From Pseudomonadota bacterium (lineage in GTDB: Bacteria > Desulfobacterota > Syntrophorhabdia > Syntrophorhabdales > Syntrophorhabdaceae), in the NCBI GenBank assembly GCA_026388275.1, contig JAPLKB010000022.1:1-52009 (forward strand): a DNA stretch of 52,009 nucleotides, written 5' to 3'. The translations under genes were made by a program, and so were the position numbers. Position 1 is the stretch's first letter. Each line of letters begins with the position of its first letter. The notes under the pieces were generated by a model. It was given only the letters and a program-made list of their open reading frames with translations, was not told the origin of the DNA and did no database searches. Positions 1 to 52,009 of this stretch are shown here, in pieces.

Positions 1-2970
1 TGGACTTAATGATTCCGGGGTCAGGACGTTGGCGCTGTCTCCTGTGGCCATACCGGCGTAACCGAAATGCCACGGCATTCCTACCTGTTCAATGGGTTTT
101 CCGTCAACAACGAAGGGTTTAAGACGGGAAGTAACCAGTGCATATGCCTCAATAGAACCTCTTTCAGTGCTTACACGAACACGGTCGCCGTTTTTGACCC
201 CCTTTGTCTGGGCCAGCGATTTACTTATCTCTACAAACATGTCCGGAACCAATTCTACAAGCCATGGCAGACTGCGTGTCATGCCGCCGGTTTGCCAGTG
301 CTCGGTCATTCGGTAAGTAGTGCCGATAAAAGGATATTTGTTTATATCGCAAGTATCGTTGTTAGATAACACCACACAGGGATTGTTCTGTACTTTTGAG
401 AGAAGATTCCTGGCCGGACTTTCTATCGGTTCATAGTGTTCAGGAAAAGGTCCGTCTTTCATAGTAATAGCATAGATGCGACCAACACCTTCGGGAACCA
501 TGATAAAAGGATTGGCTCCTTTTTCATCGTCCACAGGCGGGGCGCCTCCATCGGGCACATCCCCTTGCCATTTTTTTTCTGCCTCATTCCAGGCTATAAC
601 GGCACGTTTTGGATTAAAAGGACTGCCGGCCTTATTGACCGAAGCGCGGTTGTAAAGGATACGCCGGTTTACGGGCCAGGACCATGCCCACTTCGGATAC
701 ATCCCAAGATTGTTGGGAAGATCTGTGGAGTCTCGTCTGGCCATCATGTTCCCGTCTTTTGTGTATGACCCGCAATATATCCAGCAGCCTGACACTGTTG
801 ACCCGTCGTCCTGGAGCTGGGCAAAGGCAGGCACCTGATCTCCGGTTTTAAACTCCAGGGTTTTGTCTTTATCTTTAATGGTTGTATCGCGTGTAAAATA
901 TCCGTTGATTTCTTTTGCTACCCGGTGCACGTCAGGCTCATGACCGTCGCCATAGTTCCAGGCCATTTTTACAATCGGATATGGAAAGACCCCACCATCT
1001 TTTTTGTAAAGGGCTTTTATCTTTTTGTGGAACTGGTCAAGGATCCAGAGGTCACTTTTAGCTTCACCGGGCGGTTCTATTGCTGCATAACGCCACTGAG
1101 CCCATCGTCCTGAGTTGCTTATACTTCCCTCTTTTTCCACAGACGAAGCTGCAGGCAGCATAAAAACTTCCGTCTTTATGTCTTTAGGATTTACTCCGGG
1201 ACGTTTCCAGAAAATGGATGTTTCAGTCTCCCAGAGATCGGCAGTGACGAGCCATTTAAGCTTCCCAAGCCCTTCACGGGCTTTGAGGGAGTTCGGTCCG
1301 CCTACGGCAGGGTTCATCCCCATACAAACCAGGCCTTCAATCTCTCCTTTAAAAATTTTACGCATGGCCTGGACATAAGAATAGTTGCCGCTTCGTTTTG
1401 GCATATAATCATAACAGAAACCGTTTTCAGGAGTTGCATTCTCGCCCCACCATGCTTTGAGGAGGCTTGTAATATATTTGCCGCCGTTCTGCCACCAGTT
1501 TGTGCTTTTAGGTTCATTAGATTTTGGAAAATATCTTGTAATATATGATTCGAGAGAGGTATCGCTGAAGTCCGGCGATGCTATGTAACCCGGCAGAACA
1601 TGGAAGAGAAGGCCATAGTCCGTAGAGCCCTGAACATTCGATTCGCCGCGCATTGCGTTTACACCGCCACCGGCGATGCCTACATTGCCGAGTAGCAATT
1701 GGAGCAGGGCAGTGGCGCGCACATTCTGAACCCCGTGGGTGGACTGGGTGATTCCCATAGCATAAAGTATGGTGCCAGCCTTGTCAGGTCTTCCTGTACC
1801 GCAGAAAGCCTGAGCAACTTTGAGGTAGTCTTCTTTTTTTGAGCCGGTAACTGAGCAAACCATATCGACAGTGTAGCGTGAGTAATGTTTCTTTAAGAGT
1901 TGAAAAACGCAGCGAGGGTCTGACAACGTCGGGTCGCGACGCGTCTTGCCCGATCCGTCAAGGGCATAGGCCCAGGACTTCATATCATAAGCCTTTTCAC
2001 GGTCATCCCAATTTGCAAACATCCCCTCCTTAAAACCATATCCTTCGGTAACGATGAATGAGGCATTTGTGTACTCTTTCACATACTCTTTATGGATAAG
2101 GTTGTTCTGCAAAGCATAATTGATAAGTCCCCCGAGAAATGCAATATCGGTTCCAGGTCTGGTGCGGGCATAAATATCAGCCTTTGAGGAAGTCCTGGTA
2201 TAGCGTGGGTCTACAGAGATGAGCGTTGCCCCTTTCTCCATGGCCGCCTCGATCCATTTAAAAGAGATCGGGTGATTTGCGGCAGGGTTACAGCCTATGG
2301 CCATAATGCAATCGCTGTTTTTCAAGTCGTTCCAATGATTTGTCATTGCGCCCCGTCCAAAAGAAGCCGCCAGACCGGCGACTGTAGACGAGTGTCAGAG
2401 GCGAGCCTGATGTTCTAAGTAAACCACGCCCATAGAACGGGCAAACTTGCTTTCAAGGTAGCATTCCTCGTTATCGAGGCCTGCGCCGCCAAAGATAGCT
2501 ATGCCCTCTGTACGGTTGATTTTGTATTCTTTTCCGTCTTTTTTATTGGTTTCTTTCTGTTTGAATGTCCTGTCACGAGTTTCTTTCATCAACTTTGCGA
2601 TCCTGTCAAGAGCCCAATCCCATGACTTTTCTTCCCATTTTTCAGAACCTGGTGCACGGTACATTACCTTTTTAAGGCGCCTTTCGTTGTTTGCAATCTG
2701 GAACATGGCGCCGCCCTTTGAACAAAGCGATCCCTGATTGATGGGGCTTGCATCATCTCCTTCAATGTTGACGATTTTACCGTCTTTTGCATGCACGATC
2801 ATGCTGCATCCTACTGCACAAAAAGGGCAGATGGTAGTAGTTGTTTTAAGACCTTTTGTCCTGAGTTCCGGTGAGTCAAAACTGCTCGCATCGGCAGATT
2901 TTCCCGGAATAGCGAGTCCGGCTGCTGCAATGCCGCTGCCAATGAGGAACTTTCTTCTCGAAATGTCCAT
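1..2970 (-). CDS. fdnG: Formate dehydrogenase-N type alpha subunit, selenocysteine-containing, Tat-exported (3' end outside window)
   Basis: Catalytic molybdenum/tungsten bis-MGD subunit of a periplasmic formate dehydrogenase, oxidising formate to CO2. The N-terminus has a twin-arginine signal (SRRKFL, residues 4-9). The [4Fe-4S] site follows as C48, C51, C55 and C83. The frame meets TGA at residue 192, in the context EHQARL-Sec-HSSTVAGL, which matches the selenocysteine site of E. coli FdnG. Past the TGA the same frame stays open to the left edge and reads as conserved family sequence (FGRGAMTNHW, VDPRYTRTSS, TQSTHGVQNVRA, and NVLTPESLSP at the edge). About 990 codons are present, against roughly 1015 in FdnG, so only the last residues are missing. 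The start is an ATG behind GGAGGAGAG. Beta (Fe-S) and gamma (cytochrome b) subunits would lie left of the window. Naive gene callers will truncate it to 191 aa. Confidence 0.95.
2358..2397 (-). promoter_or_regulatory. Bacterial SECIS element directing UGA (2395-2397) to selenocysteine
   Basis: Reading the minus strand, the UGA is followed by 18 nt and then by the apical loop GGUCU, closed by CGCC/GGCG. The stem extends outward by T-G, G-C and A-T pairs, giving about 7 pairs with one wobble. The E. coli fdhF SECIS also has 18 nt between UGA and its GGUCU loop, which is the SelB contact. Spacing, loop and stem therefore all agree with a functional SECIS. This implies that selA, selB, selC and selD exist elsewhere in the genome. 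Confidence 0.85.
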
Positions 2971-3186
2971 ACCTCTCCTCCTTCATATGGTCTTTGATTA
3001 TCCGGTTACGGCTGGCTGCGTGTGCCGTTATGATATAAATTTTTGAATGCTGCCGTTACCGGCACTCTTTTACGCAATCCTGATTATTTAGTTACAGGAG
3101 ATTTGCATAAGTATTTTATAGAGTACATGGTAAATATTATTTGTGATTTATTGCACATAATTTTTTTAATAGTTGTATAATATTAT

Positions 3187-3235
3187 TTATTGTTGATTTT
3201 ATCAATAATATTATTAAATAAAAAATCAACAATAA
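3187..3235. repeat. AT-rich inverted repeat in the fdnG-gpmA intergenic region
   Basis: The gap 2971-3616 is very AT-rich and holds no convincing gene. It contains perfect 14-bp arms TTATTGTTGATTTT (3187-3200) and its complement (3222-3235). The spacer holds a second perfect palindrome, AATAATATTATT (3205-3216). It could be a regulator site, a cruciform or a weak terminator; there is no flanking T-tract typical of an intrinsic terminator. The motif CAGGTTGGT also occurs twice further right (near 3302 and 3421). The divergent promoters of fdnG and gpmA must lie in this gap, but I cannot assign -35/-10 boxes with confidence. Confidence 0.55.
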
Positions 3236-3616
3236 AAGTCAGATATTAATTAGTTATTAACTTTTATAAAATTACTAAATATTAAATATCTTGATTTTTA
3301 GCAGGTTGGTTTTTTTGTGAATCGATTGTGGTTCTTCCTCATGCTTGTGATTGAAAACGACTTACCATCTTTTTTGGCCGATATTGTTCAATTTTTATTG
3401 AAAACATGGAAAACGTGAAAACAGGTTGGTCGATATAAGAAAATTGATAAATATCTACATTGGAATTTCATTTGATTATACATAATATTGTTATTGTGTT
3501 AAGCAGGTATATTAAAAGATGCTGTTACAAATTATATTTAAATTCTATTTTGAACGACCAAAATGAATAGATTTGTGGAGTTTGGAAAATATCGGGTCTG
3601 AAAGAGGAGACTTTTT

Positions 3617-4360
3617 ATGAAAAAACTTGTACTTGTACGGCATGGAGAGAGTGTCTGGAACATGGAGAATCGTTTCACTGGTTGGACTGACGTGCCGCTC
3701 TCAGAGAAAGGCACAGAGGAAGCAATGCAGGCCGGACGCATACTTAAACAAGAGGGATATGTTTTTGATGTGGCATTTACATCCGTGCTGAAACGGGCAA
3801 TAAAGACCCTCTGGATCATCCTTGAAGAGATGGATCTTATGTGGATTCCTGTTTTTAATAGCTGGCGGATCAACGAACGCCATTACGGTGCGCTGCAAGG
3901 TCTTAATAAAGCTGAAATGGTCGAACAATACGGGATGGAGCAGACCCTTCTTTGGCGCCGCAGTTACGATATCCGCCCTCCTGCAATTACGCCTGATGAT
4001 CCGCGCTATAACGGCAAGAGTTCCATCTATACCGGCCTGAAACCCGAGGAAATACCTTTCACAGAATGTTTGAAGGATGCTGTTGAACGTTTTATCCCTT
4101 TTTGGGATGCTGTTTTAGCGCCGGTTATCTCAGAGGGCAGGCATGTGATTGTCTGTGCCCACGGAAATAGTCTCCGTGCCCTTGTAAAGTATCTGGATGA
4201 TGTGCCTGATGATGAAATTACCTCGCTCAATATCCCTACCGGAATGCCTCTTGTATACGAACTTACGGATGATCTTGCGCCGATCAGAAGTTATTACCTG
4301 GGTGATCAGGAGGCGGTAAAACGTGCGATGCAGTCTGTTGAATACCAGTTGAAGAAGTGA
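3617..4360 (+). CDS. gpmA: 2,3-bisphosphoglycerate-dependent phosphoglycerate mutase
   Basis: Interconverts 3-phosphoglycerate and 2-phosphoglycerate in glycolysis and gluconeogenesis, in the cytosol. The protein has 247 aa, the usual GpmA length. It shows the phosphohistidine motif [10 protein letters not shown] (residues 5-14), [13 protein letters not shown], the [12 protein letters not shown] substrate loop and the second catalytic histidine in [15 protein letters not shown]. The start ATG follows GAGGAG. It is a single-gene unit closed by a strong hairpin just after the stop. Its neighbours are functionally unrelated. Confidence 0.96.
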
Positions 4361-4362
4361 AT

Positions 4363-4386
4363 TATTCCGCGGCAAACCGCGGAATA
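4363..4386 (+). terminator. Terminator-like hairpin after gpmA
   Basis: Perfect 10-bp stem TATTCCGCGG / CCGCGGAATA with a 4-nt loop (CAAA), starting 2 bp after the gpmA stop. No T-run follows on the plus strand, so it may work as an RNA-stabilising or Rho-assisted end rather than a textbook intrinsic terminator. Confidence 0.6.
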
Positions 4387-4619
4387 TCAAAGACTAAACA
4401 AAAATATGAAATCATTCTTAAGCAAACCTCGAGGCATGAGCTTGTAGGGCAATAAAAAAAGAATAAAATAAAGTTGATTTTGCAATTTTCCTGTGCGATA
4501 TTATTAACTGAAGTTTCGGAAGCACCTGTTGTTTTGGCCGCAAATTGCCTTTGATTTTTTGTAGTCACCCACAACACAGTTCCGTATTCTTCAATATTAT
4601 TCAAGGAGGGTTTGATCCT

Positions 4620-4820
4620 ATGGTAAAAGGAACTGTTAAATGGTTTAACGAGTCAAAAGGTTTTGGTTTTATAACAGGTGAAGATGGAAATGATGTTTTT
4701 GTGCATTATTCAGCCATCCAGGACAGTGGTTTTAAATCGCTTTCTGAAGGCCAGGAAGTAACATTTGAAGTTGTCAGCGGGCCTAAAGGTCCGGCAGCGG
4801 CAAACGTAGTAAAACTCTAA
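4620..4820 (+). CDS. Cold-shock domain protein (CspA family)
   Basis: Small OB-fold single-stranded nucleic-acid-binding protein and RNA chaperone of 66 aa, the standard family length. RNP1 ([11 protein letters not shown]) and RNP2 (DVFVHYSAI) are intact. The ATG at 4620 is chosen over upstream codons because AAGGAGG lies at 4603-4609 and the protein then begins [10 protein letters not shown], as in the family. The roughly 230-nt leader between the gpmA hairpin and this start is long, which is common for cold-shock genes whose mRNA leader is structured. No thermosensor structure was verified. Confidence 0.95.
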
Positions 4821-4830
4821 GCCAGCCAGG

Positions 4831-4854
4831 CAGGCCCGGATGCCTCCGGGCCTG
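4831..4854 (+). terminator. Strong GC hairpin after the cold-shock gene
   Basis: Perfect 10-bp stem CAGGCCCGGA / TCCGGGCCTG with a TGCC loop, 10 bp after the stop. A T-tract is absent (CTCAATCATA follows), so classification as an intrinsic terminator is tentative. Confidence 0.55.
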
Positions 4855-5208
4855 CTCAATCATATCCGCTTATATCCTCTGCAAGGTTTGAATCCCGAGT
4901 AAGGTGTTTTGTAAATCCAACACTACCTTGTTATCCCCCTGACAGAAAAATAAGGATAGATGTGATATTTTCCTCAACATCTATCTTGTCCTCAATGCCG
5001 TTATTCAGGGTAGATTATTTGCCTGTTGTAGCTTGTATATTCTTTTCCGCTCATTACAGTTTCTTTGTTTCCCATGCCCATCCTTTCACTTTAAAGTGAG
5101 TTATTTTAACCCTGTGTAAATGTTGTTTCAATATTCATTTTGTTGACTATGCTGACTTTTGGTCAGGGCTGTTTACTCCAGCACTAAAATCTGATACATT
5201 GTTAGGTT
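4855..5208. other. Intergenic region upstream of uvrA with palindromes
   Basis: No gene is supported. Visible structures are a 9-bp inverted repeat GATAGATGT (4955-4963) / ACATCTATC (4977-4985), and a perfect 14-bp palindrome TCACTTTAAAGTGA (5086-5099). A short hairpin CTGAC-TTTTG-GTCAG sits near 5151. The 14-bp palindrome lies about 110 bp before the uvrA start and could be an operator. I do not see a clear LexA box of the CTGT-N8-ACAG type. Confidence 0.4.
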
Positions 5209-6714
5209 GTGGATAAGATATCTATCAAAGGTGCACGGCAGCATAATCTCAAAAATATCGAAGTGGAACTTCCGCGGAATAAGATAGTTGTAATTACGGG
5301 ACCGAGCGGTTCCGGCAAGTCAAGCCTTGCCTTTGATACTATATATGCGGAAGGTCAGAGGAGATATGTAGAATCGCTTTCATCATATGCCCGGCAGTTT
5401 CTTGAACTGATGGACAAGCCCGATGTGGATTATATTGAAGGATTGTCTCCTGCGATAAGCATCGAGCAGAAGACATTGAGCAAGAACCCCCGCAGTACAG
5501 TCGGCACTGTGACAGAGATTTATGACTATTTACGACTTCTCTTCGCGCGCATCGGCCATGTGTTTTGCTATAGCTGTGGTAAGGAAATAAAGAGTCAGCA
5601 TGTTCCCCAGATTGTGGACAGTGTCCTCTGTCTTGGTATTGGAACAAAAATCAACATCCTTGCACCAATTGTAAGGGGTAGAAAAGGTGAGTACAGGAAA
5701 GAAATAGACGAGTTAAGGAAACAGGGTTTCACTAAAATAAAGCTCAATGGTAAGATTGTAGATCTGTCAGAGGAAATTGCTCTCAACAAAAATAAAAAGC
5801 ATGAAATAGATGTTGTTGTAGACAGAATTGTATTGCGTGATGGTATTGAGCGAAGACTCTATGAGGGGGTTGAACTTGCCCTCCATAAGGCAGGGGGGAT
5901 TGTAAAAATAGAGACGGATAAGGGCATACAGATATTCAGTGAAAAATTTGCCTGCCCGGACTGTGGAATAAGCTATCCGGAAATTGCCCCCCGGATGTTC
6001 TCTTTCAATAATCCTTATGGTGCATGTCCAACATGTTCCGGCCTTGGCGTAAAGGAGTATTTTGATCCTGTTCTGATTATTCCTAATCACGACCTCTCAT
6101 TACGGGAGGGCGCTGTTATCCCCTGGGGCGAAAAGAACCCGGTCCATTTTTTGCCCTTTCTCGAAGCTCTGGTGAATCATTATAAAATTGATGTAAATGC
6201 GCCCTTTAAAGAACTCCCTCAACATGTCCAGGATGTAATCCTTTATGGTTCAGACCGGGAGGAAATAGAGTTTTTTTATGACAGAGGCACCAGAAGGGAT
6301 TTTGTCAAAAGGCCCTATGAAGGTGTTATTAATGAATTGCAACGTGAGTGGGAAAAGGCAGACTTCTGGGGCAAGGAAAAGCTTGAGAGGTTTATCAATC
6401 TGATCCCCTGTCCGTCCTGTAATGGTGCACGACTGAAAAAAGAAATGCTCTGGGTAAAGATAAATGATAAGAACATTGATGATATTGCAAGGATGACAAT
6501 TGCCGGAAGTCTCACGTTTTTCAGTTCATTGGTTCCCAGGAAGCAATTTCCTGCAAAAGTTGCGTCTATCTCACACAGTGAGCGAGAAGGGGAGGCTCCG
6601 ACAGCTTTGCTGGTGGAGGGGGCGACGCAAGCCGATGCACAAGACGTCAAAGGGCTAAGCAGCTCACACAGTGAGCGAGAAGGGGAGGCTCCGACAAAGA
6701 CGTCAAAGGGCTAA
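5209..6714 (+). CDS. uvrA: UvrA excinuclease subunit A, N-terminal part; frame broken inside a tandem repeat
   Basis: First half of the DNA-damage-sensing ATPase of UvrABC nucleotide excision repair. It has Walker [10 protein letters not shown] (about residues 31-39), the UvrB-binding region, zinc-binding cysteine pairs (CYSC; CPDC...CPTC) and the [12 protein letters not shown] region. Native sequence runs to about residue 447 (GSLTFFSSL). A short unmatched stretch then leads into a 31-aa repeat that normal UvrA lacks. The second repeat copy has lost 37 bp, which pushes the frame into TAA at 6712. The rest of UvrA continues in another frame (next entry). The start is GTG ([10 protein letters not shown]) with only a weak Shine-Dalgarno. 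Whether a full UvrA is made is open: pseudogene, frame switching by repeat slippage, or assembly error. Confidence 0.85.
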
Positions 6715-6874
6715 GCAGCTCACACAGTGAGCGAGAAGGGGAGGCTCCGACAGCTTTGCTGGTGGAGGGGGCGACGCAAGCCGATGCACAAGACGTCAAA
6801 GGGCTAAGCAGCTCACACAGTGAGCGAGAAGGGGAGGCTCCGACAGCTTTGCTGGTGGAGGGGGCGACGCAAGC
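6570..6874 (+). repeat. Tandem 93-bp repeat array inserted in uvrA (one unit deleted to 56 bp)
   Basis: Four head-to-tail units begin at 6570, 6663, 6719 and 6812. Units 1 and 3 are 93 bp. Unit 2 is 56 bp, missing 37 bp between short ACA repeats. Unit 4 is cut off after about 63 bp, where native uvrA resumes. A full unit equals 31 codons, starting [20 protein letters not shown], so complete copies preserve the frame. Each unit starts with CTCAC-ACA-GTGAG and contains CTCC-GA-CAGC / GCTG-GT-GGAG around a TTT loop, so both RNA and DNA could fold. It sits in the linker before the UvrA signature domain, a place that tolerates insertions. No other copy was noticed in this window. Confidence 0.93.
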
Positions 6875-8399
6875 CCCTGTAATTGCACCAAAAGAGCAGG
6901 AAATAGCAAAAACAATACTCAAAGAAATCCTTTCCCGTTTGAAATTCCTTATTGATGTGGGGCTTGATTACATTACCCTTAGCAGAAATTCCGCTACGCT
7001 TTCATCCGGTGAATCACAGAGAATACGCCTTGCAACACAGATCGGGTCAGGGCTGACGGGAGTGCTGTATGTTCTCGATGAACCCAGCATCGGGCTTCAC
7101 CAGAGGGATAACGAAAGACTCCTTGCAACGCTTAAAAGACTCCGTGACCTTGATAATACAGTGATTGTGGTAGAACATGACCAAGATACAATCATGTCAT
7201 CTGACTATGTGATAGACCTGGGTCCAGGTGCCGGTGAAAACGGAGGATATCTTGTATTTCAAGGTATACCGAAAGATCTGATAAATCACAGCGAGTCAAT
7301 AACAGGCATGTACATATCGGACAGGATGAGAATAGAGGAACCGGAAAAGAGGCGTATACCGAAGGCCTTTATTAATATCAAAGGTGCAAGGACGAATAAC
7401 CTGAAAAACATCGACGTGGATATACCGCTCGGTGTATTGACCTGTATTACTGGTGTTTCAGGATCAGGGAAAAGCAGTCTTCTTGTAGATACACTCTATC
7501 CCCTTCTCAAACAAAAACTATATAAATCCAAAGACAGGGCAGGGGAAGTGGACATGATTTCAGGCTATGAAGCAATAGACCGTGTCATAGACATTGATCA
7601 GTCTCCTATCGGAAGAACACCAAGGTCCAATCCTGCCACATATACCGGTATTTTCACTCATGTCAGGGAATTGTTTGCCAAGCTGCCTGAGTCACGGATG
7701 AGAGGATACAAAGAAGGCAGGTTCAGTTTCAATGTAAAGGGTGGCAGGTGTGAAACCTGCACGGGTGAAGGTTTTGTAAAAATTGAGATGCAGTTTCTGC
7801 CCGATGTCTATATTGTCTGCGATGTTTGTAAAGGCAAACGATACAACATGGACACGCTGGAAGTTAAATATAAAGGCAAGAGCATTGCCGATGTTCTTGA
7901 AATGACCGTTACCCAGGCTACAGAGTTTTTCGATGCCTATCCTCACATAAAAAGCAAACTCAAGGTTCTCAATGATGTAGGCCTGGGTTACATCAGACTT
8001 GGTCAGGCAGCAACCACGTTGTCCGGAGGAGAAGCGCAGCGGATCAAACTTTCAAGGGAACTTTCAAAAAGGGATACAGGAAGCACCCTTTATATACTCG
8101 ATGAACCGACCACGGGTTTGCATTTTGCAGATATCGAAAAACTGCTCCATGTGCTTTCCGAACTGGTGGAAAGGGGCAACACGATAGTAGTTATAGAGCA
8201 TAACATGGATGTAATAAAATGCGCCGACTACATTATAGATATGGGGCCTGAAGGCGGAGAAAAAGGCGGCCGTGTTATAGTAAGGGGCACTCCTGAAAAA
8301 ATAATCCTGACGGATGAGAGCTATACAGGGATGTTTTTAAAGAAATATTGGGAAGAACAGGAAGTAAAAAGGTCACAAAAAAACAAGGTAAATAAGTGA
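6756..8399 (+). CDS. uvrA: UvrA excinuclease subunit A, C-terminal part (continues in a different frame)
   Basis: Second part of UvrA. It starts inside the repeat array and continues with native sequence from about [16 protein letters not shown]. It contains the first ABC signature and Walker B ([26 protein letters not shown]), the second Walker A (GVSGSGKSS) and a zinc knuckle (CETCTGEG...CDVCKGKRY). The second signature and Walker B follow ([24 protein letters not shown]). All catalytic motifs of the C-terminal half are intact, so it has not decayed beyond the frame break. The start shown is the first TTG in the open frame and is not a convincing initiation site. Adding back the 37 bp missing from repeat unit 2 would join this frame exactly to the upstream part. 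Confidence 0.85.
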
Positions 8400-8412
8400 A
8401 AGAGCATTCATT

Positions 8413-9189
8413 ATGAAAAAAGTTATTGTGATTCCCGCAAGATATGCCTCAACAAGACTTCCCGGTAAAGCACTCAGGGAGATTTCCGGTAAGCCTATTA
8501 TTCAATGGGTATATGAAAGAGCTTTAAAATCGGCATTAAAAGACAGTATTTTTATAGCTACTGACGACGAGAGGATAAAGGATGCAGCAGTATCTTTTGA
8601 TGCAGATGTAATAATGACAAGCCCTGAATGCAAAAGTGGCACAGACAGGATTTATCAGGCTATCAAAGACAGGGAAGCGGATATCATTATAAATCTTCAG
8701 GGTGATGAGCCTTTCATAAGGGCAGATATTATTGATTCTTTGTTTTATGCAATGGAAAAGGAAAATCTTACTATGGCAACGCTCTGTAGTCCCATTGATA
8801 ATGAGGCGGACTATATGAATCCCAATGTCGTTAAGGTTGTCCTTGACAGATTTGGTTTTGCTCTTTACTTTTCAAGATCTCCCGTACCGTTTTTTAGAAA
8901 CGCCATGTCTTCCTCCAGGATTGAAATTAAAGATCCGCAATTTAGAGCCCGCAACTCAGGGTGTATCTATAAACACATCGGCATCTATGGCTTTTCGCGT
9001 TATTTTCTCAAGCAGTATGTTGAAATGGAAGAGAGCATACTTGAGGCGGCGGAATCACTGGAGCAGCTCAGAGTTCTGGAAAACGGCTATGATATTAAGG
9101 TATTAATAACCAATTACGACGGTGCCGGTATTGATACGGAAGAAGACCTGGAGCAGGCCCGTAGAATGTCTCATTTTTTGGCAGTCTGA
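8413..9189 (+). CDS. kdsB: 3-deoxy-manno-octulosonate cytidylyltransferase (CMP-KDO synthetase)
   Basis: Activates KDO with CTP to CMP-KDO for lipid A/LPS inner-core synthesis in the cytosol, indicating a Gram-negative envelope. It has 258 aa, close to the usual 250. The N-terminal nucleotide-binding motif VIPARYASTRLPGKAL and IATDDERI are intact. LQGDEPF and the substrate-site region (GIYGFSRYFL, ESLEQLRVLENG, IDTEEDLEQ) are also present. It starts 13 bp after the uvrA stop and may be co-transcribed with it. Confidence 0.96.
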   Translation: MKKVIVIPARYASTRLPGKALREISGKPIIQWVYERALKSALKDSIFIATDDERIKDAAVSFDADVIMTSPECKSGTDRIYQAIKDREADIIINLQGDEPFIRADIIDSLFYAMEKENLTMATLCSPIDNEADYMNPNVVKVVLDRFGFALYFSRSPVPFFRNAMSSSRIEIKDPQFRARNSGCIYKHIGIYGFSRYFLKQYVEMEESILEAAESLEQLRVLENGYDIKVLITNYDGAGIDTEEDLEQARRMSHFLAV

Positions 9190-9316
9190 TAAATTTTTTC
9201 TTTGTTAGCCTTTGAGGTGTGTCTTGAATGCATGGAAATATATAACAGGAAGAAAAAAAACAAAATTGGGGGATGGGGTTGAGAAAGTATTATTACAAGG
9301 CTGAGGAAGGCTTAGG

Positions 9317-9787
9317 TCACGTAGTGGAACACATTTTCTTACAGCAGGACAGGGGATATTCATCCTCAAATTCAAATAATTCAAACCCTATTCCTCCAGG
9401 GCCTACAAAGTAAATTAAACGGAGCAAACCCAATTCGGTATGTGTAAAACCAGTTTCGGGAAATTGCTCCGAAACTTTATATCCGTGTACTTGAAGCCTC
9501 TGACGACAAGCCGGCACATCCGTTACCCTGAAACATACATGAGGGACGCCAACCACGTGGCCTATTGGGTGAACGGGGAAATCTGGACGCGGCAGGACAT
9601 TCGGTTCCGTCAGCAGTTCCAGCACCTGCTGGTCACCGGCATAGATAAGAGCTCGTTCCCCCGGTCCGATACTGCCTCGCGGACCGCGCGTCAACAAACT
9701 AAAACCCATTATATCAGTGAAAAAAAAGATTGCTTCATCAATGTTATCGACCCACATGCCCAAATGATGGATATTGATACATTTCAT
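9317..9787 (-). CDS. VOC-superfamily (glyoxalase/bleomycin-resistance fold) protein
   Basis: Protein of 156 aa with the vicinal-oxygen-chelate fold. It opens with a metal-ligand-like INIHHLGMWVDNID strand, has VPHVCFRVTDVPA starting the second beta-alpha-beta-beta-beta module, and ends GPGGIGFELFEF, which supplies the usual C-terminal Glu ligand. The ATG at 9787 is chosen over one 54 nt upstream because AAAGGAG precedes it at proper spacing. The family includes glyoxalase I, methylmalonyl-CoA epimerase and dioxygenases; the specific reaction cannot be read here. It stands alone between kdsB and an unrelated region. Confidence 0.8.
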   Translation of the reverse strand: MKCINIHHLGMWVDNIDEAIFFFTDIMGFSLLTRGPRGSIGPGERALIYAGDQQVLELLTEPNVLPRPDFPVHPIGHVVGVPHVCFRVTDVPACRQRLQVHGYKVSEQFPETGFTHTELGLLRLIYFVGPGGIGFELFEFEDEYPLSCCKKMCSTT

Positions 9788-10107
9788 TTCAACTCCTTTC
9801 AACGAATGTATGAGTGGGGGACATCTTAAGTAAGTAAACAAACTCTCCCGCTAAGGTTTTCCTTATACCCCATCTTTTTCTCCATTTTCCTACAATTTCA
9901 AATATTTTGCAAGGAGGGCCTACCAATTGTCAGTTGAAGTCTTCAATGCTTTGGAGGACATTGATTCCGTGGATAGCAGGAAGGACAGATTGACTTAGCG
10001 AGCATAAAACATTTGTTTTTTACTTACTCTTTTTGCTATCATAAAAATAGATGATTTTATTGGTTTTTAAAAACCCATTTTTGAGGGGGTTTTACTCACC
10101 TGTTTCA
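9788..10107. other. Intergenic region with a possible 23-codon reading frame
   Basis: No normal-sized gene is present. AAGGAGGG at 9911-9918 precedes a TTG (9927) opening a 23-codon frame MSVEVFNALEDIDSVDSRKD... that stops with TAG at 9996-9998. The Shine-Dalgarno is strong, so this may be the 5' stub of a deleted gene or a tiny peptide gene. A perfect 14-bp palindrome GGTTTTTAAAAACC lies at 10062-10075. Confidence 0.3.
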
Positions 10108-10136
10108 TGGACATAAAAACTGTTACCATATATAAA
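10108..10136 (+). promoter_or_regulatory. Sigma-70-like promoter for the 10161 gene
   Basis: TGGACA (10108-10113), 17-bp spacer, TATAAA (10131-10136), each one base off consensus. It lies about 25 bp before the start codon of the following gene, which leaves a very short leader. Confidence 0.5.
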
Positions 10137-10160
10137 ACATATAGCAAAAGGGGGTAAATT

Positions 10161-10559
10161 ATGAAAGCAGCCAGGGCTAAAGAATTAATCGAAATAGAAA
10201 AGTCAGGTGGAGAGGAATATTTGGAAACTAAAAAAAATCATCTTCTCTTTCTTAACGCGTTTTTAATGAATATTTTAAAAGAATACGATGCCGCCGGGTC
10301 ATCCGAAGAGCGAAAAAAGATATTTGAAAAATATGTCAAAATTAATATTGATGTAATCGAACAAGATCAAAAAGATATTTTGAGAGCAGGGATTGAAAAT
10401 GAAAGAGATAGGTTTAAAAAAATGTCACTATGCGAACAAGGAGAATATCTTCAAAACGACCTGCTGAAATACAAGAGAATATTTATTTTTGAGGTGGAAA
10501 AGGAGAACCAATATGTTCCTCTTGATAAAATCCTGCTTTCTAAATATATGATGAATTGA
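10161..10559 (+). CDS. Hypothetical 132-aa charged, helical cytosolic protein
   Basis: Not recognised. The protein is rich in Lys and Glu, has no signal peptide or membrane span, and is predicted helical, with heptad-like stretches around residues 40-100 (AGSSEERKKIFEKYVKI; ENERDRFKKM). One Cys (LCEQGEYL) is not part of a motif. The start ATG follows AAAAGGGGG. A promoter-like sequence lies directly upstream, so it is probably a single-gene unit. The downstream flank carries an inverted-repeat element and a decayed gene, which suggests a variable region. Confidence 0.7.
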   Translation: MKAARAKELIEIEKSGGEEYLETKKNHLLFLNAFLMNILKEYDAAGSSEERKKIFEKYVKINIDVIEQDQKDILRAGIENERDRFKKMSLCEQGEYLQNDLLKYKRIFIFEVEKENQYVPLDKILLSKYMMN

Positions 10560-10622
10560 TTTTTTCAGAAAACAAAAAAAAGAGGAATGAGCCCACAGGA
10601 TTCGTCCTACAGAACATATTGG

Positions 10623-10690
10623 GAACGGTGAGGGACATCCTATTCTAACTCTTTCTGAATTGAATTATCGAAGGGTGTCCCTCACCGTTC
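10623..10690. repeat. 68-bp inverted-repeat element (possible MITE or REP-type element)
   Basis: Perfect 15-bp terminal inverted repeats GAACGGTGAGGGACA (10623-10637) and TGTCCCTCACCGTTC (10676-10690), extending 2-3 bp further inward with one mismatch. The 38-bp interior is AT-rich and has no coding capacity. It lies between the hypothetical gene and a pseudogene. It could be a non-autonomous mobile element, or a terminator for the converging units, although no T-run follows. Confidence 0.6.
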
Positions 10691-10698
10691 ATTCACCC

Positions 10699-11229
10699 TT
10701 AAAAAGATATTCCGAGCTTCGAGCAGACGCTATGTGCGAAGTCGCGCACGTTTTCGTTGGGATCAAAGAGTCCGAGCTTTATCGGTGCTTCATATTTTTT
10801 GCTGTAACTGTTCATCATCGCGGTCAGCGCGTTCAGTTTCCATTTCCAGAGGTTTTCAGGTCTTATGTACCAATATTTGGGGGCCAGTGTGCGCCCAATC
10901 TCATCGTAGCTCATCTCCATAATATTTTCCGGACGCATTGATGGAGCTAGCGCGTCAAGCCCCGGAAACTACTCGCTGCCTGTCCATCTGCCCTGGTTGA
11001 AGGGGCATATGTCCTGGCACGCATCGCAGCCATAGAGCCTGCCGCCTATCTGCTTCGTCATCTCGGGAGAAGGCACACCCATTCCCATATTCGTCGACAG
11101 ATTAGTCTGAAAGCTGACGCACCCAATCATCGACATGGTATACGGCGCTGCAAGTGTATGGGTGTGCCTGTCCCCACGCAGAGAGGGTCGTTTCTTCCTT
11201 GTTGCATTGATTGTCCACCAACTTACCAC
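10699..11229 (-). pseudogene. Decayed epoxyqueuosine-reductase-like (4Fe-4S double-cluster) gene fragment
   Basis: On the minus strand one frame reads MGMGVPSPEMTKQIGGR then LYGCDACQDICPFNQGRW, the Fe-S motif of the QueG-like/4Fe-4S double-cluster family. It meets an in-frame TAG (10969-10971) where relatives have a glutamate (GAG), then continues FPGLDALAPS and EEMSYDEIGRTLAPKYWYI-type sequence to a normal stop at 10699. The N-terminal catalytic domain is missing and the first 40 codons do not look like the family. Truncation plus a nonsense codon indicate a dead gene. The full protein would act in tRNA queuosine maturation or as a related reductase. Confidence 0.75.
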
Positions 11230-11412
11230 GAAGTTAATTATTAAAAATCTAAATTTTTTCTTGAAAAGATCATTTGAAATGATGTATCAATTTATACACA
11301 TAATTTAAAAAGCAGCATTGGACAGGGCAGCAAAATTAAATCACATCTTAGTTAAATCATAATATCTATTTTAACGGCAATCCTATGTTGAATGGGCATC
11401 AAGATCGGTGTT

Positions 11413-11519
11413 CGGTTTAATCCCGCTTAATGCGGGACATAGTGAATAGCGGTTAAGGCAGTAGATATGTTACGACTGTTCACTGACGACTATGTCCCGC
11501 GTAAAGCGGGATTAAACCG
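11413..11519. repeat. REPIN-like paired palindromes upstream of the parB-like gene
   Basis: Two 30-bp arms (11413-11442 and 11490-11519) are reverse complements with only 2 mismatches. Each arm is itself a palindrome: TCCCGC-TTAAT-GCGGGA on the left and TCCCGC-GTAAA-GCGGGA on the right. Two short palindromes in inverted orientation around a 47-bp interior is the layout of a REPIN/BIME. The right arm ends 28 bp before the ATG of the ParB-like gene, so the element lies in its leader and could also act as operator or mRNA hairpin. The gap 11230-11412 has no gene. Confidence 0.75.
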
Positions 11520-11547
11520 TACACTGAATTTCAAAAGAGGGGGTATT

Positions 11548-12498
11548 ATGGCAACGAAGAAGACTGGTGTAAGTGCGGAGTTTTTGTATGTTCCTACAAG
11601 CAACATTACAGTGCTGGAACAGGTGAGATCGAATGTAAATATCGAATCAGAATCATTCAAATCTCTCATGCAATCAATAAATGACAGGGGCATCATAGAA
11701 CCACTTATTGTAACGGCTCAGGAGGACGGTAAATATACTCTGATTTGCGGGGGAAGACGGTATCAGGCAGCCAAACAACTGAAACTTGAAACCGTGCCGG
11801 TGCGGGTAATAGAAACAGGTAAGGAATCAGGAGAAGCCATAGCCTATCAACTTACCGAGAACCTCCAGCGGGAAGATTTAAATCCCATTGACCAGGCAAA
11901 GGAGATATTTGCATATATTCAGATAAAACATCCTGATAAGGGATACAATTTGGACGGGGTGATGGGTGTGCTTGTGAGCTATAACAGGAAGCCGGAAAGC
12001 CTGCCGAAGGAAGTTGCTACGACAGTCGTAGCAATTGCAAAAATCACTGTAAAGTCAATAACTACGCTGTATAGCTCGTTATCACTTCTAAAACTGGTTC
12101 CAAAAATTCAGGACGTAATTGCTGCCGGAACGCTGCCTGTTTCCCAGGGATATTTATTCGCTGCAAACCTTGGAAGCCCTGACTTTTTTACCATCTTTGA
12201 TGAAATAATGGAAAAGTCTGTAACTAATGCAAAATTAGAGAAAATGCTTACTGCATATAAGAAGGCCAGACCTAAACCAGCATACCAGAAACCTATGCCT
12301 ATGAAAAAGAAGGTTGCCGTCTTACAGAATGCAAAATCATACTTTGATAAAAAGACCGGTATGTATGCAAAATCCGACCTCCGGACATTCCTTGATGAAC
12401 TTAAGGTTTTAACCTCTTTCATTGAAAAACAGATTGAAACAGCACCGGAGACTGTAATAATAAATAAACCCGGCAATAAACCGATGCCGCAGGTGTAA
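11548..12498 (+). CDS. Orphan ParB-like protein with N-terminal ParB/Sulfiredoxin (CTPase-type) domain
   Basis: Protein of 316 aa. Residues about 10-110 form a ParB/Srx domain, with QVRSN, GIIEPLIVTAQEDGKYTLICGGRRYQAA (box I/II region, with GGRRYQAA for the usual GERRxRA) and ENLQREDLNPIDQAKEI (the ENxQRxxL box). A helix-turn-helix-like region follows (ITVKSITTLYSSLSLL, about 150-175). The C-terminus is lysine-rich. No parA, partner partition gene or parS-like motif was recognised nearby, so chromosome partitioning is unlikely; such orphans are typical of plasmids, phages and integrative elements. The ATG at 11548 is preferred because AGAGGGGG precedes it; an upstream ATG at 11467 falls inside the inverted repeat. 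Confidence 0.8.
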   Translation: MATKKTGVSAEFLYVPTSNITVLEQVRSNVNIESESFKSLMQSINDRGIIEPLIVTAQEDGKYTLICGGRRYQAAKQLKLETVPVRVIETGKESGEAIAYQLTENLQREDLNPIDQAKEIFAYIQIKHPDKGYNLDGVMGVLVSYNRKPESLPKEVATTVVAIAKITVKSITTLYSSLSLLKLVPKIQDVIAAGTLPVSQGYLFAANLGSPDFFTIFDEIMEKSVTNAKLEKMLTAYKKARPKPAYQKPMPMKKKVAVLQNAKSYFDKKTGMYAKSDLRTFLDELKVLTSFIEKQIETAPETVIINKPGNKPMPQV

Positions 12499-12576
12499 GG
12501 GTGCGCGCCTTCGGTGACTGCATTTGCAAGCCCTTGAGGATATAGAAGCCGGCTTGATATGAGTATCTGACGAAGA

Positions 12577-13851
12577 TCAGGTGCTCTCGTTTGTTAATTT
12601 AAGCCTCAAAGTCATTTCTTTAAGAATGGCAAGAACAACCTCCGGGCTTTCCTTCAGGATAGTTTCAAAGTTCTCCTGTGAAATGACAACAATCCTTGTG
12701 TTGTCTTCCAATACCTTTACGGTTGCTGTTCTCGGAGCATTGAGAAGCATGGACATCTCGCCGAAATAGTCGCCCCTTTTCATGGTTCTGATGATCTGAC
12801 TTTTTCTGTTTATGCTGACGGTCCCCGTTACGACAAAGAACATGACATCGCCATGTTCTCCCTCAGCAAAGACAATATCATCGCTGTTATATACCCTTGT
12901 GTATCTGTTGATGAATTTTTCCGGGATCTTTTCAATGTTTTCTACGCCGAGAAAAAGTTTTTTCAATATAAGGACATCCCTTTTTCCGATATTTACCGTT
13001 ATTTCAGCACCAAAGAGGATTACCAGGAAGCTGTAATATACCCAGATGATCATAATAAAGAGCGTTTTCAGAGAACCGAAAGCTACGCCGTAATCAGGAT
13101 TGTAACTCAGGAAATGGGTAAAGAGGTTTTTCATTGTAACAAGGAGAACAGCTGTAATAACGGATACTATTAAAATACGATAAGCATTCAATCTTATAGG
13201 TGAGAATACTGTGTAAACTGTAACCATACATACACTTGTTACTATTAATGATGCTATGACATTTCCGTTCACGTTCAGGAAAGGTATGTTGTCAATAAAA
13301 TGGCGTACATAGGATATGTATGCCATTTCCCCCGCTACAAGTGCAGCAAAAAGAGAGAGCATAAGGAGCGTTGATGCTATATTAATAAGTTGCACCCGGA
13401 TAAAGGATATTTCCCGTGTAATATTAAAAATCTTAAGAAATGCTGTCCGCAGTGAATCGCTCACAGACATAAGAGATACGAAAATAAATGAGAGGCTGAT
13501 GAAACCCCAGGTAATTCTGTAACTAATTGATAAATAGAATTTTTTTATCGTGAACATGTTGAAATTAGGCAATATATGCAAAACGAGGTTTTCAATCCCT
13601 TTAAAAACGTGTTGAGAAATGTCGCCGTAACCGCCGAAAATACAAGACACAAAAAAGAGTAGGGGAATAATTGAAAAGAATCCATACGATGCGAGAGCAA
13701 CAGACATCTCGAAATTGTTGTGATTTAGAAAAGATATAATGGATTCCTTAATGATAATAAAAAAAATCCCGGTAGACTGATTGTTTCCTTCATGCTTCAT
13801 ATAGTTTAAATATCCATTATTTTTTGTAAAATCAGAAGCGATCTTAATCAA
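12577..13851 (-). CDS. YihY/BrkB-family membrane protein fused to a C-terminal cyclic-nucleotide-binding domain
   Basis: Residues about 20-290 form the six-helix YihY/virulence-factor-BrkB domain, with the hallmark SVALASYGFFSIIPLLFF near the start, SPIRLNAYRI in the middle and YGSLKTLFIMIIWVYYS-like sequence late. Residues about 305-420 form a cNMP-binding/cap-like domain (FAEGEHGDVMFFVVTGTVSI; GDYFGEMSMLLNAPRTATVKV), including the phosphate-binding cassette. The PRTATV arginine that contacts the cyclic phosphate is present, so ligand binding is plausible. The protein would be an inner-membrane protein with a cytosolic sensor. The function of YihY proteins is not settled. The start is uncertain: TTG at 13851 or ATG at 13800 (MKHEGNN), neither with a clear Shine-Dalgarno. 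Confidence 0.88.
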   Translation of the reverse strand: MIKIASDFTKNNGYLNYMKHEGNNQSTGIFFIIIKESIISFLNHNNFEMSVALASYGFFSIIPLLFFVSCIFGGYGDISQHVFKGIENLVLHILPNFNMFTIKKFYLSISYRITWGFISLSFIFVSLMSVSDSLRTAFLKIFNITREISFIRVQLINIASTLLMLSLFAALVAGEMAYISYVRHFIDNIPFLNVNGNVIASLIVTSVCMVTVYTVFSPIRLNAYRILIVSVITAVLLVTMKNLFTHFLSYNPDYGVAFGSLKTLFIMIIWVYYSFLVILFGAEITVNIGKRDVLILKKLFLGVENIEKIPEKFINRYTRVYNSDDIVFAEGEHGDVMFFVVTGTVSINRKSQIIRTMKRGDYFGEMSMLLNAPRTATVKVLEDNTRIVVISQENFETILKESPEVVLAILKEMTLRLKLTNEST

Positions 13852-14344
13852 GTATGCTGTATATATAACAGAAATTGGAAGAATACTTAAGTTTTAATTT
13901 ATATTCTCTCGGTTTCACCGGGGTTTCCCGGTTTTTCCGACAACAGACTGATTGTAATGTCCCGCCGAAGAATAGGCTTAGCGGTTTTTTAAAGGCAAGG
14001 ATTACATGAAGAAATGCTTGTCCCAGGCCATTTCAGGATGATTCTTCTTTCATCTACAAAGGTGCACACTTCGTGGTTTCTCAGAAGCAAGGACGGGTTG
14101 AAATGTGCCTCTTCCGTCCTTACCGGGGGAATTCTTCTTTCACCCACAACTATTGCATATGGCCAGTTCGCTTTGATCATGGATTGCGGGAAGAAAGGTT
14201 TTATTTCAGGTGAAAACCGTGAAGCATGACTTTCAGGGAAAAGTGTTGTATCTAAGACAAAAACAACGCAGTGTGCATCTAAGGCAAAAACCGCATAGCT
14301 TAAATTTTAAGCAATAACCCTCGCAGTCTGACTTTCTGTCAGTT
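13852..14344. other. Gene-poor region between the YihY fusion and thyX
   Basis: No gene I can support. A hairpin ACCGGG-GTTT-CCCGGT followed by TTTT lies at 13917-13936 on the plus strand and resembles a short intrinsic terminator, though no plus-strand gene ends there. Open frames at 13989-14180 (minus) and 14014-14229 (plus) overlap each other and match nothing I recognise. A near-repeat ATCTAAGRCAAAAAC occurs twice (around 14249 and 14278). Confidence 0.35.
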
Positions 14345-15070
14345 TTATTTAAAAGATAACCTGTGCCGAACTTCATCTGTTTTTCCACATGTGCGGGAGC
14401 CTTCCGGGCATTTTCCTTTAAGACAAGGAGGCCCACCATAGCGAAAAACAGCAGGGGCAAGGGGTCTCGCTAGTTTTAACATGAGATATGCCATTTCACG
14501 GATCTCCCACTGTGCGCGGTTGCAAAGCCGCATACTGAAAAAATAGAGAAGTTCCCGTGCGTTCATGGTCATAATGATCTTCGTTTCCGTTGCATTTGGC
14601 AGGACGAAACGTGCATCTTCCCGTGCGGACTCGACAGCGCACCCTTTTTCTTCGAGCTTTTCAACGATATATATGTATGAACTGCTAGTCTCCTCCATGA
14701 GTCGTTCAAAATGAGCACGGAGTTCATTATCTTCCTTTATAGCCGGAGGAATGATATAGGAGAACCCGTCCTCCTCTCCAACATATCGCTGGGACTGTTG
14801 ACTATATGATGCAAGACGGTGGCGGACGAGCTGATGCGAGCATGCGCGTGATATCCCCTCGACAGCGAAGGTGAAGGAGGCATGTTCAACAGGGCTCAAA
14901 TGTCCCACTGCTATAAGTTTTTCAAGAAAGGCAGATTGATCATCTTTCCCGGTGTCGGAGAGAATCTGCTCAACATCTGCCGGACTGTAACAGAGTCTTG
15001 CCGCTGCGCTGATTGCCTTTTCAGGATCAGGCGTATGACTTATGAGTATTACCTTTAAATGTGTTTCCAT
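14345..15070 (-). CDS. thyX: Flavin-dependent thymidylate synthase
   Basis: Makes dTMP from dUMP using methylene-tetrahydrofolate, FAD and NAD(P)H, replacing ThyA; common in anaerobes. It has 241 aa. The signature RHRLASYSQQSQRY matches the ThyX motif RHRxxSxxxxSxR exactly, and PVEHASFTF, NARELLYFFSMRLCNRAQWEIRE are typical. The ATG at 15070 (METHLKVIL) is chosen because AGGAG lies 7 nt upstream; an ATG 24 nt further up is less likely. The C-terminus has a CLKGKCPEG...C tail, which may bind metal but is not catalytic. Confidence 0.95.
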   Translation of the reverse strand: METHLKVILISHTPDPEKAISAAARLCYSPADVEQILSDTGKDDQSAFLEKLIAVGHLSPVEHASFTFAVEGISRACSHQLVRHRLASYSQQSQRYVGEEDGFSYIIPPAIKEDNELRAHFERLMEETSSSYIYIVEKLEEKGCAVESAREDARFVLPNATETKIIMTMNARELLYFFSMRLCNRAQWEIREMAYLMLKLARPLAPAVFRYGGPPCLKGKCPEGSRTCGKTDEVRHRLSFK

Positions 15071-15676
15071 GAATGCTCCTGTTATTCTTTGCATGCTTTA
15101 TTCTTTGCACGCTTTGGTCATCGGACCGCAATGCATTATTTGTATTATAAAACGCAGACATTTGCAACATACCGGAGGTATTATTGCCATCCTTTTTATT
15201 GAAATGGTATTGTCAAAGGTTTATCACTGTATTTTTCTTGTTATTGAGCATTATTTGCCTCTGGTTCTTTCTCATTTGATAATGAGTAACCAGGTTTTTG
15301 CTGAAGTCCAGTTTGCCGGTCATAAGATAGATGATGGTGGTGATTTTGGCGGGAACTCAAAAAAATGGCTGTTAATAAATCAACCATATACATTCATCAG
15401 ATATACTACATGATAATTTGTAACCTATTGATATAACACGTATATAAGTCTTTAAAGTTGGTTCTTCTAATCTGTAGACTCCGCATTCGAGTCGCGGCAG
15501 GCGTGTATAAAACAAGGGTTTACAAGAATATCAGGTCATTTCTTTTATAATTCACCACTCCTTTCAGGTGTGCTGTCTTTTCGCCCGGATGCCATAAATA
15601 TGCAGGAACATTCTGTTGTAATGAGGGCAAAAAATTACTATAATCATCTGGTCAAACTATAAGGAGGCTTCCCGTC
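15071..15676. other. Long intergenic region between thyX and phoU
   Basis: About 600 bp without a supported gene. A 123-codon open frame on the plus strand (15042-15413) overlaps the start of thyX and has no Shine-Dalgarno or family resemblance. A tRNA-Arg-like remnant lies near 15460-15505 (separate entry). The phoU Shine-Dalgarno AAGGAGG is at 15661-15667. I looked for a PhoB box (CTGTCAT repeats) before phoU and did not find one. Confidence 0.5.
15460..15505 (+). pseudogene. Possible 3' remnant of a tRNA-Arg (anticodon TCT)
   Basis: The segment holds CTTCTAA, the canonical anticodon loop of tRNA-Arg(UCU), followed at the right distance by a T-arm-like CCGCA-TTCGAGT-CGCGG (4 of 5 stem pairs). 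The anticodon stem no longer pairs and no D-arm or 5' acceptor strand is visible. It is therefore a degraded fragment, if it is a tRNA relic at all. Such 3' fragments are often left at attachment sites by integrases that target tRNA genes. Confidence 0.3.
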
Positions 15677-16366
15677 ATGGAAATTATGGAAGGACACATT
15701 TATAAGGCATTCGATATGGAACTCAGGGAATTGAAGGAGAAGATTCTCCTTGAAGGCGGCCTGGTGGAAAGAGCAATACAGGATGCTATTAACGCTCTTC
15801 TTGAGAGACGTTCAGAGATTGCAGATAAGGTTATTGAGAACGATGATGTGGTGAATGCAAGGGAAGTAGAAATTGACGAGTTCTGTCTTAAACTGCTTGC
15901 CCTCCGGCAGCCGGCAGCAAGGGATTTAAGGTTTATCACCACAGCAATTAAAATCAACTATGACCTTGAAAGAATCGGCGATCTTGCTGTAAATATATGC
16001 GAGAGAGTTCTTGAGCTTAACAAAGAACCACAGTTAAAACCTTATATTGATATCCCTACCATGGCGAATATTGTACAACTCATGCTCAAGGAAAGTCTCG
16101 ATGCCTTTGTGAAGGAAGATGTTGATCTGGCATTGAAGGTATCAAGAGATGATGAGCGGGTTGACCAGCTTCTCGACCAGGTTTTCAGAGAACTTCTTAC
16201 ATATATGATGCAGGATATGAGGACAATTTCAAGGGCAACACGGGTAATGTTCATTTCAAAGTCTCTGGAAAGAATAGCTGACCATGCTGTAAATATCGCC
16301 GAACTTGTCATATTTATGGCCGAAGGGAAGATCATAAGACACATCAAAAACCCTTCTGAGGATTAA
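15677..16366 (+). CDS. phoU: PhoU, phosphate-uptake regulator
   Basis: Cytosolic regulator that damps Pst transport and PhoR signalling when phosphate is sufficient. It has 229 aa, usual length, and is all-helical. It shows two copies of the metal-binding E(D)xxxD helix motif: ARDLRFITTAIKINYDLERIGDLAVNI and, in the second bundle, ISKSLERIADHAVNIAELVIF. The ATG follows AAGGAGG. Here phoU is the first gene of the pst operon rather than the last, as it is in E. coli. The pstS start lies 7 bp after its stop. No phoB/phoR is in the window. Confidence 0.95.
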   Translation: MEIMEGHIYKAFDMELRELKEKILLEGGLVERAIQDAINALLERRSEIADKVIENDDVVNAREVEIDEFCLKLLALRQPAARDLRFITTAIKINYDLERIGDLAVNICERVLELNKEPQLKPYIDIPTMANIVQLMLKESLDAFVKEDVDLALKVSRDDERVDQLLDQVFRELLTYMMQDMRTISRATRVMFISKSLERIADHAVNIAELVIFMAEGKIIRHIKNPSED

Positions 16367-16373
16367 TTCCCCT

Positions 16374-17192
16374 ATGTCTAATTCCAAGATACTCAGCTTA
16401 ATACTGTTTTTGTCTGTGATAATGCTTTCATCATGCAATGATAACTCTACCAGTGGTGCGCATGGCAAAAAACATACTATTACAATAGCCGGATCAACAT
16501 CTGTAATGCCGTTTATAGAAAAACTTTCAGATCATTTTATGGTTGACCGGCCCGGGTTTAGAGTAAATGTCCAGGGAGGCGGTTCAACTGCCGGTATTCA
16601 GGCATGTTTAAATAAAACTATTGAAATCGGTATGTCATCAAGGCAACTGAAACAGGAAGAAAAGGTATTAAATGATATTGTAATCTGTTATGACGGTATT
16701 TCAGTAGTTGTGCACCCTAAGAATCCAATCCGGGAACTGACTTTAAAACAGATAAGGGGTATATTCAGCGGACAAATAAAAAATTGGAAAGATCTGGGCT
16801 GGATTGACCGGAAAATAGATGCCATAACAAGGGAGGAAGGTTCGGGAACACGCGGCTCTTTTGAGGATCTTATTATGAAAGGCGAAGAGATATATGACGG
16901 GATCATGGTCCAGGATTCCAATGGATCAGTAAAGGAAATCGTTGCCACAGACCCCTATGCAATAGCATATATATCGCTCGGGCTTGTCGACAACAGGGTC
17001 ATGGCTTTGTCAATTGACGGAATTACTGCAAGTCTTGAAAACATAAAGGCAAAGAAATATAAGATTGTAAGACCATTTATTTTTATCACAAACGGTAAGC
17101 CGAACGAGATTGTACAGACGTTTATTGACTATGTTCTTTCCATAGACGGCCAGAATATTCTTAAGAAAGAGGGGCTTATAGGCATAAAATGA
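16374..17192 (+). CDS. pstS: PstS, phosphate-binding lipoprotein of the Pst ABC transporter
   Basis: Periplasmic substrate-binding protein delivering phosphate to PstCA. Residues 1-21 form a lipoprotein signal with lipobox LSSC, so the mature protein is membrane-anchored. The phosphate-binding features of the short PstS family (272 aa) are present: IAGSTSVMPFIEKLSDHF, GGGSTAGIQA, and TREEGSGTRGSFEDLI. The stop overlaps the pstC start by 4 bp. Confidence 0.95.
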   Translation: MSNSKILSLILFLSVIMLSSCNDNSTSGAHGKKHTITIAGSTSVMPFIEKLSDHFMVDRPGFRVNVQGGGSTAGIQACLNKTIEIGMSSRQLKQEEKVLNDIVICYDGISVVVHPKNPIRELTLKQIRGIFSGQIKNWKDLGWIDRKIDAITREEGSGTRGSFEDLIMKGEEIYDGIMVQDSNGSVKEIVATDPYAIAYISLGLVDNRVMALSIDGITASLENIKAKKYKIVRPFIFITNGKPNEIVQTFIDYVLSIDGQNILKKEGLIGIK

Positions 17193-18052
17193 CAAGAATA
17201 AATTTTACAAAGGAACGTTTCGTAAAATATGTACTTACAATCTTTGCGCTCTCATCGCTTCTATTCCTTTTTTTGATTTTTATCTTTATTTTATATGAAG
17301 GTCTGCCTCTCTTTCATAAAATAGGATTGAAAAACATTATACTCGGTTTTAAATGGGCTCCGACAAAAGGCTCCTTCGGAATATTTCCCATGATCGTATC
17401 CTCTTTTCTTGTAACCTTCGGTGCCCTTGTTGTCGGTGCACCCATGGGACTTTCCTGTGCGATTTACCTCTCGGAATATTCAGGCAAAAAAATGAAGATG
17501 TTTTTAAAGCCTGCCCTTGAGCTTCTTGCCGGCATCCCTTCAGTGGTATACGGTTTTTTAGGGGTTGTTTATATAGTCCCTGTAGTAAGAAATTATTTTG
17601 GCGGCGCCGGATTTTCTCTCCTATCTACGTCTATTATCCTTGGGGTGATGATTTTGCCCACTGTAATAAGCATATCTTTTGATGCTATCACGAGCGTGCC
17701 GAGAACCTATCGGGAAGGTTCCTTTGCCATGGGGGCTACAAAATGGCAAACGATTTACAAAGTAGTCATTCCCTCTGCCAAATCGGGCATTCTGGCGAGC
17801 TTTATCCTCGGGATGGGAAGGGCTATAGGAGAGACAATGGCAGTTATCATGACTGCTGGTAATGCCCTGAAGATACCGACAAGCATCCTTGATCCGCTAA
17901 GGACTCTGACTGGTAATATTGCACTGGAACTTTCATATGCTACAGGAGACCACCGGCAGGGTCTTTTTTCAACTGGCGTTGTCCTTCTTGTGATTATTAT
18001 GATTCTTAATTATATAGCTAATTTTGGAATAAAGAAAAAGGTGATAAGGTGA
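17189..18052 (+). CDS. pstC: PstC, phosphate ABC transporter permease
   Basis: Inner-membrane permease, 287 aa with six predicted spans. It shows the PstC hallmark GIPSVVYGFLGVV and the EAA-type coupling loop (SFAMGATKWQTIYKVVIPSAKSG), which docks on the PstB ATPases. GRAIGETMAVIMTAGN is also conserved. It overlaps pstS and pstA by 4 bp each, indicating translational coupling. Confidence 0.95.
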   Translation: MTRINFTKERFVKYVLTIFALSSLLFLFLIFIFILYEGLPLFHKIGLKNIILGFKWAPTKGSFGIFPMIVSSFLVTFGALVVGAPMGLSCAIYLSEYSGKKMKMFLKPALELLAGIPSVVYGFLGVVYIVPVVRNYFGGAGFSLLSTSIILGVMILPTVISISFDAITSVPRTYREGSFAMGATKWQTIYKVVIPSAKSGILASFILGMGRAIGETMAVIMTAGNALKIPTSILDPLRTLTGNIALELSYATGDHRQGLFSTGVVLLVIIMILNYIANFGIKKKVIR

Positions 18053-18885
18053 GGATTAAACCAAGACTGGTAGATAAAATAGTGCGAATATGCTTCAATT
18101 TTCAGGCATTTTTTACCGTGGGAATACTTGTAGTAATTGTGGCTGTCATTTGTTTTAAAGGTGCTCCGCATATAAGCCTCGGATTTATCTTTTCTTCTCC
18201 TGAGGATATGGGCAGGCATGGAGGCATATTCTCGACGATTATCGGGACCGTGCTTCTTGTGTTGCTGTCAATATTTCTTGCTACCCCTCTTGGAGTCGGG
18301 ACAGCAATCTTTCTAACAGAATACACAAAGGAATCAGTGTTTACCAAGATCATACGTTTCGGTGTAGAATCGCTTGCAGGGATCCCTTCTATTCTCTATG
18401 GACTTTTTGGTTTTATATTTTTTGTTATAAAGCTGAAAATGGGCTGGTCAGTCCTGTCAGGTGTGTTAACCATAACGATAATGATCCTCCCAACAATAAT
18501 AAGAACAAGCGAAGAGGCAATAAAGGCTGTTCCAAGGAATTTAAGGATTGTAAGCTACTCGCTAAGCGCAACAAGATGGGAAACCGTCAAAAAAGTAGTA
18601 ATACCTTCAGCAGTCCCGGGGATATTGACAGGAATTATGTTAAGCGTAGGAAGAGCAGTCGGCGAAACAGCGGCAACATTGTTTACCACGGGAAGTTCTT
18701 TAAAACTCCCCACATCATTAATGGATTCAAGCAGAACAATGGCCGTCCATTTTTATATCCTTGCACGTGAAGGCATTTCCATGGAAAAAGCCTATGCTAC
18801 CGCTCTTGTGCTTGTTTTGAGTATTCTTCTGATTAATATTATTGCCTATTATCTTATGAACAAGATGGTTTCAAAATATTCGTGA
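18049..18885 (+). CDS. pstA: PstA, phosphate ABC transporter permease
   Basis: Second permease, 278 aa, six predicted spans, with ESLAGIPSILYGLFGFIFF and the coupling loop YSLSATRWETVKKVVIPSAVPG. GRAVGETAATLFTTGS matches the family. The start is GTG within the overlapping GTGA of the pstC stop. pstB1 starts 7 bp after its stop. Like PstC, it presents one EAA loop, so the heteromeric permease could orient two non-identical PstB subunits. Confidence 0.95.
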   Translation: MRIKPRLVDKIVRICFNFQAFFTVGILVVIVAVICFKGAPHISLGFIFSSPEDMGRHGGIFSTIIGTVLLVLLSIFLATPLGVGTAIFLTEYTKESVFTKIIRFGVESLAGIPSILYGLFGFIFFVIKLKMGWSVLSGVLTITIMILPTIIRTSEEAIKAVPRNLRIVSYSLSATRWETVKKVVIPSAVPGILTGIMLSVGRAVGETAATLFTTGSSLKLPTSLMDSSRTMAVHFYILAREGISMEKAYATALVLVLSILLINIIAYYLMNKMVSKYS

Positions 18886-18892
18886 GTGATAT

Positions 18893-19648
18893 ATGGATAT
18901 TAAAATAAAGGTAGAAAAATTAAGTGTATCTTTCGGGAAAAATAAGGTTTTGAAAGATATTGATGTTGATGTGCACAGGCATATGGTTACAGGGTTTATG
19001 GGGCCTGCCGGAAGCGGTAAATCTACATTAATATCAATTCTGAACAGGATGATAGAGTTTGAAGACAATGTCAGTATCGAGGGCAAAGTCATTATTAATG
19101 GTATTGACATTATCAATGGTAATATAAATTCTGTGGAATTGAGAAGGCAGATCGGGACTGTATTTGCTGTTCCCATACCATTGCCCCGTTCAGTTTATGA
19201 AAATATTGCCTATGGTCCGAGACTGAAGGGTATAAAAGACAAGGAAGAGATTTACGCAATTGTAAAAGAAAGCCTTAAAAAGGCATTTTTATGGGATGAA
19301 ATGAAAGACAGGCTTCAGATATCGGCATTAAAGTTGTCCGGCGGACAGCAGCAAAGGCTTTGTCTTGCGCGGACCCTTGCGTTGATGCCTGAGATAATAT
19401 TACTTGATGAGCCGTGCTCAGGACTGGACCCTATATCTACCGCAAAAATAGAAGATGCTTTGAGCGAACTCAAGAAAGAATATACCATTATACTTGTTTC
19501 TAACAATACCAAACAAATTGCACGCATTACAGACTATTCGGCCTTTTTCTATCTTGGAGATCTTGTTGAGTACGGGCCGACTGAAAGGGTGTTTACCTAC
19601 CCGTCAGAAAAAAAGACTGAAGACTACATCTCAGGGAAGTTCGGATGA
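18893..19648 (+). CDS. pstB: PstB1, phosphate ABC transporter ATPase with altered Q-loop and H-loop
   Basis: ATPase subunit, 251 aa. Walker A GPAGSGKST (37-45), signature LSGGQ (148-152) and Walker B IILLDEP with catalytic E173 are intact. The Q-loop glutamine (FQxP in the family) is Ala92 (VFAVPIPLP), and the H-loop histidine (VTHN) is Asn204 (VSNN). Both residues matter for coupling and hydrolysis, so a PstB1 homodimer should be poorly active. The neighbouring pstB2 keeps exactly these residues and lacks the signature, so the pair should work as a heterodimer. It overlaps pstB2 by 4 bp. Confidence 0.93.
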   Translation: MDIKIKVEKLSVSFGKNKVLKDIDVDVHRHMVTGFMGPAGSGKSTLISILNRMIEFEDNVSIEGKVIINGIDIINGNINSVELRRQIGTVFAVPIPLPRSVYENIAYGPRLKGIKDKEEIYAIVKESLKKAFLWDEMKDRLQISALKLSGGQQQRLCLARTLALMPEIILLDEPCSGLDPISTAKIEDALSELKKEYTIILVSNNTKQIARITDYSAFFYLGDLVEYGPTERVFTYPSEKKTEDYISGKFG

Positions 19649-20400
19649 TGAATAACATTGCCCTTTCAACAGAAAAACTTAATATGTATTACGGTGATTT
19701 CTATGCGTTGAAGAATGTGGACTTTAACGTTTATAAAAAATCAATTACAGCTCTCATAGGGCCTTCGGGCTGCGGCAAATCAACGTTGCTGCGTTGTTTC
19801 AACAGGATGAATGACCTTATTGATGATGTAAAAATCACAGGCGATATTTTTGTAAATCAGCAGCATATAGAGGAGATAGACATAATTGAACTGCGGAAAA
19901 AGGTGGGAATGGTCTTTCAAAGACCCAATCCGTTTCCTTTTACAGTCTATGAGAATATGGTATACGGCTTAAAGATACATGGCCTGACCAACAGAAGAAA
20001 AGATCACGAAATTGTGGAGCGATGCCTAATGGCTGTCGGGTTATGGGATGATTTGAAAGATAAATTGCATATGCCTGCGCTCAGCCTTTCTGAAGAGATG
20101 AAACAGAGGCTTTGTGTGGCAAGACTTCTTACTGTTGAACCTAAAATTATTCTCCTTGATGAACCCTGCTCGGCTCTTGACCCTATCGCAACTTTGAGAA
20201 TAGAAGAGCTTATGTTGGAACTTAAAAAAGGCTATACGATCCTTATTGTTACCCACAATATGCAGCAGGCGGCAAGAGTTTCCGATTACACTGGTTTTAT
20301 GCTTCTCGGTGATCTCGTGGAATTTGGAAAGACATCTCAGATATTTACATCTCCTAATGATGGAAGGACTGAAGGATATATAACCGGCAGATTCGGTTAA
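19645..20400 (+). CDS. pstB: PstB2, phosphate ABC transporter ATPase with a lost LSGGQ signature
   Basis: Second tandem PstB, also 251 aa and alignable with PstB1 without gaps at the key motifs. Walker A GPSGCGKST (39-47), Q-loop Gln92 (FQRPNPFP), Walker B IILLDEP and H-loop His204 (VTHNMQQAAR) are canonical. The signature reads LSEEM (148-152) instead of LSGGQ, replacing two glycines by glutamates, which should prevent it from completing an ATP site. In a dimer, its Walker site would be completed by the good signature of PstB1. Last gene of the pst operon; the next gene is 76 bp away and unrelated. Confidence 0.93.
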   Translation: MMNNIALSTEKLNMYYGDFYALKNVDFNVYKKSITALIGPSGCGKSTLLRCFNRMNDLIDDVKITGDIFVNQQHIEEIDIIELRKKVGMVFQRPNPFPFTVYENMVYGLKIHGLTNRRKDHEIVERCLMAVGLWDDLKDKLHMPALSLSEEMKQRLCVARLLTVEPKIILLDEPCSALDPIATLRIEELMLELKKGYTILIVTHNMQQAARVSDYTGFMLLGDLVEFGKTSQIFTSPNDGRTEGYITGRFG

Positions 20401-20476
20401 CTCTTGATTTTTAAGAAAAAGCCATGTAAAATTCACTAAATTTTATTCTATTTTTATTCTCATAAAAGGAGTCTAA

Positions 20477-22570
20477 ATGAAAAAGTATGAGCCTGATTCT
20501 ATTAGAAATGTTGGAATTTTTTCGCATGGGGGGGAAGGTAAAACATCAATTGTTGAGGCCATGCTTTTTCTTTCGGGAGAAAACACCAGACTTGGAAAGG
20601 TTGATGATGGTACATCCTTAATGGACTATGAGCCCGAAGAGGTTGAAAGAAAAATAACCATATCGTCTTCTCTTGCCTGTTTTGAATGGGATAAGCACAA
20701 AATAAATTTTATCGATACTCCAGGTGATGACAATTTTGTAGCTGATGCCAAATCATGCATGCGGGTTGTTGACGGAGCTGTGATTGTAGTAAGCGCTGTG
20801 TCAGGAGTTCAGGTACAGACAGAAAAGGTATGGCAGTATGCCAACGAATTTTCCATCCCGGTTTGTTTATTTGTAAATAAAATGGATCGTGAGAGGGCTG
20901 ATTTTGAACGCACCATTGAGGATATTCGGAAAAATTTTTCAGATAAATCAATTCTTGCCATCCAACTACCCATTGGCAAAGAGGAAAATTTCAAAGGTAT
21001 TATAGACCTCCTTACCATGAAGGCATTTGTTTATAAAGGGGATACCTCCGGAGAATATGATGTTGCAGCAATCCCACCGGAATTGGTTGATGAAGCGAAT
21101 AAGTACAGAGAAAAGCTTATCGAGACTTCAGTTGAGATAGATGATGAGGTCATGGAACGATATCTCAACGGTGATGATATAAACAATGAAGAGATTGAAA
21201 AATGCTTGAGAGAAGGTATATTAAGTAGAAAGATTGTCCCTGTGATGTGTGGTTCTGCAGTGAAAAATATAGGTGCCAATATATTGCTTGACACTATAGT
21301 GAAATATTTTCCTTCCCCTGCATATAAAAAAGAAGCGGAAGGGATAGACCCTAAGACAGGAAATGTAATAAAAAGGGAATTTTCTTCAGATAAAAATTTC
21401 AGCGCTTTTGTATTTAAGACCATTACCGATCCCTTTGCAGGAAAATTAACTCTCTTCAGGGTATATTCCGGGGAGATCCACCCTGATATGACTGTTATCA
21501 ATGCTACAAATGAGGAGAAGGAGCGAATCGGACAGATATTCTATCTCGTTGGCAAGAAACAGAAACCTGCCGGCTCAGCATCTGCAGGTGATATCGGAAT
21601 TGTAGCGAAACTGAAAACAGTTGCCACCGGGGACACTCTCTGTGACGAAAAAGCGCCGATCAAGTATGAAGGGGTTGTAAGCACCCCGCCGCTCATATCT
21701 TTCTCTTTGCAGCCAAAATCCAAAGGAGATGAAGACAAGCTTAATACTTCACTTGCCAGGCTAATGGAAGAAGACCAGACAGTCAAATACACGAGGGACG
21801 AGCAGACAAAGGAATTCATTTTGTCCGGCATGGGACAGGTCCACATAGAAGTAATTGTTGAAAGGATGAAGAGAAAATTTGGTGTTGATGTTGAGCTGAA
21901 AGAGCCGAAAGTACCATATAAGGAAACCATAAAAGGAACTACAAAAGTACAGGGTAAATACAAAAAACAGTCAGGCGGTAAGGGACAATATGGTGATACG
22001 TGGCTTGAACTCGCACCTCTCCCGCGGAATGCAGGGTTTGAATTTGTAGATAAGATAGTAGGAGGGGCAATCCCAAGACAATATATACCTGCCGTTGAAA
22101 AGGGTATAGTTGAGGCTATGAACCAGGGTATACTTGCCGGGTATCCTGTAATTGATTTTAAAGTTATACTCTATGACGGATCGTACCATGATGTGGACTC
22201 CTCTGAAATGGCTTTTAAAATTGCCGGATCCATGGGATTCAAGAAAGGTCTGGAGATGTGTCAGCCGACACTCCTTGAACCGATCTCAAAGATAGAGGTT
22301 ACAGTACCTGACGAATACATGGGTGATGTTATGGGTGATTTGAATTCAAGAAGAGGTAAGATCATCGGTGTTGAATCAAAGGGTAAAAACCAGGTAGTAA
22401 AAGCAACTGTGCCCATGGCAGAGATTCTAAAATATGCTCCGGACCTCAAGTCAATGACCGGCGGCAGAGGTGTATTTACCATAGAATTTTCTCATTATGA
22501 AGAGCTTCCTGCACACTTGGCTCCAAAGGTTATCGAACAGGCCAAAAAGGACAAAGAACAGGAAAAATAG
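20477..22570 (+). CDS. fusA: Elongation factor G paralogue (EF-G-like translational GTPase)
   Basis: Translational GTPase of 697 aa with the full EF-G domain order: G domain, beta-barrel, and domains III-V (GQVHIEVIVERMKRKF; GGKGQYGDTWLELAPLP; MGDVMGDLNSRRGKI). G1 is SHGGEGKTS instead of AHIDAGKTT. G3 is DTPGDDNF instead of DTPGHVDF, so the catalytic histidine of switch II is Asp. G4 NKMD is normal. This matches the divergent EF-G-like subfamily rather than the main factor, which normally sits with rpsL/rpsG/tuf. The role may be in recycling, stress or an unknown step. The start follows AAAGGAG. A 16-bp hairpin separates it from dtd. Confidence 0.92.
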   Translation: MKKYEPDSIRNVGIFSHGGEGKTSIVEAMLFLSGENTRLGKVDDGTSLMDYEPEEVERKITISSSLACFEWDKHKINFIDTPGDDNFVADAKSCMRVVDGAVIVVSAVSGVQVQTEKVWQYANEFSIPVCLFVNKMDRERADFERTIEDIRKNFSDKSILAIQLPIGKEENFKGIIDLLTMKAFVYKGDTSGEYDVAAIPPELVDEANKYREKLIETSVEIDDEVMERYLNGDDINNEEIEKCLREGILSRKIVPVMCGSAVKNIGANILLDTIVKYFPSPAYKKEAEGIDPKTGNVIKREFSSDKNFSAFVFKTITDPFAGKLTLFRVYSGEIHPDMTVINATNEEKERIGQIFYLVGKKQKPAGSASAGDIGIVAKLKTVATGDTLCDEKAPIKYEGVVSTPPLISFSLQPKSKGDEDKLNTSLARLMEEDQTVKYTRDEQTKEFILSGMGQVHIEVIVERMKRKFGVDVELKEPKVPYKETIKGTTKVQGKYKKQSGGKGQYGDTWLELAPLPRNAGFEFVDKIVGGAIPRQYIPAVEKGIVEAMNQGILAGYPVIDFKVILYDGSYHDVDSSEMAFKIAGSMGFKKGLEMCQPTLLEPISKIEVTVPDEYMGDVMGDLNSRRGKIIGVESKGKNQVVKATVPMAEILKYAPDLKSMTGGRGVFTIEFSHYEELPAHLAPKVIEQAKKDKEQEK

Positions 22571-22582
22571 TACAATTTTTAA

Positions 22583-22624
22583 TTTTGGATTGTTGATTTT
22601 TGCTTTAGAATCAGCAATCCAAAA
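22583..22624 (+). terminator. Inverted repeat between the EF-G paralogue and dtd
   Basis: Arms TTTTGGATTGTTGATT (22583-22598) and AATCAGCAATCCAAAA (22609-22624) form a 16-bp stem with one G-U pair and a 10-nt loop. A-runs on the 3' side and T-runs on the 5' side make it terminator-like in both directions, though not a perfect intrinsic terminator. dtd starts 19 bp further on. Confidence 0.5.
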
Positions 22625-22642
22625 AAACTAAAAATAAATTTT

Positions 22643-23098
22643 ATGAGAGCCGTTGTACAACGTGTAAAAAAGGCATCCGTAGAGGTTGAGGGCAGGATTG
22701 TCGGTCAGATAGGAAGGGGGGCTCTTGTGCTCCTTGGTATTGGCAAAGGCGATAGTGCCCTTGACATACAATGGATGCTTGATAAAATTGTAAACCTGCG
22801 GATATTTGAAAATGAGGATGGGAAGCTTAATGAATCCCTCATCGATATCAACGGCGAACTTCTTGTAGTTTCACAGTTTACACTTTACGGGGATTGTTCT
22901 AAAGGGAGAAGGCCTTCATTTACCGATGCTATGGAAGCAAAAGAGGCGAAAAGTCTTTTTGAATTGTTCGTTGCGAAGGCAAGAGAGCAGGTAAGAAAAG
23001 TTGAGAGTGGTATTTTTCAGGCTTCCATGGATGTGTCATTGATAAACGAAGGTCCTGTAACATTAATAATAGACAATAAAAACAACAGCAAGCGCTAA
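22643..23098 (+). CDS. dtd: D-aminoacyl-tRNA deacylase
   Basis: Hydrolyses D-aminoacyl-tRNAs (and Gly-tRNA-Ala), a cytosolic proofreading step. It has 151 aa, close to the usual 145-150. Typical segments are MRAVVQRVKKASVEVEGRIVGQIG, the active-site motif SQFTLYGDCSKGRRPSF and the cross-subunit Gly-Pro motif in NEGPVTLIID. No clear Shine-Dalgarno precedes the ATG, so translation may depend on the upstream gene. Its stop is 5 bp from the end of a converging gene. Confidence 0.95.
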   Translation: MRAVVQRVKKASVEVEGRIVGQIGRGALVLLGIGKGDSALDIQWMLDKIVNLRIFENEDGKLNESLIDINGELLVVSQFTLYGDCSKGRRPSFTDAMEAKEAKSLFELFVAKAREQVRKVESGIFQASMDVSLINEGPVTLIIDNKNNSKR

Positions 23099-23102
23099 TC
23101 AA

Positions 23103-23993
23103 TCAGAGCCATTCTACGTTTTTCAGTCCCCTTTTTATGCCTCTTTGATATTTATATTTCGGATAACCTACTATTATTGAGGCGACTACATTACAATTAT
23201 CCGGTATCGAAAATAACTTTCTTAACTCAGCTTTTCTTTCGATTGCCGGTGGAATGATATCCATTACAGATCCGCCCAAACCCAGAGAATGGGCAGCCAG
23301 GAAACCATATGTGGCAGCGATATAGATATCAGCCATGATATCCTCATCATTACTGTCAGCAAGAAATAATATCATTGCCGGGGCATGTCGTGTAATTGCG
23401 TCTTCAGTTCCCGACTTCATCTCAGGCAATTTTGCTTTCAATAAAGGTAATAAATGGTTTTTCATTGTTTTAAATTTTTGTTTTCCAACCTCTTTTTTAA
23501 TGAAGAACCTCATTACAGGATTGCCCATTGCTTTCACAAAATAGTCGTAAAACTCCACCATATGCGGCAATGCCTTCATAATTAGATTTGAATCCTGTAC
23601 GACTATGATCCTGGTTTTTAATGGCGGGAAACTTGGAGGAGCAAAGGATATTGCTTGAATTATTTTTTCCAGTAAATCTTTAGGCACTGGTTTATCTTGA
23701 AAATTACGGATTGCCCTGCGTGTATAGAGCATGTTAAAAAACGTATTTTCGTATGAATCTTCTTCAGGTAAATCAAAAAAGTCTTTTTTATATGATAGTC
23801 CCTTTATGTTTATCGATTTTACAGGGCAAATTGACATGCATTGTCCGCATTGAAAACAAAGATGGCCCCTATCTGGCCGTAATGTCATTATTCCACGGTT
23901 ATTATCCTTTAATATTATCTTATTGGGGCAAACCTCGGCGCATAAACCACATTTTTTGCAGATGTCTGTGTTAAAGGTGATGTTGTCTTCCAT
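23103..23993 (-). CDS. Ferredoxin-nitroreductase fusion protein
   Basis: Protein of 296 aa. Residues 1-70 form a two-[4Fe-4S] ferredoxin (CKKCGLCAEVCPNK; CFQCGQCMSICPVK). Residues about 85-285 form an FMN-dependent nitroreductase-fold domain (YTRRAIRNFQDKPVPKDLLEKII; APPSFPPLKTRIIVV; GLGGSVMDIIPP). This family is common in anaerobes and lets the flavin draw electrons directly from Fe-S clusters; natural substrates are mostly unknown. Soluble, no signal peptide. It converges on dtd. Confidence 0.9.
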   Translation of the reverse strand: MEDNITFNTDICKKCGLCAEVCPNKIILKDNNRGIMTLRPDRGHLCFQCGQCMSICPVKSINIKGLSYKKDFFDLPEEDSYENTFFNMLYTRRAIRNFQDKPVPKDLLEKIIQAISFAPPSFPPLKTRIIVVQDSNLIMKALPHMVEFYDYFVKAMGNPVMRFFIKKEVGKQKFKTMKNHLLPLLKAKLPEMKSGTEDAITRHAPAMILFLADSNDEDIMADIYIAATYGFLAAHSLGLGGSVMDIIPPAIERKAELRKLFSIPDNCNVVASIIVGYPKYKYQRGIKRGLKNVEWL

Positions 23994-24026
23994 AGTTTAC
24001 CAGCAATCAGATTGCAATCTTGTTGC

Positions 24027-24473
24027 TTATTTTGTGCCCGGCAAGGGTTGACGCAGATCAAAGATTGGGACTTCTTTGCCCGCTCCAGGACCTAATAATC
24101 CCAATATGCTTTGCTTTTGCTCGGGTAATGCAGGTATTTTTTGCGTATCTGCAGATTTTTGTTTTTCCTGAACATTTTTTGTTAATTGCTCAGCCGGTAA
24201 AGAAGCCGGCAAATTTTCTACCTGACCTGAAGAAAATTCATTCGGAAATTCCCATAAAGTTACTGTATTTTTTGAGGGATATTTTACAAGCATATAATTT
24301 TTAGGTAACTGATATTTCTTCAGATCAGACCCGTTTAGGACGTATATTTTTGGTGATATGCTTACGAGAGGCGAAAGTGTATATACTGTTTGATTATTGC
24401 CTGTGCTCTGAGTGAATCCGGTATAAGGAAGTATGATAAGTAAAAGAGAAATAAAGGATATTTTTTTCATCAC
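24027..24473 (-). CDS. Hypothetical exported protein
   Basis: 148 aa with a clear Sec signal peptide (MMKKISFISLLLIILPYTGFTQS, cleavage probably after residue 20-22). The mature part is small and polar with a Gln/Lys/Pro-rich linker (residues about 95-125) and a Gly-rich end (GLLGPGAGKEVP). It is not recognised. It could be translated from Met1 or Met2. It precedes the ferredoxin-nitroreductase gene on the same strand by 33 bp, but a functional link is not evident. Confidence 0.65.
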   Translation of the reverse strand: MMKKISFISLLLIILPYTGFTQSTGNNQTVYTLSPLVSISPKIYVLNGSDLKKYQLPKNYMLVKYPSKNTVTLWEFPNEFSSGQVENLPASLPAEQLTKNVQEKQKSADTQKIPALPEQKQSILGLLGPGAGKEVPIFDLRQPLPGTK

Positions 24474-24587
24474 TAATCCTGAAAAATGAAAATATACTTT
24501 CGATTGGATAATGTCAAGGAAGAAATTACTGGAGTTTTCTTACTATTTCAATGGATGTAAATATAAAGATGTTTTGCTTCCTGCCAG

Positions 24588-24617
24588 CGCACCAACCCGT
24601 AGGGTGGGTTGTCTGCG
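24588..24617. repeat. Short CCAACCCGTAGGGTGGG motif
   Basis: CCAACCC-GTA-GGGTGGG-type palindrome in the gap before the CTERM gene terminator. Similar GTAGGGTGGG strings are common as dispersed intergenic repeats in other bacteria. A single copy in this window does not allow assignment. Confidence 0.3.
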
Positions 24618-24653
24618 GAGTTGATACGATAATCATTGTATCACAAAATAAAA

Positions 24654-24682
24654 AAAGGCAGAGCATTATAAGCTCTGCCTTT
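24654..24682 (-). terminator. Rho-independent terminator of the VPxxG-CTERM gene
   Basis: Perfect 11-bp stem AAAGGCAGAGC / GCTCTGCCTTT with a 7-nt loop. Read on the minus strand it is followed by a run of T (TTTTTTTATTTTG), a textbook intrinsic terminator about 23 bp after the stop at 24705. Confidence 0.85.
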
Positions 24683-24704
24683 AATTGATCCATGGATTAT
24701 TTTA

Positions 24705-25385
24705 TTATCCCAAGTATTTTTTTCTGAATCCTACGAGACTAAGAAGTCCGGGACCAAGCAGCCACGCAGCGCCGGAGATGGGAACGGGTGTGTTAACAGG
24801 TGTGTAGAGTGTGTCTTTAATCTCACACGAATTTATACCTTGTATCTTATTTCCTATAGTTGCATTAGCACCACCAGTGTTTTGAAAGTTGAAGTCTTCT
24901 GCAACGAGGCCGGTTTTAGTTATGTTGTATTTTGTAATGTCGGTGCCATCAAAACGGTTCACCCCATTACCAGTCTGAAATGTAAGCAGGATATCGAAAC
25001 CTTTCGTCAAATTTCCGCCACCGTTCAATTTTTGCTTATCTTGACTTGTTTTAAGAATGCTGGTAGCCATTGGACCGGAAAGATACGTAAAGGTCAGATC
25101 GCTCGGTTCAATTTTCGGGTTGACGTTGCTGACGTTGAGGGCTACTTCAGAGATGAACTCTAAAGCATTACTGAGATTAGAGGTTAATGCCAATTGTACC
25201 TTGCCGATTGATACTGTTGTGAAATCAACCGTGAGCCATGGATGGCTAAGATCAAGAGCACTTTTTGGCGTATAAGATCCAGGAATCACTGTGCTCAAGT
25301 AATAAGTGTAAGAAGCTTTCGCATGATTAACAGCAAAAGCGACAATAAATAGAATTGCCAATGTCAGTATAATGCATTTTTTCAT
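24705..25385 (-). CDS. VPxxG-CTERM (PEP-CTERM variant) exported surface protein
   Basis: 226 aa. Sec signal peptide at residues 1-24 (MKKCIILTLAILFIVAFAVNHAKA). The middle is beta-rich and Asn/Thr/Ser-rich, without a known enzyme domain. The C-terminus is a sorting tripartite: VPISGAAWLLGPGLLSLVGF then RKK, the VPxxGAAW variant of the PEP-CTERM signal processed by exosortase. No exosortase gene is in the window. The ATG at 25385 is chosen for AAAGGAG upstream. Single-gene unit with its own terminator. Likely part of an extracellular matrix or biofilm. Confidence 0.85.
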   Translation of the reverse strand: MKKCIILTLAILFIVAFAVNHAKASYTYYLSTVIPGSYTPKSALDLSHPWLTVDFTTVSIGKVQLALTSNLSNALEFISEVALNVSNVNPKIEPSDLTFTYLSGPMATSILKTSQDKQKLNGGGNLTKGFDILLTFQTGNGVNRFDGTDITKYNITKTGLVAEDFNFQNTGGANATIGNKIQGINSCEIKDTLYTPVNTPVPISGAAWLLGPGLLSLVGFRKKYLG

Positions 25386-25749
25386 CTGAGATTCTCCTTT
25401 TAAACCTGATAAAAACATACTCAAATCATATTCCTTTGACTTTCCACTCCTACCTTCATAGGAAACATAGTCATATCAGAATGTTTTAACAATGTATAAC
25501 AAATAAATTATATTGTCTGTAGGATATCTTTGACAATGCATGTAGGATAAGTGCGACAAATTTAAAAGCAGAAAAGAACATTTTCATTTCTTTCACTTAT
25601 CAGGATCATAATAATTTTGCATAAAAATACAAATTATAAAATTCAACACGTAATCCTTGCTTCCGGGAACCATGAAGCATAAAAAATGAAAAAGCTTACC
25701 CAACCCTTACAAAACTCCCCGTGTAAAAAATATTAAAGGTAAATTGCTG
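25386..25749. other. Intergenic region between the CTERM gene and the Pif1-like helicase
   Basis: AT-rich. It must contain the promoter of the minus-strand CTERM gene, but no boxes stand out. TTTGACAATGC occurs near 25529 and GGATAAGTGCGACAAA near 25548. No gene, repeat or strong hairpin seen. Confidence 0.4.
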
Positions 25750-27312
25750 CTAAATACAAATAGTTATCTCCAGAATGCGGTCAATCCTGAAAGTACGTTC
25801 ATTTCTGCGGAGACAGCAATAGGCCCTGAGACCCTCAAACATCTTCCCCCTGTATTCCATGTCCTCAATTGAAATGGGGCGTATTGTACGAAGCGACTTT
25901 GTGTCATCAGGTTTCAGATAAAGAATTTCGAGGTTTATTCCCCGTTTTATTGCGTCATCAATTATCCTGTGCCTCTCTTTGTAGTTTACCTTCTCATCAG
26001 CCTTTCTGTATTGGAACCGTGTGAGGAACTGAACTACACGCCAATCCATGCGGATATGGGATTTTGTAATCTTTTTTGTTAGGATAATTCCGGCAAAGCT
26101 TGTACAGCGGCTCAATGCCACATAGACCTGACCGTGTGCAAATGTGCCTCGGCCGATGTCTATAACGACCTTGTCAAAGGTCTTTCCCTGGCTCTTGTGG
26201 ATTGTAACGGCCCAGGCAAGACGGATGGGGTACTGGGTAAATGCAGCTGTTTTTCTGGTTAAAATCCGTTTTGTTGCTCTATCATACTGATATTCGAAGA
26301 GTTCCCATGTGTGTGGTGTTACTTCAACAGTTTCACCGTTCTGTAGTTTCACTAGAACACAATCATTTTCATTGTCATCTTTTCCCATGCCTGAAACCAT
26401 ACCCAGGCTCCCGTTTACCCAACGGCCATATTTATCATTATTAACGAGCATAACCTGTGCCCCCTGCTTCAGTTTCAAGGTTTCTTCAGCAGGAAGCGAA
26501 GAGCGGTCGAATGCTCCGTTGAGAACGCCATCATAGTGCACCGCAAATCCTGGAAGTGCGTCAAGTTTTTCCAGATTTCTTACTGTTGCAAGTTCATTGG
26601 TGCTTGTAAGCGTGATATAGAATCCGTAATCTGGCGGTACAAAATCGGGGTGATGATTTTGGTTTAATCTTTCCATATCCTCATCTGTGCAGGATCTGTT
26701 GCGTATGGAATTAAGGAGCGCAATAAAATCGGCTTCAGTCTGACGGTAAACCTTTTCCAGTTCGATAAACTCCATGTCAAAAGTTTGTTCCTTGAATACC
26801 TGTGCTGAAAAGAAGTAGGGTGTCTCGTAACGATGAGTGAAGATTTCCTTTTCGGCCGTAGTTACAACAGGCGGAAGCTGATAAAGATCGCCGATAAAGA
26901 CCATCTGAATGCCGCCGAACCATTGCTTCCGGTACGGTCCGTTTAGGCGCAGAAATTTCTCTATGCAATCGAGGATATCCGCCCGGACCATTGAGACCTC
27001 GTCAATGATAATTGTATCAAATGCTTTGTAAATACCTGCCGCCTGCCCTGCTAGTTTTTTTATCTTTTCGGGTGTTATGCCCGGTTTGAAACCGAAGAAT
27101 GAGTGGATGGTCTGACCCTGGATATTTAATGCCGCAACGCCGGTTGGAGCAAGAACAGCTATTTCTTTATTGGTGGTTTGCCGGAAATAGTCAAGAAGTG
27201 TTGATTTTCCTGTGCCAGCTTTACCTGTGATGAACACATGGCAGCTTGAATTTTCCATGATATCAAGGGCTTTGCGAAACTCGGGGTTAATGTCTATGGG
27301 CTGTTTTTTCAT
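25750..27312 (-). CDS. Pif1-like superfamily 1B helicase with C-terminal WYL domain
   Basis: 520 aa. The helicase core has Walker A GKAGTGKST (residues about 30-38), APTGVAALNI, Walker B IIIDEVSM, GDLYQLPPV, motif V TIHKSQGKTFDKVVID and motif VI QVYVALSRC. Residues about 445-515 form a WYL domain (DAIKRGINLEILYLKPDD; RTIRPISIEDMEYRGKMF; FRIDRILEI). Pif1 family enzymes unwind 5'-3', including G-quadruplexes and D-loops. WYL domains bind ligands or ssDNA and regulate partner domains, and Pif1-WYL fusions are known in bacteria. It is flanked by unrelated genes; no defence partner is adjacent. Confidence 0.92.
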   Translation of the reverse strand: MKKQPIDINPEFRKALDIMENSSCHVFITGKAGTGKSTLLDYFRQTTNKEIAVLAPTGVAALNIQGQTIHSFFGFKPGITPEKIKKLAGQAAGIYKAFDTIIIDEVSMVRADILDCIEKFLRLNGPYRKQWFGGIQMVFIGDLYQLPPVVTTAEKEIFTHRYETPYFFSAQVFKEQTFDMEFIELEKVYRQTEADFIALLNSIRNRSCTDEDMERLNQNHHPDFVPPDYGFYITLTSTNELATVRNLEKLDALPGFAVHYDGVLNGAFDRSSLPAEETLKLKQGAQVMLVNNDKYGRWVNGSLGMVSGMGKDDNENDCVLVKLQNGETVEVTPHTWELFEYQYDRATKRILTRKTAAFTQYPIRLAWAVTIHKSQGKTFDKVVIDIGRGTFAHGQVYVALSRCTSFAGIILTKKITKSHIRMDWRVVQFLTRFQYRKADEKVNYKERHRIIDDAIKRGINLEILYLKPDDTKSLRTIRPISIEDMEYRGKMFEGLRAYCCLRRNERTFRIDRILEITICI

Positions 27313-27431
27313 TTCCTATTCCGGAGTTATAGCAGTATGAGTGCAGGTTAACCCCTTGCTTGATGTGCCTGTAAAACCTGTATGCCAGTGTGATGCACCA
27401 CATGTTTATGGCTTTTTAAAGATATATTTTA

Positions 27432-27740
27432 TTATTTCTTCCGTGTAAAATCATCAGGAGATGAAGGCATATTCCCAATCACAAGAACTTTTAACTTTTT
27501 AATGATCTCATGATCCTCGCCTAAATGAGGTAAAAGTGATTGTATTGCACGGCCGACCGTACCATCGCACAGATCCTGAAATTCCTGTCTTACTTCAGGC
27601 GGTATGTCATTATAATCTCTTATTGCATGATCTACCCATGGAGTTAAAGGTCCGATATCGTCCTTATTTCTTGCGTAGACATAACCTTCCAAGGATCCTG
27701 CTTTTGCCGCAAAGTCATATACTTTTCTATATAATCCCAT
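27432..27740 (-). CDS. Conserved-looking small hypothetical protein (102 aa)
   Basis: Small soluble protein, MGLYRKVYDFAAKAGSLEGY at the start, acidic-helical middle (IRDYNDIPPEVRQEFQDL) and a C-terminus with two short helices. Not recognised. AAGGAGG lies directly before the ATG, and codon use resembles its neighbours, so it is probably real. It lies 120 bp upstream of the Pif1-WYL gene on the same strand, possibly co-transcribed. Confidence 0.65.
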   Translation of the reverse strand: MGLYRKVYDFAAKAGSLEGYVYARNKDDIGPLTPWVDHAIRDYNDIPPEVRQEFQDLCDGTVGRAIQSLLPHLGEDHEIIKKLKVLVIGNMPSSPDDFTRKK

Positions 27741-27780
27741 AAAACCTCCTTATTATGAATTGTAAGTAACCCCAATCAGT

Positions 27781-27811
27781 ATATTTGACAAAGCTATGAA
27801 AAGTCAAATAT
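27781..27811. promoter_or_regulatory. Perfect inverted repeat in the divergent promoter region before cheV
   Basis: ATATTTGAC (27781-27789) and GTCAAATAT (27803-27811), 9-bp perfect arms separated by 13 bp, lie between the divergent 27740 gene and cheV. The size and position suit a dimeric regulator's operator. There is no flanking T-run, so a terminator is less likely. The rest of 27741-28044 holds no gene. Confidence 0.4.
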
Positions 27812-28044
27812 CAGGGTGACTATAGGCAATCTTTATTGCTGAAAATATTTTATATCCATGCAACCCTTTCTGTTGGTCGGATTAAATGCTTCCAAAAAAA
27901 ATATTACAGGGTGAAGCATGTAGAAAACCTGTGGATACTTTTATTGGCAACTGAGACTAAATTATGTGTGAGTATTCTTCCATTTGTTTAAGTTTCAACA
28001 ACATAGTGGCGATAATTAAATTAAATGAAAACCCAGGGGGTAAT

Positions 28045-29007
28045 ATGGGAACAAACATGTCAAACATTCTGCTTGAATCTGGTACAAATGAAGTAGAAGT
28101 ACTGGAACTATTTATCGACGAAGAAAATGATTACCGTGGTTTTTACGGGGTTAATGTAGCAAAAGTGCTTGAAATCATACCAATACCTAAAAATATTATA
28201 AAGCCGCCGAATCTTTCAAGCACCTGTGCTGTGGGCATGTTTAACCACCGGGATAAAATTGTTATTCTTATTGACCTTGCTATGTGGCTTGGCAGAAAAA
28301 GAACAGAAAACAGACCGGCTAATGTACTGATTACAGAATTCAACAATATTGTTACGGCTTTTCTTGTTTCAGGTGTGACCAGAATTCATCGTTTAACCTG
28401 GGCTGACATAAAACCATTAGACTCTTATCTTGAGGGATTGAGCGATTCAATTACCGGGGTAATCCATCTGGAAGACAGAATAGTTTTCCTTCTTGATCTT
28501 GAAAAGACGATTGCTGATTTGAATCCTGAATTGGCCATAAAAGAATCATCCTCAGAAGCAGATGAAGTGCTCCTTGATGCTCCGGATCAGCCGATAAAGA
28601 TTTTGCATGCAGATGATTCCAGCGTTATTCGCACTACTGTTAAAAAGCGTCTGGAAGAGGTCGGACAGTTTACTGTTCAATCTGCGATAAACGGAGATAA
28701 AGCATGGGCATTCCTCGCAGATATAAAAAAACTCTCACGTGAAAAGGATTGCAGCCTTACGGACTTTATTGAAGTAGTGCTGACTGATATTGAGATGCCC
28801 GGTATGGACGGGTATCATTTATGCAAAAAGATTAAAGAAGATCCTGATCTGAAATCAATACCGGTTGTGCTTTTTTCTTCACTGATAACTGATAAACTTA
28901 TTCATAAAGGAGAGTCTGTAGGGGCTGACGGCCAATTTTCCAAACCGGACCTCACTCTGATGGGACATATAAAAAAGCTGGTCAATGAAAGAAGGGCAGC
29001 GGCGTAG
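28045..29007 (+). CDS. cheV: CheV-type chemotaxis coupling protein (CheW + receiver)
   Basis: 320 aa. The N-terminal CheW domain (residues about 15-170) couples receptors to CheA. The C-terminal receiver (about 195-315) has the acidic pocket ADD, phosphoacceptor Asp in VVLTDIEMPGMDG, the Ser of LFSSL and the Lys of FSKPD. Phosphorylation of the receiver is thought to tune adaptation. The ATG at 28045 is chosen over an upstream ATG (27964) because CAGGGGGT precedes it. No other intact chemotaxis gene is near, but a decayed chemoreceptor tail lies at 31341. Confidence 0.93.
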   Translation: MGTNMSNILLESGTNEVEVLELFIDEENDYRGFYGVNVAKVLEIIPIPKNIIKPPNLSSTCAVGMFNHRDKIVILIDLAMWLGRKRTENRPANVLITEFNNIVTAFLVSGVTRIHRLTWADIKPLDSYLEGLSDSITGVIHLEDRIVFLLDLEKTIADLNPELAIKESSSEADEVLLDAPDQPIKILHADDSSVIRTTVKKRLEEVGQFTVQSAINGDKAWAFLADIKKLSREKDCSLTDFIEVVLTDIEMPGMDGYHLCKKIKEDPDLKSIPVVLFSSLITDKLIHKGESVGADGQFSKPDLTLMGHIKKLVNERRAAA

Positions 29008-29220
29008 AAGGTTTATCTTTTTAAGATAAATTTTGCCCCAGATAATCACATTTTCCATTATCGTGAACTCCTATAATATTGCATGCAGTTTCAAGATATT
29101 CTTCAATCCCTTCAAGAAAGGCGGTTAGCGTAGGCCATATGAGATATGATGCAATATTGAGTTTTTTTCGCAATGCGATTGTGCACCTTTCTTCTCAATG
29201 GTTATAACCCTTAGAAATCA

Positions 29221-29652
29221 TTAAAATACAAGAATCAACATGACAAAACTTGCTATCAGAAAGACGCAAATTATCATTAAACTTACAAAGGATATTTTCG
29301 ATATGCCGGCAAGCTTTTCCATGAAATCCATCAGGTGTGATATGTCAAGCCCCGATGTTGTGGCTATCATTTTAATTGGTATGCTCAGGCGTATTACTGT
29401 TGTACTTACATAGATCACAAGGAATGAGATAAAAACCCATAACCCGTAATCAACAAATGAAAGCAAAAGATGCCTGTTATCGCTTATTGCCAGAAGAGGT
29501 TTGGGATCAAAAAAGGAAAAAACAATGTAAAAAATAAGAATAACACCGGCAGTAAGTAATGAAATCCCGCATCGGAAAAGCTCCTTTGACAATCGCAAAA
29601 AAAGCCCGTTTTCTTCCTCGTTGAACTCATATTCCCTGGTGCACTGTGTCAT
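29221..29652 (-). CDS. Hypothetical integral membrane protein (143 aa)
   Basis: Charged N-terminus, then about three to four hydrophobic helices (AGVILIFYIVFSFF; LWVFISFLVIYV; SFVSLMIICVFLIASFVMLI) separated by an amphipathic cytosolic stretch. Not recognised. It is 28 bp downstream of the YgiC-like gene on the same strand, so it belongs to that operon. In enterobacterial yjf clusters a small membrane protein (YjfL, DUF350) sits with the same ATP-grasp and DUF1190 partners, but I do not see clear similarity. Confidence 0.7.
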   Translation of the reverse strand: MTQCTREYEFNEEENGLFLRLSKELFRCGISLLTAGVILIFYIVFSFFDPKPLLAISDNRHLLLSFVDYGLWVFISFLVIYVSTTVIRLSIPIKMIATTSGLDISHLMDFMEKLAGISKISFVSLMIICVFLIASFVMLILVF

Positions 29653-29679
29653 TTTTCTTCACCTCTTTTTTTTATGTTC

Positions 29680-30798
29680 TTAAGGATTAAACAAATGAGG
29701 CACGAATCTGCTCAAATTATTTGTTATCGGTGTTTTATCCTCGCGGATCCCTATACCGGCAGATTCGTTTCCTACAATCCATGATCCAACTACAGGGTAA
29801 TTCCCTGAATAGTCGGGCAGTTCCTGATATGCCTGGTATATAACCTGTGGTTTGCCGCGGGAGAAATGATCTCTTACATGGATATCTTCCCCCTCACGCG
29901 AAAAAAACGGTTTTTCCACATAAACAACTGATGAGTTTTGTGGTTCGAAATATGCCGGTAGGAGATTTTTGTGTCCGGGATACATCTCCCAGAGAATAGG
30001 CAGAATAGCTTTATTACTTAGTATCATTTTCCAGGCTGGCTCTAAGAGAGTTATATTTGTTGTGGCAAGATATTGCGAGAAATCCTCTTTGATGATCCAT
30101 TCCCAAGGGTATAGCTTAAAAAGAAAACGTATCGGATTATTATTAAGATCTACAAATCTGAAATTTTCAGAATCATACCCAATATCATCAATATAGACTT
30201 GCTCAGTTTTTATGCCGGCTTGTATCGCCGTATCTCTGATGTATTCAGTTGTTGTATAATCTTCCAGGTTTCTTTTTACAGAAGAGGCATAGAACGTTTC
30301 AAAACCGACAAATCTTTTTATTTCCCCTTCCATAATATCAAGGAGTTTTTCATGGATAGAGTTAAATTGGTCCTTTTTGGGATATAATTCCTGCAGCCAG
30401 TAATACTGAACAACACTTGCCTCAAAGAGTGCTGTTGGTGTGTCTGCGTTAAACTCAAGAAGTTTTGGATCCGATTTCCCGTCATACCAGAAATCGAACC
30501 GACCGTAAATGGAAGGCTCTCTGTCCCGCCATGATTTTTTAGCATATTGGAAATATTTTTCCGGAATGTCCAATTTTTCATTAAGGTTATTCCATAACAC
30601 ATAATCAACAAGCTTAAGACACATTTCGTAAAGCTCATTGGTAACAGACTCGATGTGGTCAATCTGGTCCGACTCTAATTCGTAGTGAACAGATTCATCC
30701 CAATAGGGCAAACCGTCAATTTCGTAAAAATAAAAACCAACGTTCTGCACCTTTTCCTGCCAGTTATGTCTGATCTTCTCGCCTGTTATTCTTTTCAT
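29680..30798 (-). CDS. ygiC: Glutathionylspermidine-synthase-like ATP-grasp protein (YgiC/YjfC family)
   Basis: 372 aa. Pre-ATP-grasp plus ATP-grasp fold, with SIYGRFDFWYDGKSDPKLLE near residue 110, EKPFFSREG in the middle and the family-typical end PVVGSWIVGNESAGIGIRED. These enzymes join carboxylates to amines with ATP; for YgiC/YjfC the true substrate is unknown and glutathionylspermidine is not assured. ATG at 30798 is inferred from family length; no good Shine-Dalgarno, so coupling to the upstream lipoprotein gene (6-bp gap) is likely. The pairing with a YgiB-like lipoprotein is the same as in E. coli ygiBC. Confidence 0.88.
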   Translation of the reverse strand: MKRITGEKIRHNWQEKVQNVGFYFYEIDGLPYWDESVHYELESDQIDHIESVTNELYEMCLKLVDYVLWNNLNEKLDIPEKYFQYAKKSWRDREPSIYGRFDFWYDGKSDPKLLEFNADTPTALFEASVVQYYWLQELYPKKDQFNSIHEKLLDIMEGEIKRFVGFETFYASSVKRNLEDYTTTEYIRDTAIQAGIKTEQVYIDDIGYDSENFRFVDLNNNPIRFLFKLYPWEWIIKEDFSQYLATTNITLLEPAWKMILSNKAILPILWEMYPGHKNLLPAYFEPQNSSVVYVEKPFFSREGEDIHVRDHFSRGKPQVIYQAYQELPDYSGNYPVVGSWIVGNESAGIGIREDKTPITNNLSRFVPHLFNP

Positions 30799-30803
30799 AA
30801 AGT

Positions 30804-31109
30804 CTACGAGGAAATAGATCTCATTGCTGTGCTTCCCCAACCTGCCCTTGTAATGCCCATTGCTTTTCTGGTCCCCAGGGAAGGATTGCGTGTTGGATCG
30901 TTCATTTGTGAAGGCCGGTACCAGGGTCCATAGTAATGGCTTCTGTAGCCGGTTGGTGTTTTTTCCTTCTCTTCCTGACATTTTTTAGGGTCATTGAAAT
31001 CCTGCACGCAGTCATCCCAGCTTGCATATTGGTTTCGAATATCCCTTTCGCACCCTAAAAAAATGGTACTGGTAAGTAAAACTAATGTAATGGCCTTTGA
31101 CTTTTTCAT
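30804..31109 (-). CDS. ygiB: YgiB-like (DUF1190-type) lipoprotein
   Basis: 101 aa. Lipoprotein signal MKKSKAITLVLLTSTIFLGC with the acylated Cys at position 20. The mature part is short, with paired cysteines (WDDCVQDFNDPKKCQ) as in YgiB, and a Gly/Tyr/Arg-rich tail (YRSHYYGPWYRP; AGWGSTAM). The family assignment rests mainly on these features plus the adjacent ygiC homologue. First gene of a three-gene minus-strand operon. Confidence 0.75.
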   Translation of the reverse strand: MKKSKAITLVLLTSTIFLGCERDIRNQYASWDDCVQDFNDPKKCQEEKEKTPTGYRSHYYGPWYRPSQMNDPTRNPSLGTRKAMGITRAGWGSTAMRSISS

Positions 31110-31340
31110 GGCTTAAGAACTCTTTGATGCGATAAAGCTATCATTTTTATCATCATATTGGTCAATTATATAATATAAACCCCATTGCTTCGAAACATTT
31201 TTTACAAAATATTTCTAACCAATGAGGAATCGGGGGCTTTATTATAAGACTGCCAACATCATTGAAGGCCGGGGCTTTGGAAATGATTATTTAATTGCTC
31301 AAATCACCAATCGCCAGATTGGCCTGTAAAATCTGTACTG

Positions 31341-31535
31341 CTAAAGCTTGAACTCACCCACAATTTCCTGTAAATAGCCTGACAGTGTTAATAATGATGC
31401 AGCTACCTGTGTTGTTGCATTCGCGCTTGTTGACGTCTGTTTCGATACCACGACTATAATTCGATGTCCTGGTTTATCTCTTCTGAGGCGGTTGCCATCC
31501 CTTGTATAGCAGAGGTAATCTTGTTGTAGCATCAA
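31341..31535 (-). pseudogene. Decayed C-terminal tail of a methyl-accepting chemotaxis protein
   Basis: The minus strand reads VSKQTSTSANATTQVAASL then LQEIVGEFKL-stop, the very end of a chemoreceptor signalling domain. Just upstream, a different frame reads KITSAIQGMATASEEINQDI, the adjoining receptor sequence, so a frameshift lies between the two near 31465. No sensor or membrane part is present. It is a short remnant, perhaps of a receptor that once worked with the CheV gene 2.3 kb away. Confidence 0.7.
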
Positions 31536-31678
31536 ATAGTGATTGAAGTGTCTTCTTTATAAAACTTGACTGAGCGACTGAATATTTCTTTATCCGGCAA
31601 AAGAACGTTGCCGGAATAATTAAACCATGATATAAATGAATAAATATTCTGCATTTCGACACTGCAATGGGGGTATAC

Positions 31679-32797
31679 ATGGAAACCGACAATACCATAT
31701 TTCTGGAAGTTCTTGAATGGTTTGATGATACAGGTAAAGAGATCGTGCACAGAGTGCCTGAAAAGGGTTCCGGAGAGATCAAATACGGTGCCCAGCTTAC
31801 AGTAAGAGAAAGCCAGGCAGCGGTCTTCTTTTATCAGGGAAGAGCGCTTGATGCATTCGGTGCAGGTAGACATATGCTTTCAACGGCCAATATACCGATC
31901 ATTATAAAAATACTAAGTATTCCCTGGGGGATGAGAAGCCCGCTTCGAGCTGAGGTTTATTTTGTAAATATGAAGGAATTCCCTAATTTGAAATGGGGGA
32001 CAAGAGATCCGGTAGCATTCAGGGACAGCGAACTTGGTCTTATCCGTCTGCGTGCCTTCGGAGTTTTTAAGATCAGAGTACTCCAGCCCGTGCTTTTCAT
32101 AAACACACTTACGGGCACACAAGGGATATATACAATGGAAGAAATCGAAGAATATCTGGGCAGCGTTATTGTATCGCGTTTCAATGATTATCTTGGTGAA
32201 CACCTTGATACAGTCTTCAATCTTCCCGGAAAATACGAAGTCATAGCCCAGGGGCTTATCAAAGAACTTAAGAATGATTTTGACCATTTTGGACTTGGGC
32301 TTTCAGGACTTTACATAAACTCTATTACCCCGCCGCAGGAAGTGCAGAAAGCAATTGATGATAAAAGCAAGCTTGGTATTTTTGACGATTTGAATCGTCT
32401 GCTTCAAATGAAAGCTGCCATGGCACTTGAAAAATCCTCGGAGACACAAGGCGAAGCTGCTTCAGTTATGGGGATGGGATTTGGCCTAATGATGCCCGCC
32501 ATGTTTGCAAATACCTTTAAGGGAAATCAGGGTGCCGATCAATACACTCTGCATTGCCCGGATTGTAAACAGACCATTCCAGAGGACGCAAAATTTTGTC
32601 ACCATTGCGGCCACCAGATCCTTATTTTTAATCAATGCAGTAAATGCGGAAAGAACCTTCCTCCCAATGCCAGGTTTTGTCCGATATGTGGAACCCCTGC
32701 TTCAGAAAAACCACAACCTGTGAAATGTTCTCATTGCGCAACCGACAATCTCCCGAAATCAATATTCTGTAATCAGTGCGGTGGAAAACTCTCTTAA
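31679..32797 (+). CDS. SPFH-domain protein with three C-terminal zinc ribbons (YdjI-like)
   Basis: 372 aa. Residues about 10-230 form an SPFH (stomatin/flotillin-like) domain of the 'virion core protein' type (EIVHRVPEKGSGEIKYGAQL; ESQAAVFFYQGRALDAFGAG). Residues about 290-370 hold three zinc ribbons (CPDC...CHHCG; CSKC...CPICG; CSHC...CNQCG). In B. subtilis a related protein, YdjI, localises a PspA homologue at the membrane. ATG at 31679 preferred because GGGGGT precedes it; an ATG lies 12 nt upstream. It overlaps the next gene by 17 bp. No pspA homologue is in the window. Confidence 0.88.
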   Translation: METDNTIFLEVLEWFDDTGKEIVHRVPEKGSGEIKYGAQLTVRESQAAVFFYQGRALDAFGAGRHMLSTANIPIIIKILSIPWGMRSPLRAEVYFVNMKEFPNLKWGTRDPVAFRDSELGLIRLRAFGVFKIRVLQPVLFINTLTGTQGIYTMEEIEEYLGSVIVSRFNDYLGEHLDTVFNLPGKYEVIAQGLIKELKNDFDHFGLGLSGLYINSITPPQEVQKAIDDKSKLGIFDDLNRLLQMKAAMALEKSSETQGEAASVMGMGFGLMMPAMFANTFKGNQGADQYTLHCPDCKQTIPEDAKFCHHCGHQILIFNQCSKCGKNLPPNARFCPICGTPASEKPQPVKCSHCATDNLPKSIFCNQCGGKLS

Positions 32798-34040
32798 CAA
32801 AAACTGGAGTATCCGGTGCCAGTGTCCTCAATGTAGCGCCCCTGTGACGCTTAATGAAACAGACCGTATTCTTTCCTGCCCCTTTTGCAGAGTAAGGCTC
32901 TTTTTTTCACCGGGTGACTATGCGCGATACTGCCTACCAATAAATGAAAAATTCTCTGATGAACCGTATTTTGTCCCTTACTGGCGTTTTAAAGGAATGT
33001 TTTTTTCATGCGAAGGAAATGAAATAAAAAAGGTGATTATTGATACAACTGCCCTTGCTTTCAAGAAGCTGCCTCTGGCTGCTTCATTGGGCTTACGCCC
33101 GCAGGCCATGGAACTTAAATTTGTGACCCCGGATATAAAAGGTAAATTTCTGGCCTGCGACGTATTGTCAGATAGTATAATGCAAAGAACGGAAGACCGG
33201 AGCAGACCTTTGAATACAGTATATGCGCAACCCACCGTATTCCACAAGGCCTGTATCGGTGAGATTTTAAGCATGATCTACATGCCGGTATTTATAGAGA
33301 AGAGCACTGTTTTTGACGGTATTCTTGCACAACCTCTTGCTGCTTTAAGCCTGAACGATATGAAGGCATTCTCTGCTTGCGATGAGGCCATTTATAGTGA
33401 AATGCAGTTCATCTCTGCTTTATGCCCGAACTGTGGATGGAGCCTCGAAGGCGAAAGAGACAGTATTATATTGGGTTGCGGTAATTGCAGCTCCGTCTGG
33501 CATATATCAGGCTCAGGACTTAAGCGCACAGATTTTGCTGTTATTCCAGGAAAAGGCGAGGGGATATCATACTTGCCCTTCTGGCGCATCAAAGCTCAAG
33601 TAAAAGGTCTTGAGCTAAATTCGTATGCAGATCTAATAAGATTGGCCAATCTGCCGAAGGTGATACAGAAAGAATGGTATGATGCTGATCTCTTCTTCTG
33701 GGTGCCTGCCTTTAAGGTGCACCCAGATCTGCTGCTTAGAATCGGACGATTTGTTACTATTGCCCAACTGCAGGAGGACTTAACCGGCTATCTACCAAAG
33801 GAATCTGTGCATCCTGTTACGCTTCCCCTTACTGAAGCGGAGGAATGCCTGAAAATTATTCTTGCCGATATCGCGATAGCAAAGAAGAAGATCTTTCCCT
33901 CGTTGAAGGATGTCGAGATAAAATCGACAGAGACCCTACTTGTATATTTGCCTTTTACTAATGATAGGGATGATCTTTTCTGTCCGCAGGCTAGACTTAT
34001 CATACCAAAAAATGCTCTAAAGTATGGCCGGAACCTCTAA
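32781..34040 (+). CDS. Zinc-ribbon protein, probable partner of the SPFH protein
   Basis: 419 aa. Two zinc ribbons: CPQCSAPVTL...CPFC near residue 15 and CPNCGWSLEG...CGNC near 215. Each is followed by a beta-rich module containing a PFWRxK/PYWRFKG motif (YFVPYWRFKG; YLPFWRIKAQVKG), so the protein looks internally duplicated. No signal or strong membrane span. In B. subtilis, YdjG is a zinc-ribbon protein encoded beside YdjI, so an envelope-stress role is plausible. The start is GTG inside the end of the SPFH gene (17-bp overlap), indicating translational coupling. Confidence 0.75.
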   Translation: MENSLNKNWSIRCQCPQCSAPVTLNETDRILSCPFCRVRLFFSPGDYARYCLPINEKFSDEPYFVPYWRFKGMFFSCEGNEIKKVIIDTTALAFKKLPLAASLGLRPQAMELKFVTPDIKGKFLACDVLSDSIMQRTEDRSRPLNTVYAQPTVFHKACIGEILSMIYMPVFIEKSTVFDGILAQPLAALSLNDMKAFSACDEAIYSEMQFISALCPNCGWSLEGERDSIILGCGNCSSVWHISGSGLKRTDFAVIPGKGEGISYLPFWRIKAQVKGLELNSYADLIRLANLPKVIQKEWYDADLFFWVPAFKVHPDLLLRIGRFVTIAQLQEDLTGYLPKESVHPVTLPLTEAEECLKIILADIAIAKKKIFPSLKDVEIKSTETLLVYLPFTNDRDDLFCPQARLIIPKNALKYGRNL

Positions 34041-34066
34041 ACTATTCTGTGAGCTTAACACGCCCA

Positions 34067-35074
34067 TCATGAGACCTGTTTATGTAAATCATAAATCAGT
34101 ACTTCACCACGGGTATTGAATCGGACAGGAATACCTGAAGCTCCAACCCCGGCATTAGTTATGCCTTGCATTTCAAGATATTTCCAATATCCCTGGAAAT
34201 ATTTCCGACCCCGATTCAAGTGAGTTATAAGCGGCTTTCCACCTGGCAAGCATATCTGACCTGCATGGGTATGGCCGCAGAGGTACAAACAAACTCCCAT
34301 TTCAGCGGCAACATCATAGAGCTCAGGTGAATGGACCAGGGCGATGGAAAACTCGTTATCGGCATATTCCAGTGCATGCAATGCCTGATCAGTATAGTAA
34401 TAGTGTACGTCGTCTGTGCCGATTATTCTGATTTTTTCATTACCCTGATGAATAAAACAGGATGAATTGACCAGCATGGTAATGCCGATTTGTTCCATGG
34501 GATTGAGCATGTGACATCCATCATGATTACCGAGAACTCCAACGAATCCATGTTTGCTATTGATATGCCCAACCAGATATTCAAGGCTATTGATAATATG
34601 CTTGTGGAGTCCGTGTAGTTTTGTGCGGTAATCTCCTGTTAGCAAACATAAATCTACAGTTCTATTTTCCAGAATACGCAAAATATTATCTTCAATCCCT
34701 TCCATGCTGTCAAGGTGTAGGTCAGAGAGATGGAGAATTGTAAATCCCTCAAATGCTTGCGGTAAATTGGAAAAGTATAGAGGCATCTCTCTTAATAAAA
34801 TACTTTCTGCGTTATGCACCCCTTTTTGATACAGGTTTATAAGATGCAATACGAATCCGAGAGTTTTCATCATGAAAAGCAACTGATACCAGTGATGGCG
34901 TCCCCTGTTTCCGTATCGTCTGGTTTTTAAATTATCCATTTCCATTCGAAAACGATTGTTAGCCCATATTTGTCTCCGGTTGATTAATCTTTGTTCGGGA
35001 AACAAAGGTTCAGGTTTTGAGAACTCATCCAAAACGATTGTGCCGGAAGGTGAATGTGATGATAGGGTATCCAT
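34067..35074 (-). CDS. Calcineurin-like metallophosphoesterase
   Basis: 335 aa. Metal-binding motifs in order: DLHLD (about residue 135), GDYRTK, GNHDG, a histidine in LVHSPE and GHTHAGQ near 260, so both metal sites are intact. An N-terminal hydrophobic segment (LFMMKTLGFVLHLINLY, about 65-85) may anchor it in the membrane, as in YkuE/YaeI-type enzymes, some of which act on lipid phosphates. Its ATG has a strong GAGGAGG. It converges on the zinc-ribbon gene. The substrate is unknown. Confidence 0.9.
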   Translation of the reverse strand: MDTLSSHSPSGTIVLDEFSKPEPLFPEQRLINRRQIWANNRFRMEMDNLKTRRYGNRGRHHWYQLLFMMKTLGFVLHLINLYQKGVHNAESILLREMPLYFSNLPQAFEGFTILHLSDLHLDSMEGIEDNILRILENRTVDLCLLTGDYRTKLHGLHKHIINSLEYLVGHINSKHGFVGVLGNHDGCHMLNPMEQIGITMLVNSSCFIHQGNEKIRIIGTDDVHYYYTDQALHALEYADNEFSIALVHSPELYDVAAEMGVCLYLCGHTHAGQICLPGGKPLITHLNRGRKYFQGYWKYLEMQGITNAGVGASGIPVRFNTRGEVLIYDLHKQVS

Positions 35075-35264
35075 ACTCTATCCTCCTCAAATTTGCTACC
35101 TCTATTAGAATTATAAAAGGCCGGATAATTATCAAGCATAAAACGTTTCCGGAGTTTTTTAAGTACTATTTAAATACAATCTGGTTCTAACTCAATATAT
35201 TTGGTTATTTTGCAGGCTGTGATATACTATACGTTGAAATATTATTATGGAAGGGAGTGCAACG

Positions 35265-35603
35265 ATGCGAAACAAAGGATATACTGTACGTAAAAAAACA
35301 GGGCTCAAAAAGGTTGAAAACAACAAGACTGCTGATGAAATCCTGAATGAAATAAGAAAGGGCATTACCCCGCCCAAAAATGACTACAGAGAACAGTCAC
35401 TGAGAATTCACGGTCTTATCTGCGCAAAGTGTGCAAGAGAGTTTAGCGATAAGGACAGGCATCTCCTGACTGTGCATCATAGGGATGGTAATTCCAGAAA
35501 TAATCCTCCGGATGGCTCAAACTGGGAAAATCTCTGCGTTTATTGCCATGACGATGAACACAGCAGAGGCTTGCTTGGTGATTATTTCAGTGAAAACAAA
35601 TAG
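35265..35603 (+). CDS. HNH nuclease-domain protein (YajD-like)
   Basis: 112 aa. A basic N-terminus leads to an HNH domain with the zinc-binding pairs CAKC and CVYC and the catalytic HHRDGN...NWENL...H elements. It is the small stand-alone type like E. coli YajD. The ATG at 35265 is preferred because GGAAGGGAG precedes it. It converges on tex with a 9-bp gap. Function (DNA nicking, repair or other) is not known. Confidence 0.88.
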   Translation: MRNKGYTVRKKTGLKKVENNKTADEILNEIRKGITPPKNDYREQSLRIHGLICAKCAREFSDKDRHLLTVHHRDGNSRNNPPDGSNWENLCVYCHDDEHSRGLLGDYFSENK

Positions 35604-35611
35604 AACTGAGT

Positions 35612-37789
35612 TTAACTTTTTTGCTTTTGTGAAATCTGCAAGGGATTATCTTTCATGGAGAGAGAAATGCGTTTTCGTCCGATGTCCACATCAATAACAG
35701 TGACTGTTACCTTCTGGTGAACCTTTACTGCATCATTAGGATTTTTAATAAAGCGATTTGAAAGCTGACTGATGTGCACAAGACCGTCCTGGTGCACACC
35801 TATGTCTACAAAAGCACCGAAAGCTGTGACATTGGTGACAATCCCGGGGAGTTTCATACCAGGTTTTACATCTTCAATCTTTTCAACTTCTTCTGTGAAG
35901 GCAAACATCTCAAACTGGTCACGCGGATCTCGTCCGGGTTTTGCAAGCTCTCCCAGAATATCGTTAAGTGTTGGAAATCCCACTGTGTCGGTCAGATAAT
36001 TTTTTACATCAATTTTTTTTCTGAGCTTTTCGTCTTTTATCAGATCCAGGACAGTGTAGTTAACGTCCCGTGCCATTGTCTCGACAATGTGGTAGCTTTC
36101 CGGATGAACAGCACTTGTATCCAGGGGGTTTTTTGCGCTGCTGATCCTTAAGAATCCTGCGGCCTGTTCGAAAGCCTTTGGCCCCAGTCGCGGTACTTTT
36201 TTTAATTCTTCTCTTGACTCGAAGGGACCATGTTCATTCCGATATCCTATAATGGCCTTTGCGAGTCCCGGCCCTAAGCCGGAAACATAAGTAAGGAGCT
36301 GTTTGCTTGAAGTATTGACCTCAACCCCAACGGCATTTACGCAACTTATAACCACATCATCAAGACTTTTTTTAAGAGCATGCTGATCTACGTCATGTTG
36401 ATATTGTCCGACCCCGATTGATTTGGGGTCTATTTTTACCAACTCGGCAAGAGGGTCCATTAGTCGCCTGCCGATTGAGACAGCACCTCTTACCGTGATA
36501 TCGTAATCGGGAAATTCCTCTCGTGCTGTTTCTGATGCAGAATAAACGGAGGCGCCGCTTTCGTTTACTATTATCACAGGAATTCCTCCGGGCAGGTCAA
36601 GTTTTTTCAAAAAAGCATCTGTTTCTCTTCCTGCAGTTCCGTTCCCTACGGCAATTGCTTCTATACTGAATTTTCGGCAAAGTTCAATCACTGTTTCGCC
36701 GGCCTTGTTAGCTCCTTTCTCTGATTGATGGGGAAAGATCGTGTCGGTATGAAGCAATTTCCCTTGTCGGTCGAGGCATACGACTTTGCAGCCTGTTCGG
36801 AACCCTGGGTCTATGGCAAAAACATTCTTCCTTCCCAGTGGTGGAGCGAGAAGAAGGTGCCGAAGATTTTCTGCAAAGACCCGGATTGCTTCGTCATCTG
36901 CACGGTCTTTTGTGACAACCCGGACCTCGGTTTCTATAGAGGGAAAGAGGAGACGTCTGCAACTATCTTCAAGTGATTGTTTTACCTGATTTGATCCGGG
37001 ATCATCTCTTTTAATAAGCAGGTTTTCAATGATTGCAACTGTTTCCTGCTCAGGGGGAAGAACTCGAAGTGTAAGCAAACCTTCCTTCTCCCCCCTTCTC
37101 ATGGCGAGTATCCTATGAGAGGGAGCGGAATTTACAGGTTCCTCCCAGTCGTAATAATCCCTGTACTTGACCCCTTCCTCCTTTTTATCAGGTAGAACTT
37201 TTGACTTGAATACAGCTTTCTGGAGAAAAAACGTTCTTATCCGGGTGCGGGCTTCAGCATTTTCGCTGATCCACTCTGCCATAATATCACGTGCCCCTGA
37301 AAGTGCATCATCTGCGGAATGTATTTCTTTTTCAGGGTCTATGAAGGCTTTTGCCTCTTCAAAAGGGTCGTTATTTACAGGATCGATGCCATCCTGTGCA
37401 AAAAGACGTTGTGCTAAAGGTTCGAGCCCTTTTTCTCTTGCAATGGTGGCACGTGTTCTGCGTTTCGGACGGAAGGGGAGATAAATATCTTCGAGAATAG
37501 CCATGATTTCGCATTTATTAAGTTTTTCTTTCAATTCATCAGTCAAGAGCCCTCTCTCTTCAAGAGAACGAAAAATAGCTTCTCTGCGGTTGTCCAGTTC
37601 TGCCATCTGTTCGAGACGATCCCGGATTGAAGTGATAGCCACTTCATCCAGAGAGCTTGTGGCTTCTTTCCGGTATCGGGCAATAAACGGTATTGTTGCT
37701 CCTTCTTCAAGAAGAAGAGATACTGCTTTTACCTGCACAGGCGCCAGTTGAAGTTCAAGTGCTATTCGCTCAACATATTTTTCATTCAT
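35612..37789 (-). CDS. tex: Tex, S1-domain RNA-binding protein with YqgF-like fold
   Basis: 725 aa, slightly shorter than the usual 770. The order is an N-terminal helical region (LLEEGATIPFIARYRKEAT), a YqgF/RuvC-like domain (FAIDPGFRTGCKVVCLD), a helix-hairpin-helix pair (YVSGLGPGLAKAIIGYR; VPRLGPKAFEQAAGFL) and a C-terminal S1 domain (VTAFGAFVDIGVHQDGLVHIS). Tex binds nucleic acid and affects transcription. ATG at 37789 (MNEKYVER) with GAGGT upstream. A terminator separates it from the operon upstream. Confidence 0.96.
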   Translation of the reverse strand: MNEKYVERIALELQLAPVQVKAVSLLLEEGATIPFIARYRKEATSSLDEVAITSIRDRLEQMAELDNRREAIFRSLEERGLLTDELKEKLNKCEIMAILEDIYLPFRPKRRTRATIAREKGLEPLAQRLFAQDGIDPVNNDPFEEAKAFIDPEKEIHSADDALSGARDIMAEWISENAEARTRIRTFFLQKAVFKSKVLPDKKEEGVKYRDYYDWEEPVNSAPSHRILAMRRGEKEGLLTLRVLPPEQETVAIIENLLIKRDDPGSNQVKQSLEDSCRRLLFPSIETEVRVVTKDRADDEAIRVFAENLRHLLLAPPLGRKNVFAIDPGFRTGCKVVCLDRQGKLLHTDTIFPHQSEKGANKAGETVIELCRKFSIEAIAVGNGTAGRETDAFLKKLDLPGGIPVIIVNESGASVYSASETAREEFPDYDITVRGAVSIGRRLMDPLAELVKIDPKSIGVGQYQHDVDQHALKKSLDDVVISCVNAVGVEVNTSSKQLLTYVSGLGPGLAKAIIGYRNEHGPFESREELKKVPRLGPKAFEQAAGFLRISSAKNPLDTSAVHPESYHIVETMARDVNYTVLDLIKDEKLRKKIDVKNYLTDTVGFPTLNDILGELAKPGRDPRDQFEMFAFTEEVEKIEDVKPGMKLPGIVTNVTAFGAFVDIGVHQDGLVHISQLSNRFIKNPNDAVKVHQKVTVTVIDVDIGRKRISLSMKDNPLQISQKQKS

Positions 37790-37808
37790 TGTTACCTCGA
37801 TAAATAAA

Positions 37809-37839
37809 AAAAGAGCCGGCAAAATATACCGGCTCTTTT
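37809..37839 (-). terminator. Intrinsic terminator of the acyl-CoA dehydrogenase operon
   Basis: Perfect 11-bp stem AAAAGAGCCGG / CCGGCTCTTTT with a 9-nt loop, followed on the minus strand by TTTTTTTATTTA. It lies 20 bp after the activator stop and just before tex, so it separates the two units. Confidence 0.88.
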
Positions 37840-37858
37840 AGTTTCATGAATTGTTTTT

Positions 37859-38635
37859 CTATGCTTTTTCTGATGCCAGAATGGCAGCACCAAGAGCACC
37901 GACTATTTGAGGCTCAACGTGAATTTTCAAACTTGCGCCTAAAACACTTTCTAGTGCTTTAACAACGCCGATGTTTTTTGCAACGCCTCCCGTCATGATA
38001 ACCTCTTCTTCAATGCCGCCCAACCTGTTGATTAAGCCCAATGTCCTGTCGGCTATTGCTTTGTGAATACCGTAGAGTATGTCATCTATCGCTTCCCCTT
38101 CACTTACAAGGGAAATAACCTCTGATTCTGCGAACACAGTGCATATACTGCTGATTGCTAATTCCTTTTTGTGTTGCAGCGATATTTCACCTATTTTATC
38201 CAGATCAACATCTAATGCCTTTGCCATTACCTCGACAAACCTTCCTGTGCCTGCGGCACATTTATCATTCATCTCAAACTCTACAACGCGTCCGGTTTTG
38301 TCTACTCTTATTGCCTTTGTATCCTGTCCGCCAATGTCAATAATTGTCCTTGCATTCGGGAAAAGATAATTTACTCCTTTTGCAATGCAGGTTATTTCTG
38401 TAATGGACTTTTGTGCAAACAAGGCCCTTTTTCTGCCGCAGCCCGTAGCAACAACAAATGAAATGTCAGAAGCCTGTTTTGATGGATAGGCAAGCACTTT
38501 TTTAAGCGCATTCTCTGCAGATTTTTTAGAATCAGCCCCGGTCTGTGCTATCTCATAGCCAAGAATGCCCTTATCCTTATCAAAAAGGAGTGCTTCTGTT
38601 GTGATCGAACCTATATCAATCCCAGCAAATAACAT
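37859..38635 (-). CDS. BadF/BcrD/HgdC-family activator ATPase
   Basis: 258 aa. ATP-driven one-electron activator with an ASKHA fold (GIDIGSITTEALL; IIDIGGQDTKAI; VIMTGGVAKNIGV). A [4Fe-4S] cluster is expected at the dimer interface from the cysteines in NDKCAAGTGR and SSICTVFAESE. Such proteins drive electrons into 2-hydroxyacyl-CoA dehydratases or class I aromatic reductases. No dehydratase or reductase subunit is adjacent, so the target is encoded elsewhere. Third gene of an operon with an acyl-CoA dehydrogenase and a biotin carrier (17-bp gap). Confidence 0.92.
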   Translation of the reverse strand: MLFAGIDIGSITTEALLFDKDKGILGYEIAQTGADSKKSAENALKKVLAYPSKQASDISFVVATGCGRKRALFAQKSITEITCIAKGVNYLFPNARTIIDIGGQDTKAIRVDKTGRVVEFEMNDKCAAGTGRFVEVMAKALDVDLDKIGEISLQHKKELAISSICTVFAESEVISLVSEGEAIDDILYGIHKAIADRTLGLINRLGGIEEEVIMTGGVAKNIGVVKALESVLGASLKIHVEPQIVGALGAAILASEKA

Positions 38636-38651
38636 GTATTAATGTTTCCTT

Positions 38652-38867
38652 TTACTCAATAATTGCAAGAACAGCATCTGCATCGACATCCTGACCAGCA
38701 GTAACTTTAATTTCTTTTATCACGCCACCTACCGGTGCTACAATAGGCATTTCCATCTTCATTGCTTCAAGGGTTGCAATCTGATCGTCTTCAGCGACTT
38801 TATCTCCAACATTCACAATAACATTAACAATTTTACCAACCATAGGAACAGTTACTTCTGTAGCCAT
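38652..38867 (-). CDS. Biotin carrier protein (biotinyl-lipoyl domain only)
   Basis: 71 aa, a single biotinyl domain. The biotinylated lysine is in the canonical EAMKMEMP motif (about residue 36). It resembles the stand-alone carriers of sodium-pumping decarboxylases and acyl-CoA carboxylases. No carboxyltransferase or membrane decarboxylase subunit is nearby. ATG follows GGAGGA. Lies between the acyl-CoA dehydrogenase and the activator. Confidence 0.93.
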   Translation of the reverse strand: MATEVTVPMVGKIVNVIVNVGDKVAEDDQIATLEAMKMEMPIVAPVGGVIKEIKVTAGQDVDADAVLAIIE

Positions 38868-38890
38868 CTTATCCTCCTTAAAATATGTTT

Positions 38891-40048
38891 TTAAGCCTTT
38901 CTGTATCCCAGAGCAAACTGGGCAATTATCATCTTCTGTACATTTGATGTGCCTTCAACAATCTGATAGGACTTTGCATCTCTTAAATATCTCTCAACGG
39001 GATATTCCGAAGAGAAGCCATAGGAACCGAATATTTTTACTGCTTCAGAAGCGCAGAAATTTGCAGATTCAGCGCAATAATATTTTGCCATAGAAGTCTC
39101 AAGCGTATTATTTATTCCCTGATCCTTCTGCCACGCTGCTCTGTAAAGAAGGAGTTTTGCTGCATCATGCTCGACCGACATTCTTCCGATCTGCTCCTGA
39201 ATCATCTGGAACTGGCCTATTGCCTGGCCAAACTGCTCTCTCTCATTAGCATATTTACAGGCTTCTTCGATACATGCCTGTGATACGCCGACTGCTCTGG
39301 CTGCTGAACTTAAACGTGTAAAGTTAAGCATGGTCATGCAAATGTTAAAACCCTGACCAGGTTTTCCTACAAGGGCGCTTTTCGGTATCTTTGCTTCTTC
39401 AAAGAAAATTTCTCCGGTAGGTGCGCAGTGGAGGCCGAGCTTTGTTGTAATAGCTCTCTGAGTAATGCCGGGGGCATTAAAATCAATAAAGAATGCTGAC
39501 ATACCTTTGTGTTTTGCTGCTGTGTCTGTCATGGCATAAACAATACCGCAACCGCAGTAAGGTACGCCGGATATCCATGTTTTTGTACCGTTCAGAATAT
39601 ATCCGTCATCAACTTCTTTGGCAGTTGTCTTCATGCTTGCCACGTCAGAACCTGAATTTGGCTCTGTTATTGCAAAACAGCCGCCGCTTGTTCCTGCGAT
39701 CAACCCAGGTAAAAACTGTTCTTTTAATTCCTCGCTTCCAAATTTGAGAAGTGCGTTCTGAGGACCGTTCATCTGAAGGTTAAAGGGAAGTCCCCATGAA
39801 GGGCTTACTCTTGCGAATTCCATTGCCATAAGGGTTGCTGCCGTATGGCCTTCCTCAAGTCCAAGTCCACCGTACTGTTCCGGAGCAATACAACCGAACA
39901 TGCCCTGATCACCCATTTTTTTCAGAATCTCAGGACGATATTTAGATTCTTTCTCGTCTTCTTCCATAGTAGGTTTAATATTTTTTACAGCAAAATCATA
40001 GGCCATTTTACGCATTGATTCAAGTTCGTCAGAAAATTTGAATTCCAT
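38891..40048 (-). CDS. Acyl-CoA dehydrogenase
   Basis: 385 aa FAD enzyme forming enoyl-CoA. Family signatures are present: CFAITEPNSGSDVASMKTTA (FAD/substrate site), REQFGQAIGQFQMIQ, and the catalytic glutamate in YQIVEGTSNVQ near residue 366. The layout (dehydrogenase, biotin carrier, activator) would suit glutaryl-CoA, crotonyl-CoA or benzoyl-CoA-derived intermediates, but substrate cannot be assigned. ATG follows GAAAGGAGAGG. A strong promoter lies 46-74 bp upstream. Confidence 0.93.
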   Translation of the reverse strand: MEFKFSDELESMRKMAYDFAVKNIKPTMEEDEKESKYRPEILKKMGDQGMFGCIAPEQYGGLGLEEGHTAATLMAMEFARVSPSWGLPFNLQMNGPQNALLKFGSEELKEQFLPGLIAGTSGGCFAITEPNSGSDVASMKTTAKEVDDGYILNGTKTWISGVPYCGCGIVYAMTDTAAKHKGMSAFFIDFNAPGITQRAITTKLGLHCAPTGEIFFEEAKIPKSALVGKPGQGFNICMTMLNFTRLSSAARAVGVSQACIEEACKYANEREQFGQAIGQFQMIQEQIGRMSVEHDAAKLLLYRAAWQKDQGINNTLETSMAKYYCAESANFCASEAVKIFGSYGFSSEYPVERYLRDAKSYQIVEGTSNVQKMIIAQFALGYRKA

Positions 40049-40093
40049 TATTTTCCTCTCCTTTCAATAAGAATGTGAAACAATTAACAAACT

Positions 40094-40122
40094 ATATTAG
40101 CAAAGCATATTTTTCATGTCAA
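40094..40122 (-). promoter_or_regulatory. Sigma-70-type promoter of the acyl-CoA dehydrogenase operon
   Basis: On the minus strand: TTGACA (40117-40122, perfect consensus), 17-bp spacer, TAATAT (40094-40099). It predicts transcription starting about 40 bp before the ATG. The rest of the gap to 40359 is AT-rich and has no gene. Confidence 0.75.
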
Positions 40123-40359
40123 GCTTATTTTTTTAAAATGAGCAGGTGTTTACGGTTAATATTAAAAGGTTAACTATGAGAAGACAACGACAGATTGTGA
40201 ATATAGTTTGAATTAAAAAAGGCAGGGATATAAAATTAACTGCTGCTGTTATGAAGGATTTTTTTATAATATTATGAAAATTCGAAAATGATTGCGAAGG
40301 CGGACAGGCTTTATATATAATTTATTGTAGTCAGTAATTAAACGATTCAGGGAGAAGTT

Positions 40360-41289
40360 TTGATTTTTAATAAAACGGGTTTGGTTAAGGATGATTTATA
40401 TGTAACAGGTTTTCCATGGTCGCCGGTTTATCTTTTAGCTTCTGAACACCCGGTTATTTTCGAAGCAGGATTTTGCTGTATGGGCAGACATTATGAAAAA
40501 GATATAGTAAAACTATTGTATGAAAAAAAACCAGAGATGCTTTTTATAACACATGTTCACTATGATCATTGCGGAGCTGCGACATATCTGAAAAATGTAT
40601 TTGAAGGCTTGAAAATAGGTGCGTCCAGAAGAGCTTCAGAGATAATACAAAGACCTAACGCGCAGGCATTAATGGTTAACTTAAGCGAAAATGTAATTAA
40701 ATTAATTGAAAATATGGACAGTGTAAACAATGAAATGCTTGTTAGAGATCAATTTGAACCTTTTTATGTTGATACGATTCTTGAAGACGGACAGATAATT
40801 GATTTTAAGAACGGTTTATCCGTCCATGTTATAGCGAGTCCGGGGCATACAAGAGATATGTTGAGTTATTATATACCTGAGAAGAAATTTCTAATAGCAA
40901 CAGAAACTGCTGGCTGCATGAGCCATACCGGCTCTATAATTACCGAATTTCTTGTTGATTACAATGATTACATAACATCCTTAAAGAGGCTTGCCAACCT
41001 GGAAGTAGATGTTTTATGTCAGGGACATCATTTTGTTTTTACCGGCAGTGACGTAAAGGAGCATTTTGAACGCTCTATTATTTCAGCAGAAAAGTTCAAA
41101 GAGACTGTCGAAGGACTTCTGAAATCAGAAGACAACTCAATTGAACAGGTAGTATCAATGATTAAAGCTCAGGAATATGATCCTAATCCTGGACCTAAGC
41201 AGCCCGAGAAGGCGTATTTGCTTAACCTGAGAAAAAGGGTAGGGCATCTGGCTGAAAAAATTGGGGCAAAAAAACATGACGACAATTAG
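40360..41289 (+). CDS. MBL-fold metallo-hydrolase
   Basis: 309 aa. The metallo-beta-lactamase fold motif is THVHYDHCG (HxHxDH, residues about 69-77), with the next ligand in SPGHTRDM and a late QGHHF. The bridging-aspartate position appears as Glu in IATETAG, which is uncommon. The C-terminal helical extension includes DPNPGPKQPEKAYLL. The start is TTG with GGGAG upstream; no in-frame ATG fits the N-terminus. Members of this group include thioesterases and lactonases; the neighbouring acyl-CoA genes make a thioesterase role plausible but unproven. Confidence 0.85.
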   Translation: MIFNKTGLVKDDLYVTGFPWSPVYLLASEHPVIFEAGFCCMGRHYEKDIVKLLYEKKPEMLFITHVHYDHCGAATYLKNVFEGLKIGASRRASEIIQRPNAQALMVNLSENVIKLIENMDSVNNEMLVRDQFEPFYVDTILEDGQIIDFKNGLSVHVIASPGHTRDMLSYYIPEKKFLIATETAGCMSHTGSIITEFLVDYNDYITSLKRLANLEVDVLCQGHHFVFTGSDVKEHFERSIISAEKFKETVEGLLKSEDNSIEQVVSMIKAQEYDPNPGPKQPEKAYLLNLRKRVGHLAEKIGAKKHDDN

Positions 41290-41568
41290 TAATATGTTGT
41301 GAATAACCATCATTATTATATAATTATAAGGTAAAATGCCATGACAATTGTAGTAGCCCCCAATTAAGACCATATGGTAGGCTCTACTTAAAAATGTTAC
41401 AACGATGCCTGGATAACAAAACTGCCTTACGAGTATCTTTTGTGGTTTTTGTCGGATCTTGTTATAGAAGAACCCTGAGGTGGACTGTGCAAGAGTAGAC
41501 AATGGATTTGGGGGGTTGCTCAACCATTGCGTTCCATTCATTGCATTTATTCGGGGACATGTGGTAAG
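41290..41568. other. Intergenic region before the ModE-like gene
   Basis: No gene seen. It must carry the regulator's promoter. No clear -35/-10 pair or ModE-type palindrome was identified by eye. Confidence 0.4.
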
Positions 41569-41970
41569 ATGGAAATCATGAAGATTTGTTTCAGGATATG
41601 GCTTGACAATGACGGGAGAGCGTTTGGCGAAGGATCTTATCGCCTCTTGAAAGCCATTCAGAGGACGGGGTCGCTCAATCATGCGAGTACGGAAATGGGA
41701 ATGTCCTATCGGAAAGCATGGGACGTTCTCAACGTAACCGAAAAAAGACTCGGGTTTGAGCTCGTAGAAAGAAAAACTGGTGGTAAGTCGGGGGGAGGTA
41801 CAGCTCTGACTTCTGAAGGCCGTGCTTTTGTAAACCAATACGAGCAACTCCGGCAGGAGGCAAGCGAAGCATTGGATAGCCTGTACCATAAGTACTTTCC
41901 AGAGCCGGAGACCGATGCAACGGGGGCGTCAAAAAAAGACCCTGATGAAGTAACCACATTTGCCGAATAA
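41569..41970 (+). CDS. ModE-like winged-helix regulator without molbindin domains
   Basis: 133 aa. LysR/ModE-type winged helix (EGSYRLLKAIQRTGSLNHAS; GMSYRKAWDVLNVTEKRLGF; ELVERKTGGKSGGGTALTSEG), the DNA-binding domain of ModE. The C-terminal molybdate/tungstate-binding TOBE domains are missing. Such one-domain forms are common near Mo/W enzyme genes. It lies next to the end of the tungsten-type AOR cluster, so it may control AOR or metal-uptake genes. The start is ATG 41569 or ATG 41578; the latter has a weak GGA. Confidence 0.85.
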   Translation: MEIMKICFRIWLDNDGRAFGEGSYRLLKAIQRTGSLNHASTEMGMSYRKAWDVLNVTEKRLGFELVERKTGGKSGGGTALTSEGRAFVNQYEQLRQEASEALDSLYHKYFPEPETDATGASKKDPDEVTTFAE

Positions 41971-42046
41971 TGCTTGTCCAGGAATTTGTTGACGGATCAT
42001 TAAAAACATTGCTGTGGACACCAGAGCAGATGCTTTTCGCAATCGG

Positions 42047-43291
42047 CTAATTGGCTGGATTACTTATTGCCCTCATCAGTTTTAGCATACGAGGGGCTTG
42101 AAAGATGAGGCTCCTCTTAAGGTTATTCGGTAATAACAGGCCTCTGTCATGATTGAGAATGGCCGAGGTTATGCCGGTCCATGAATCGTCGCTAATGATC
42201 TGTGCTCCAATTAATTGCATATCTTTTGTCAGTAAACGAATATATCCTTTTGAGGATTTTATTTCGGTAGCCGTACAATCCGCCATGGATTGCGAAGTGG
42301 GCCCAAAAGAAAAGACAAAAGTATTGAACATGTTGACAACAATAAAAGAGAAGCTGCCATGATAAAGTTTTTTTCCTCCGACAGCATTAATTCCGGCAAC
42401 TGAGCCTTGCGCAACAGCGTTGGGCCAGAGCATATTGAGCACAGGCAGCCCTGTAACAAGGTCGCGTGATTCTATACAGTCGCCACAGGCCCAGATACTT
42501 GGATCACTGGTCTTGAGTGAGATATCGGTGGCAATGCCCCCCGTCTTCCCGATCTTAACTCCAGCCTTCTCCGCAATATCTATGGAAGGACTAACACCGA
42601 CAGCGAATACTACCATATCTGCCGGAATTCTGCTCTTGGTTGTTAATACGGCCTCTACCCGATCCTTTCCTGCCAGACTCTGCACCCGCTCTCCCACCAT
42701 GACTTCTATTCCGGCTTCAGTAAGCATACTCTGAACAATGCTTGCCGGGTAATCATCAAGAATGGCAGGTAACAGTCGGTTTGCCAACTCTATGAGGCAG
42801 ACCTTCATCCCCCGCATGTTAAGGGCAACGGCTGCCTCTACCCCGATTGGCCCTGACCCCACTACAACAACTCTTTTACCCGGCCACTTCATCAGACTAT
42901 CTACGTCATTTAATGTCTTAAACTGGAACACTCCCGGGAGATGGATTCCCGTGAATGGCGGGGTAAGTCCATGGCCGCCAAGGGCCAAAATGAGGCGGTC
43001 GTAAGAGAAAGTGCCTTGATTGAGAATCAATAATTTCCTTGGTGGGTCTATCTCAACGATCTTTGTGTCCGTCATAAACGAGACATGTTCCATTGCCGGA
43101 CTGTAATCCCCTCGGATGAAAAGGCGGTCTCGTGAAATTTCTCCGGCTACATAGTAAGGAAGAAGACAAGGCGAGTACAGGGGAAGCGGATCCTTCGAGA
43201 TCACGATGATTTCAATATTATGCGAGATTTCCAATGCATAGCGACAGGCAGCATGACTGGCTATACCGCTTCCAATAACGACAAGCCTCAA
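42047..43291 (-). CDS. FAD/NAD(P)H-dependent oxidoreductase of the NADH-oxidase/CoA-disulfide-reductase type
   Basis: 414 aa. FAD site GSGIASHAA (residues 7-15), NAD(P) site VVVVGSGPIGVEAAVAL, and a C-terminal FAD segment WACGDCIES. Cys42 (LYSPCLLPYY) sits where the redox-active Cys lies in NADH oxidase and CoA-disulfide reductase. The dimerisation domain is shorter than usual. The start is TTG with GGGAG upstream. It is the last gene of a minus-strand set: ferredoxin, AOR, this flavoprotein. It probably links reduced ferredoxin or AOR electrons to NAD(P)H. Confidence 0.9.
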   Translation of the reverse strand: MRLVVIGSGIASHAACRYALEISHNIEIIVISKDPLPLYSPCLLPYYVAGEISRDRLFIRGDYSPAMEHVSFMTDTKIVEIDPPRKLLILNQGTFSYDRLILALGGHGLTPPFTGIHLPGVFQFKTLNDVDSLMKWPGKRVVVVGSGPIGVEAAVALNMRGMKVCLIELANRLLPAILDDYPASIVQSMLTEAGIEVMVGERVQSLAGKDRVEAVLTTKSRIPADMVVFAVGVSPSIDIAEKAGVKIGKTGGIATDISLKTSDPSIWACGDCIESRDLVTGLPVLNMLWPNAVAQGSVAGINAVGGKKLYHGSFSFIVVNMFNTFVFSFGPTSQSMADCTATEIKSSKGYIRLLTKDMQLIGAQIISDDSWTGITSAILNHDRGLLLPNNLKRSLIFQAPRMLKLMRAISNPAN

Positions 43292-43396
43292 GAATTAAGC
43301 TCCCATTTTCTTATTGATCCACAATTCACAGTCGTAATGACTTCCAGGCGGTTCCTCAATGTGATACATCATAAAACGACAGTCTTTTATTGTTCT

Positions 43397-45388
43397 TCAC
43401 AATTTTAAATCCCGGGAGAGATCCTCGATCCCGAGTTCTTTCAGTTTTTCCTTAGTGGGTAGACCGCGATCGGACCATCCTCTCAAGCTATAATATTCAT
43501 TCAGCGTCTGTTCCCATGGAACCATCTTCCCTCGCCATATACCGCGCTTCGCGGCCTCATATACCCTTTCGTCGGACCATCGGTCCTGATTTCTGTCCCA
43601 TCCTTTTAGCCGATAATTAAAAAGTCGCTGGGCGTTAAAAATACGCTCTCCGGTGCGCATTACTTCATCATAGTCTGTGTTCCACCCTGTGATGTGATTG
43701 AGTATTTCAGAATAGAATGTCGGACCGATACCTATCAGGAGATATTGACCTGTTGCGCCAAACATACAGGTGACCAGCGAGTTGAAGAGGCCGACGAGAT
43801 TCTCCGACCAAATTGCGCTAAGCGCTTTCCCTTCGGTGCCCCCAATCCAATCTATGTCGGCTTTGGGAGGGTTTCCAAAGAGTTTTTCTTTTAGTGCTGG
43901 CGGTAAGTCCACCCGATCGACAAGGATATCATAGACTTCCTGACATGTCTTTCCCACAAAATTGGGATATGTATCTCGGTTTTTGGGCAAGAACGACAGC
44001 TCCCATATACCATGACATCGAAGCCAATCGCCGCCTCTCGGACTTGTCAGAAAGCCGAGTGCCCAGGTCAGAGCTTGAAGGTTAGGATCACGTAAGAGAT
44101 AGGGCTTTCCCTTCACGCAAGGTGCAATTTTTTCAGAACCCCTTCCGATCCTTTGGCTGGCTTGGGCTACTCCATCGGCTAAAAGATTGCCAAGGTCTCC
44201 TTCCCGATACGCCACCTTCCGTATTATATCCCAAATAAGATCCTCGTCTCCAAAACGGAGAACCACTCCGTCTGTTTCCTTTTCAGTAAGAATCCCTCGC
44301 TCAAAACATTCAACGGCCCAACTAAAAGCCTGGCTGAAAGACGCAGGATCAAGCCCGAGCTCTTGAATAATTCTTTCATAATAGATAATTGCATTCAAAT
44401 CCTTGAGTTTCAGATTCTCCAGAGACGAAAAAAAGAATGTCATATGTCCACCGAGTTGTCTCAAGCCCGCATACCGGCCTTCTTTTACCTGGAGCCAGTG
44501 ATAGCATCTTCCAGGGCAGTTGAGACAACCTACGTTTTTCAGGTGGGGGAAATCCGCGGACAAGGCATTCTCCCTTACCATTTTCCCGTTAACCGGTGCC
44601 CCGACAGTTGTCAATAGATATGTCGTGGCCCCATATTCCTCCCAGAGCTTAATGAGGGGATCAGATGTATAAGCCTTGATTGCACGGTAGGAGGCGTCCA
44701 AAAGACTTTTGGGGTCATGAAGCGAGATTTCTCCTGTCCCGCGCACAGCCAGGGCCTTAAGCTTCTTTGCTCCCATGACAGCCCCGCCGCCTGTCCTTCC
44801 CGGACATGAAGTCCCATCAGCACAGGGGGGCGAATAAGGCACGAGGTGCTCACCCGCCACGGATGCTGTTAATACACGGATTTCACCTTCGTAATTCTCT
44901 TCCAGTTCCTCGCGAATAGCCTTGACGGTTTCTCCTGTCTGCTTGCCCCAAATATGAGATGCATCCCTGAAAGTTATGGTTGCATCATCGATGAAGACAT
45001 ATTTAGGGGTTTTTGCCTGCCCTCTCACAATAACTACATCGAAGCCTGCATATTTCAATGCTGCCGGATACATCCAACCGAAAGACCCTGAGCCGAAAGC
45101 CCCTGTTTCAGGGCTAATACAACCTAACATAGCGCGTCCACCCCAGGGAGCTACAGTAGCTGTCCAGGGTCCGGTGGCTATGATCAATTCATTGTCTGGA
45201 CCCAAAGGATCAATGGGCTCGGGAAAATCTTTCCACAGGATTTTTGTTATGAGACCATCGCCTCCCAACCACAACCTTGGGTCGATTTCATATTTGTTAA
45301 AAAAATCTTCGGTTGGTAGAATCAATGCTTTCTCTTCCGTAAGGTCAATAATAGCGACATTCCCGGCGTATCCCTTCGGGAGGCTCAT
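43397..45388 (-). CDS. aor: Tungsten-type aldehyde:ferredoxin oxidoreductase (AOR family) 1
   Basis: 663 aa. AOR oxidises aldehydes to acids (or reduces acids) with tungstopterin and ferredoxin. The N-terminal pterin domain has GYAGNVAIIDLT and the APWGGRAMLG region. The [4Fe-4S] ligands C288, C291 and C295 (CLNCPGRC) agree in number with Pyrococcus AOR, and C541 (TCMFGATG) is the fourth. Also present are ETDGVVLRFGD and SPRGGDWLRCHG. The gene sits between a four-cluster ferredoxin upstream (19-bp gap) and an FAD oxidoreductase downstream. No sign of decay. Confidence 0.93.
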   Translation of the reverse strand: MSLPKGYAGNVAIIDLTEEKALILPTEDFFNKYEIDPRLWLGGDGLITKILWKDFPEPIDPLGPDNELIIATGPWTATVAPWGGRAMLGCISPETGAFGSGSFGWMYPAALKYAGFDVVIVRGQAKTPKYVFIDDATITFRDASHIWGKQTGETVKAIREELEENYEGEIRVLTASVAGEHLVPYSPPCADGTSCPGRTGGGAVMGAKKLKALAVRGTGEISLHDPKSLLDASYRAIKAYTSDPLIKLWEEYGATTYLLTTVGAPVNGKMVRENALSADFPHLKNVGCLNCPGRCYHWLQVKEGRYAGLRQLGGHMTFFFSSLENLKLKDLNAIIYYERIIQELGLDPASFSQAFSWAVECFERGILTEKETDGVVLRFGDEDLIWDIIRKVAYREGDLGNLLADGVAQASQRIGRGSEKIAPCVKGKPYLLRDPNLQALTWALGFLTSPRGGDWLRCHGIWELSFLPKNRDTYPNFVGKTCQEVYDILVDRVDLPPALKEKLFGNPPKADIDWIGGTEGKALSAIWSENLVGLFNSLVTCMFGATGQYLLIGIGPTFYSEILNHITGWNTDYDEVMRTGERIFNAQRLFNYRLKGWDRNQDRWSDERVYEAAKRGIWRGKMVPWEQTLNEYYSLRGWSDRGLPTKEKLKELGIEDLSRDLKL

Positions 45389-45407
45389 TGTATTCCTCCT
45401 GTTAAAA

Positions 45408-45929
45408 TCATGGTTCGCTCCGTTCTAACATGCCTTTCATCATTTTTCTTGCAGTCTTCATCCTCTTATCCAAGGAGGCTTGTTCGACCGGAACAAATTT
45501 CAAGGCTCCTGGCTGACAGAACCTTACACATTGCGGATCTCCCCCGCAAAGCTCGCATTTGAATACTGTTTTTTCTCCCTGATTGAAAGAGATTGCGCCG
45601 AAGTAACAGGCCATAAGGCACGTTCGACACCCGACGCACATTGTCCGATCAATGGTCATCGCGCCTGTTGTATTATCTCTTCCGATTGCTGCAACAGGGC
45701 ATACAATGGAACAGATCGGCTCTTCACACTGCTGACAGCCGACGAGTGCGAAAATAAGTTCATCCTCCTCATCCATTCTGGTGAGAGCGTGTCCTTCATG
45801 CCGGATGATCTGAAGGCGGGCCCTTGATAAGCTTGTTCGCCCTTCATTGTGAGTGGCACAGGTTGTCATGCAGTGCATACATCCTGTGCACAAGTAGGGA
45901 TCGAAAACGAGGACCTTCTTTTCCATCAT
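45408..45929 (-). CDS. Four-[4Fe-4S] ferredoxin partner of AOR 1
   Basis: 173 aa. Cysteine motifs for four clusters: CTGCMHCMTTC, CQQCEEPICSIVCP, CVGCRTCLMAC and CELCGGDPQCVRFC. The layout is that of AorB/HycB/BamC-type electron-transfer subunits. ATG (MMEKK) with GGAG upstream. It is the first gene of the minus-strand AOR operon; a possible FNR-type site lies 204 bp upstream. Confidence 0.93.
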   Translation of the reverse strand: MMEKKVLVFDPYLCTGCMHCMTTCATHNEGRTSLSRARLQIIRHEGHALTRMDEEDELIFALVGCQQCEEPICSIVCPVAAIGRDNTTGAMTIDRTMCVGCRTCLMACYFGAISFNQGEKTVFKCELCGGDPQCVRFCQPGALKFVPVEQASLDKRMKTARKMMKGMLERSEP

Positions 45930-46122
45930 TCAACTCCTTCACTTAAGAAGTTTCATACATCCTGTTTTATATCGCAGAGTATCCAATAATTTGAACACTG
46001 CTGTCAATAGTAGACACCAAAATATTCACGGCAATTTATTCTCAATATTAGTGGAGAAACTAACTTTAGGGATGGGACAATAATGTGGGGCAGGTCATAT
46101 TTTTTGACACGACCAGCACCTG

Positions 46123-46404
46123 TTATCGGTATGTGATAATAATCACTTGCCACCTCTCACGAAGAAGGACGGTAACGGACATGCTCACCTCGATAACCGA
46201 GGAAATCTTTGTCTTTGTTTCTTCCATAGGGTCCTGCTCGATTGCTGGTACATCGAAGAAATCATTATCTCCGAGAAGCATATCAAACTTGCAGGACAGG
46301 CACCCCTTCTCGATCTTGTCAAGTGTGTGCTTTTCCTCTCCGAGAAGCTTTTTCTGGTGCTCAATATTGCAGAAGCATGTGCAATTGTACAAATAAAAAA
46401 ACAA
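46123..46404 (-). CDS. Uncertain small reading frame between the divergent AOR clusters
   Basis: Frame with a plausible acidic-basic composition (LLGEEKHTLDKIEKG; CLSCKFDMLLGDNDFF; ETKTKISSVIEVSMSV) on the minus strand. The start is a TTG without a Shine-Dalgarno. The 5' end overlaps the promoter region of the plus-strand operon and the 3' end overlaps the FNR-like palindrome. It has no recognisable family. It may be a degraded gene, or not coding at all. Confidence 0.3.
   Translation of the reverse strand: MFFYLYNCTCFCNIEHQKKLLGEEKHTLDKIEKGCLSCKFDMLLGDNDFFDVPAIEQDPMEETKTKISSVIEVSMSVTVLLRERWQVIIITYR
46133..46146. promoter_or_regulatory. FNR/CRP-type palindrome between the two AOR operons
   Basis: GTGAT-AATA-ATCAC, a perfect palindrome, keeps the TGAT-N4-ATCA core of FNR-family sites (TTGAT-N4-ATCAA). 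It lies about 200 bp upstream of the minus-strand ferredoxin and about 270 bp upstream of the plus-strand promoter. It could be an anaerobic-regulator operator, but position and single copy leave it tentative. Confidence 0.45.
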
Positions 46405-46414
46405 ATATAAATTG

Positions 46415-46444
46415 TTGACAATACGATATTATGAATGATATAAA
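46415..46444 (+). promoter_or_regulatory. Sigma-70-type promoter of the LUD/HdrB-AOR 2 operon
   Basis: TTGACA (46415-46420), 18-bp spacer, TATAAA (46439-46444). It drives the plus-strand operon starting at 46764, implying a leader of about 310 nt. The leader holds no recognised riboswitch or gene. Confidence 0.65.
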
Positions 46445-46763
46445 ATCCTTACACATTATGGCGGAAAAAAAACATTATGCTTTATTAGACATAACGAGTT
46501 TGGTAAGGCCATTATATTTTTTTAGGCAAATAAAGATTCAAAACACGAAGGTGTATCATGAGTAAGACAATTGTTATTTTCTTCACAAATAAATCCTTGA
46601 TATATCGATATAGACGTCAAGATATAACGATGATATGAGTAGGCAGGGACAAGGTTAGTATGCTTTCCCGGAATGAACATACTAGCGAGGCGATTATGTT
46701 TTTGGCGAATGCAGGAGCATGCATGATTATGGTAGTGGTAAAAAAAATAGTGCGGGAGGTCTA

Positions 46764-48080
46764 ATGACAAGGATTCCCGGCATAATAGTTGTTGAGCCGT
46801 CGGCCGAGCAGAGCAAATATCGGGCCGCCGAGGTGTTTGCCAGGAAACAGCCCAAACAGCTCAAACTCAGTAACGACATTGAATCGGTTAAAGAACACCT
46901 CAGGGAGGTTAGACACGAGGCGAGAGATGATAACGCAAAACTTTTGGAGCGTCTGAAGAATACACTTGCAGGTTTCGGCGTAAACGTGAGGATTGCCGCG
47001 GACGGCAAAGAGGCAGCATCAGCTATTCGGCAAATTGCAGGAGATACCAGGCTTGCTTCTATCAACAAGTCGAATATAGTTGTCAATGAAATTCGCCCCG
47101 ACCTTAAGTCTCAGGGCTTTGAAACATATATAAGGTATTTCACAGAGTTCAGTAAGAACTTCGAGCCGGAAGTATTTAAGAAAGAACTTGAAGATTACTG
47201 GTCGTTAGCAGGAATGCATGACCGGGGTTTGATGGAGTCTTTTGCCGTCAGGAAGAAATTCAGCTCCCTGCCTAAGGGGGATATACGTGACTATGTTGTA
47301 ATACTTGGCGTAAACGCGATCTCTGCGGAGAACGGCGATGTCTTTTTCCTCCAGCATATGTCCAACATCTCCCACGATTTGGAACAGGCCAGGAAAGTCA
47401 TTCTTGTGGTTGGTATAGAGAAAGTAGCGAAAGATAGCGATACAGCCCTATTTCACACACGATCAATGGGCATCTTCGGTCTGGAAAGTATTCTCCTCGA
47501 CCTCAAACCAAACGATCTTGAAAGATTTGATTTCGATGGACTGCCCGTCCTTGCTGACCAACCGGAACGTTCTATCGACGTCATTATCCTCGATAACGGG
47601 AGAAGTAAGCTTCTCAATGGAATTTACGAAGATCTTTTTCTCTGCATCGACTGTCGCAACTGCGCCCGTCAGTGCCCTATAGGTCTTCATGTCTTCTTCG
47701 AAAGAGGCCTGGTCTACAGCCCAAAGAACTATCTACTTGGCTTCCTGCAGGGTTTTCTGCCGCCAGTAGATGCCTGTCTGCATTGCGGTCGATGCCACGT
47801 AGAGTGCCCAGTTGAGATAGACATACCAACCTTGATCTGGAAGGCCCAACTGGAACATTACGAACACCATAAGAGGAGCTTGAAAAAGAGGATGCTCGAC
47901 GATCCTGAAATGCTGGCCAAGATGGGTACATTGACTGCCCCGCTCTCTAACTGGATGGTACATATTCCCATAGTGCAATATATGACCGAGCTTTTTACCG
48001 GTGTTCATCGAAACTCCCATTTGCCCACATTCCATCGAGAGACATTCAGGGACTGGTTCAAAGGAGGTAAACGTGGCTGA
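46764..48080 (+). CDS. LUD-domain iron-sulfur protein (LutB-like)
   Basis: 438 aa. Residues about 60-290 form a LUD domain like the first part of LutB/YkgF (KSNIVVNEIRPDLKSQGFE; VVILGVNAISAENGDVFFLQ; ILVVGIEKVAK). Near residues 300-370 are two [4Fe-4S] motifs (CIDCRNCARQCPIG; CLHCGRCHVECPVEID). With the CCG-domain protein encoded next (8-bp overlap) it forms a pair like LutB/LutA or the two halves of HdrD, moving electrons between Fe-S clusters. Start ATG 46764 with GGGAGG upstream. First gene of a five-gene plus-strand operon. Confidence 0.88.
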   Translation: MTRIPGIIVVEPSAEQSKYRAAEVFARKQPKQLKLSNDIESVKEHLREVRHEARDDNAKLLERLKNTLAGFGVNVRIAADGKEAASAIRQIAGDTRLASINKSNIVVNEIRPDLKSQGFETYIRYFTEFSKNFEPEVFKKELEDYWSLAGMHDRGLMESFAVRKKFSSLPKGDIRDYVVILGVNAISAENGDVFFLQHMSNISHDLEQARKVILVVGIEKVAKDSDTALFHTRSMGIFGLESILLDLKPNDLERFDFDGLPVLADQPERSIDVIILDNGRSKLLNGIYEDLFLCIDCRNCARQCPIGLHVFFERGLVYSPKNYLLGFLQGFLPPVDACLHCGRCHVECPVEIDIPTLIWKAQLEHYEHHKRSLKKRMLDDPEMLAKMGTLTAPLSNWMVHIPIVQYMTELFTGVHRNSHLPTFHRETFRDWFKGGKRG

Positions 48081-48810
48081 TAAGATCGTTTACTACCACG
48101 GCTGCTTTGCAAACTACTACAATCCTGACATGGGCAAGTCGCTGGTCGAGGTGATGGAGAAGAACGGTTTCGAGGTGATTGTTCCTGATCAGAAGTGCTG
48201 CGGCATGCCGCAGATGGCCAATAGTGCCGTGGAGGGCGCAAGGAAGAATTATGACTTCAACATGAATTCTCTCGCAAATGCTGCAGCCCCGGGGTACGAC
48301 ATCATAACGACCTGCCCCAGTTGCAACATGATGATAAAGAGAGAGGGCTTACCGTTCTTTGACAGTGACGCTGCCCGGTTTGTGGGAGAGCGTGTTTATG
48401 ATGCCTCGCAGTACCTAGTTAAGTTGTACGCTCAGGGCAGATTGGATACACGTTTCGGAGAAATAAAACTGAAAGTTTTTTATCACAATCCCTGCCACTT
48501 AAAAGTGCAAAATTTAAGAGATTCAATAACGATTCTCAAGATGATACCCGGTATAGAGATCGTTAGCGTCAATACGAACTGTTGCGGCATGGGCGGTTCT
48601 TACGGCATGAAGAAGCAGAATTATGCCCGGTCTACGGAGATCGCCAGCAAGATCTGGACTGAGGCCAAGAACTCTGGGGCAGATCTGGCTGCTACCGAGT
48701 GTGGAGGGTGCGGGCTTCAGATCGAGGCCGGCACCGGTATGAAGGTGACACACCCAATCATACTTGTAAATCAAGCTTACAAGGCGTTCAAGGAACAGGA
48801 TGCTGCCTGA
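48073..48810 (+). CDS. CCG-domain iron-sulfur protein (HdrB/LutA-like)
   Basis: 245 aa with two CCG domains: VYYHGCFANYYNP...KCCGMPQ...CPSC and FYHNPCHLK...NCCGMGGSYG...CGGC. These bind a non-cubane or [4Fe-4S] cluster as in HdrB and GlpC/LutA. The protein is soluble. Start GTG at 48073 with AAGGAGG, overlapping the previous gene by 8 bp. Together with the LUD protein it is the probable electron partner of AOR 2. Confidence 0.9.
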   Translation: MADKIVYYHGCFANYYNPDMGKSLVEVMEKNGFEVIVPDQKCCGMPQMANSAVEGARKNYDFNMNSLANAAAPGYDIITTCPSCNMMIKREGLPFFDSDAARFVGERVYDASQYLVKLYAQGRLDTRFGEIKLKVFYHNPCHLKVQNLRDSITILKMIPGIEIVSVNTNCCGMGGSYGMKKQNYARSTEIASKIWTEAKNSGADLAATECGGCGLQIEAGTGMKVTHPIILVNQAYKAFKEQDAA

Positions 48811-48893
48811 CCGCTTTGAAGGACGAACACGCGGACCCGCGGATGTAAAAGGTTCGCTATTCGACAAATATATTTAAAGAATGGAGGATGACC

Positions 48894-49196
48894 ATGGCAG
48901 ACGACAAATCAACTGCAGAAAGCCTACGAAGCACACGCACGTATGGTCAGGTTCGATGCATGAACCCGAGCTGCGAGGCAAGAATTACCCCGGCCCCTGG
49001 GCAGACCAAGGCAACATGTCCTAAATGCGGCTCCGAGTGGCGAATTTTCTGGATCAAGGCGGGATTTCCGAGGGTGAAAGGCCCTGTATGGGAAACCAGC
49101 CAGAGACTGGCCAATGAGAGATTGGCCCAGATGGCCGCCGCACCGGCTGCAAAGCCCGCACCGGCTGCAAAGGCTGAAAAGAAGGAGGGAAAGTAA
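48894..49196 (+). CDS. Small zinc-ribbon/rubredoxin-like protein of the AOR operon
   Basis: 100 aa. One ribbon-type metal site: CMNPSC...CPKCGSEW (residues about 20-48), so Zn or Fe binding is likely. A low-complexity Ala/Pro/Lys tail (APAAKPAPAAKAEKKEG) ends the protein. Start ATG 48894 because GGAGG lies 7 nt upstream. It is directly followed by AOR 2 (1-bp gap), so it is co-translated. The role is unknown; it could help assembly, metal insertion or electron transfer. Confidence 0.8.
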   Translation: MADDKSTAESLRSTRTYGQVRCMNPSCEARITPAPGQTKATCPKCGSEWRIFWIKAGFPRVKGPVWETSQRLANERLAQMAAAPAAKPAPAAKAEKKEGK

Positions 49197-49197
49197 T

Positions 49198-51165
49198 ATG
49201 GCTTTAGATAGAAAAATAGCTATTGTAAACCTTACTACCGGCCAGATAGATATAAAACCTATCACGCTGGAGATGAGGAAGCAGTTTCTTGGTGGGAGAG
49301 GTATGGCTGCATATCTGCTCTACAAGAATTCAAAACCGGGTTGTGATCCCTTAAGCCCTGATAACGCGGTCATATTCAGCGCCGGAATCCTTAGCGGTAT
49401 GCCCGCTTCCGCGACGTCCAGGACCGATGTTATGACAAAAAACCCCCTTACCGGACTATTGGGAAGCGGTAACTTTGGCGGCTTCTTTGCTGCTGAGCTC
49501 CATTATGCAGGGTTTGAGAATATCTGCGTGGTGGGCAAGGCCTCAAAACCGGTCTATCTTTTTGTGAATGATGGCGAAGTAAAGATAATGGATGCAAAGA
49601 ACCTCTGGGGAAAATCGGTTACAGAAGCCCAGTGGGCAGTAAGAGAGGAGCTGGGGGACCGTGACGTGATGTGTGCTGTGAGCGGCCCGGCTGGCGAAAA
49701 ATTGGTACGATATGCCAATACCATGACCGGTATCAAGAATGCTAACGGAAGAGGCGGTGGTGGATGCACGATGGGCTCGAAGAACCTGAAGATGGTTGCG
49801 GCCCGTGGCACCATGGATATAAAGATAGCGCATCCCAGGGAGGCCCTGGAATTCGACAAGAGATTTATCGAACAGATCACAAGCGCGAAAGTCAATCAGA
49901 CCATGGGCACGCTGGGAACACCCTTTATATGGGGCGCAACAAACTCATGGGGTGGTATCAGGACGAACAACTTCCAGTATAACCAGCTCCTGTACTGTGA
50001 CGAGATCGAACCTGAAAACATAGATGAATGGTCAAAGGAAAGTATGGGCAGCGAATATAATATGGCCGCCTGCTTCGGTTGCCAGGTTCACTGTCGGGCA
50101 AAATATAAGATTCCAGACACGCCGCTGGCGCGGAAATGGGGTCTGGTCGGCAAATACGATGAAGGCCCAGAATATACGTCTCAGGGCGCTTTCTGCGGTG
50201 AGCCGGGATGTACTCATCTCGATACACTGCTCATGGGTAATCACCTTGTTGATCAGTATGGAGTTGACAACCTGGAAATCGGCAGCCTTATCTCCTGGGC
50301 AATGGAGCTTTACGAGGCAGGCATACTTACAAGCAAAGACACTGATGGTCTTGATCTGCGGTTCGGAAACGATGACGCCGTGATTGCAATGATACACCAC
50401 GTCTGCAAGAGAGACACATGGCTGGGCAATGTACTGGCTGAGGGTGGTATCAGGGCATCAGAGACGATCGGCAAAGACTCATTTAAGTACTTAATTCACA
50501 TGAAGGGCATGAGTAACCTTCACTCAGACGAAAGAGCAACACCGGCTCTTGCGCTGAATCTTGCGCTTGCATCAAGAGGTTCCGACCACCTGAGAAGCCG
50601 TCCGGCTATCGACCTTTACCACTTGCCGGTCGATGTCATGAGAAGAATATACAGCAGTCCTGTTCCATACGAAGGACCGTTGAGCTCTGACCACACTGAA
50701 TACATAGGCAAACCATGGCAGGTTGTATGGCATGAGAACTGCTACATGGCCGTTGACTGCCTGGGAATATGTAAGTACCATACAACATTCCTCGGTGCTA
50801 CACTACCTAACTTCGAAGACTGGGCCAAGGTGCTCTATTTCAATACGGGACTTGAGATGTCGCCAAAAGACATCTGGGATGTGTCGGAAAGGGCCAACAT
50901 GGTGGAGAGACTCTTTAATCTGAGGGAAGGCATGAAGAAGGACGATCCATACAAAGGTGAAGTCCTAGCGGAACGTTACTTTGAAGAGCCTTGCCGACGC
51001 GGAGCACCGGATGTTATCGGCAAGAAAATCGACAGAGAGAAGTTCGTAGAGATGAGAGGACTCTTCTACAAGTACAAAGGCTTGGATGAGAATGGCGTGC
51101 CTACAGCCGAGTCTCTGAAGAAGTATGGACTCGAGAACCTCGACAAAGAACCGTCCCGCGTATAA
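49198..51165 (+). CDS. AOR-family tungsten oxidoreductase 2 (BamB-like size and context)
   Basis: 655 aa. AOR fold with KIAIVNLTTGQIDIK, FLGGRGMAAYLLY, the [4Fe-4S] ligands C292, C295 and C299 (CFGCQVHC), DTDGLDLRFGND, ASRGSDHLRSRP and a late CLGIC. It differs clearly from AOR 1. Length and the directly following four-cluster ferredoxin resemble BamB-BamC, the active-site module of class II benzoyl-CoA reductase; an aldehyde oxidoreductase is the alternative. Start ATG with GAAGGAGG. The DNA here looks more GC-rich than the rest of the window. Confidence 0.92.
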   Translation: MALDRKIAIVNLTTGQIDIKPITLEMRKQFLGGRGMAAYLLYKNSKPGCDPLSPDNAVIFSAGILSGMPASATSRTDVMTKNPLTGLLGSGNFGGFFAAELHYAGFENICVVGKASKPVYLFVNDGEVKIMDAKNLWGKSVTEAQWAVREELGDRDVMCAVSGPAGEKLVRYANTMTGIKNANGRGGGGCTMGSKNLKMVAARGTMDIKIAHPREALEFDKRFIEQITSAKVNQTMGTLGTPFIWGATNSWGGIRTNNFQYNQLLYCDEIEPENIDEWSKESMGSEYNMAACFGCQVHCRAKYKIPDTPLARKWGLVGKYDEGPEYTSQGAFCGEPGCTHLDTLLMGNHLVDQYGVDNLEIGSLISWAMELYEAGILTSKDTDGLDLRFGNDDAVIAMIHHVCKRDTWLGNVLAEGGIRASETIGKDSFKYLIHMKGMSNLHSDERATPALALNLALASRGSDHLRSRPAIDLYHLPVDVMRRIYSSPVPYEGPLSSDHTEYIGKPWQVVWHENCYMAVDCLGICKYHTTFLGATLPNFEDWAKVLYFNTGLEMSPKDIWDVSERANMVERLFNLREGMKKDDPYKGEVLAERYFEEPCRRGAPDVIGKKIDREKFVEMRGLFYKYKGLDENGVPTAESLKKYGLENLDKEPSRV

Positions 51166-51192
51166 GGCGAGAGAACATAAAGGAGGATTATA

Positions 51193-51699
51193 ATGCAACA
51201 ACCGAAAGTTCTTATGATAAATCACGAAAAATGCACGGGCTGCAGGAGATGCGAGCTCGTTTGTTCTATCTTTCATGAGGGTGTAGCAAACCCTTCCAAG
51301 GCCCGTATAAAGGTTGAGAAATGGGAATGGGAGGGTCTCTACATTCCTATGTCCTGTCGTCAGTGCGTGGATGCGCCATGCATGAATGTGTGTCCTGTTA
51401 AGGCAATTAGCCGTGATGAGGCCGACGCGCGCGTTAGCGTGGATCAGGATCTCTGCATAGGCTGCCGCTCATGTGTGGCTGTATGTCCCTTTGGCGCCAT
51501 GAACTTCAACAAGACGGAGCGGAAGGTCTATAAGTGTGACCTTTGCGATGGCGATCCCCAGTGCGTCAGGTTCTGCGACATGAAGGCAGTTGACTTTGTT
51601 GATCCGACCAAAGAGGCATTGAGCAAGAAGCGGGATGCGGCCCAGAAAATAGCGGATGCCAAGAAAGTGGCAACCGAGTTGTTAGCGAGCCAGCTGTAG
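51193..51699 (+). CDS. Four-[4Fe-4S] ferredoxin partner of AOR 2 (BamC-like)
   Basis: 168 aa. Cysteine motifs CTGCRRCELVC, CRQCVDAPCMNVCP, CIGCRSCVAVCP and CDLCDGDPQCVRFC predict four clusters. It is homologous in layout to the ferredoxin of AOR 1 (45408-45929), so the two clusters share an ancestor. A Lys/Ala-rich helix ends the protein. Start ATG with AAAGGAGG. Last gene of the operon. Confidence 0.93.
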   Translation: MQQPKVLMINHEKCTGCRRCELVCSIFHEGVANPSKARIKVEKWEWEGLYIPMSCRQCVDAPCMNVCPVKAISRDEADARVSVDQDLCIGCRSCVAVCPFGAMNFNKTERKVYKCDLCDGDPQCVRFCDMKAVDFVDPTKEALSKKRDAAQKIADAKKVATELLASQL

Positions 51700-51717
51700 A
51701 CCAATAAGTATTTGAAA

Positions 51718-52009
51718 TCAGGTAGGAGAAGCGGGGTTACCCCCGCTCCTCCTACCACACCATCCAGCATACGGTTTCATACCAAAACGGTTCCTGTAAT
51801 GCCACTTTCTTTTTAACTTCTTGTTTGTCTTTCCTGTATACGCAGCCCATCCGTATCTTATAATTCTCGGCTTAATACGATTTTTTAGGGCTTTTTTATC
51901 TCCATAAAACCTCTTCAATGATCTTGCTCTTGAGACTTTTATTTGATCCCCGGTGAACTCTCACCAACTCCTTGAGGTACGCAAAGCAACCGTCTAGTGA
52001 GTTTGTGGT
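51718..52009 (-). other. Unidentified basic reading frame at the right edge
   Basis: The minus strand has a Lys/Arg/Trp/Tyr-rich frame, with SRARSLKRFYGDKKALKN, IIRYGWAAYTGKTNKKLKR and KWHYRNRFGMKPYAGWCGR, ending at 51718. Upstream in the same frame the open part goes back to about 51960 and then meets a stop. It has no good start codon. The composition looks like a nucleic-acid-binding protein or the tail of a mobile-element protein, but no family is recognised. Confidence 0.35.
51721..51756 (+). terminator. Strong hairpin at the end of the AOR 2 operon
   Basis: GGTAGGAG-A-AGCGGGG / CCCCGCT-C-CTCCTACC, 15 pairs with one mismatch and a 4-nt loop, beginning 21 bp after the ferredoxin stop. 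No T-run follows. It also forms the 3' end of the minus-strand frame described next, so it may belong to a repeat or mobile element rather than be a terminator. Confidence 0.5.

Follow-up and report, generated by a model that had tools for sequence, protein, structure and literature searches.

A conserved Desulfobacterota operon joins a separate clade of AOR-family large subunits to an invariant zinc ribbon and an exchangeable electron module

RESULTS

Two oppositely oriented AOR-family gene sets near a contig end

The window analyzed here is a stretch of 52,009 nucleotides, one (contig 22) of the 71 contigs of a 3.5-Mb genome that contains seven AOR-type genes and whose closest named relatives are Syntrophorhabdaceae metagenome-assembled genomes (MAGs). 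We compared 10 genes in and beside two clusters of the window, including a ModE-like gene, with Pfam and NCBIfam, and both AORs, both ferredoxins, and the FAD protein with solved structures. The named genes of both clusters are real open reading frames, and domain matches were far above chance. These comparisons confirmed two gene sets that an earlier note had read from the sequence, an LUD/Fe-S protein, a CCG protein, a zinc ribbon, AOR 2, and a ferredoxin on the plus strand and a ferredoxin, AOR 1, and an FAD oxidoreductase on the minus strand. No Rfam match was found within positions 40000 to 52009.

The plus-strand set begins with a LutB-like gene (46764 to 48080) encoding an LUD-type N-terminal domain and two [4Fe-4S] motifs (CxxCxxCxxxCP twice). 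The protein scored below family cut-offs (79 of 444.8 bits for TIGR00273 and 20.6 of 22.6 bits for LUD_dom, E = 4e-4), and the only significant Foldseek match of its AlphaFold model (mean pLDDT, 67) was LutB of a LutA-LutB model (9a6l_B; E = 1.6e-13; TM, 0.5). The next gene (48073 to 48810) overlaps it by 8 bases and encodes a LutA/GlpC/HdrB-type protein with two CCG domains (PF02754, 1e-26), scoring 255 bits to the C-terminal part of GlpC, just below the cut-off of 278. These two proteins represent parts 1 and 2 of an electron-transfer module. A 102-residue C4 zinc ribbon with the pattern RCxNPxC...CPxCG...W...PRxxGPVW follows (48888 to 49196), and AOR 2 starts 1 base past the zinc-ribbon stop codon. 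AOR 2 (49198 to 51165) is a putative W/Mo-bis-metallopterin large subunit (WorL) with one [4Fe-4S] cluster and matches to both AOR/WOR large-subunit domains (PF02730, 8e-68; PF01314, 4e-90). The last gene (51193 to 51699) encodes the AOR 2 ferredoxin, a WorS-type small subunit whose 16 Cys in four motifs indicate four [4Fe-4S] clusters and which scored 145 bits to AorA of 8c0z, 143 bits to AmWorS (9mqx_E), and 52 bits to BamC. A four-[4Fe-4S] small subunit adjoining WorL gives the plus-strand set the layout of WOR Class II. No FAD/NAD subunit as in Class III (WorLSN) lies within 46764 to 51699, and no WorABC- or BamG-I-type bifurcating module as in Class IV was seen in the operon; the contig ends 310 bases past its last gene. 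An FAD/NAD subunit was also not found directly after the counterpart of this set in the congener G023.

The minus-strand set consists of a small subunit with 16 Cys and thus four [4Fe-4S] clusters (45408 to 45929; supported by domain matches), AOR 1 (43397 to 45388; PF02730, 2e-52; PF01314, 4e-76), and an AorC/WorN-like subunit of the FAD/NAD(P)-disulphide-reductase type (42047 to 43291; PF07992, 1e-57; 144 bits to the AorC chain 8c0z_E). The FAD/NAD subunit in the operon gives this set the composition of WOR Class III. The two ferredoxins of the window are 39% identical, and they have the common layout noticed earlier, with 16 Cys each at near-identical spacing and one 10-residue insertion. 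A ModE-like DNA-binding protein (41527 to 41970; TIGR00637, 85 bits, below the cut-off of 98.5) had been taken as the end of the minus-strand operon, but its gene runs on the opposite (plus) strand toward the FAD gene and is not part of that operon. The divergent start codons of the two sets are separated by an 834-bp gap (45930 to 46763).

AOR 2 forms a clade with an altered active site

We aligned AOR 2 with PfAOR, AmWOR1, AaAOR, and BamB of Geobacter metallireducens. The [4Fe-4S] cysteines 288, 291, 295, and 494 (PfAOR numbering) are Cys in AOR 1, in AOR 2, and in 110/110 AOR 2 orthologue sequences, a set in which some loci share a genome and which does not equal 110 independent genomes. 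AOR 2 also keeps Thr243, Glu311, Tyr312, and His448. At the four second-shell positions of strict AORs (Thr243, Glu313, Tyr427, and His448), whose roles, like those of the BamB residues considered below, have been described (PMC12096430), AOR 2 has Thr, Thr, Ser, and His. The changes of Glu313 to Thr and Tyr427 to Ser occurred in all 110 orthologues along with retention of Thr243 and His448. Two other AORs of the source genome, on contigs C20 and C41, retain the full second-shell set.

A maximum-likelihood tree built from 50 sequences puts AOR 2 in a clade of 31 rows with 100/100 support, apart from PfAOR, CaAOR, AmWOR1, and AaAOR and from BamB. The BamB rows make up a distinct 100/100 clade that excludes AOR 2, and the classical AORs form a 98/95 clade. 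The phylogeny proposed in the earlier note thus came out with AOR 2 outside both ordinary AORs and BamB. Branches were long, and AU tests rejected sisterhood of the AOR 2 clade with none of BamB (p-AU, 0.475), classical AORs (0.208), or AOR 1 (0.188). About one in eight of the sampled Desulfobacterota genomes has a member of the clade. On the basis of these alignments and the tree, we take AOR 2 to be neither BamB nor an ordinary AOR but a member of a separate, uncharacterised clade in Desulfobacterota.

Some of these data are also consistent with AOR 2 being an ordinary aldehyde oxidoreductase with a new acceptor, serving aldehyde detoxification or oxidation, a reading that we consider unlikely but worth keeping in view. 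P. furiosus AOR was the top solved-structure match of AOR 2 (292 bits, and 192 bits for a partial match to BamB), and Thr243 and His448 are kept. Exchangeable acceptors also occur in Class II to IV WORs according to one classification (PMC13328260). Furthermore, PfASOR, which is without the Thr and has Tyr replaced by His, is still active on aldehydes, indicating that such substitutions need not abolish the chemistry (PMC12096430); by analogy with this enzyme, in which two of the four residues are changed, aldehyde oxidation by AOR 2 is possible. In contrast, the proposed proton acceptor Glu313 and Tyr427 are replaced in every AOR 2 orthologue, the C20 and C41 AORs are intact at these positions, and the AOR 2 clade stands apart from classical AORs. 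With the catalytic Glu/Tyr pair replaced by Thr/Ser, the substrate of AOR 2 is not necessarily a free aldehyde.

A zinc ribbon is invariant in the operon, and the electron module is exchangeable

The zinc ribbon is absent from every family library searched, with no Pfam match over cut-off and no NCBIfam match. We searched 395 Desulfobacterota genomes with a profile of it. Matches were found in 51 genomes, comprising 47 of the 49 AOR 2 genomes versus 4 of the 346 others. The AOR 2 genomes were defined by an identity of at least 47%, counting partial matches in G352 and G255; they, the AOR 2 paralogues, and the AOR 2/BamB co-occurrence described below were all sampled within this one phylum, and the comparison genomes include MAGs. 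All 44 genomes that allow a test have the zinc ribbon next to AOR 2, directly upstream in 38 and downstream at the operon end in 6. In the five exceptions, a match lies at or near a contig end, the locus is split over contigs, or no ribbon was found (G239, 81% complete). The operon-end position is seen in the more distant relatives G066, G261, G102, G065, G339, and G126, where the ribbon follows an FAD subunit in five of the six. In the named loci (the best 80 of 270 relatives) and same-phylum genomes, the ribbon is directly 5' and the small subunit directly 3' of AOR 2 wherever the contig permits. Adjacency in the two operon positions spans AORs down to about 49% identity, and weak matches lie beside AOR relatives of 37 to 39% identity in G253 and G386.

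Among 18 diverse members, Arg23, the four Cys, Arg52, Trp55, Gly65, Pro66, and Trp68 of the zinc ribbon are invariant, and the motif RCxxC...CPxCG.xWR..W......xGPVW is retained in distant relatives. Its predicted structure (pLDDT, 77) had no significant Foldseek match (best E, 1.2); the LysW family came first with VIA-align, weakly (Z, 4.7), at Foldseek E values above 1. A generic fold of this kind, with its faint LysW likeness, would suit a transcription- or translation-related small protein that rides in the operon with no enzyme partner. We find this quite unlikely given the near-perfect co-occurrence with AOR 2, the adjacency maintained in two operon positions across AORs to about 49% identity, and the weak matches even in G253 and G386. 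Its likeliest role is that of a structural subunit bound to the enzyme or of a maturation factor specific to it. The least likely of its possible roles is that of a LysW-like carrier, suggested by the weak similarity of the model.

The five-gene order also persists in relatives: ten genomes have all five genes, and the string zinc ribbon-AOR 2-ferredoxin is kept wherever a test is possible. The zinc ribbon, AOR 2, and the ferredoxin are the invariant core of the operon. The ten genomes with the LutB/LutA pair are that of the window and G023, G022, G020, G044, G043, G001, G002, G003, and G209. At 16 loci a TmcC/HmcE-like membrane protein that carries two [4Fe-4S] motifs replaces the pair, at 5 loci HdrA and HdrC do so, and other relatives carry a downstream FAD subunit (NADH-FAD), with distant ones having the FAD/NAD subunit typical of Class III. 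Most AOR 2 relatives have acceptor modules without a bifurcating unit. The main structural finding is a catalytic core that stays constant while its electron module varies, with the LutB/LutA pair as one such module.

The AOR 2 operon is linked to benzoyl-CoA reductase genes but does not encode BamBC

AOR 2 and its ferredoxin had been said to match BamB-BamC in size and order. This likeness stands, but the identity does not. The BamB tungsten ligand Cys322 is replaced by Asp in 105 and Glu in 5 of the 110 AOR 2 orthologues; the Zn-site and proton-relay residues Glu251, His255, Glu257, and His260 of BamB are Gly, Ser, Gly, and Arg in AOR 2; and BamB has Gln where AOR 2 keeps His448. The active-site comparison with BamB proposed earlier therefore went against a BamB assignment. 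BamC has 12 Cys for three [4Fe-4S] clusters, whereas the AOR 2 ferredoxin has 16 for four. A true BamB (1111 bits to 4z3w) lies on contig C46 of the source genome, followed by BamC-, BamD-, BamE-, and BamF-like genes, and a second BamB-type gene (686 bits to the same BamB structure) lies on contig C31. On the residues, the cluster count, the tree, and the true BamB elsewhere in the genome, we reject a BamBC identity for AOR 2 and its ferredoxin. The separate clade of AOR 2 and the cohesion of the genes in relatives support the view of the earlier note that the LUD/CCG/zinc-ribbon/AOR 2 set differs from the bam operon of Geobacter.

BamB was nonetheless found in 43 of the 49 AOR 2 genomes versus 62 of the 346 others (Fisher p = 4e-22, kinship ignored), and this co-occurrence is spread over 18 of the 20 families with AOR 2. 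In G209, LUD-CCG-ZNR-AOR 2-WorS-BamB-BamC-BamD-FdhD share a strand, a divergent IclR gene heads the string, and AOR 2 and BamB are adjacent on the same strand in G055 and G255. Due to the 62 BamB genomes without AOR 2 and the 6 AOR 2 genomes without BamB detected, the partnership is not obligatory. At 55 of 86 loci, an IclR-type gene is present no more than 9 kb from AOR 2, in most cases divergently oriented; the window has no divergent IclR gene. In Geobacter metallireducens, an IclR gene is listed among benzoate-induced genes (PMC1924859). Acyl-CoA dehydrogenase and biotin-carrier genes lie about 9 to 10 kb upstream in the window, and two named loci (L077 and L081) have homologues some 7.5 kb before AOR 2. 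The replaceability of the LUD/CCG pair, the invariance of the zinc ribbon, and the linkage to bam genes were observations not contained in the earlier note. Taken with the gene neighborhoods, the AOR 2 operon probably serves anaerobic aromatic (benzoyl-CoA) catabolism.

The linkage to bamBCD in G209, the neighboring BamB genes in G055 and G255, the co-occurrence with BamB, and a common ancestor with BamB that the AU test did not reject (p-AU, 0.475) could also be read as signs of a BamB-type aromatic-ring or acyl-CoA reductase in which the LUD/CCG pair replaces BamD-I. The loss of Cys322 and of the four Zn-site residues, the presence of His448 in place of Gln, the four-cluster rather than three-cluster small subunit, the lack of a bifurcating unit in the acceptor modules of most relatives, and the real BamB in the same genome make such a reductase very unlikely.

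The AOR 1 set is a separate neighbor of the AOR 2 operon

At Thr243, Glu313, Tyr427, and His448, AOR 1 has Thr, Thr, Arg, and Trp, and the residue aligned to BamB Cys322 is Gln. Because three of the four second-shell residues are missing, AOR 1 is unlikely to be an ordinary AOR. AOR 1 and AOR 2 are 28% identical, as family-level homologues. One AOR 1 relative (64% identity, G045) was found among 46 class genomes, and none outside its own genome among 297 phylum genomes, with the four best first-look candidates per genome scored. AOR 1 is also absent from G023, the sole same-genus genome searched, where an IclR and a radical-SAM gene occupy its place. In G045, the small subunit, AOR 1, and FAD genes lie together with the FAD gene first and no AOR 2 genes nearby. 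Within the 834-bp gap, where most AOR 2 relatives have an IclR-type regulator and the window has none, we found 3 promoter-like sites versus 3.2 expected from shuffles and three terminator-like sites versus 0.6 expected.

These findings do not support the suggestion that the clusters are old paralogues, given the AOR identity of 28%, an AOR 1/AOR 2 sisterhood that the AU test neither established nor rejected (p-AU, 0.188), and a juxtaposition that appears private to this genome. Nor do they favor one shared control region, since the arrangement is not conserved and promoter-like sites in the gap are at shuffle level. The AOR 1 set encodes a rare AorABC-like enzyme, separate from the AOR 2 operon that it happens to adjoin, and on its distribution we reject one old unit. 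That the two clusters work as a single functional unit of old paralogues with a common control region, as their divergent arrangement and the AOR plus 16-Cys ferredoxin of like layout in each might suggest, is scarcely credible when AOR 1 is missing from G023 and all other phylum-sample genomes, stands with its WorS and FAD genes away from AOR 2 genes in G045, and has IclR in its place in AOR 2 relatives.

DISCUSSION

We favor, at a probability of roughly 0.6, a model in which the conserved plus-strand operon encodes a cytoplasmic AOR/WOR oxidoreductase of the tungsten type that serves aromatic catabolism and whose large subunit belongs to its own clade. An aromatic-pathway substrate would be oxidised at the W-bis-metallopterin site of AOR 2. 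Single electrons would then pass from the AOR 2 [4Fe-4S] cluster through the four clusters of the small subunit to an exchangeable acceptor module, which would deliver them to quinone or NAD. A path from the W site through the AOR 2 cluster to the small-subunit clusters in an assembled complex is probable by analogy with AorABC and AmWOR1. The acceptor module would be the LutB-like/LutA-like pair here and a TmcC-like anchor, HdrA/HdrC, or an NADH-FAD subunit in relatives. An IclR-type regulator is paired with the system in most lineages.

Proteins of the LutA/GlpC and TmcC types connect to the quinone pool, and WorN connects to NAD. These ties favor oxidation, and we infer from the exchangeable partners that electrons probably flow to quinone or NAD in the oxidative direction. 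The earlier note had raised a low-potential reductase; the operon itself gives no sign of direction, and LutB/LutA-like, TmcC-like, and NADH-FAD partners point rather to oxidation. Some relatives have HdrA-type modules, with which electron bifurcation and a reductive role would also be compatible.

More tentatively, and with a probability that we put well below even, AOR 2 may be a tungsten oxidoreductase with chemistry beyond aldehyde oxidation and benzoyl-CoA reduction, in which the zinc ribbon is an obligate subunit acting in catalysis or substrate presentation and the respiratory module of the host is plugged in. Such an enzyme, if real, would give uncultured sulfate reducers and syntrophs a missing redox step that leads into their benzoyl-CoA pathway.

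The oxidoreductase that we favor belongs to a family in which, according to one survey, a member has a known role in only five of 92 WOR clades (PMC13328260), and we found no operon like the plus-strand set described in the open-access literature. Its clade travels with benzoyl-CoA reductase, shows a distinct active-site signature that is fully fixed, and has a zinc-ribbon partner that lacks annotation. The signature lets annotators drop the labels "aldehyde ferredoxin oxidoreductase" or BamB for its members. The module swap around a constant core is a natural experiment in how an enzyme is wired to quinone, NAD, and Hdr-type carriers.

Comparison with known systems places the two gene sets differently. 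The minus-strand set resembles AorABC in its order of small, large, and FAD subunits (the Class III layout), but AOR 1 does not group with AaAOR in the tree and is without three of the four second-shell residues. The LutA-LutB, LdhH, and GlpC systems likewise have an LUD plus two-cluster protein beside a two-CCG protein; the pair in the plus-strand set differs in that no LutC was seen adjacent, that it lies upstream of a tungsten-type enzyme, and that its scores are under family cut-offs. BamBC of Geobacter metallireducens likewise consists of an AOR-type large subunit followed by a ferredoxin and occurs in the same genomes as AOR 2, in three of them in the same gene string. Unlike BamBC, AOR 2 is without the W-ligating Cys and the Zn-site residues, its small subunit has four clusters rather than three, and it has no BamD-I partners. 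Class II and III WORs, such as PfASOR, CbGOR, and AorABC of Aromatoleum aromaticum, also combine a large W-cofactor subunit with a four-[4Fe-4S] small subunit. The plus-strand set differs from them in its obligate zinc ribbon, its LutB/LutA-type module, and the changes of Glu313 to Thr and Tyr427 to Ser, none of which appears in the accessible part of the five-class WOR scheme (PMC13328260). As in WorLSN, the AOR 2 relatives in G066, G261, G102, G065, and G339 also carry an FAD (WorN) subunit.

Genes accompanying AOR 2

A gene for a radical-SAM-like protein, which matched PF04055 weakly and had no NCBIfam match, was found near AOR 2 in 30 of the 86 loci, for example L097 and L131. In the window's own genome, we located it on contig C31 (42169-43464). 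Across the Desulfobacterota sample, 16 of 395 genomes contained this protein, and 14 of these 16 also carried AOR 2. An EutA protein (PF06277) was encoded near AOR 2 at 19 loci, from the set that includes L097 and L131. Upstream of AOR 2 in the window, genes for an acyl-CoA dehydrogenase, a biotin-carrier-like protein, and a BadF/HgdC-like ATPase are consecutive (37859-40048), and homologues of the first two also lie upstream of AOR 2 at relatives' loci L077 and L081.

Interrupted reading frames in the window

The formate-dehydrogenase-type gene on the minus strand (1-2970) is parted into two ORFs by a single in-frame TGA (2397-2395), followed by HSSTVAGLAASFGRGAMTNHW; this TGA is very likely a selenocysteine codon. 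A uvrA-like gene is present as two ORFs, interrupted at 6570-6875 by perfect tandem repeats. With up to two mismatches allowed, the 29-bp repeat core had 17 matches in the genome on 12-13 contigs, and its reversed control had none.

Additional AOR- and BamB-type genes

At L158 (genome G290), an AOR 2 relative is followed downstream, without a change of strand, by a second AOR gene (2170-4011), which falls on the classical-AOR side of the tree. In the window's own genome, L039 (contig C70, 420-5507) encodes an AOR and a 4Fe-4S subunit, preceded by genes that by sequence reading resemble MvhD, MvhG, MvhA, and a hydrogenase maturation protease; this locus may represent an AOR-[NiFe] hydrogenase operon. 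In the same genome, the region at L041 (contig C31, 6752-16999) includes a second, divergent BamB-type gene, with an IclR gene immediately upstream and the radical-SAM gene noted above ~15 kb further on. This BamB-type gene matches the first one of the genome at 55%, and the gene run downstream of it has a bamC-F-like layout.
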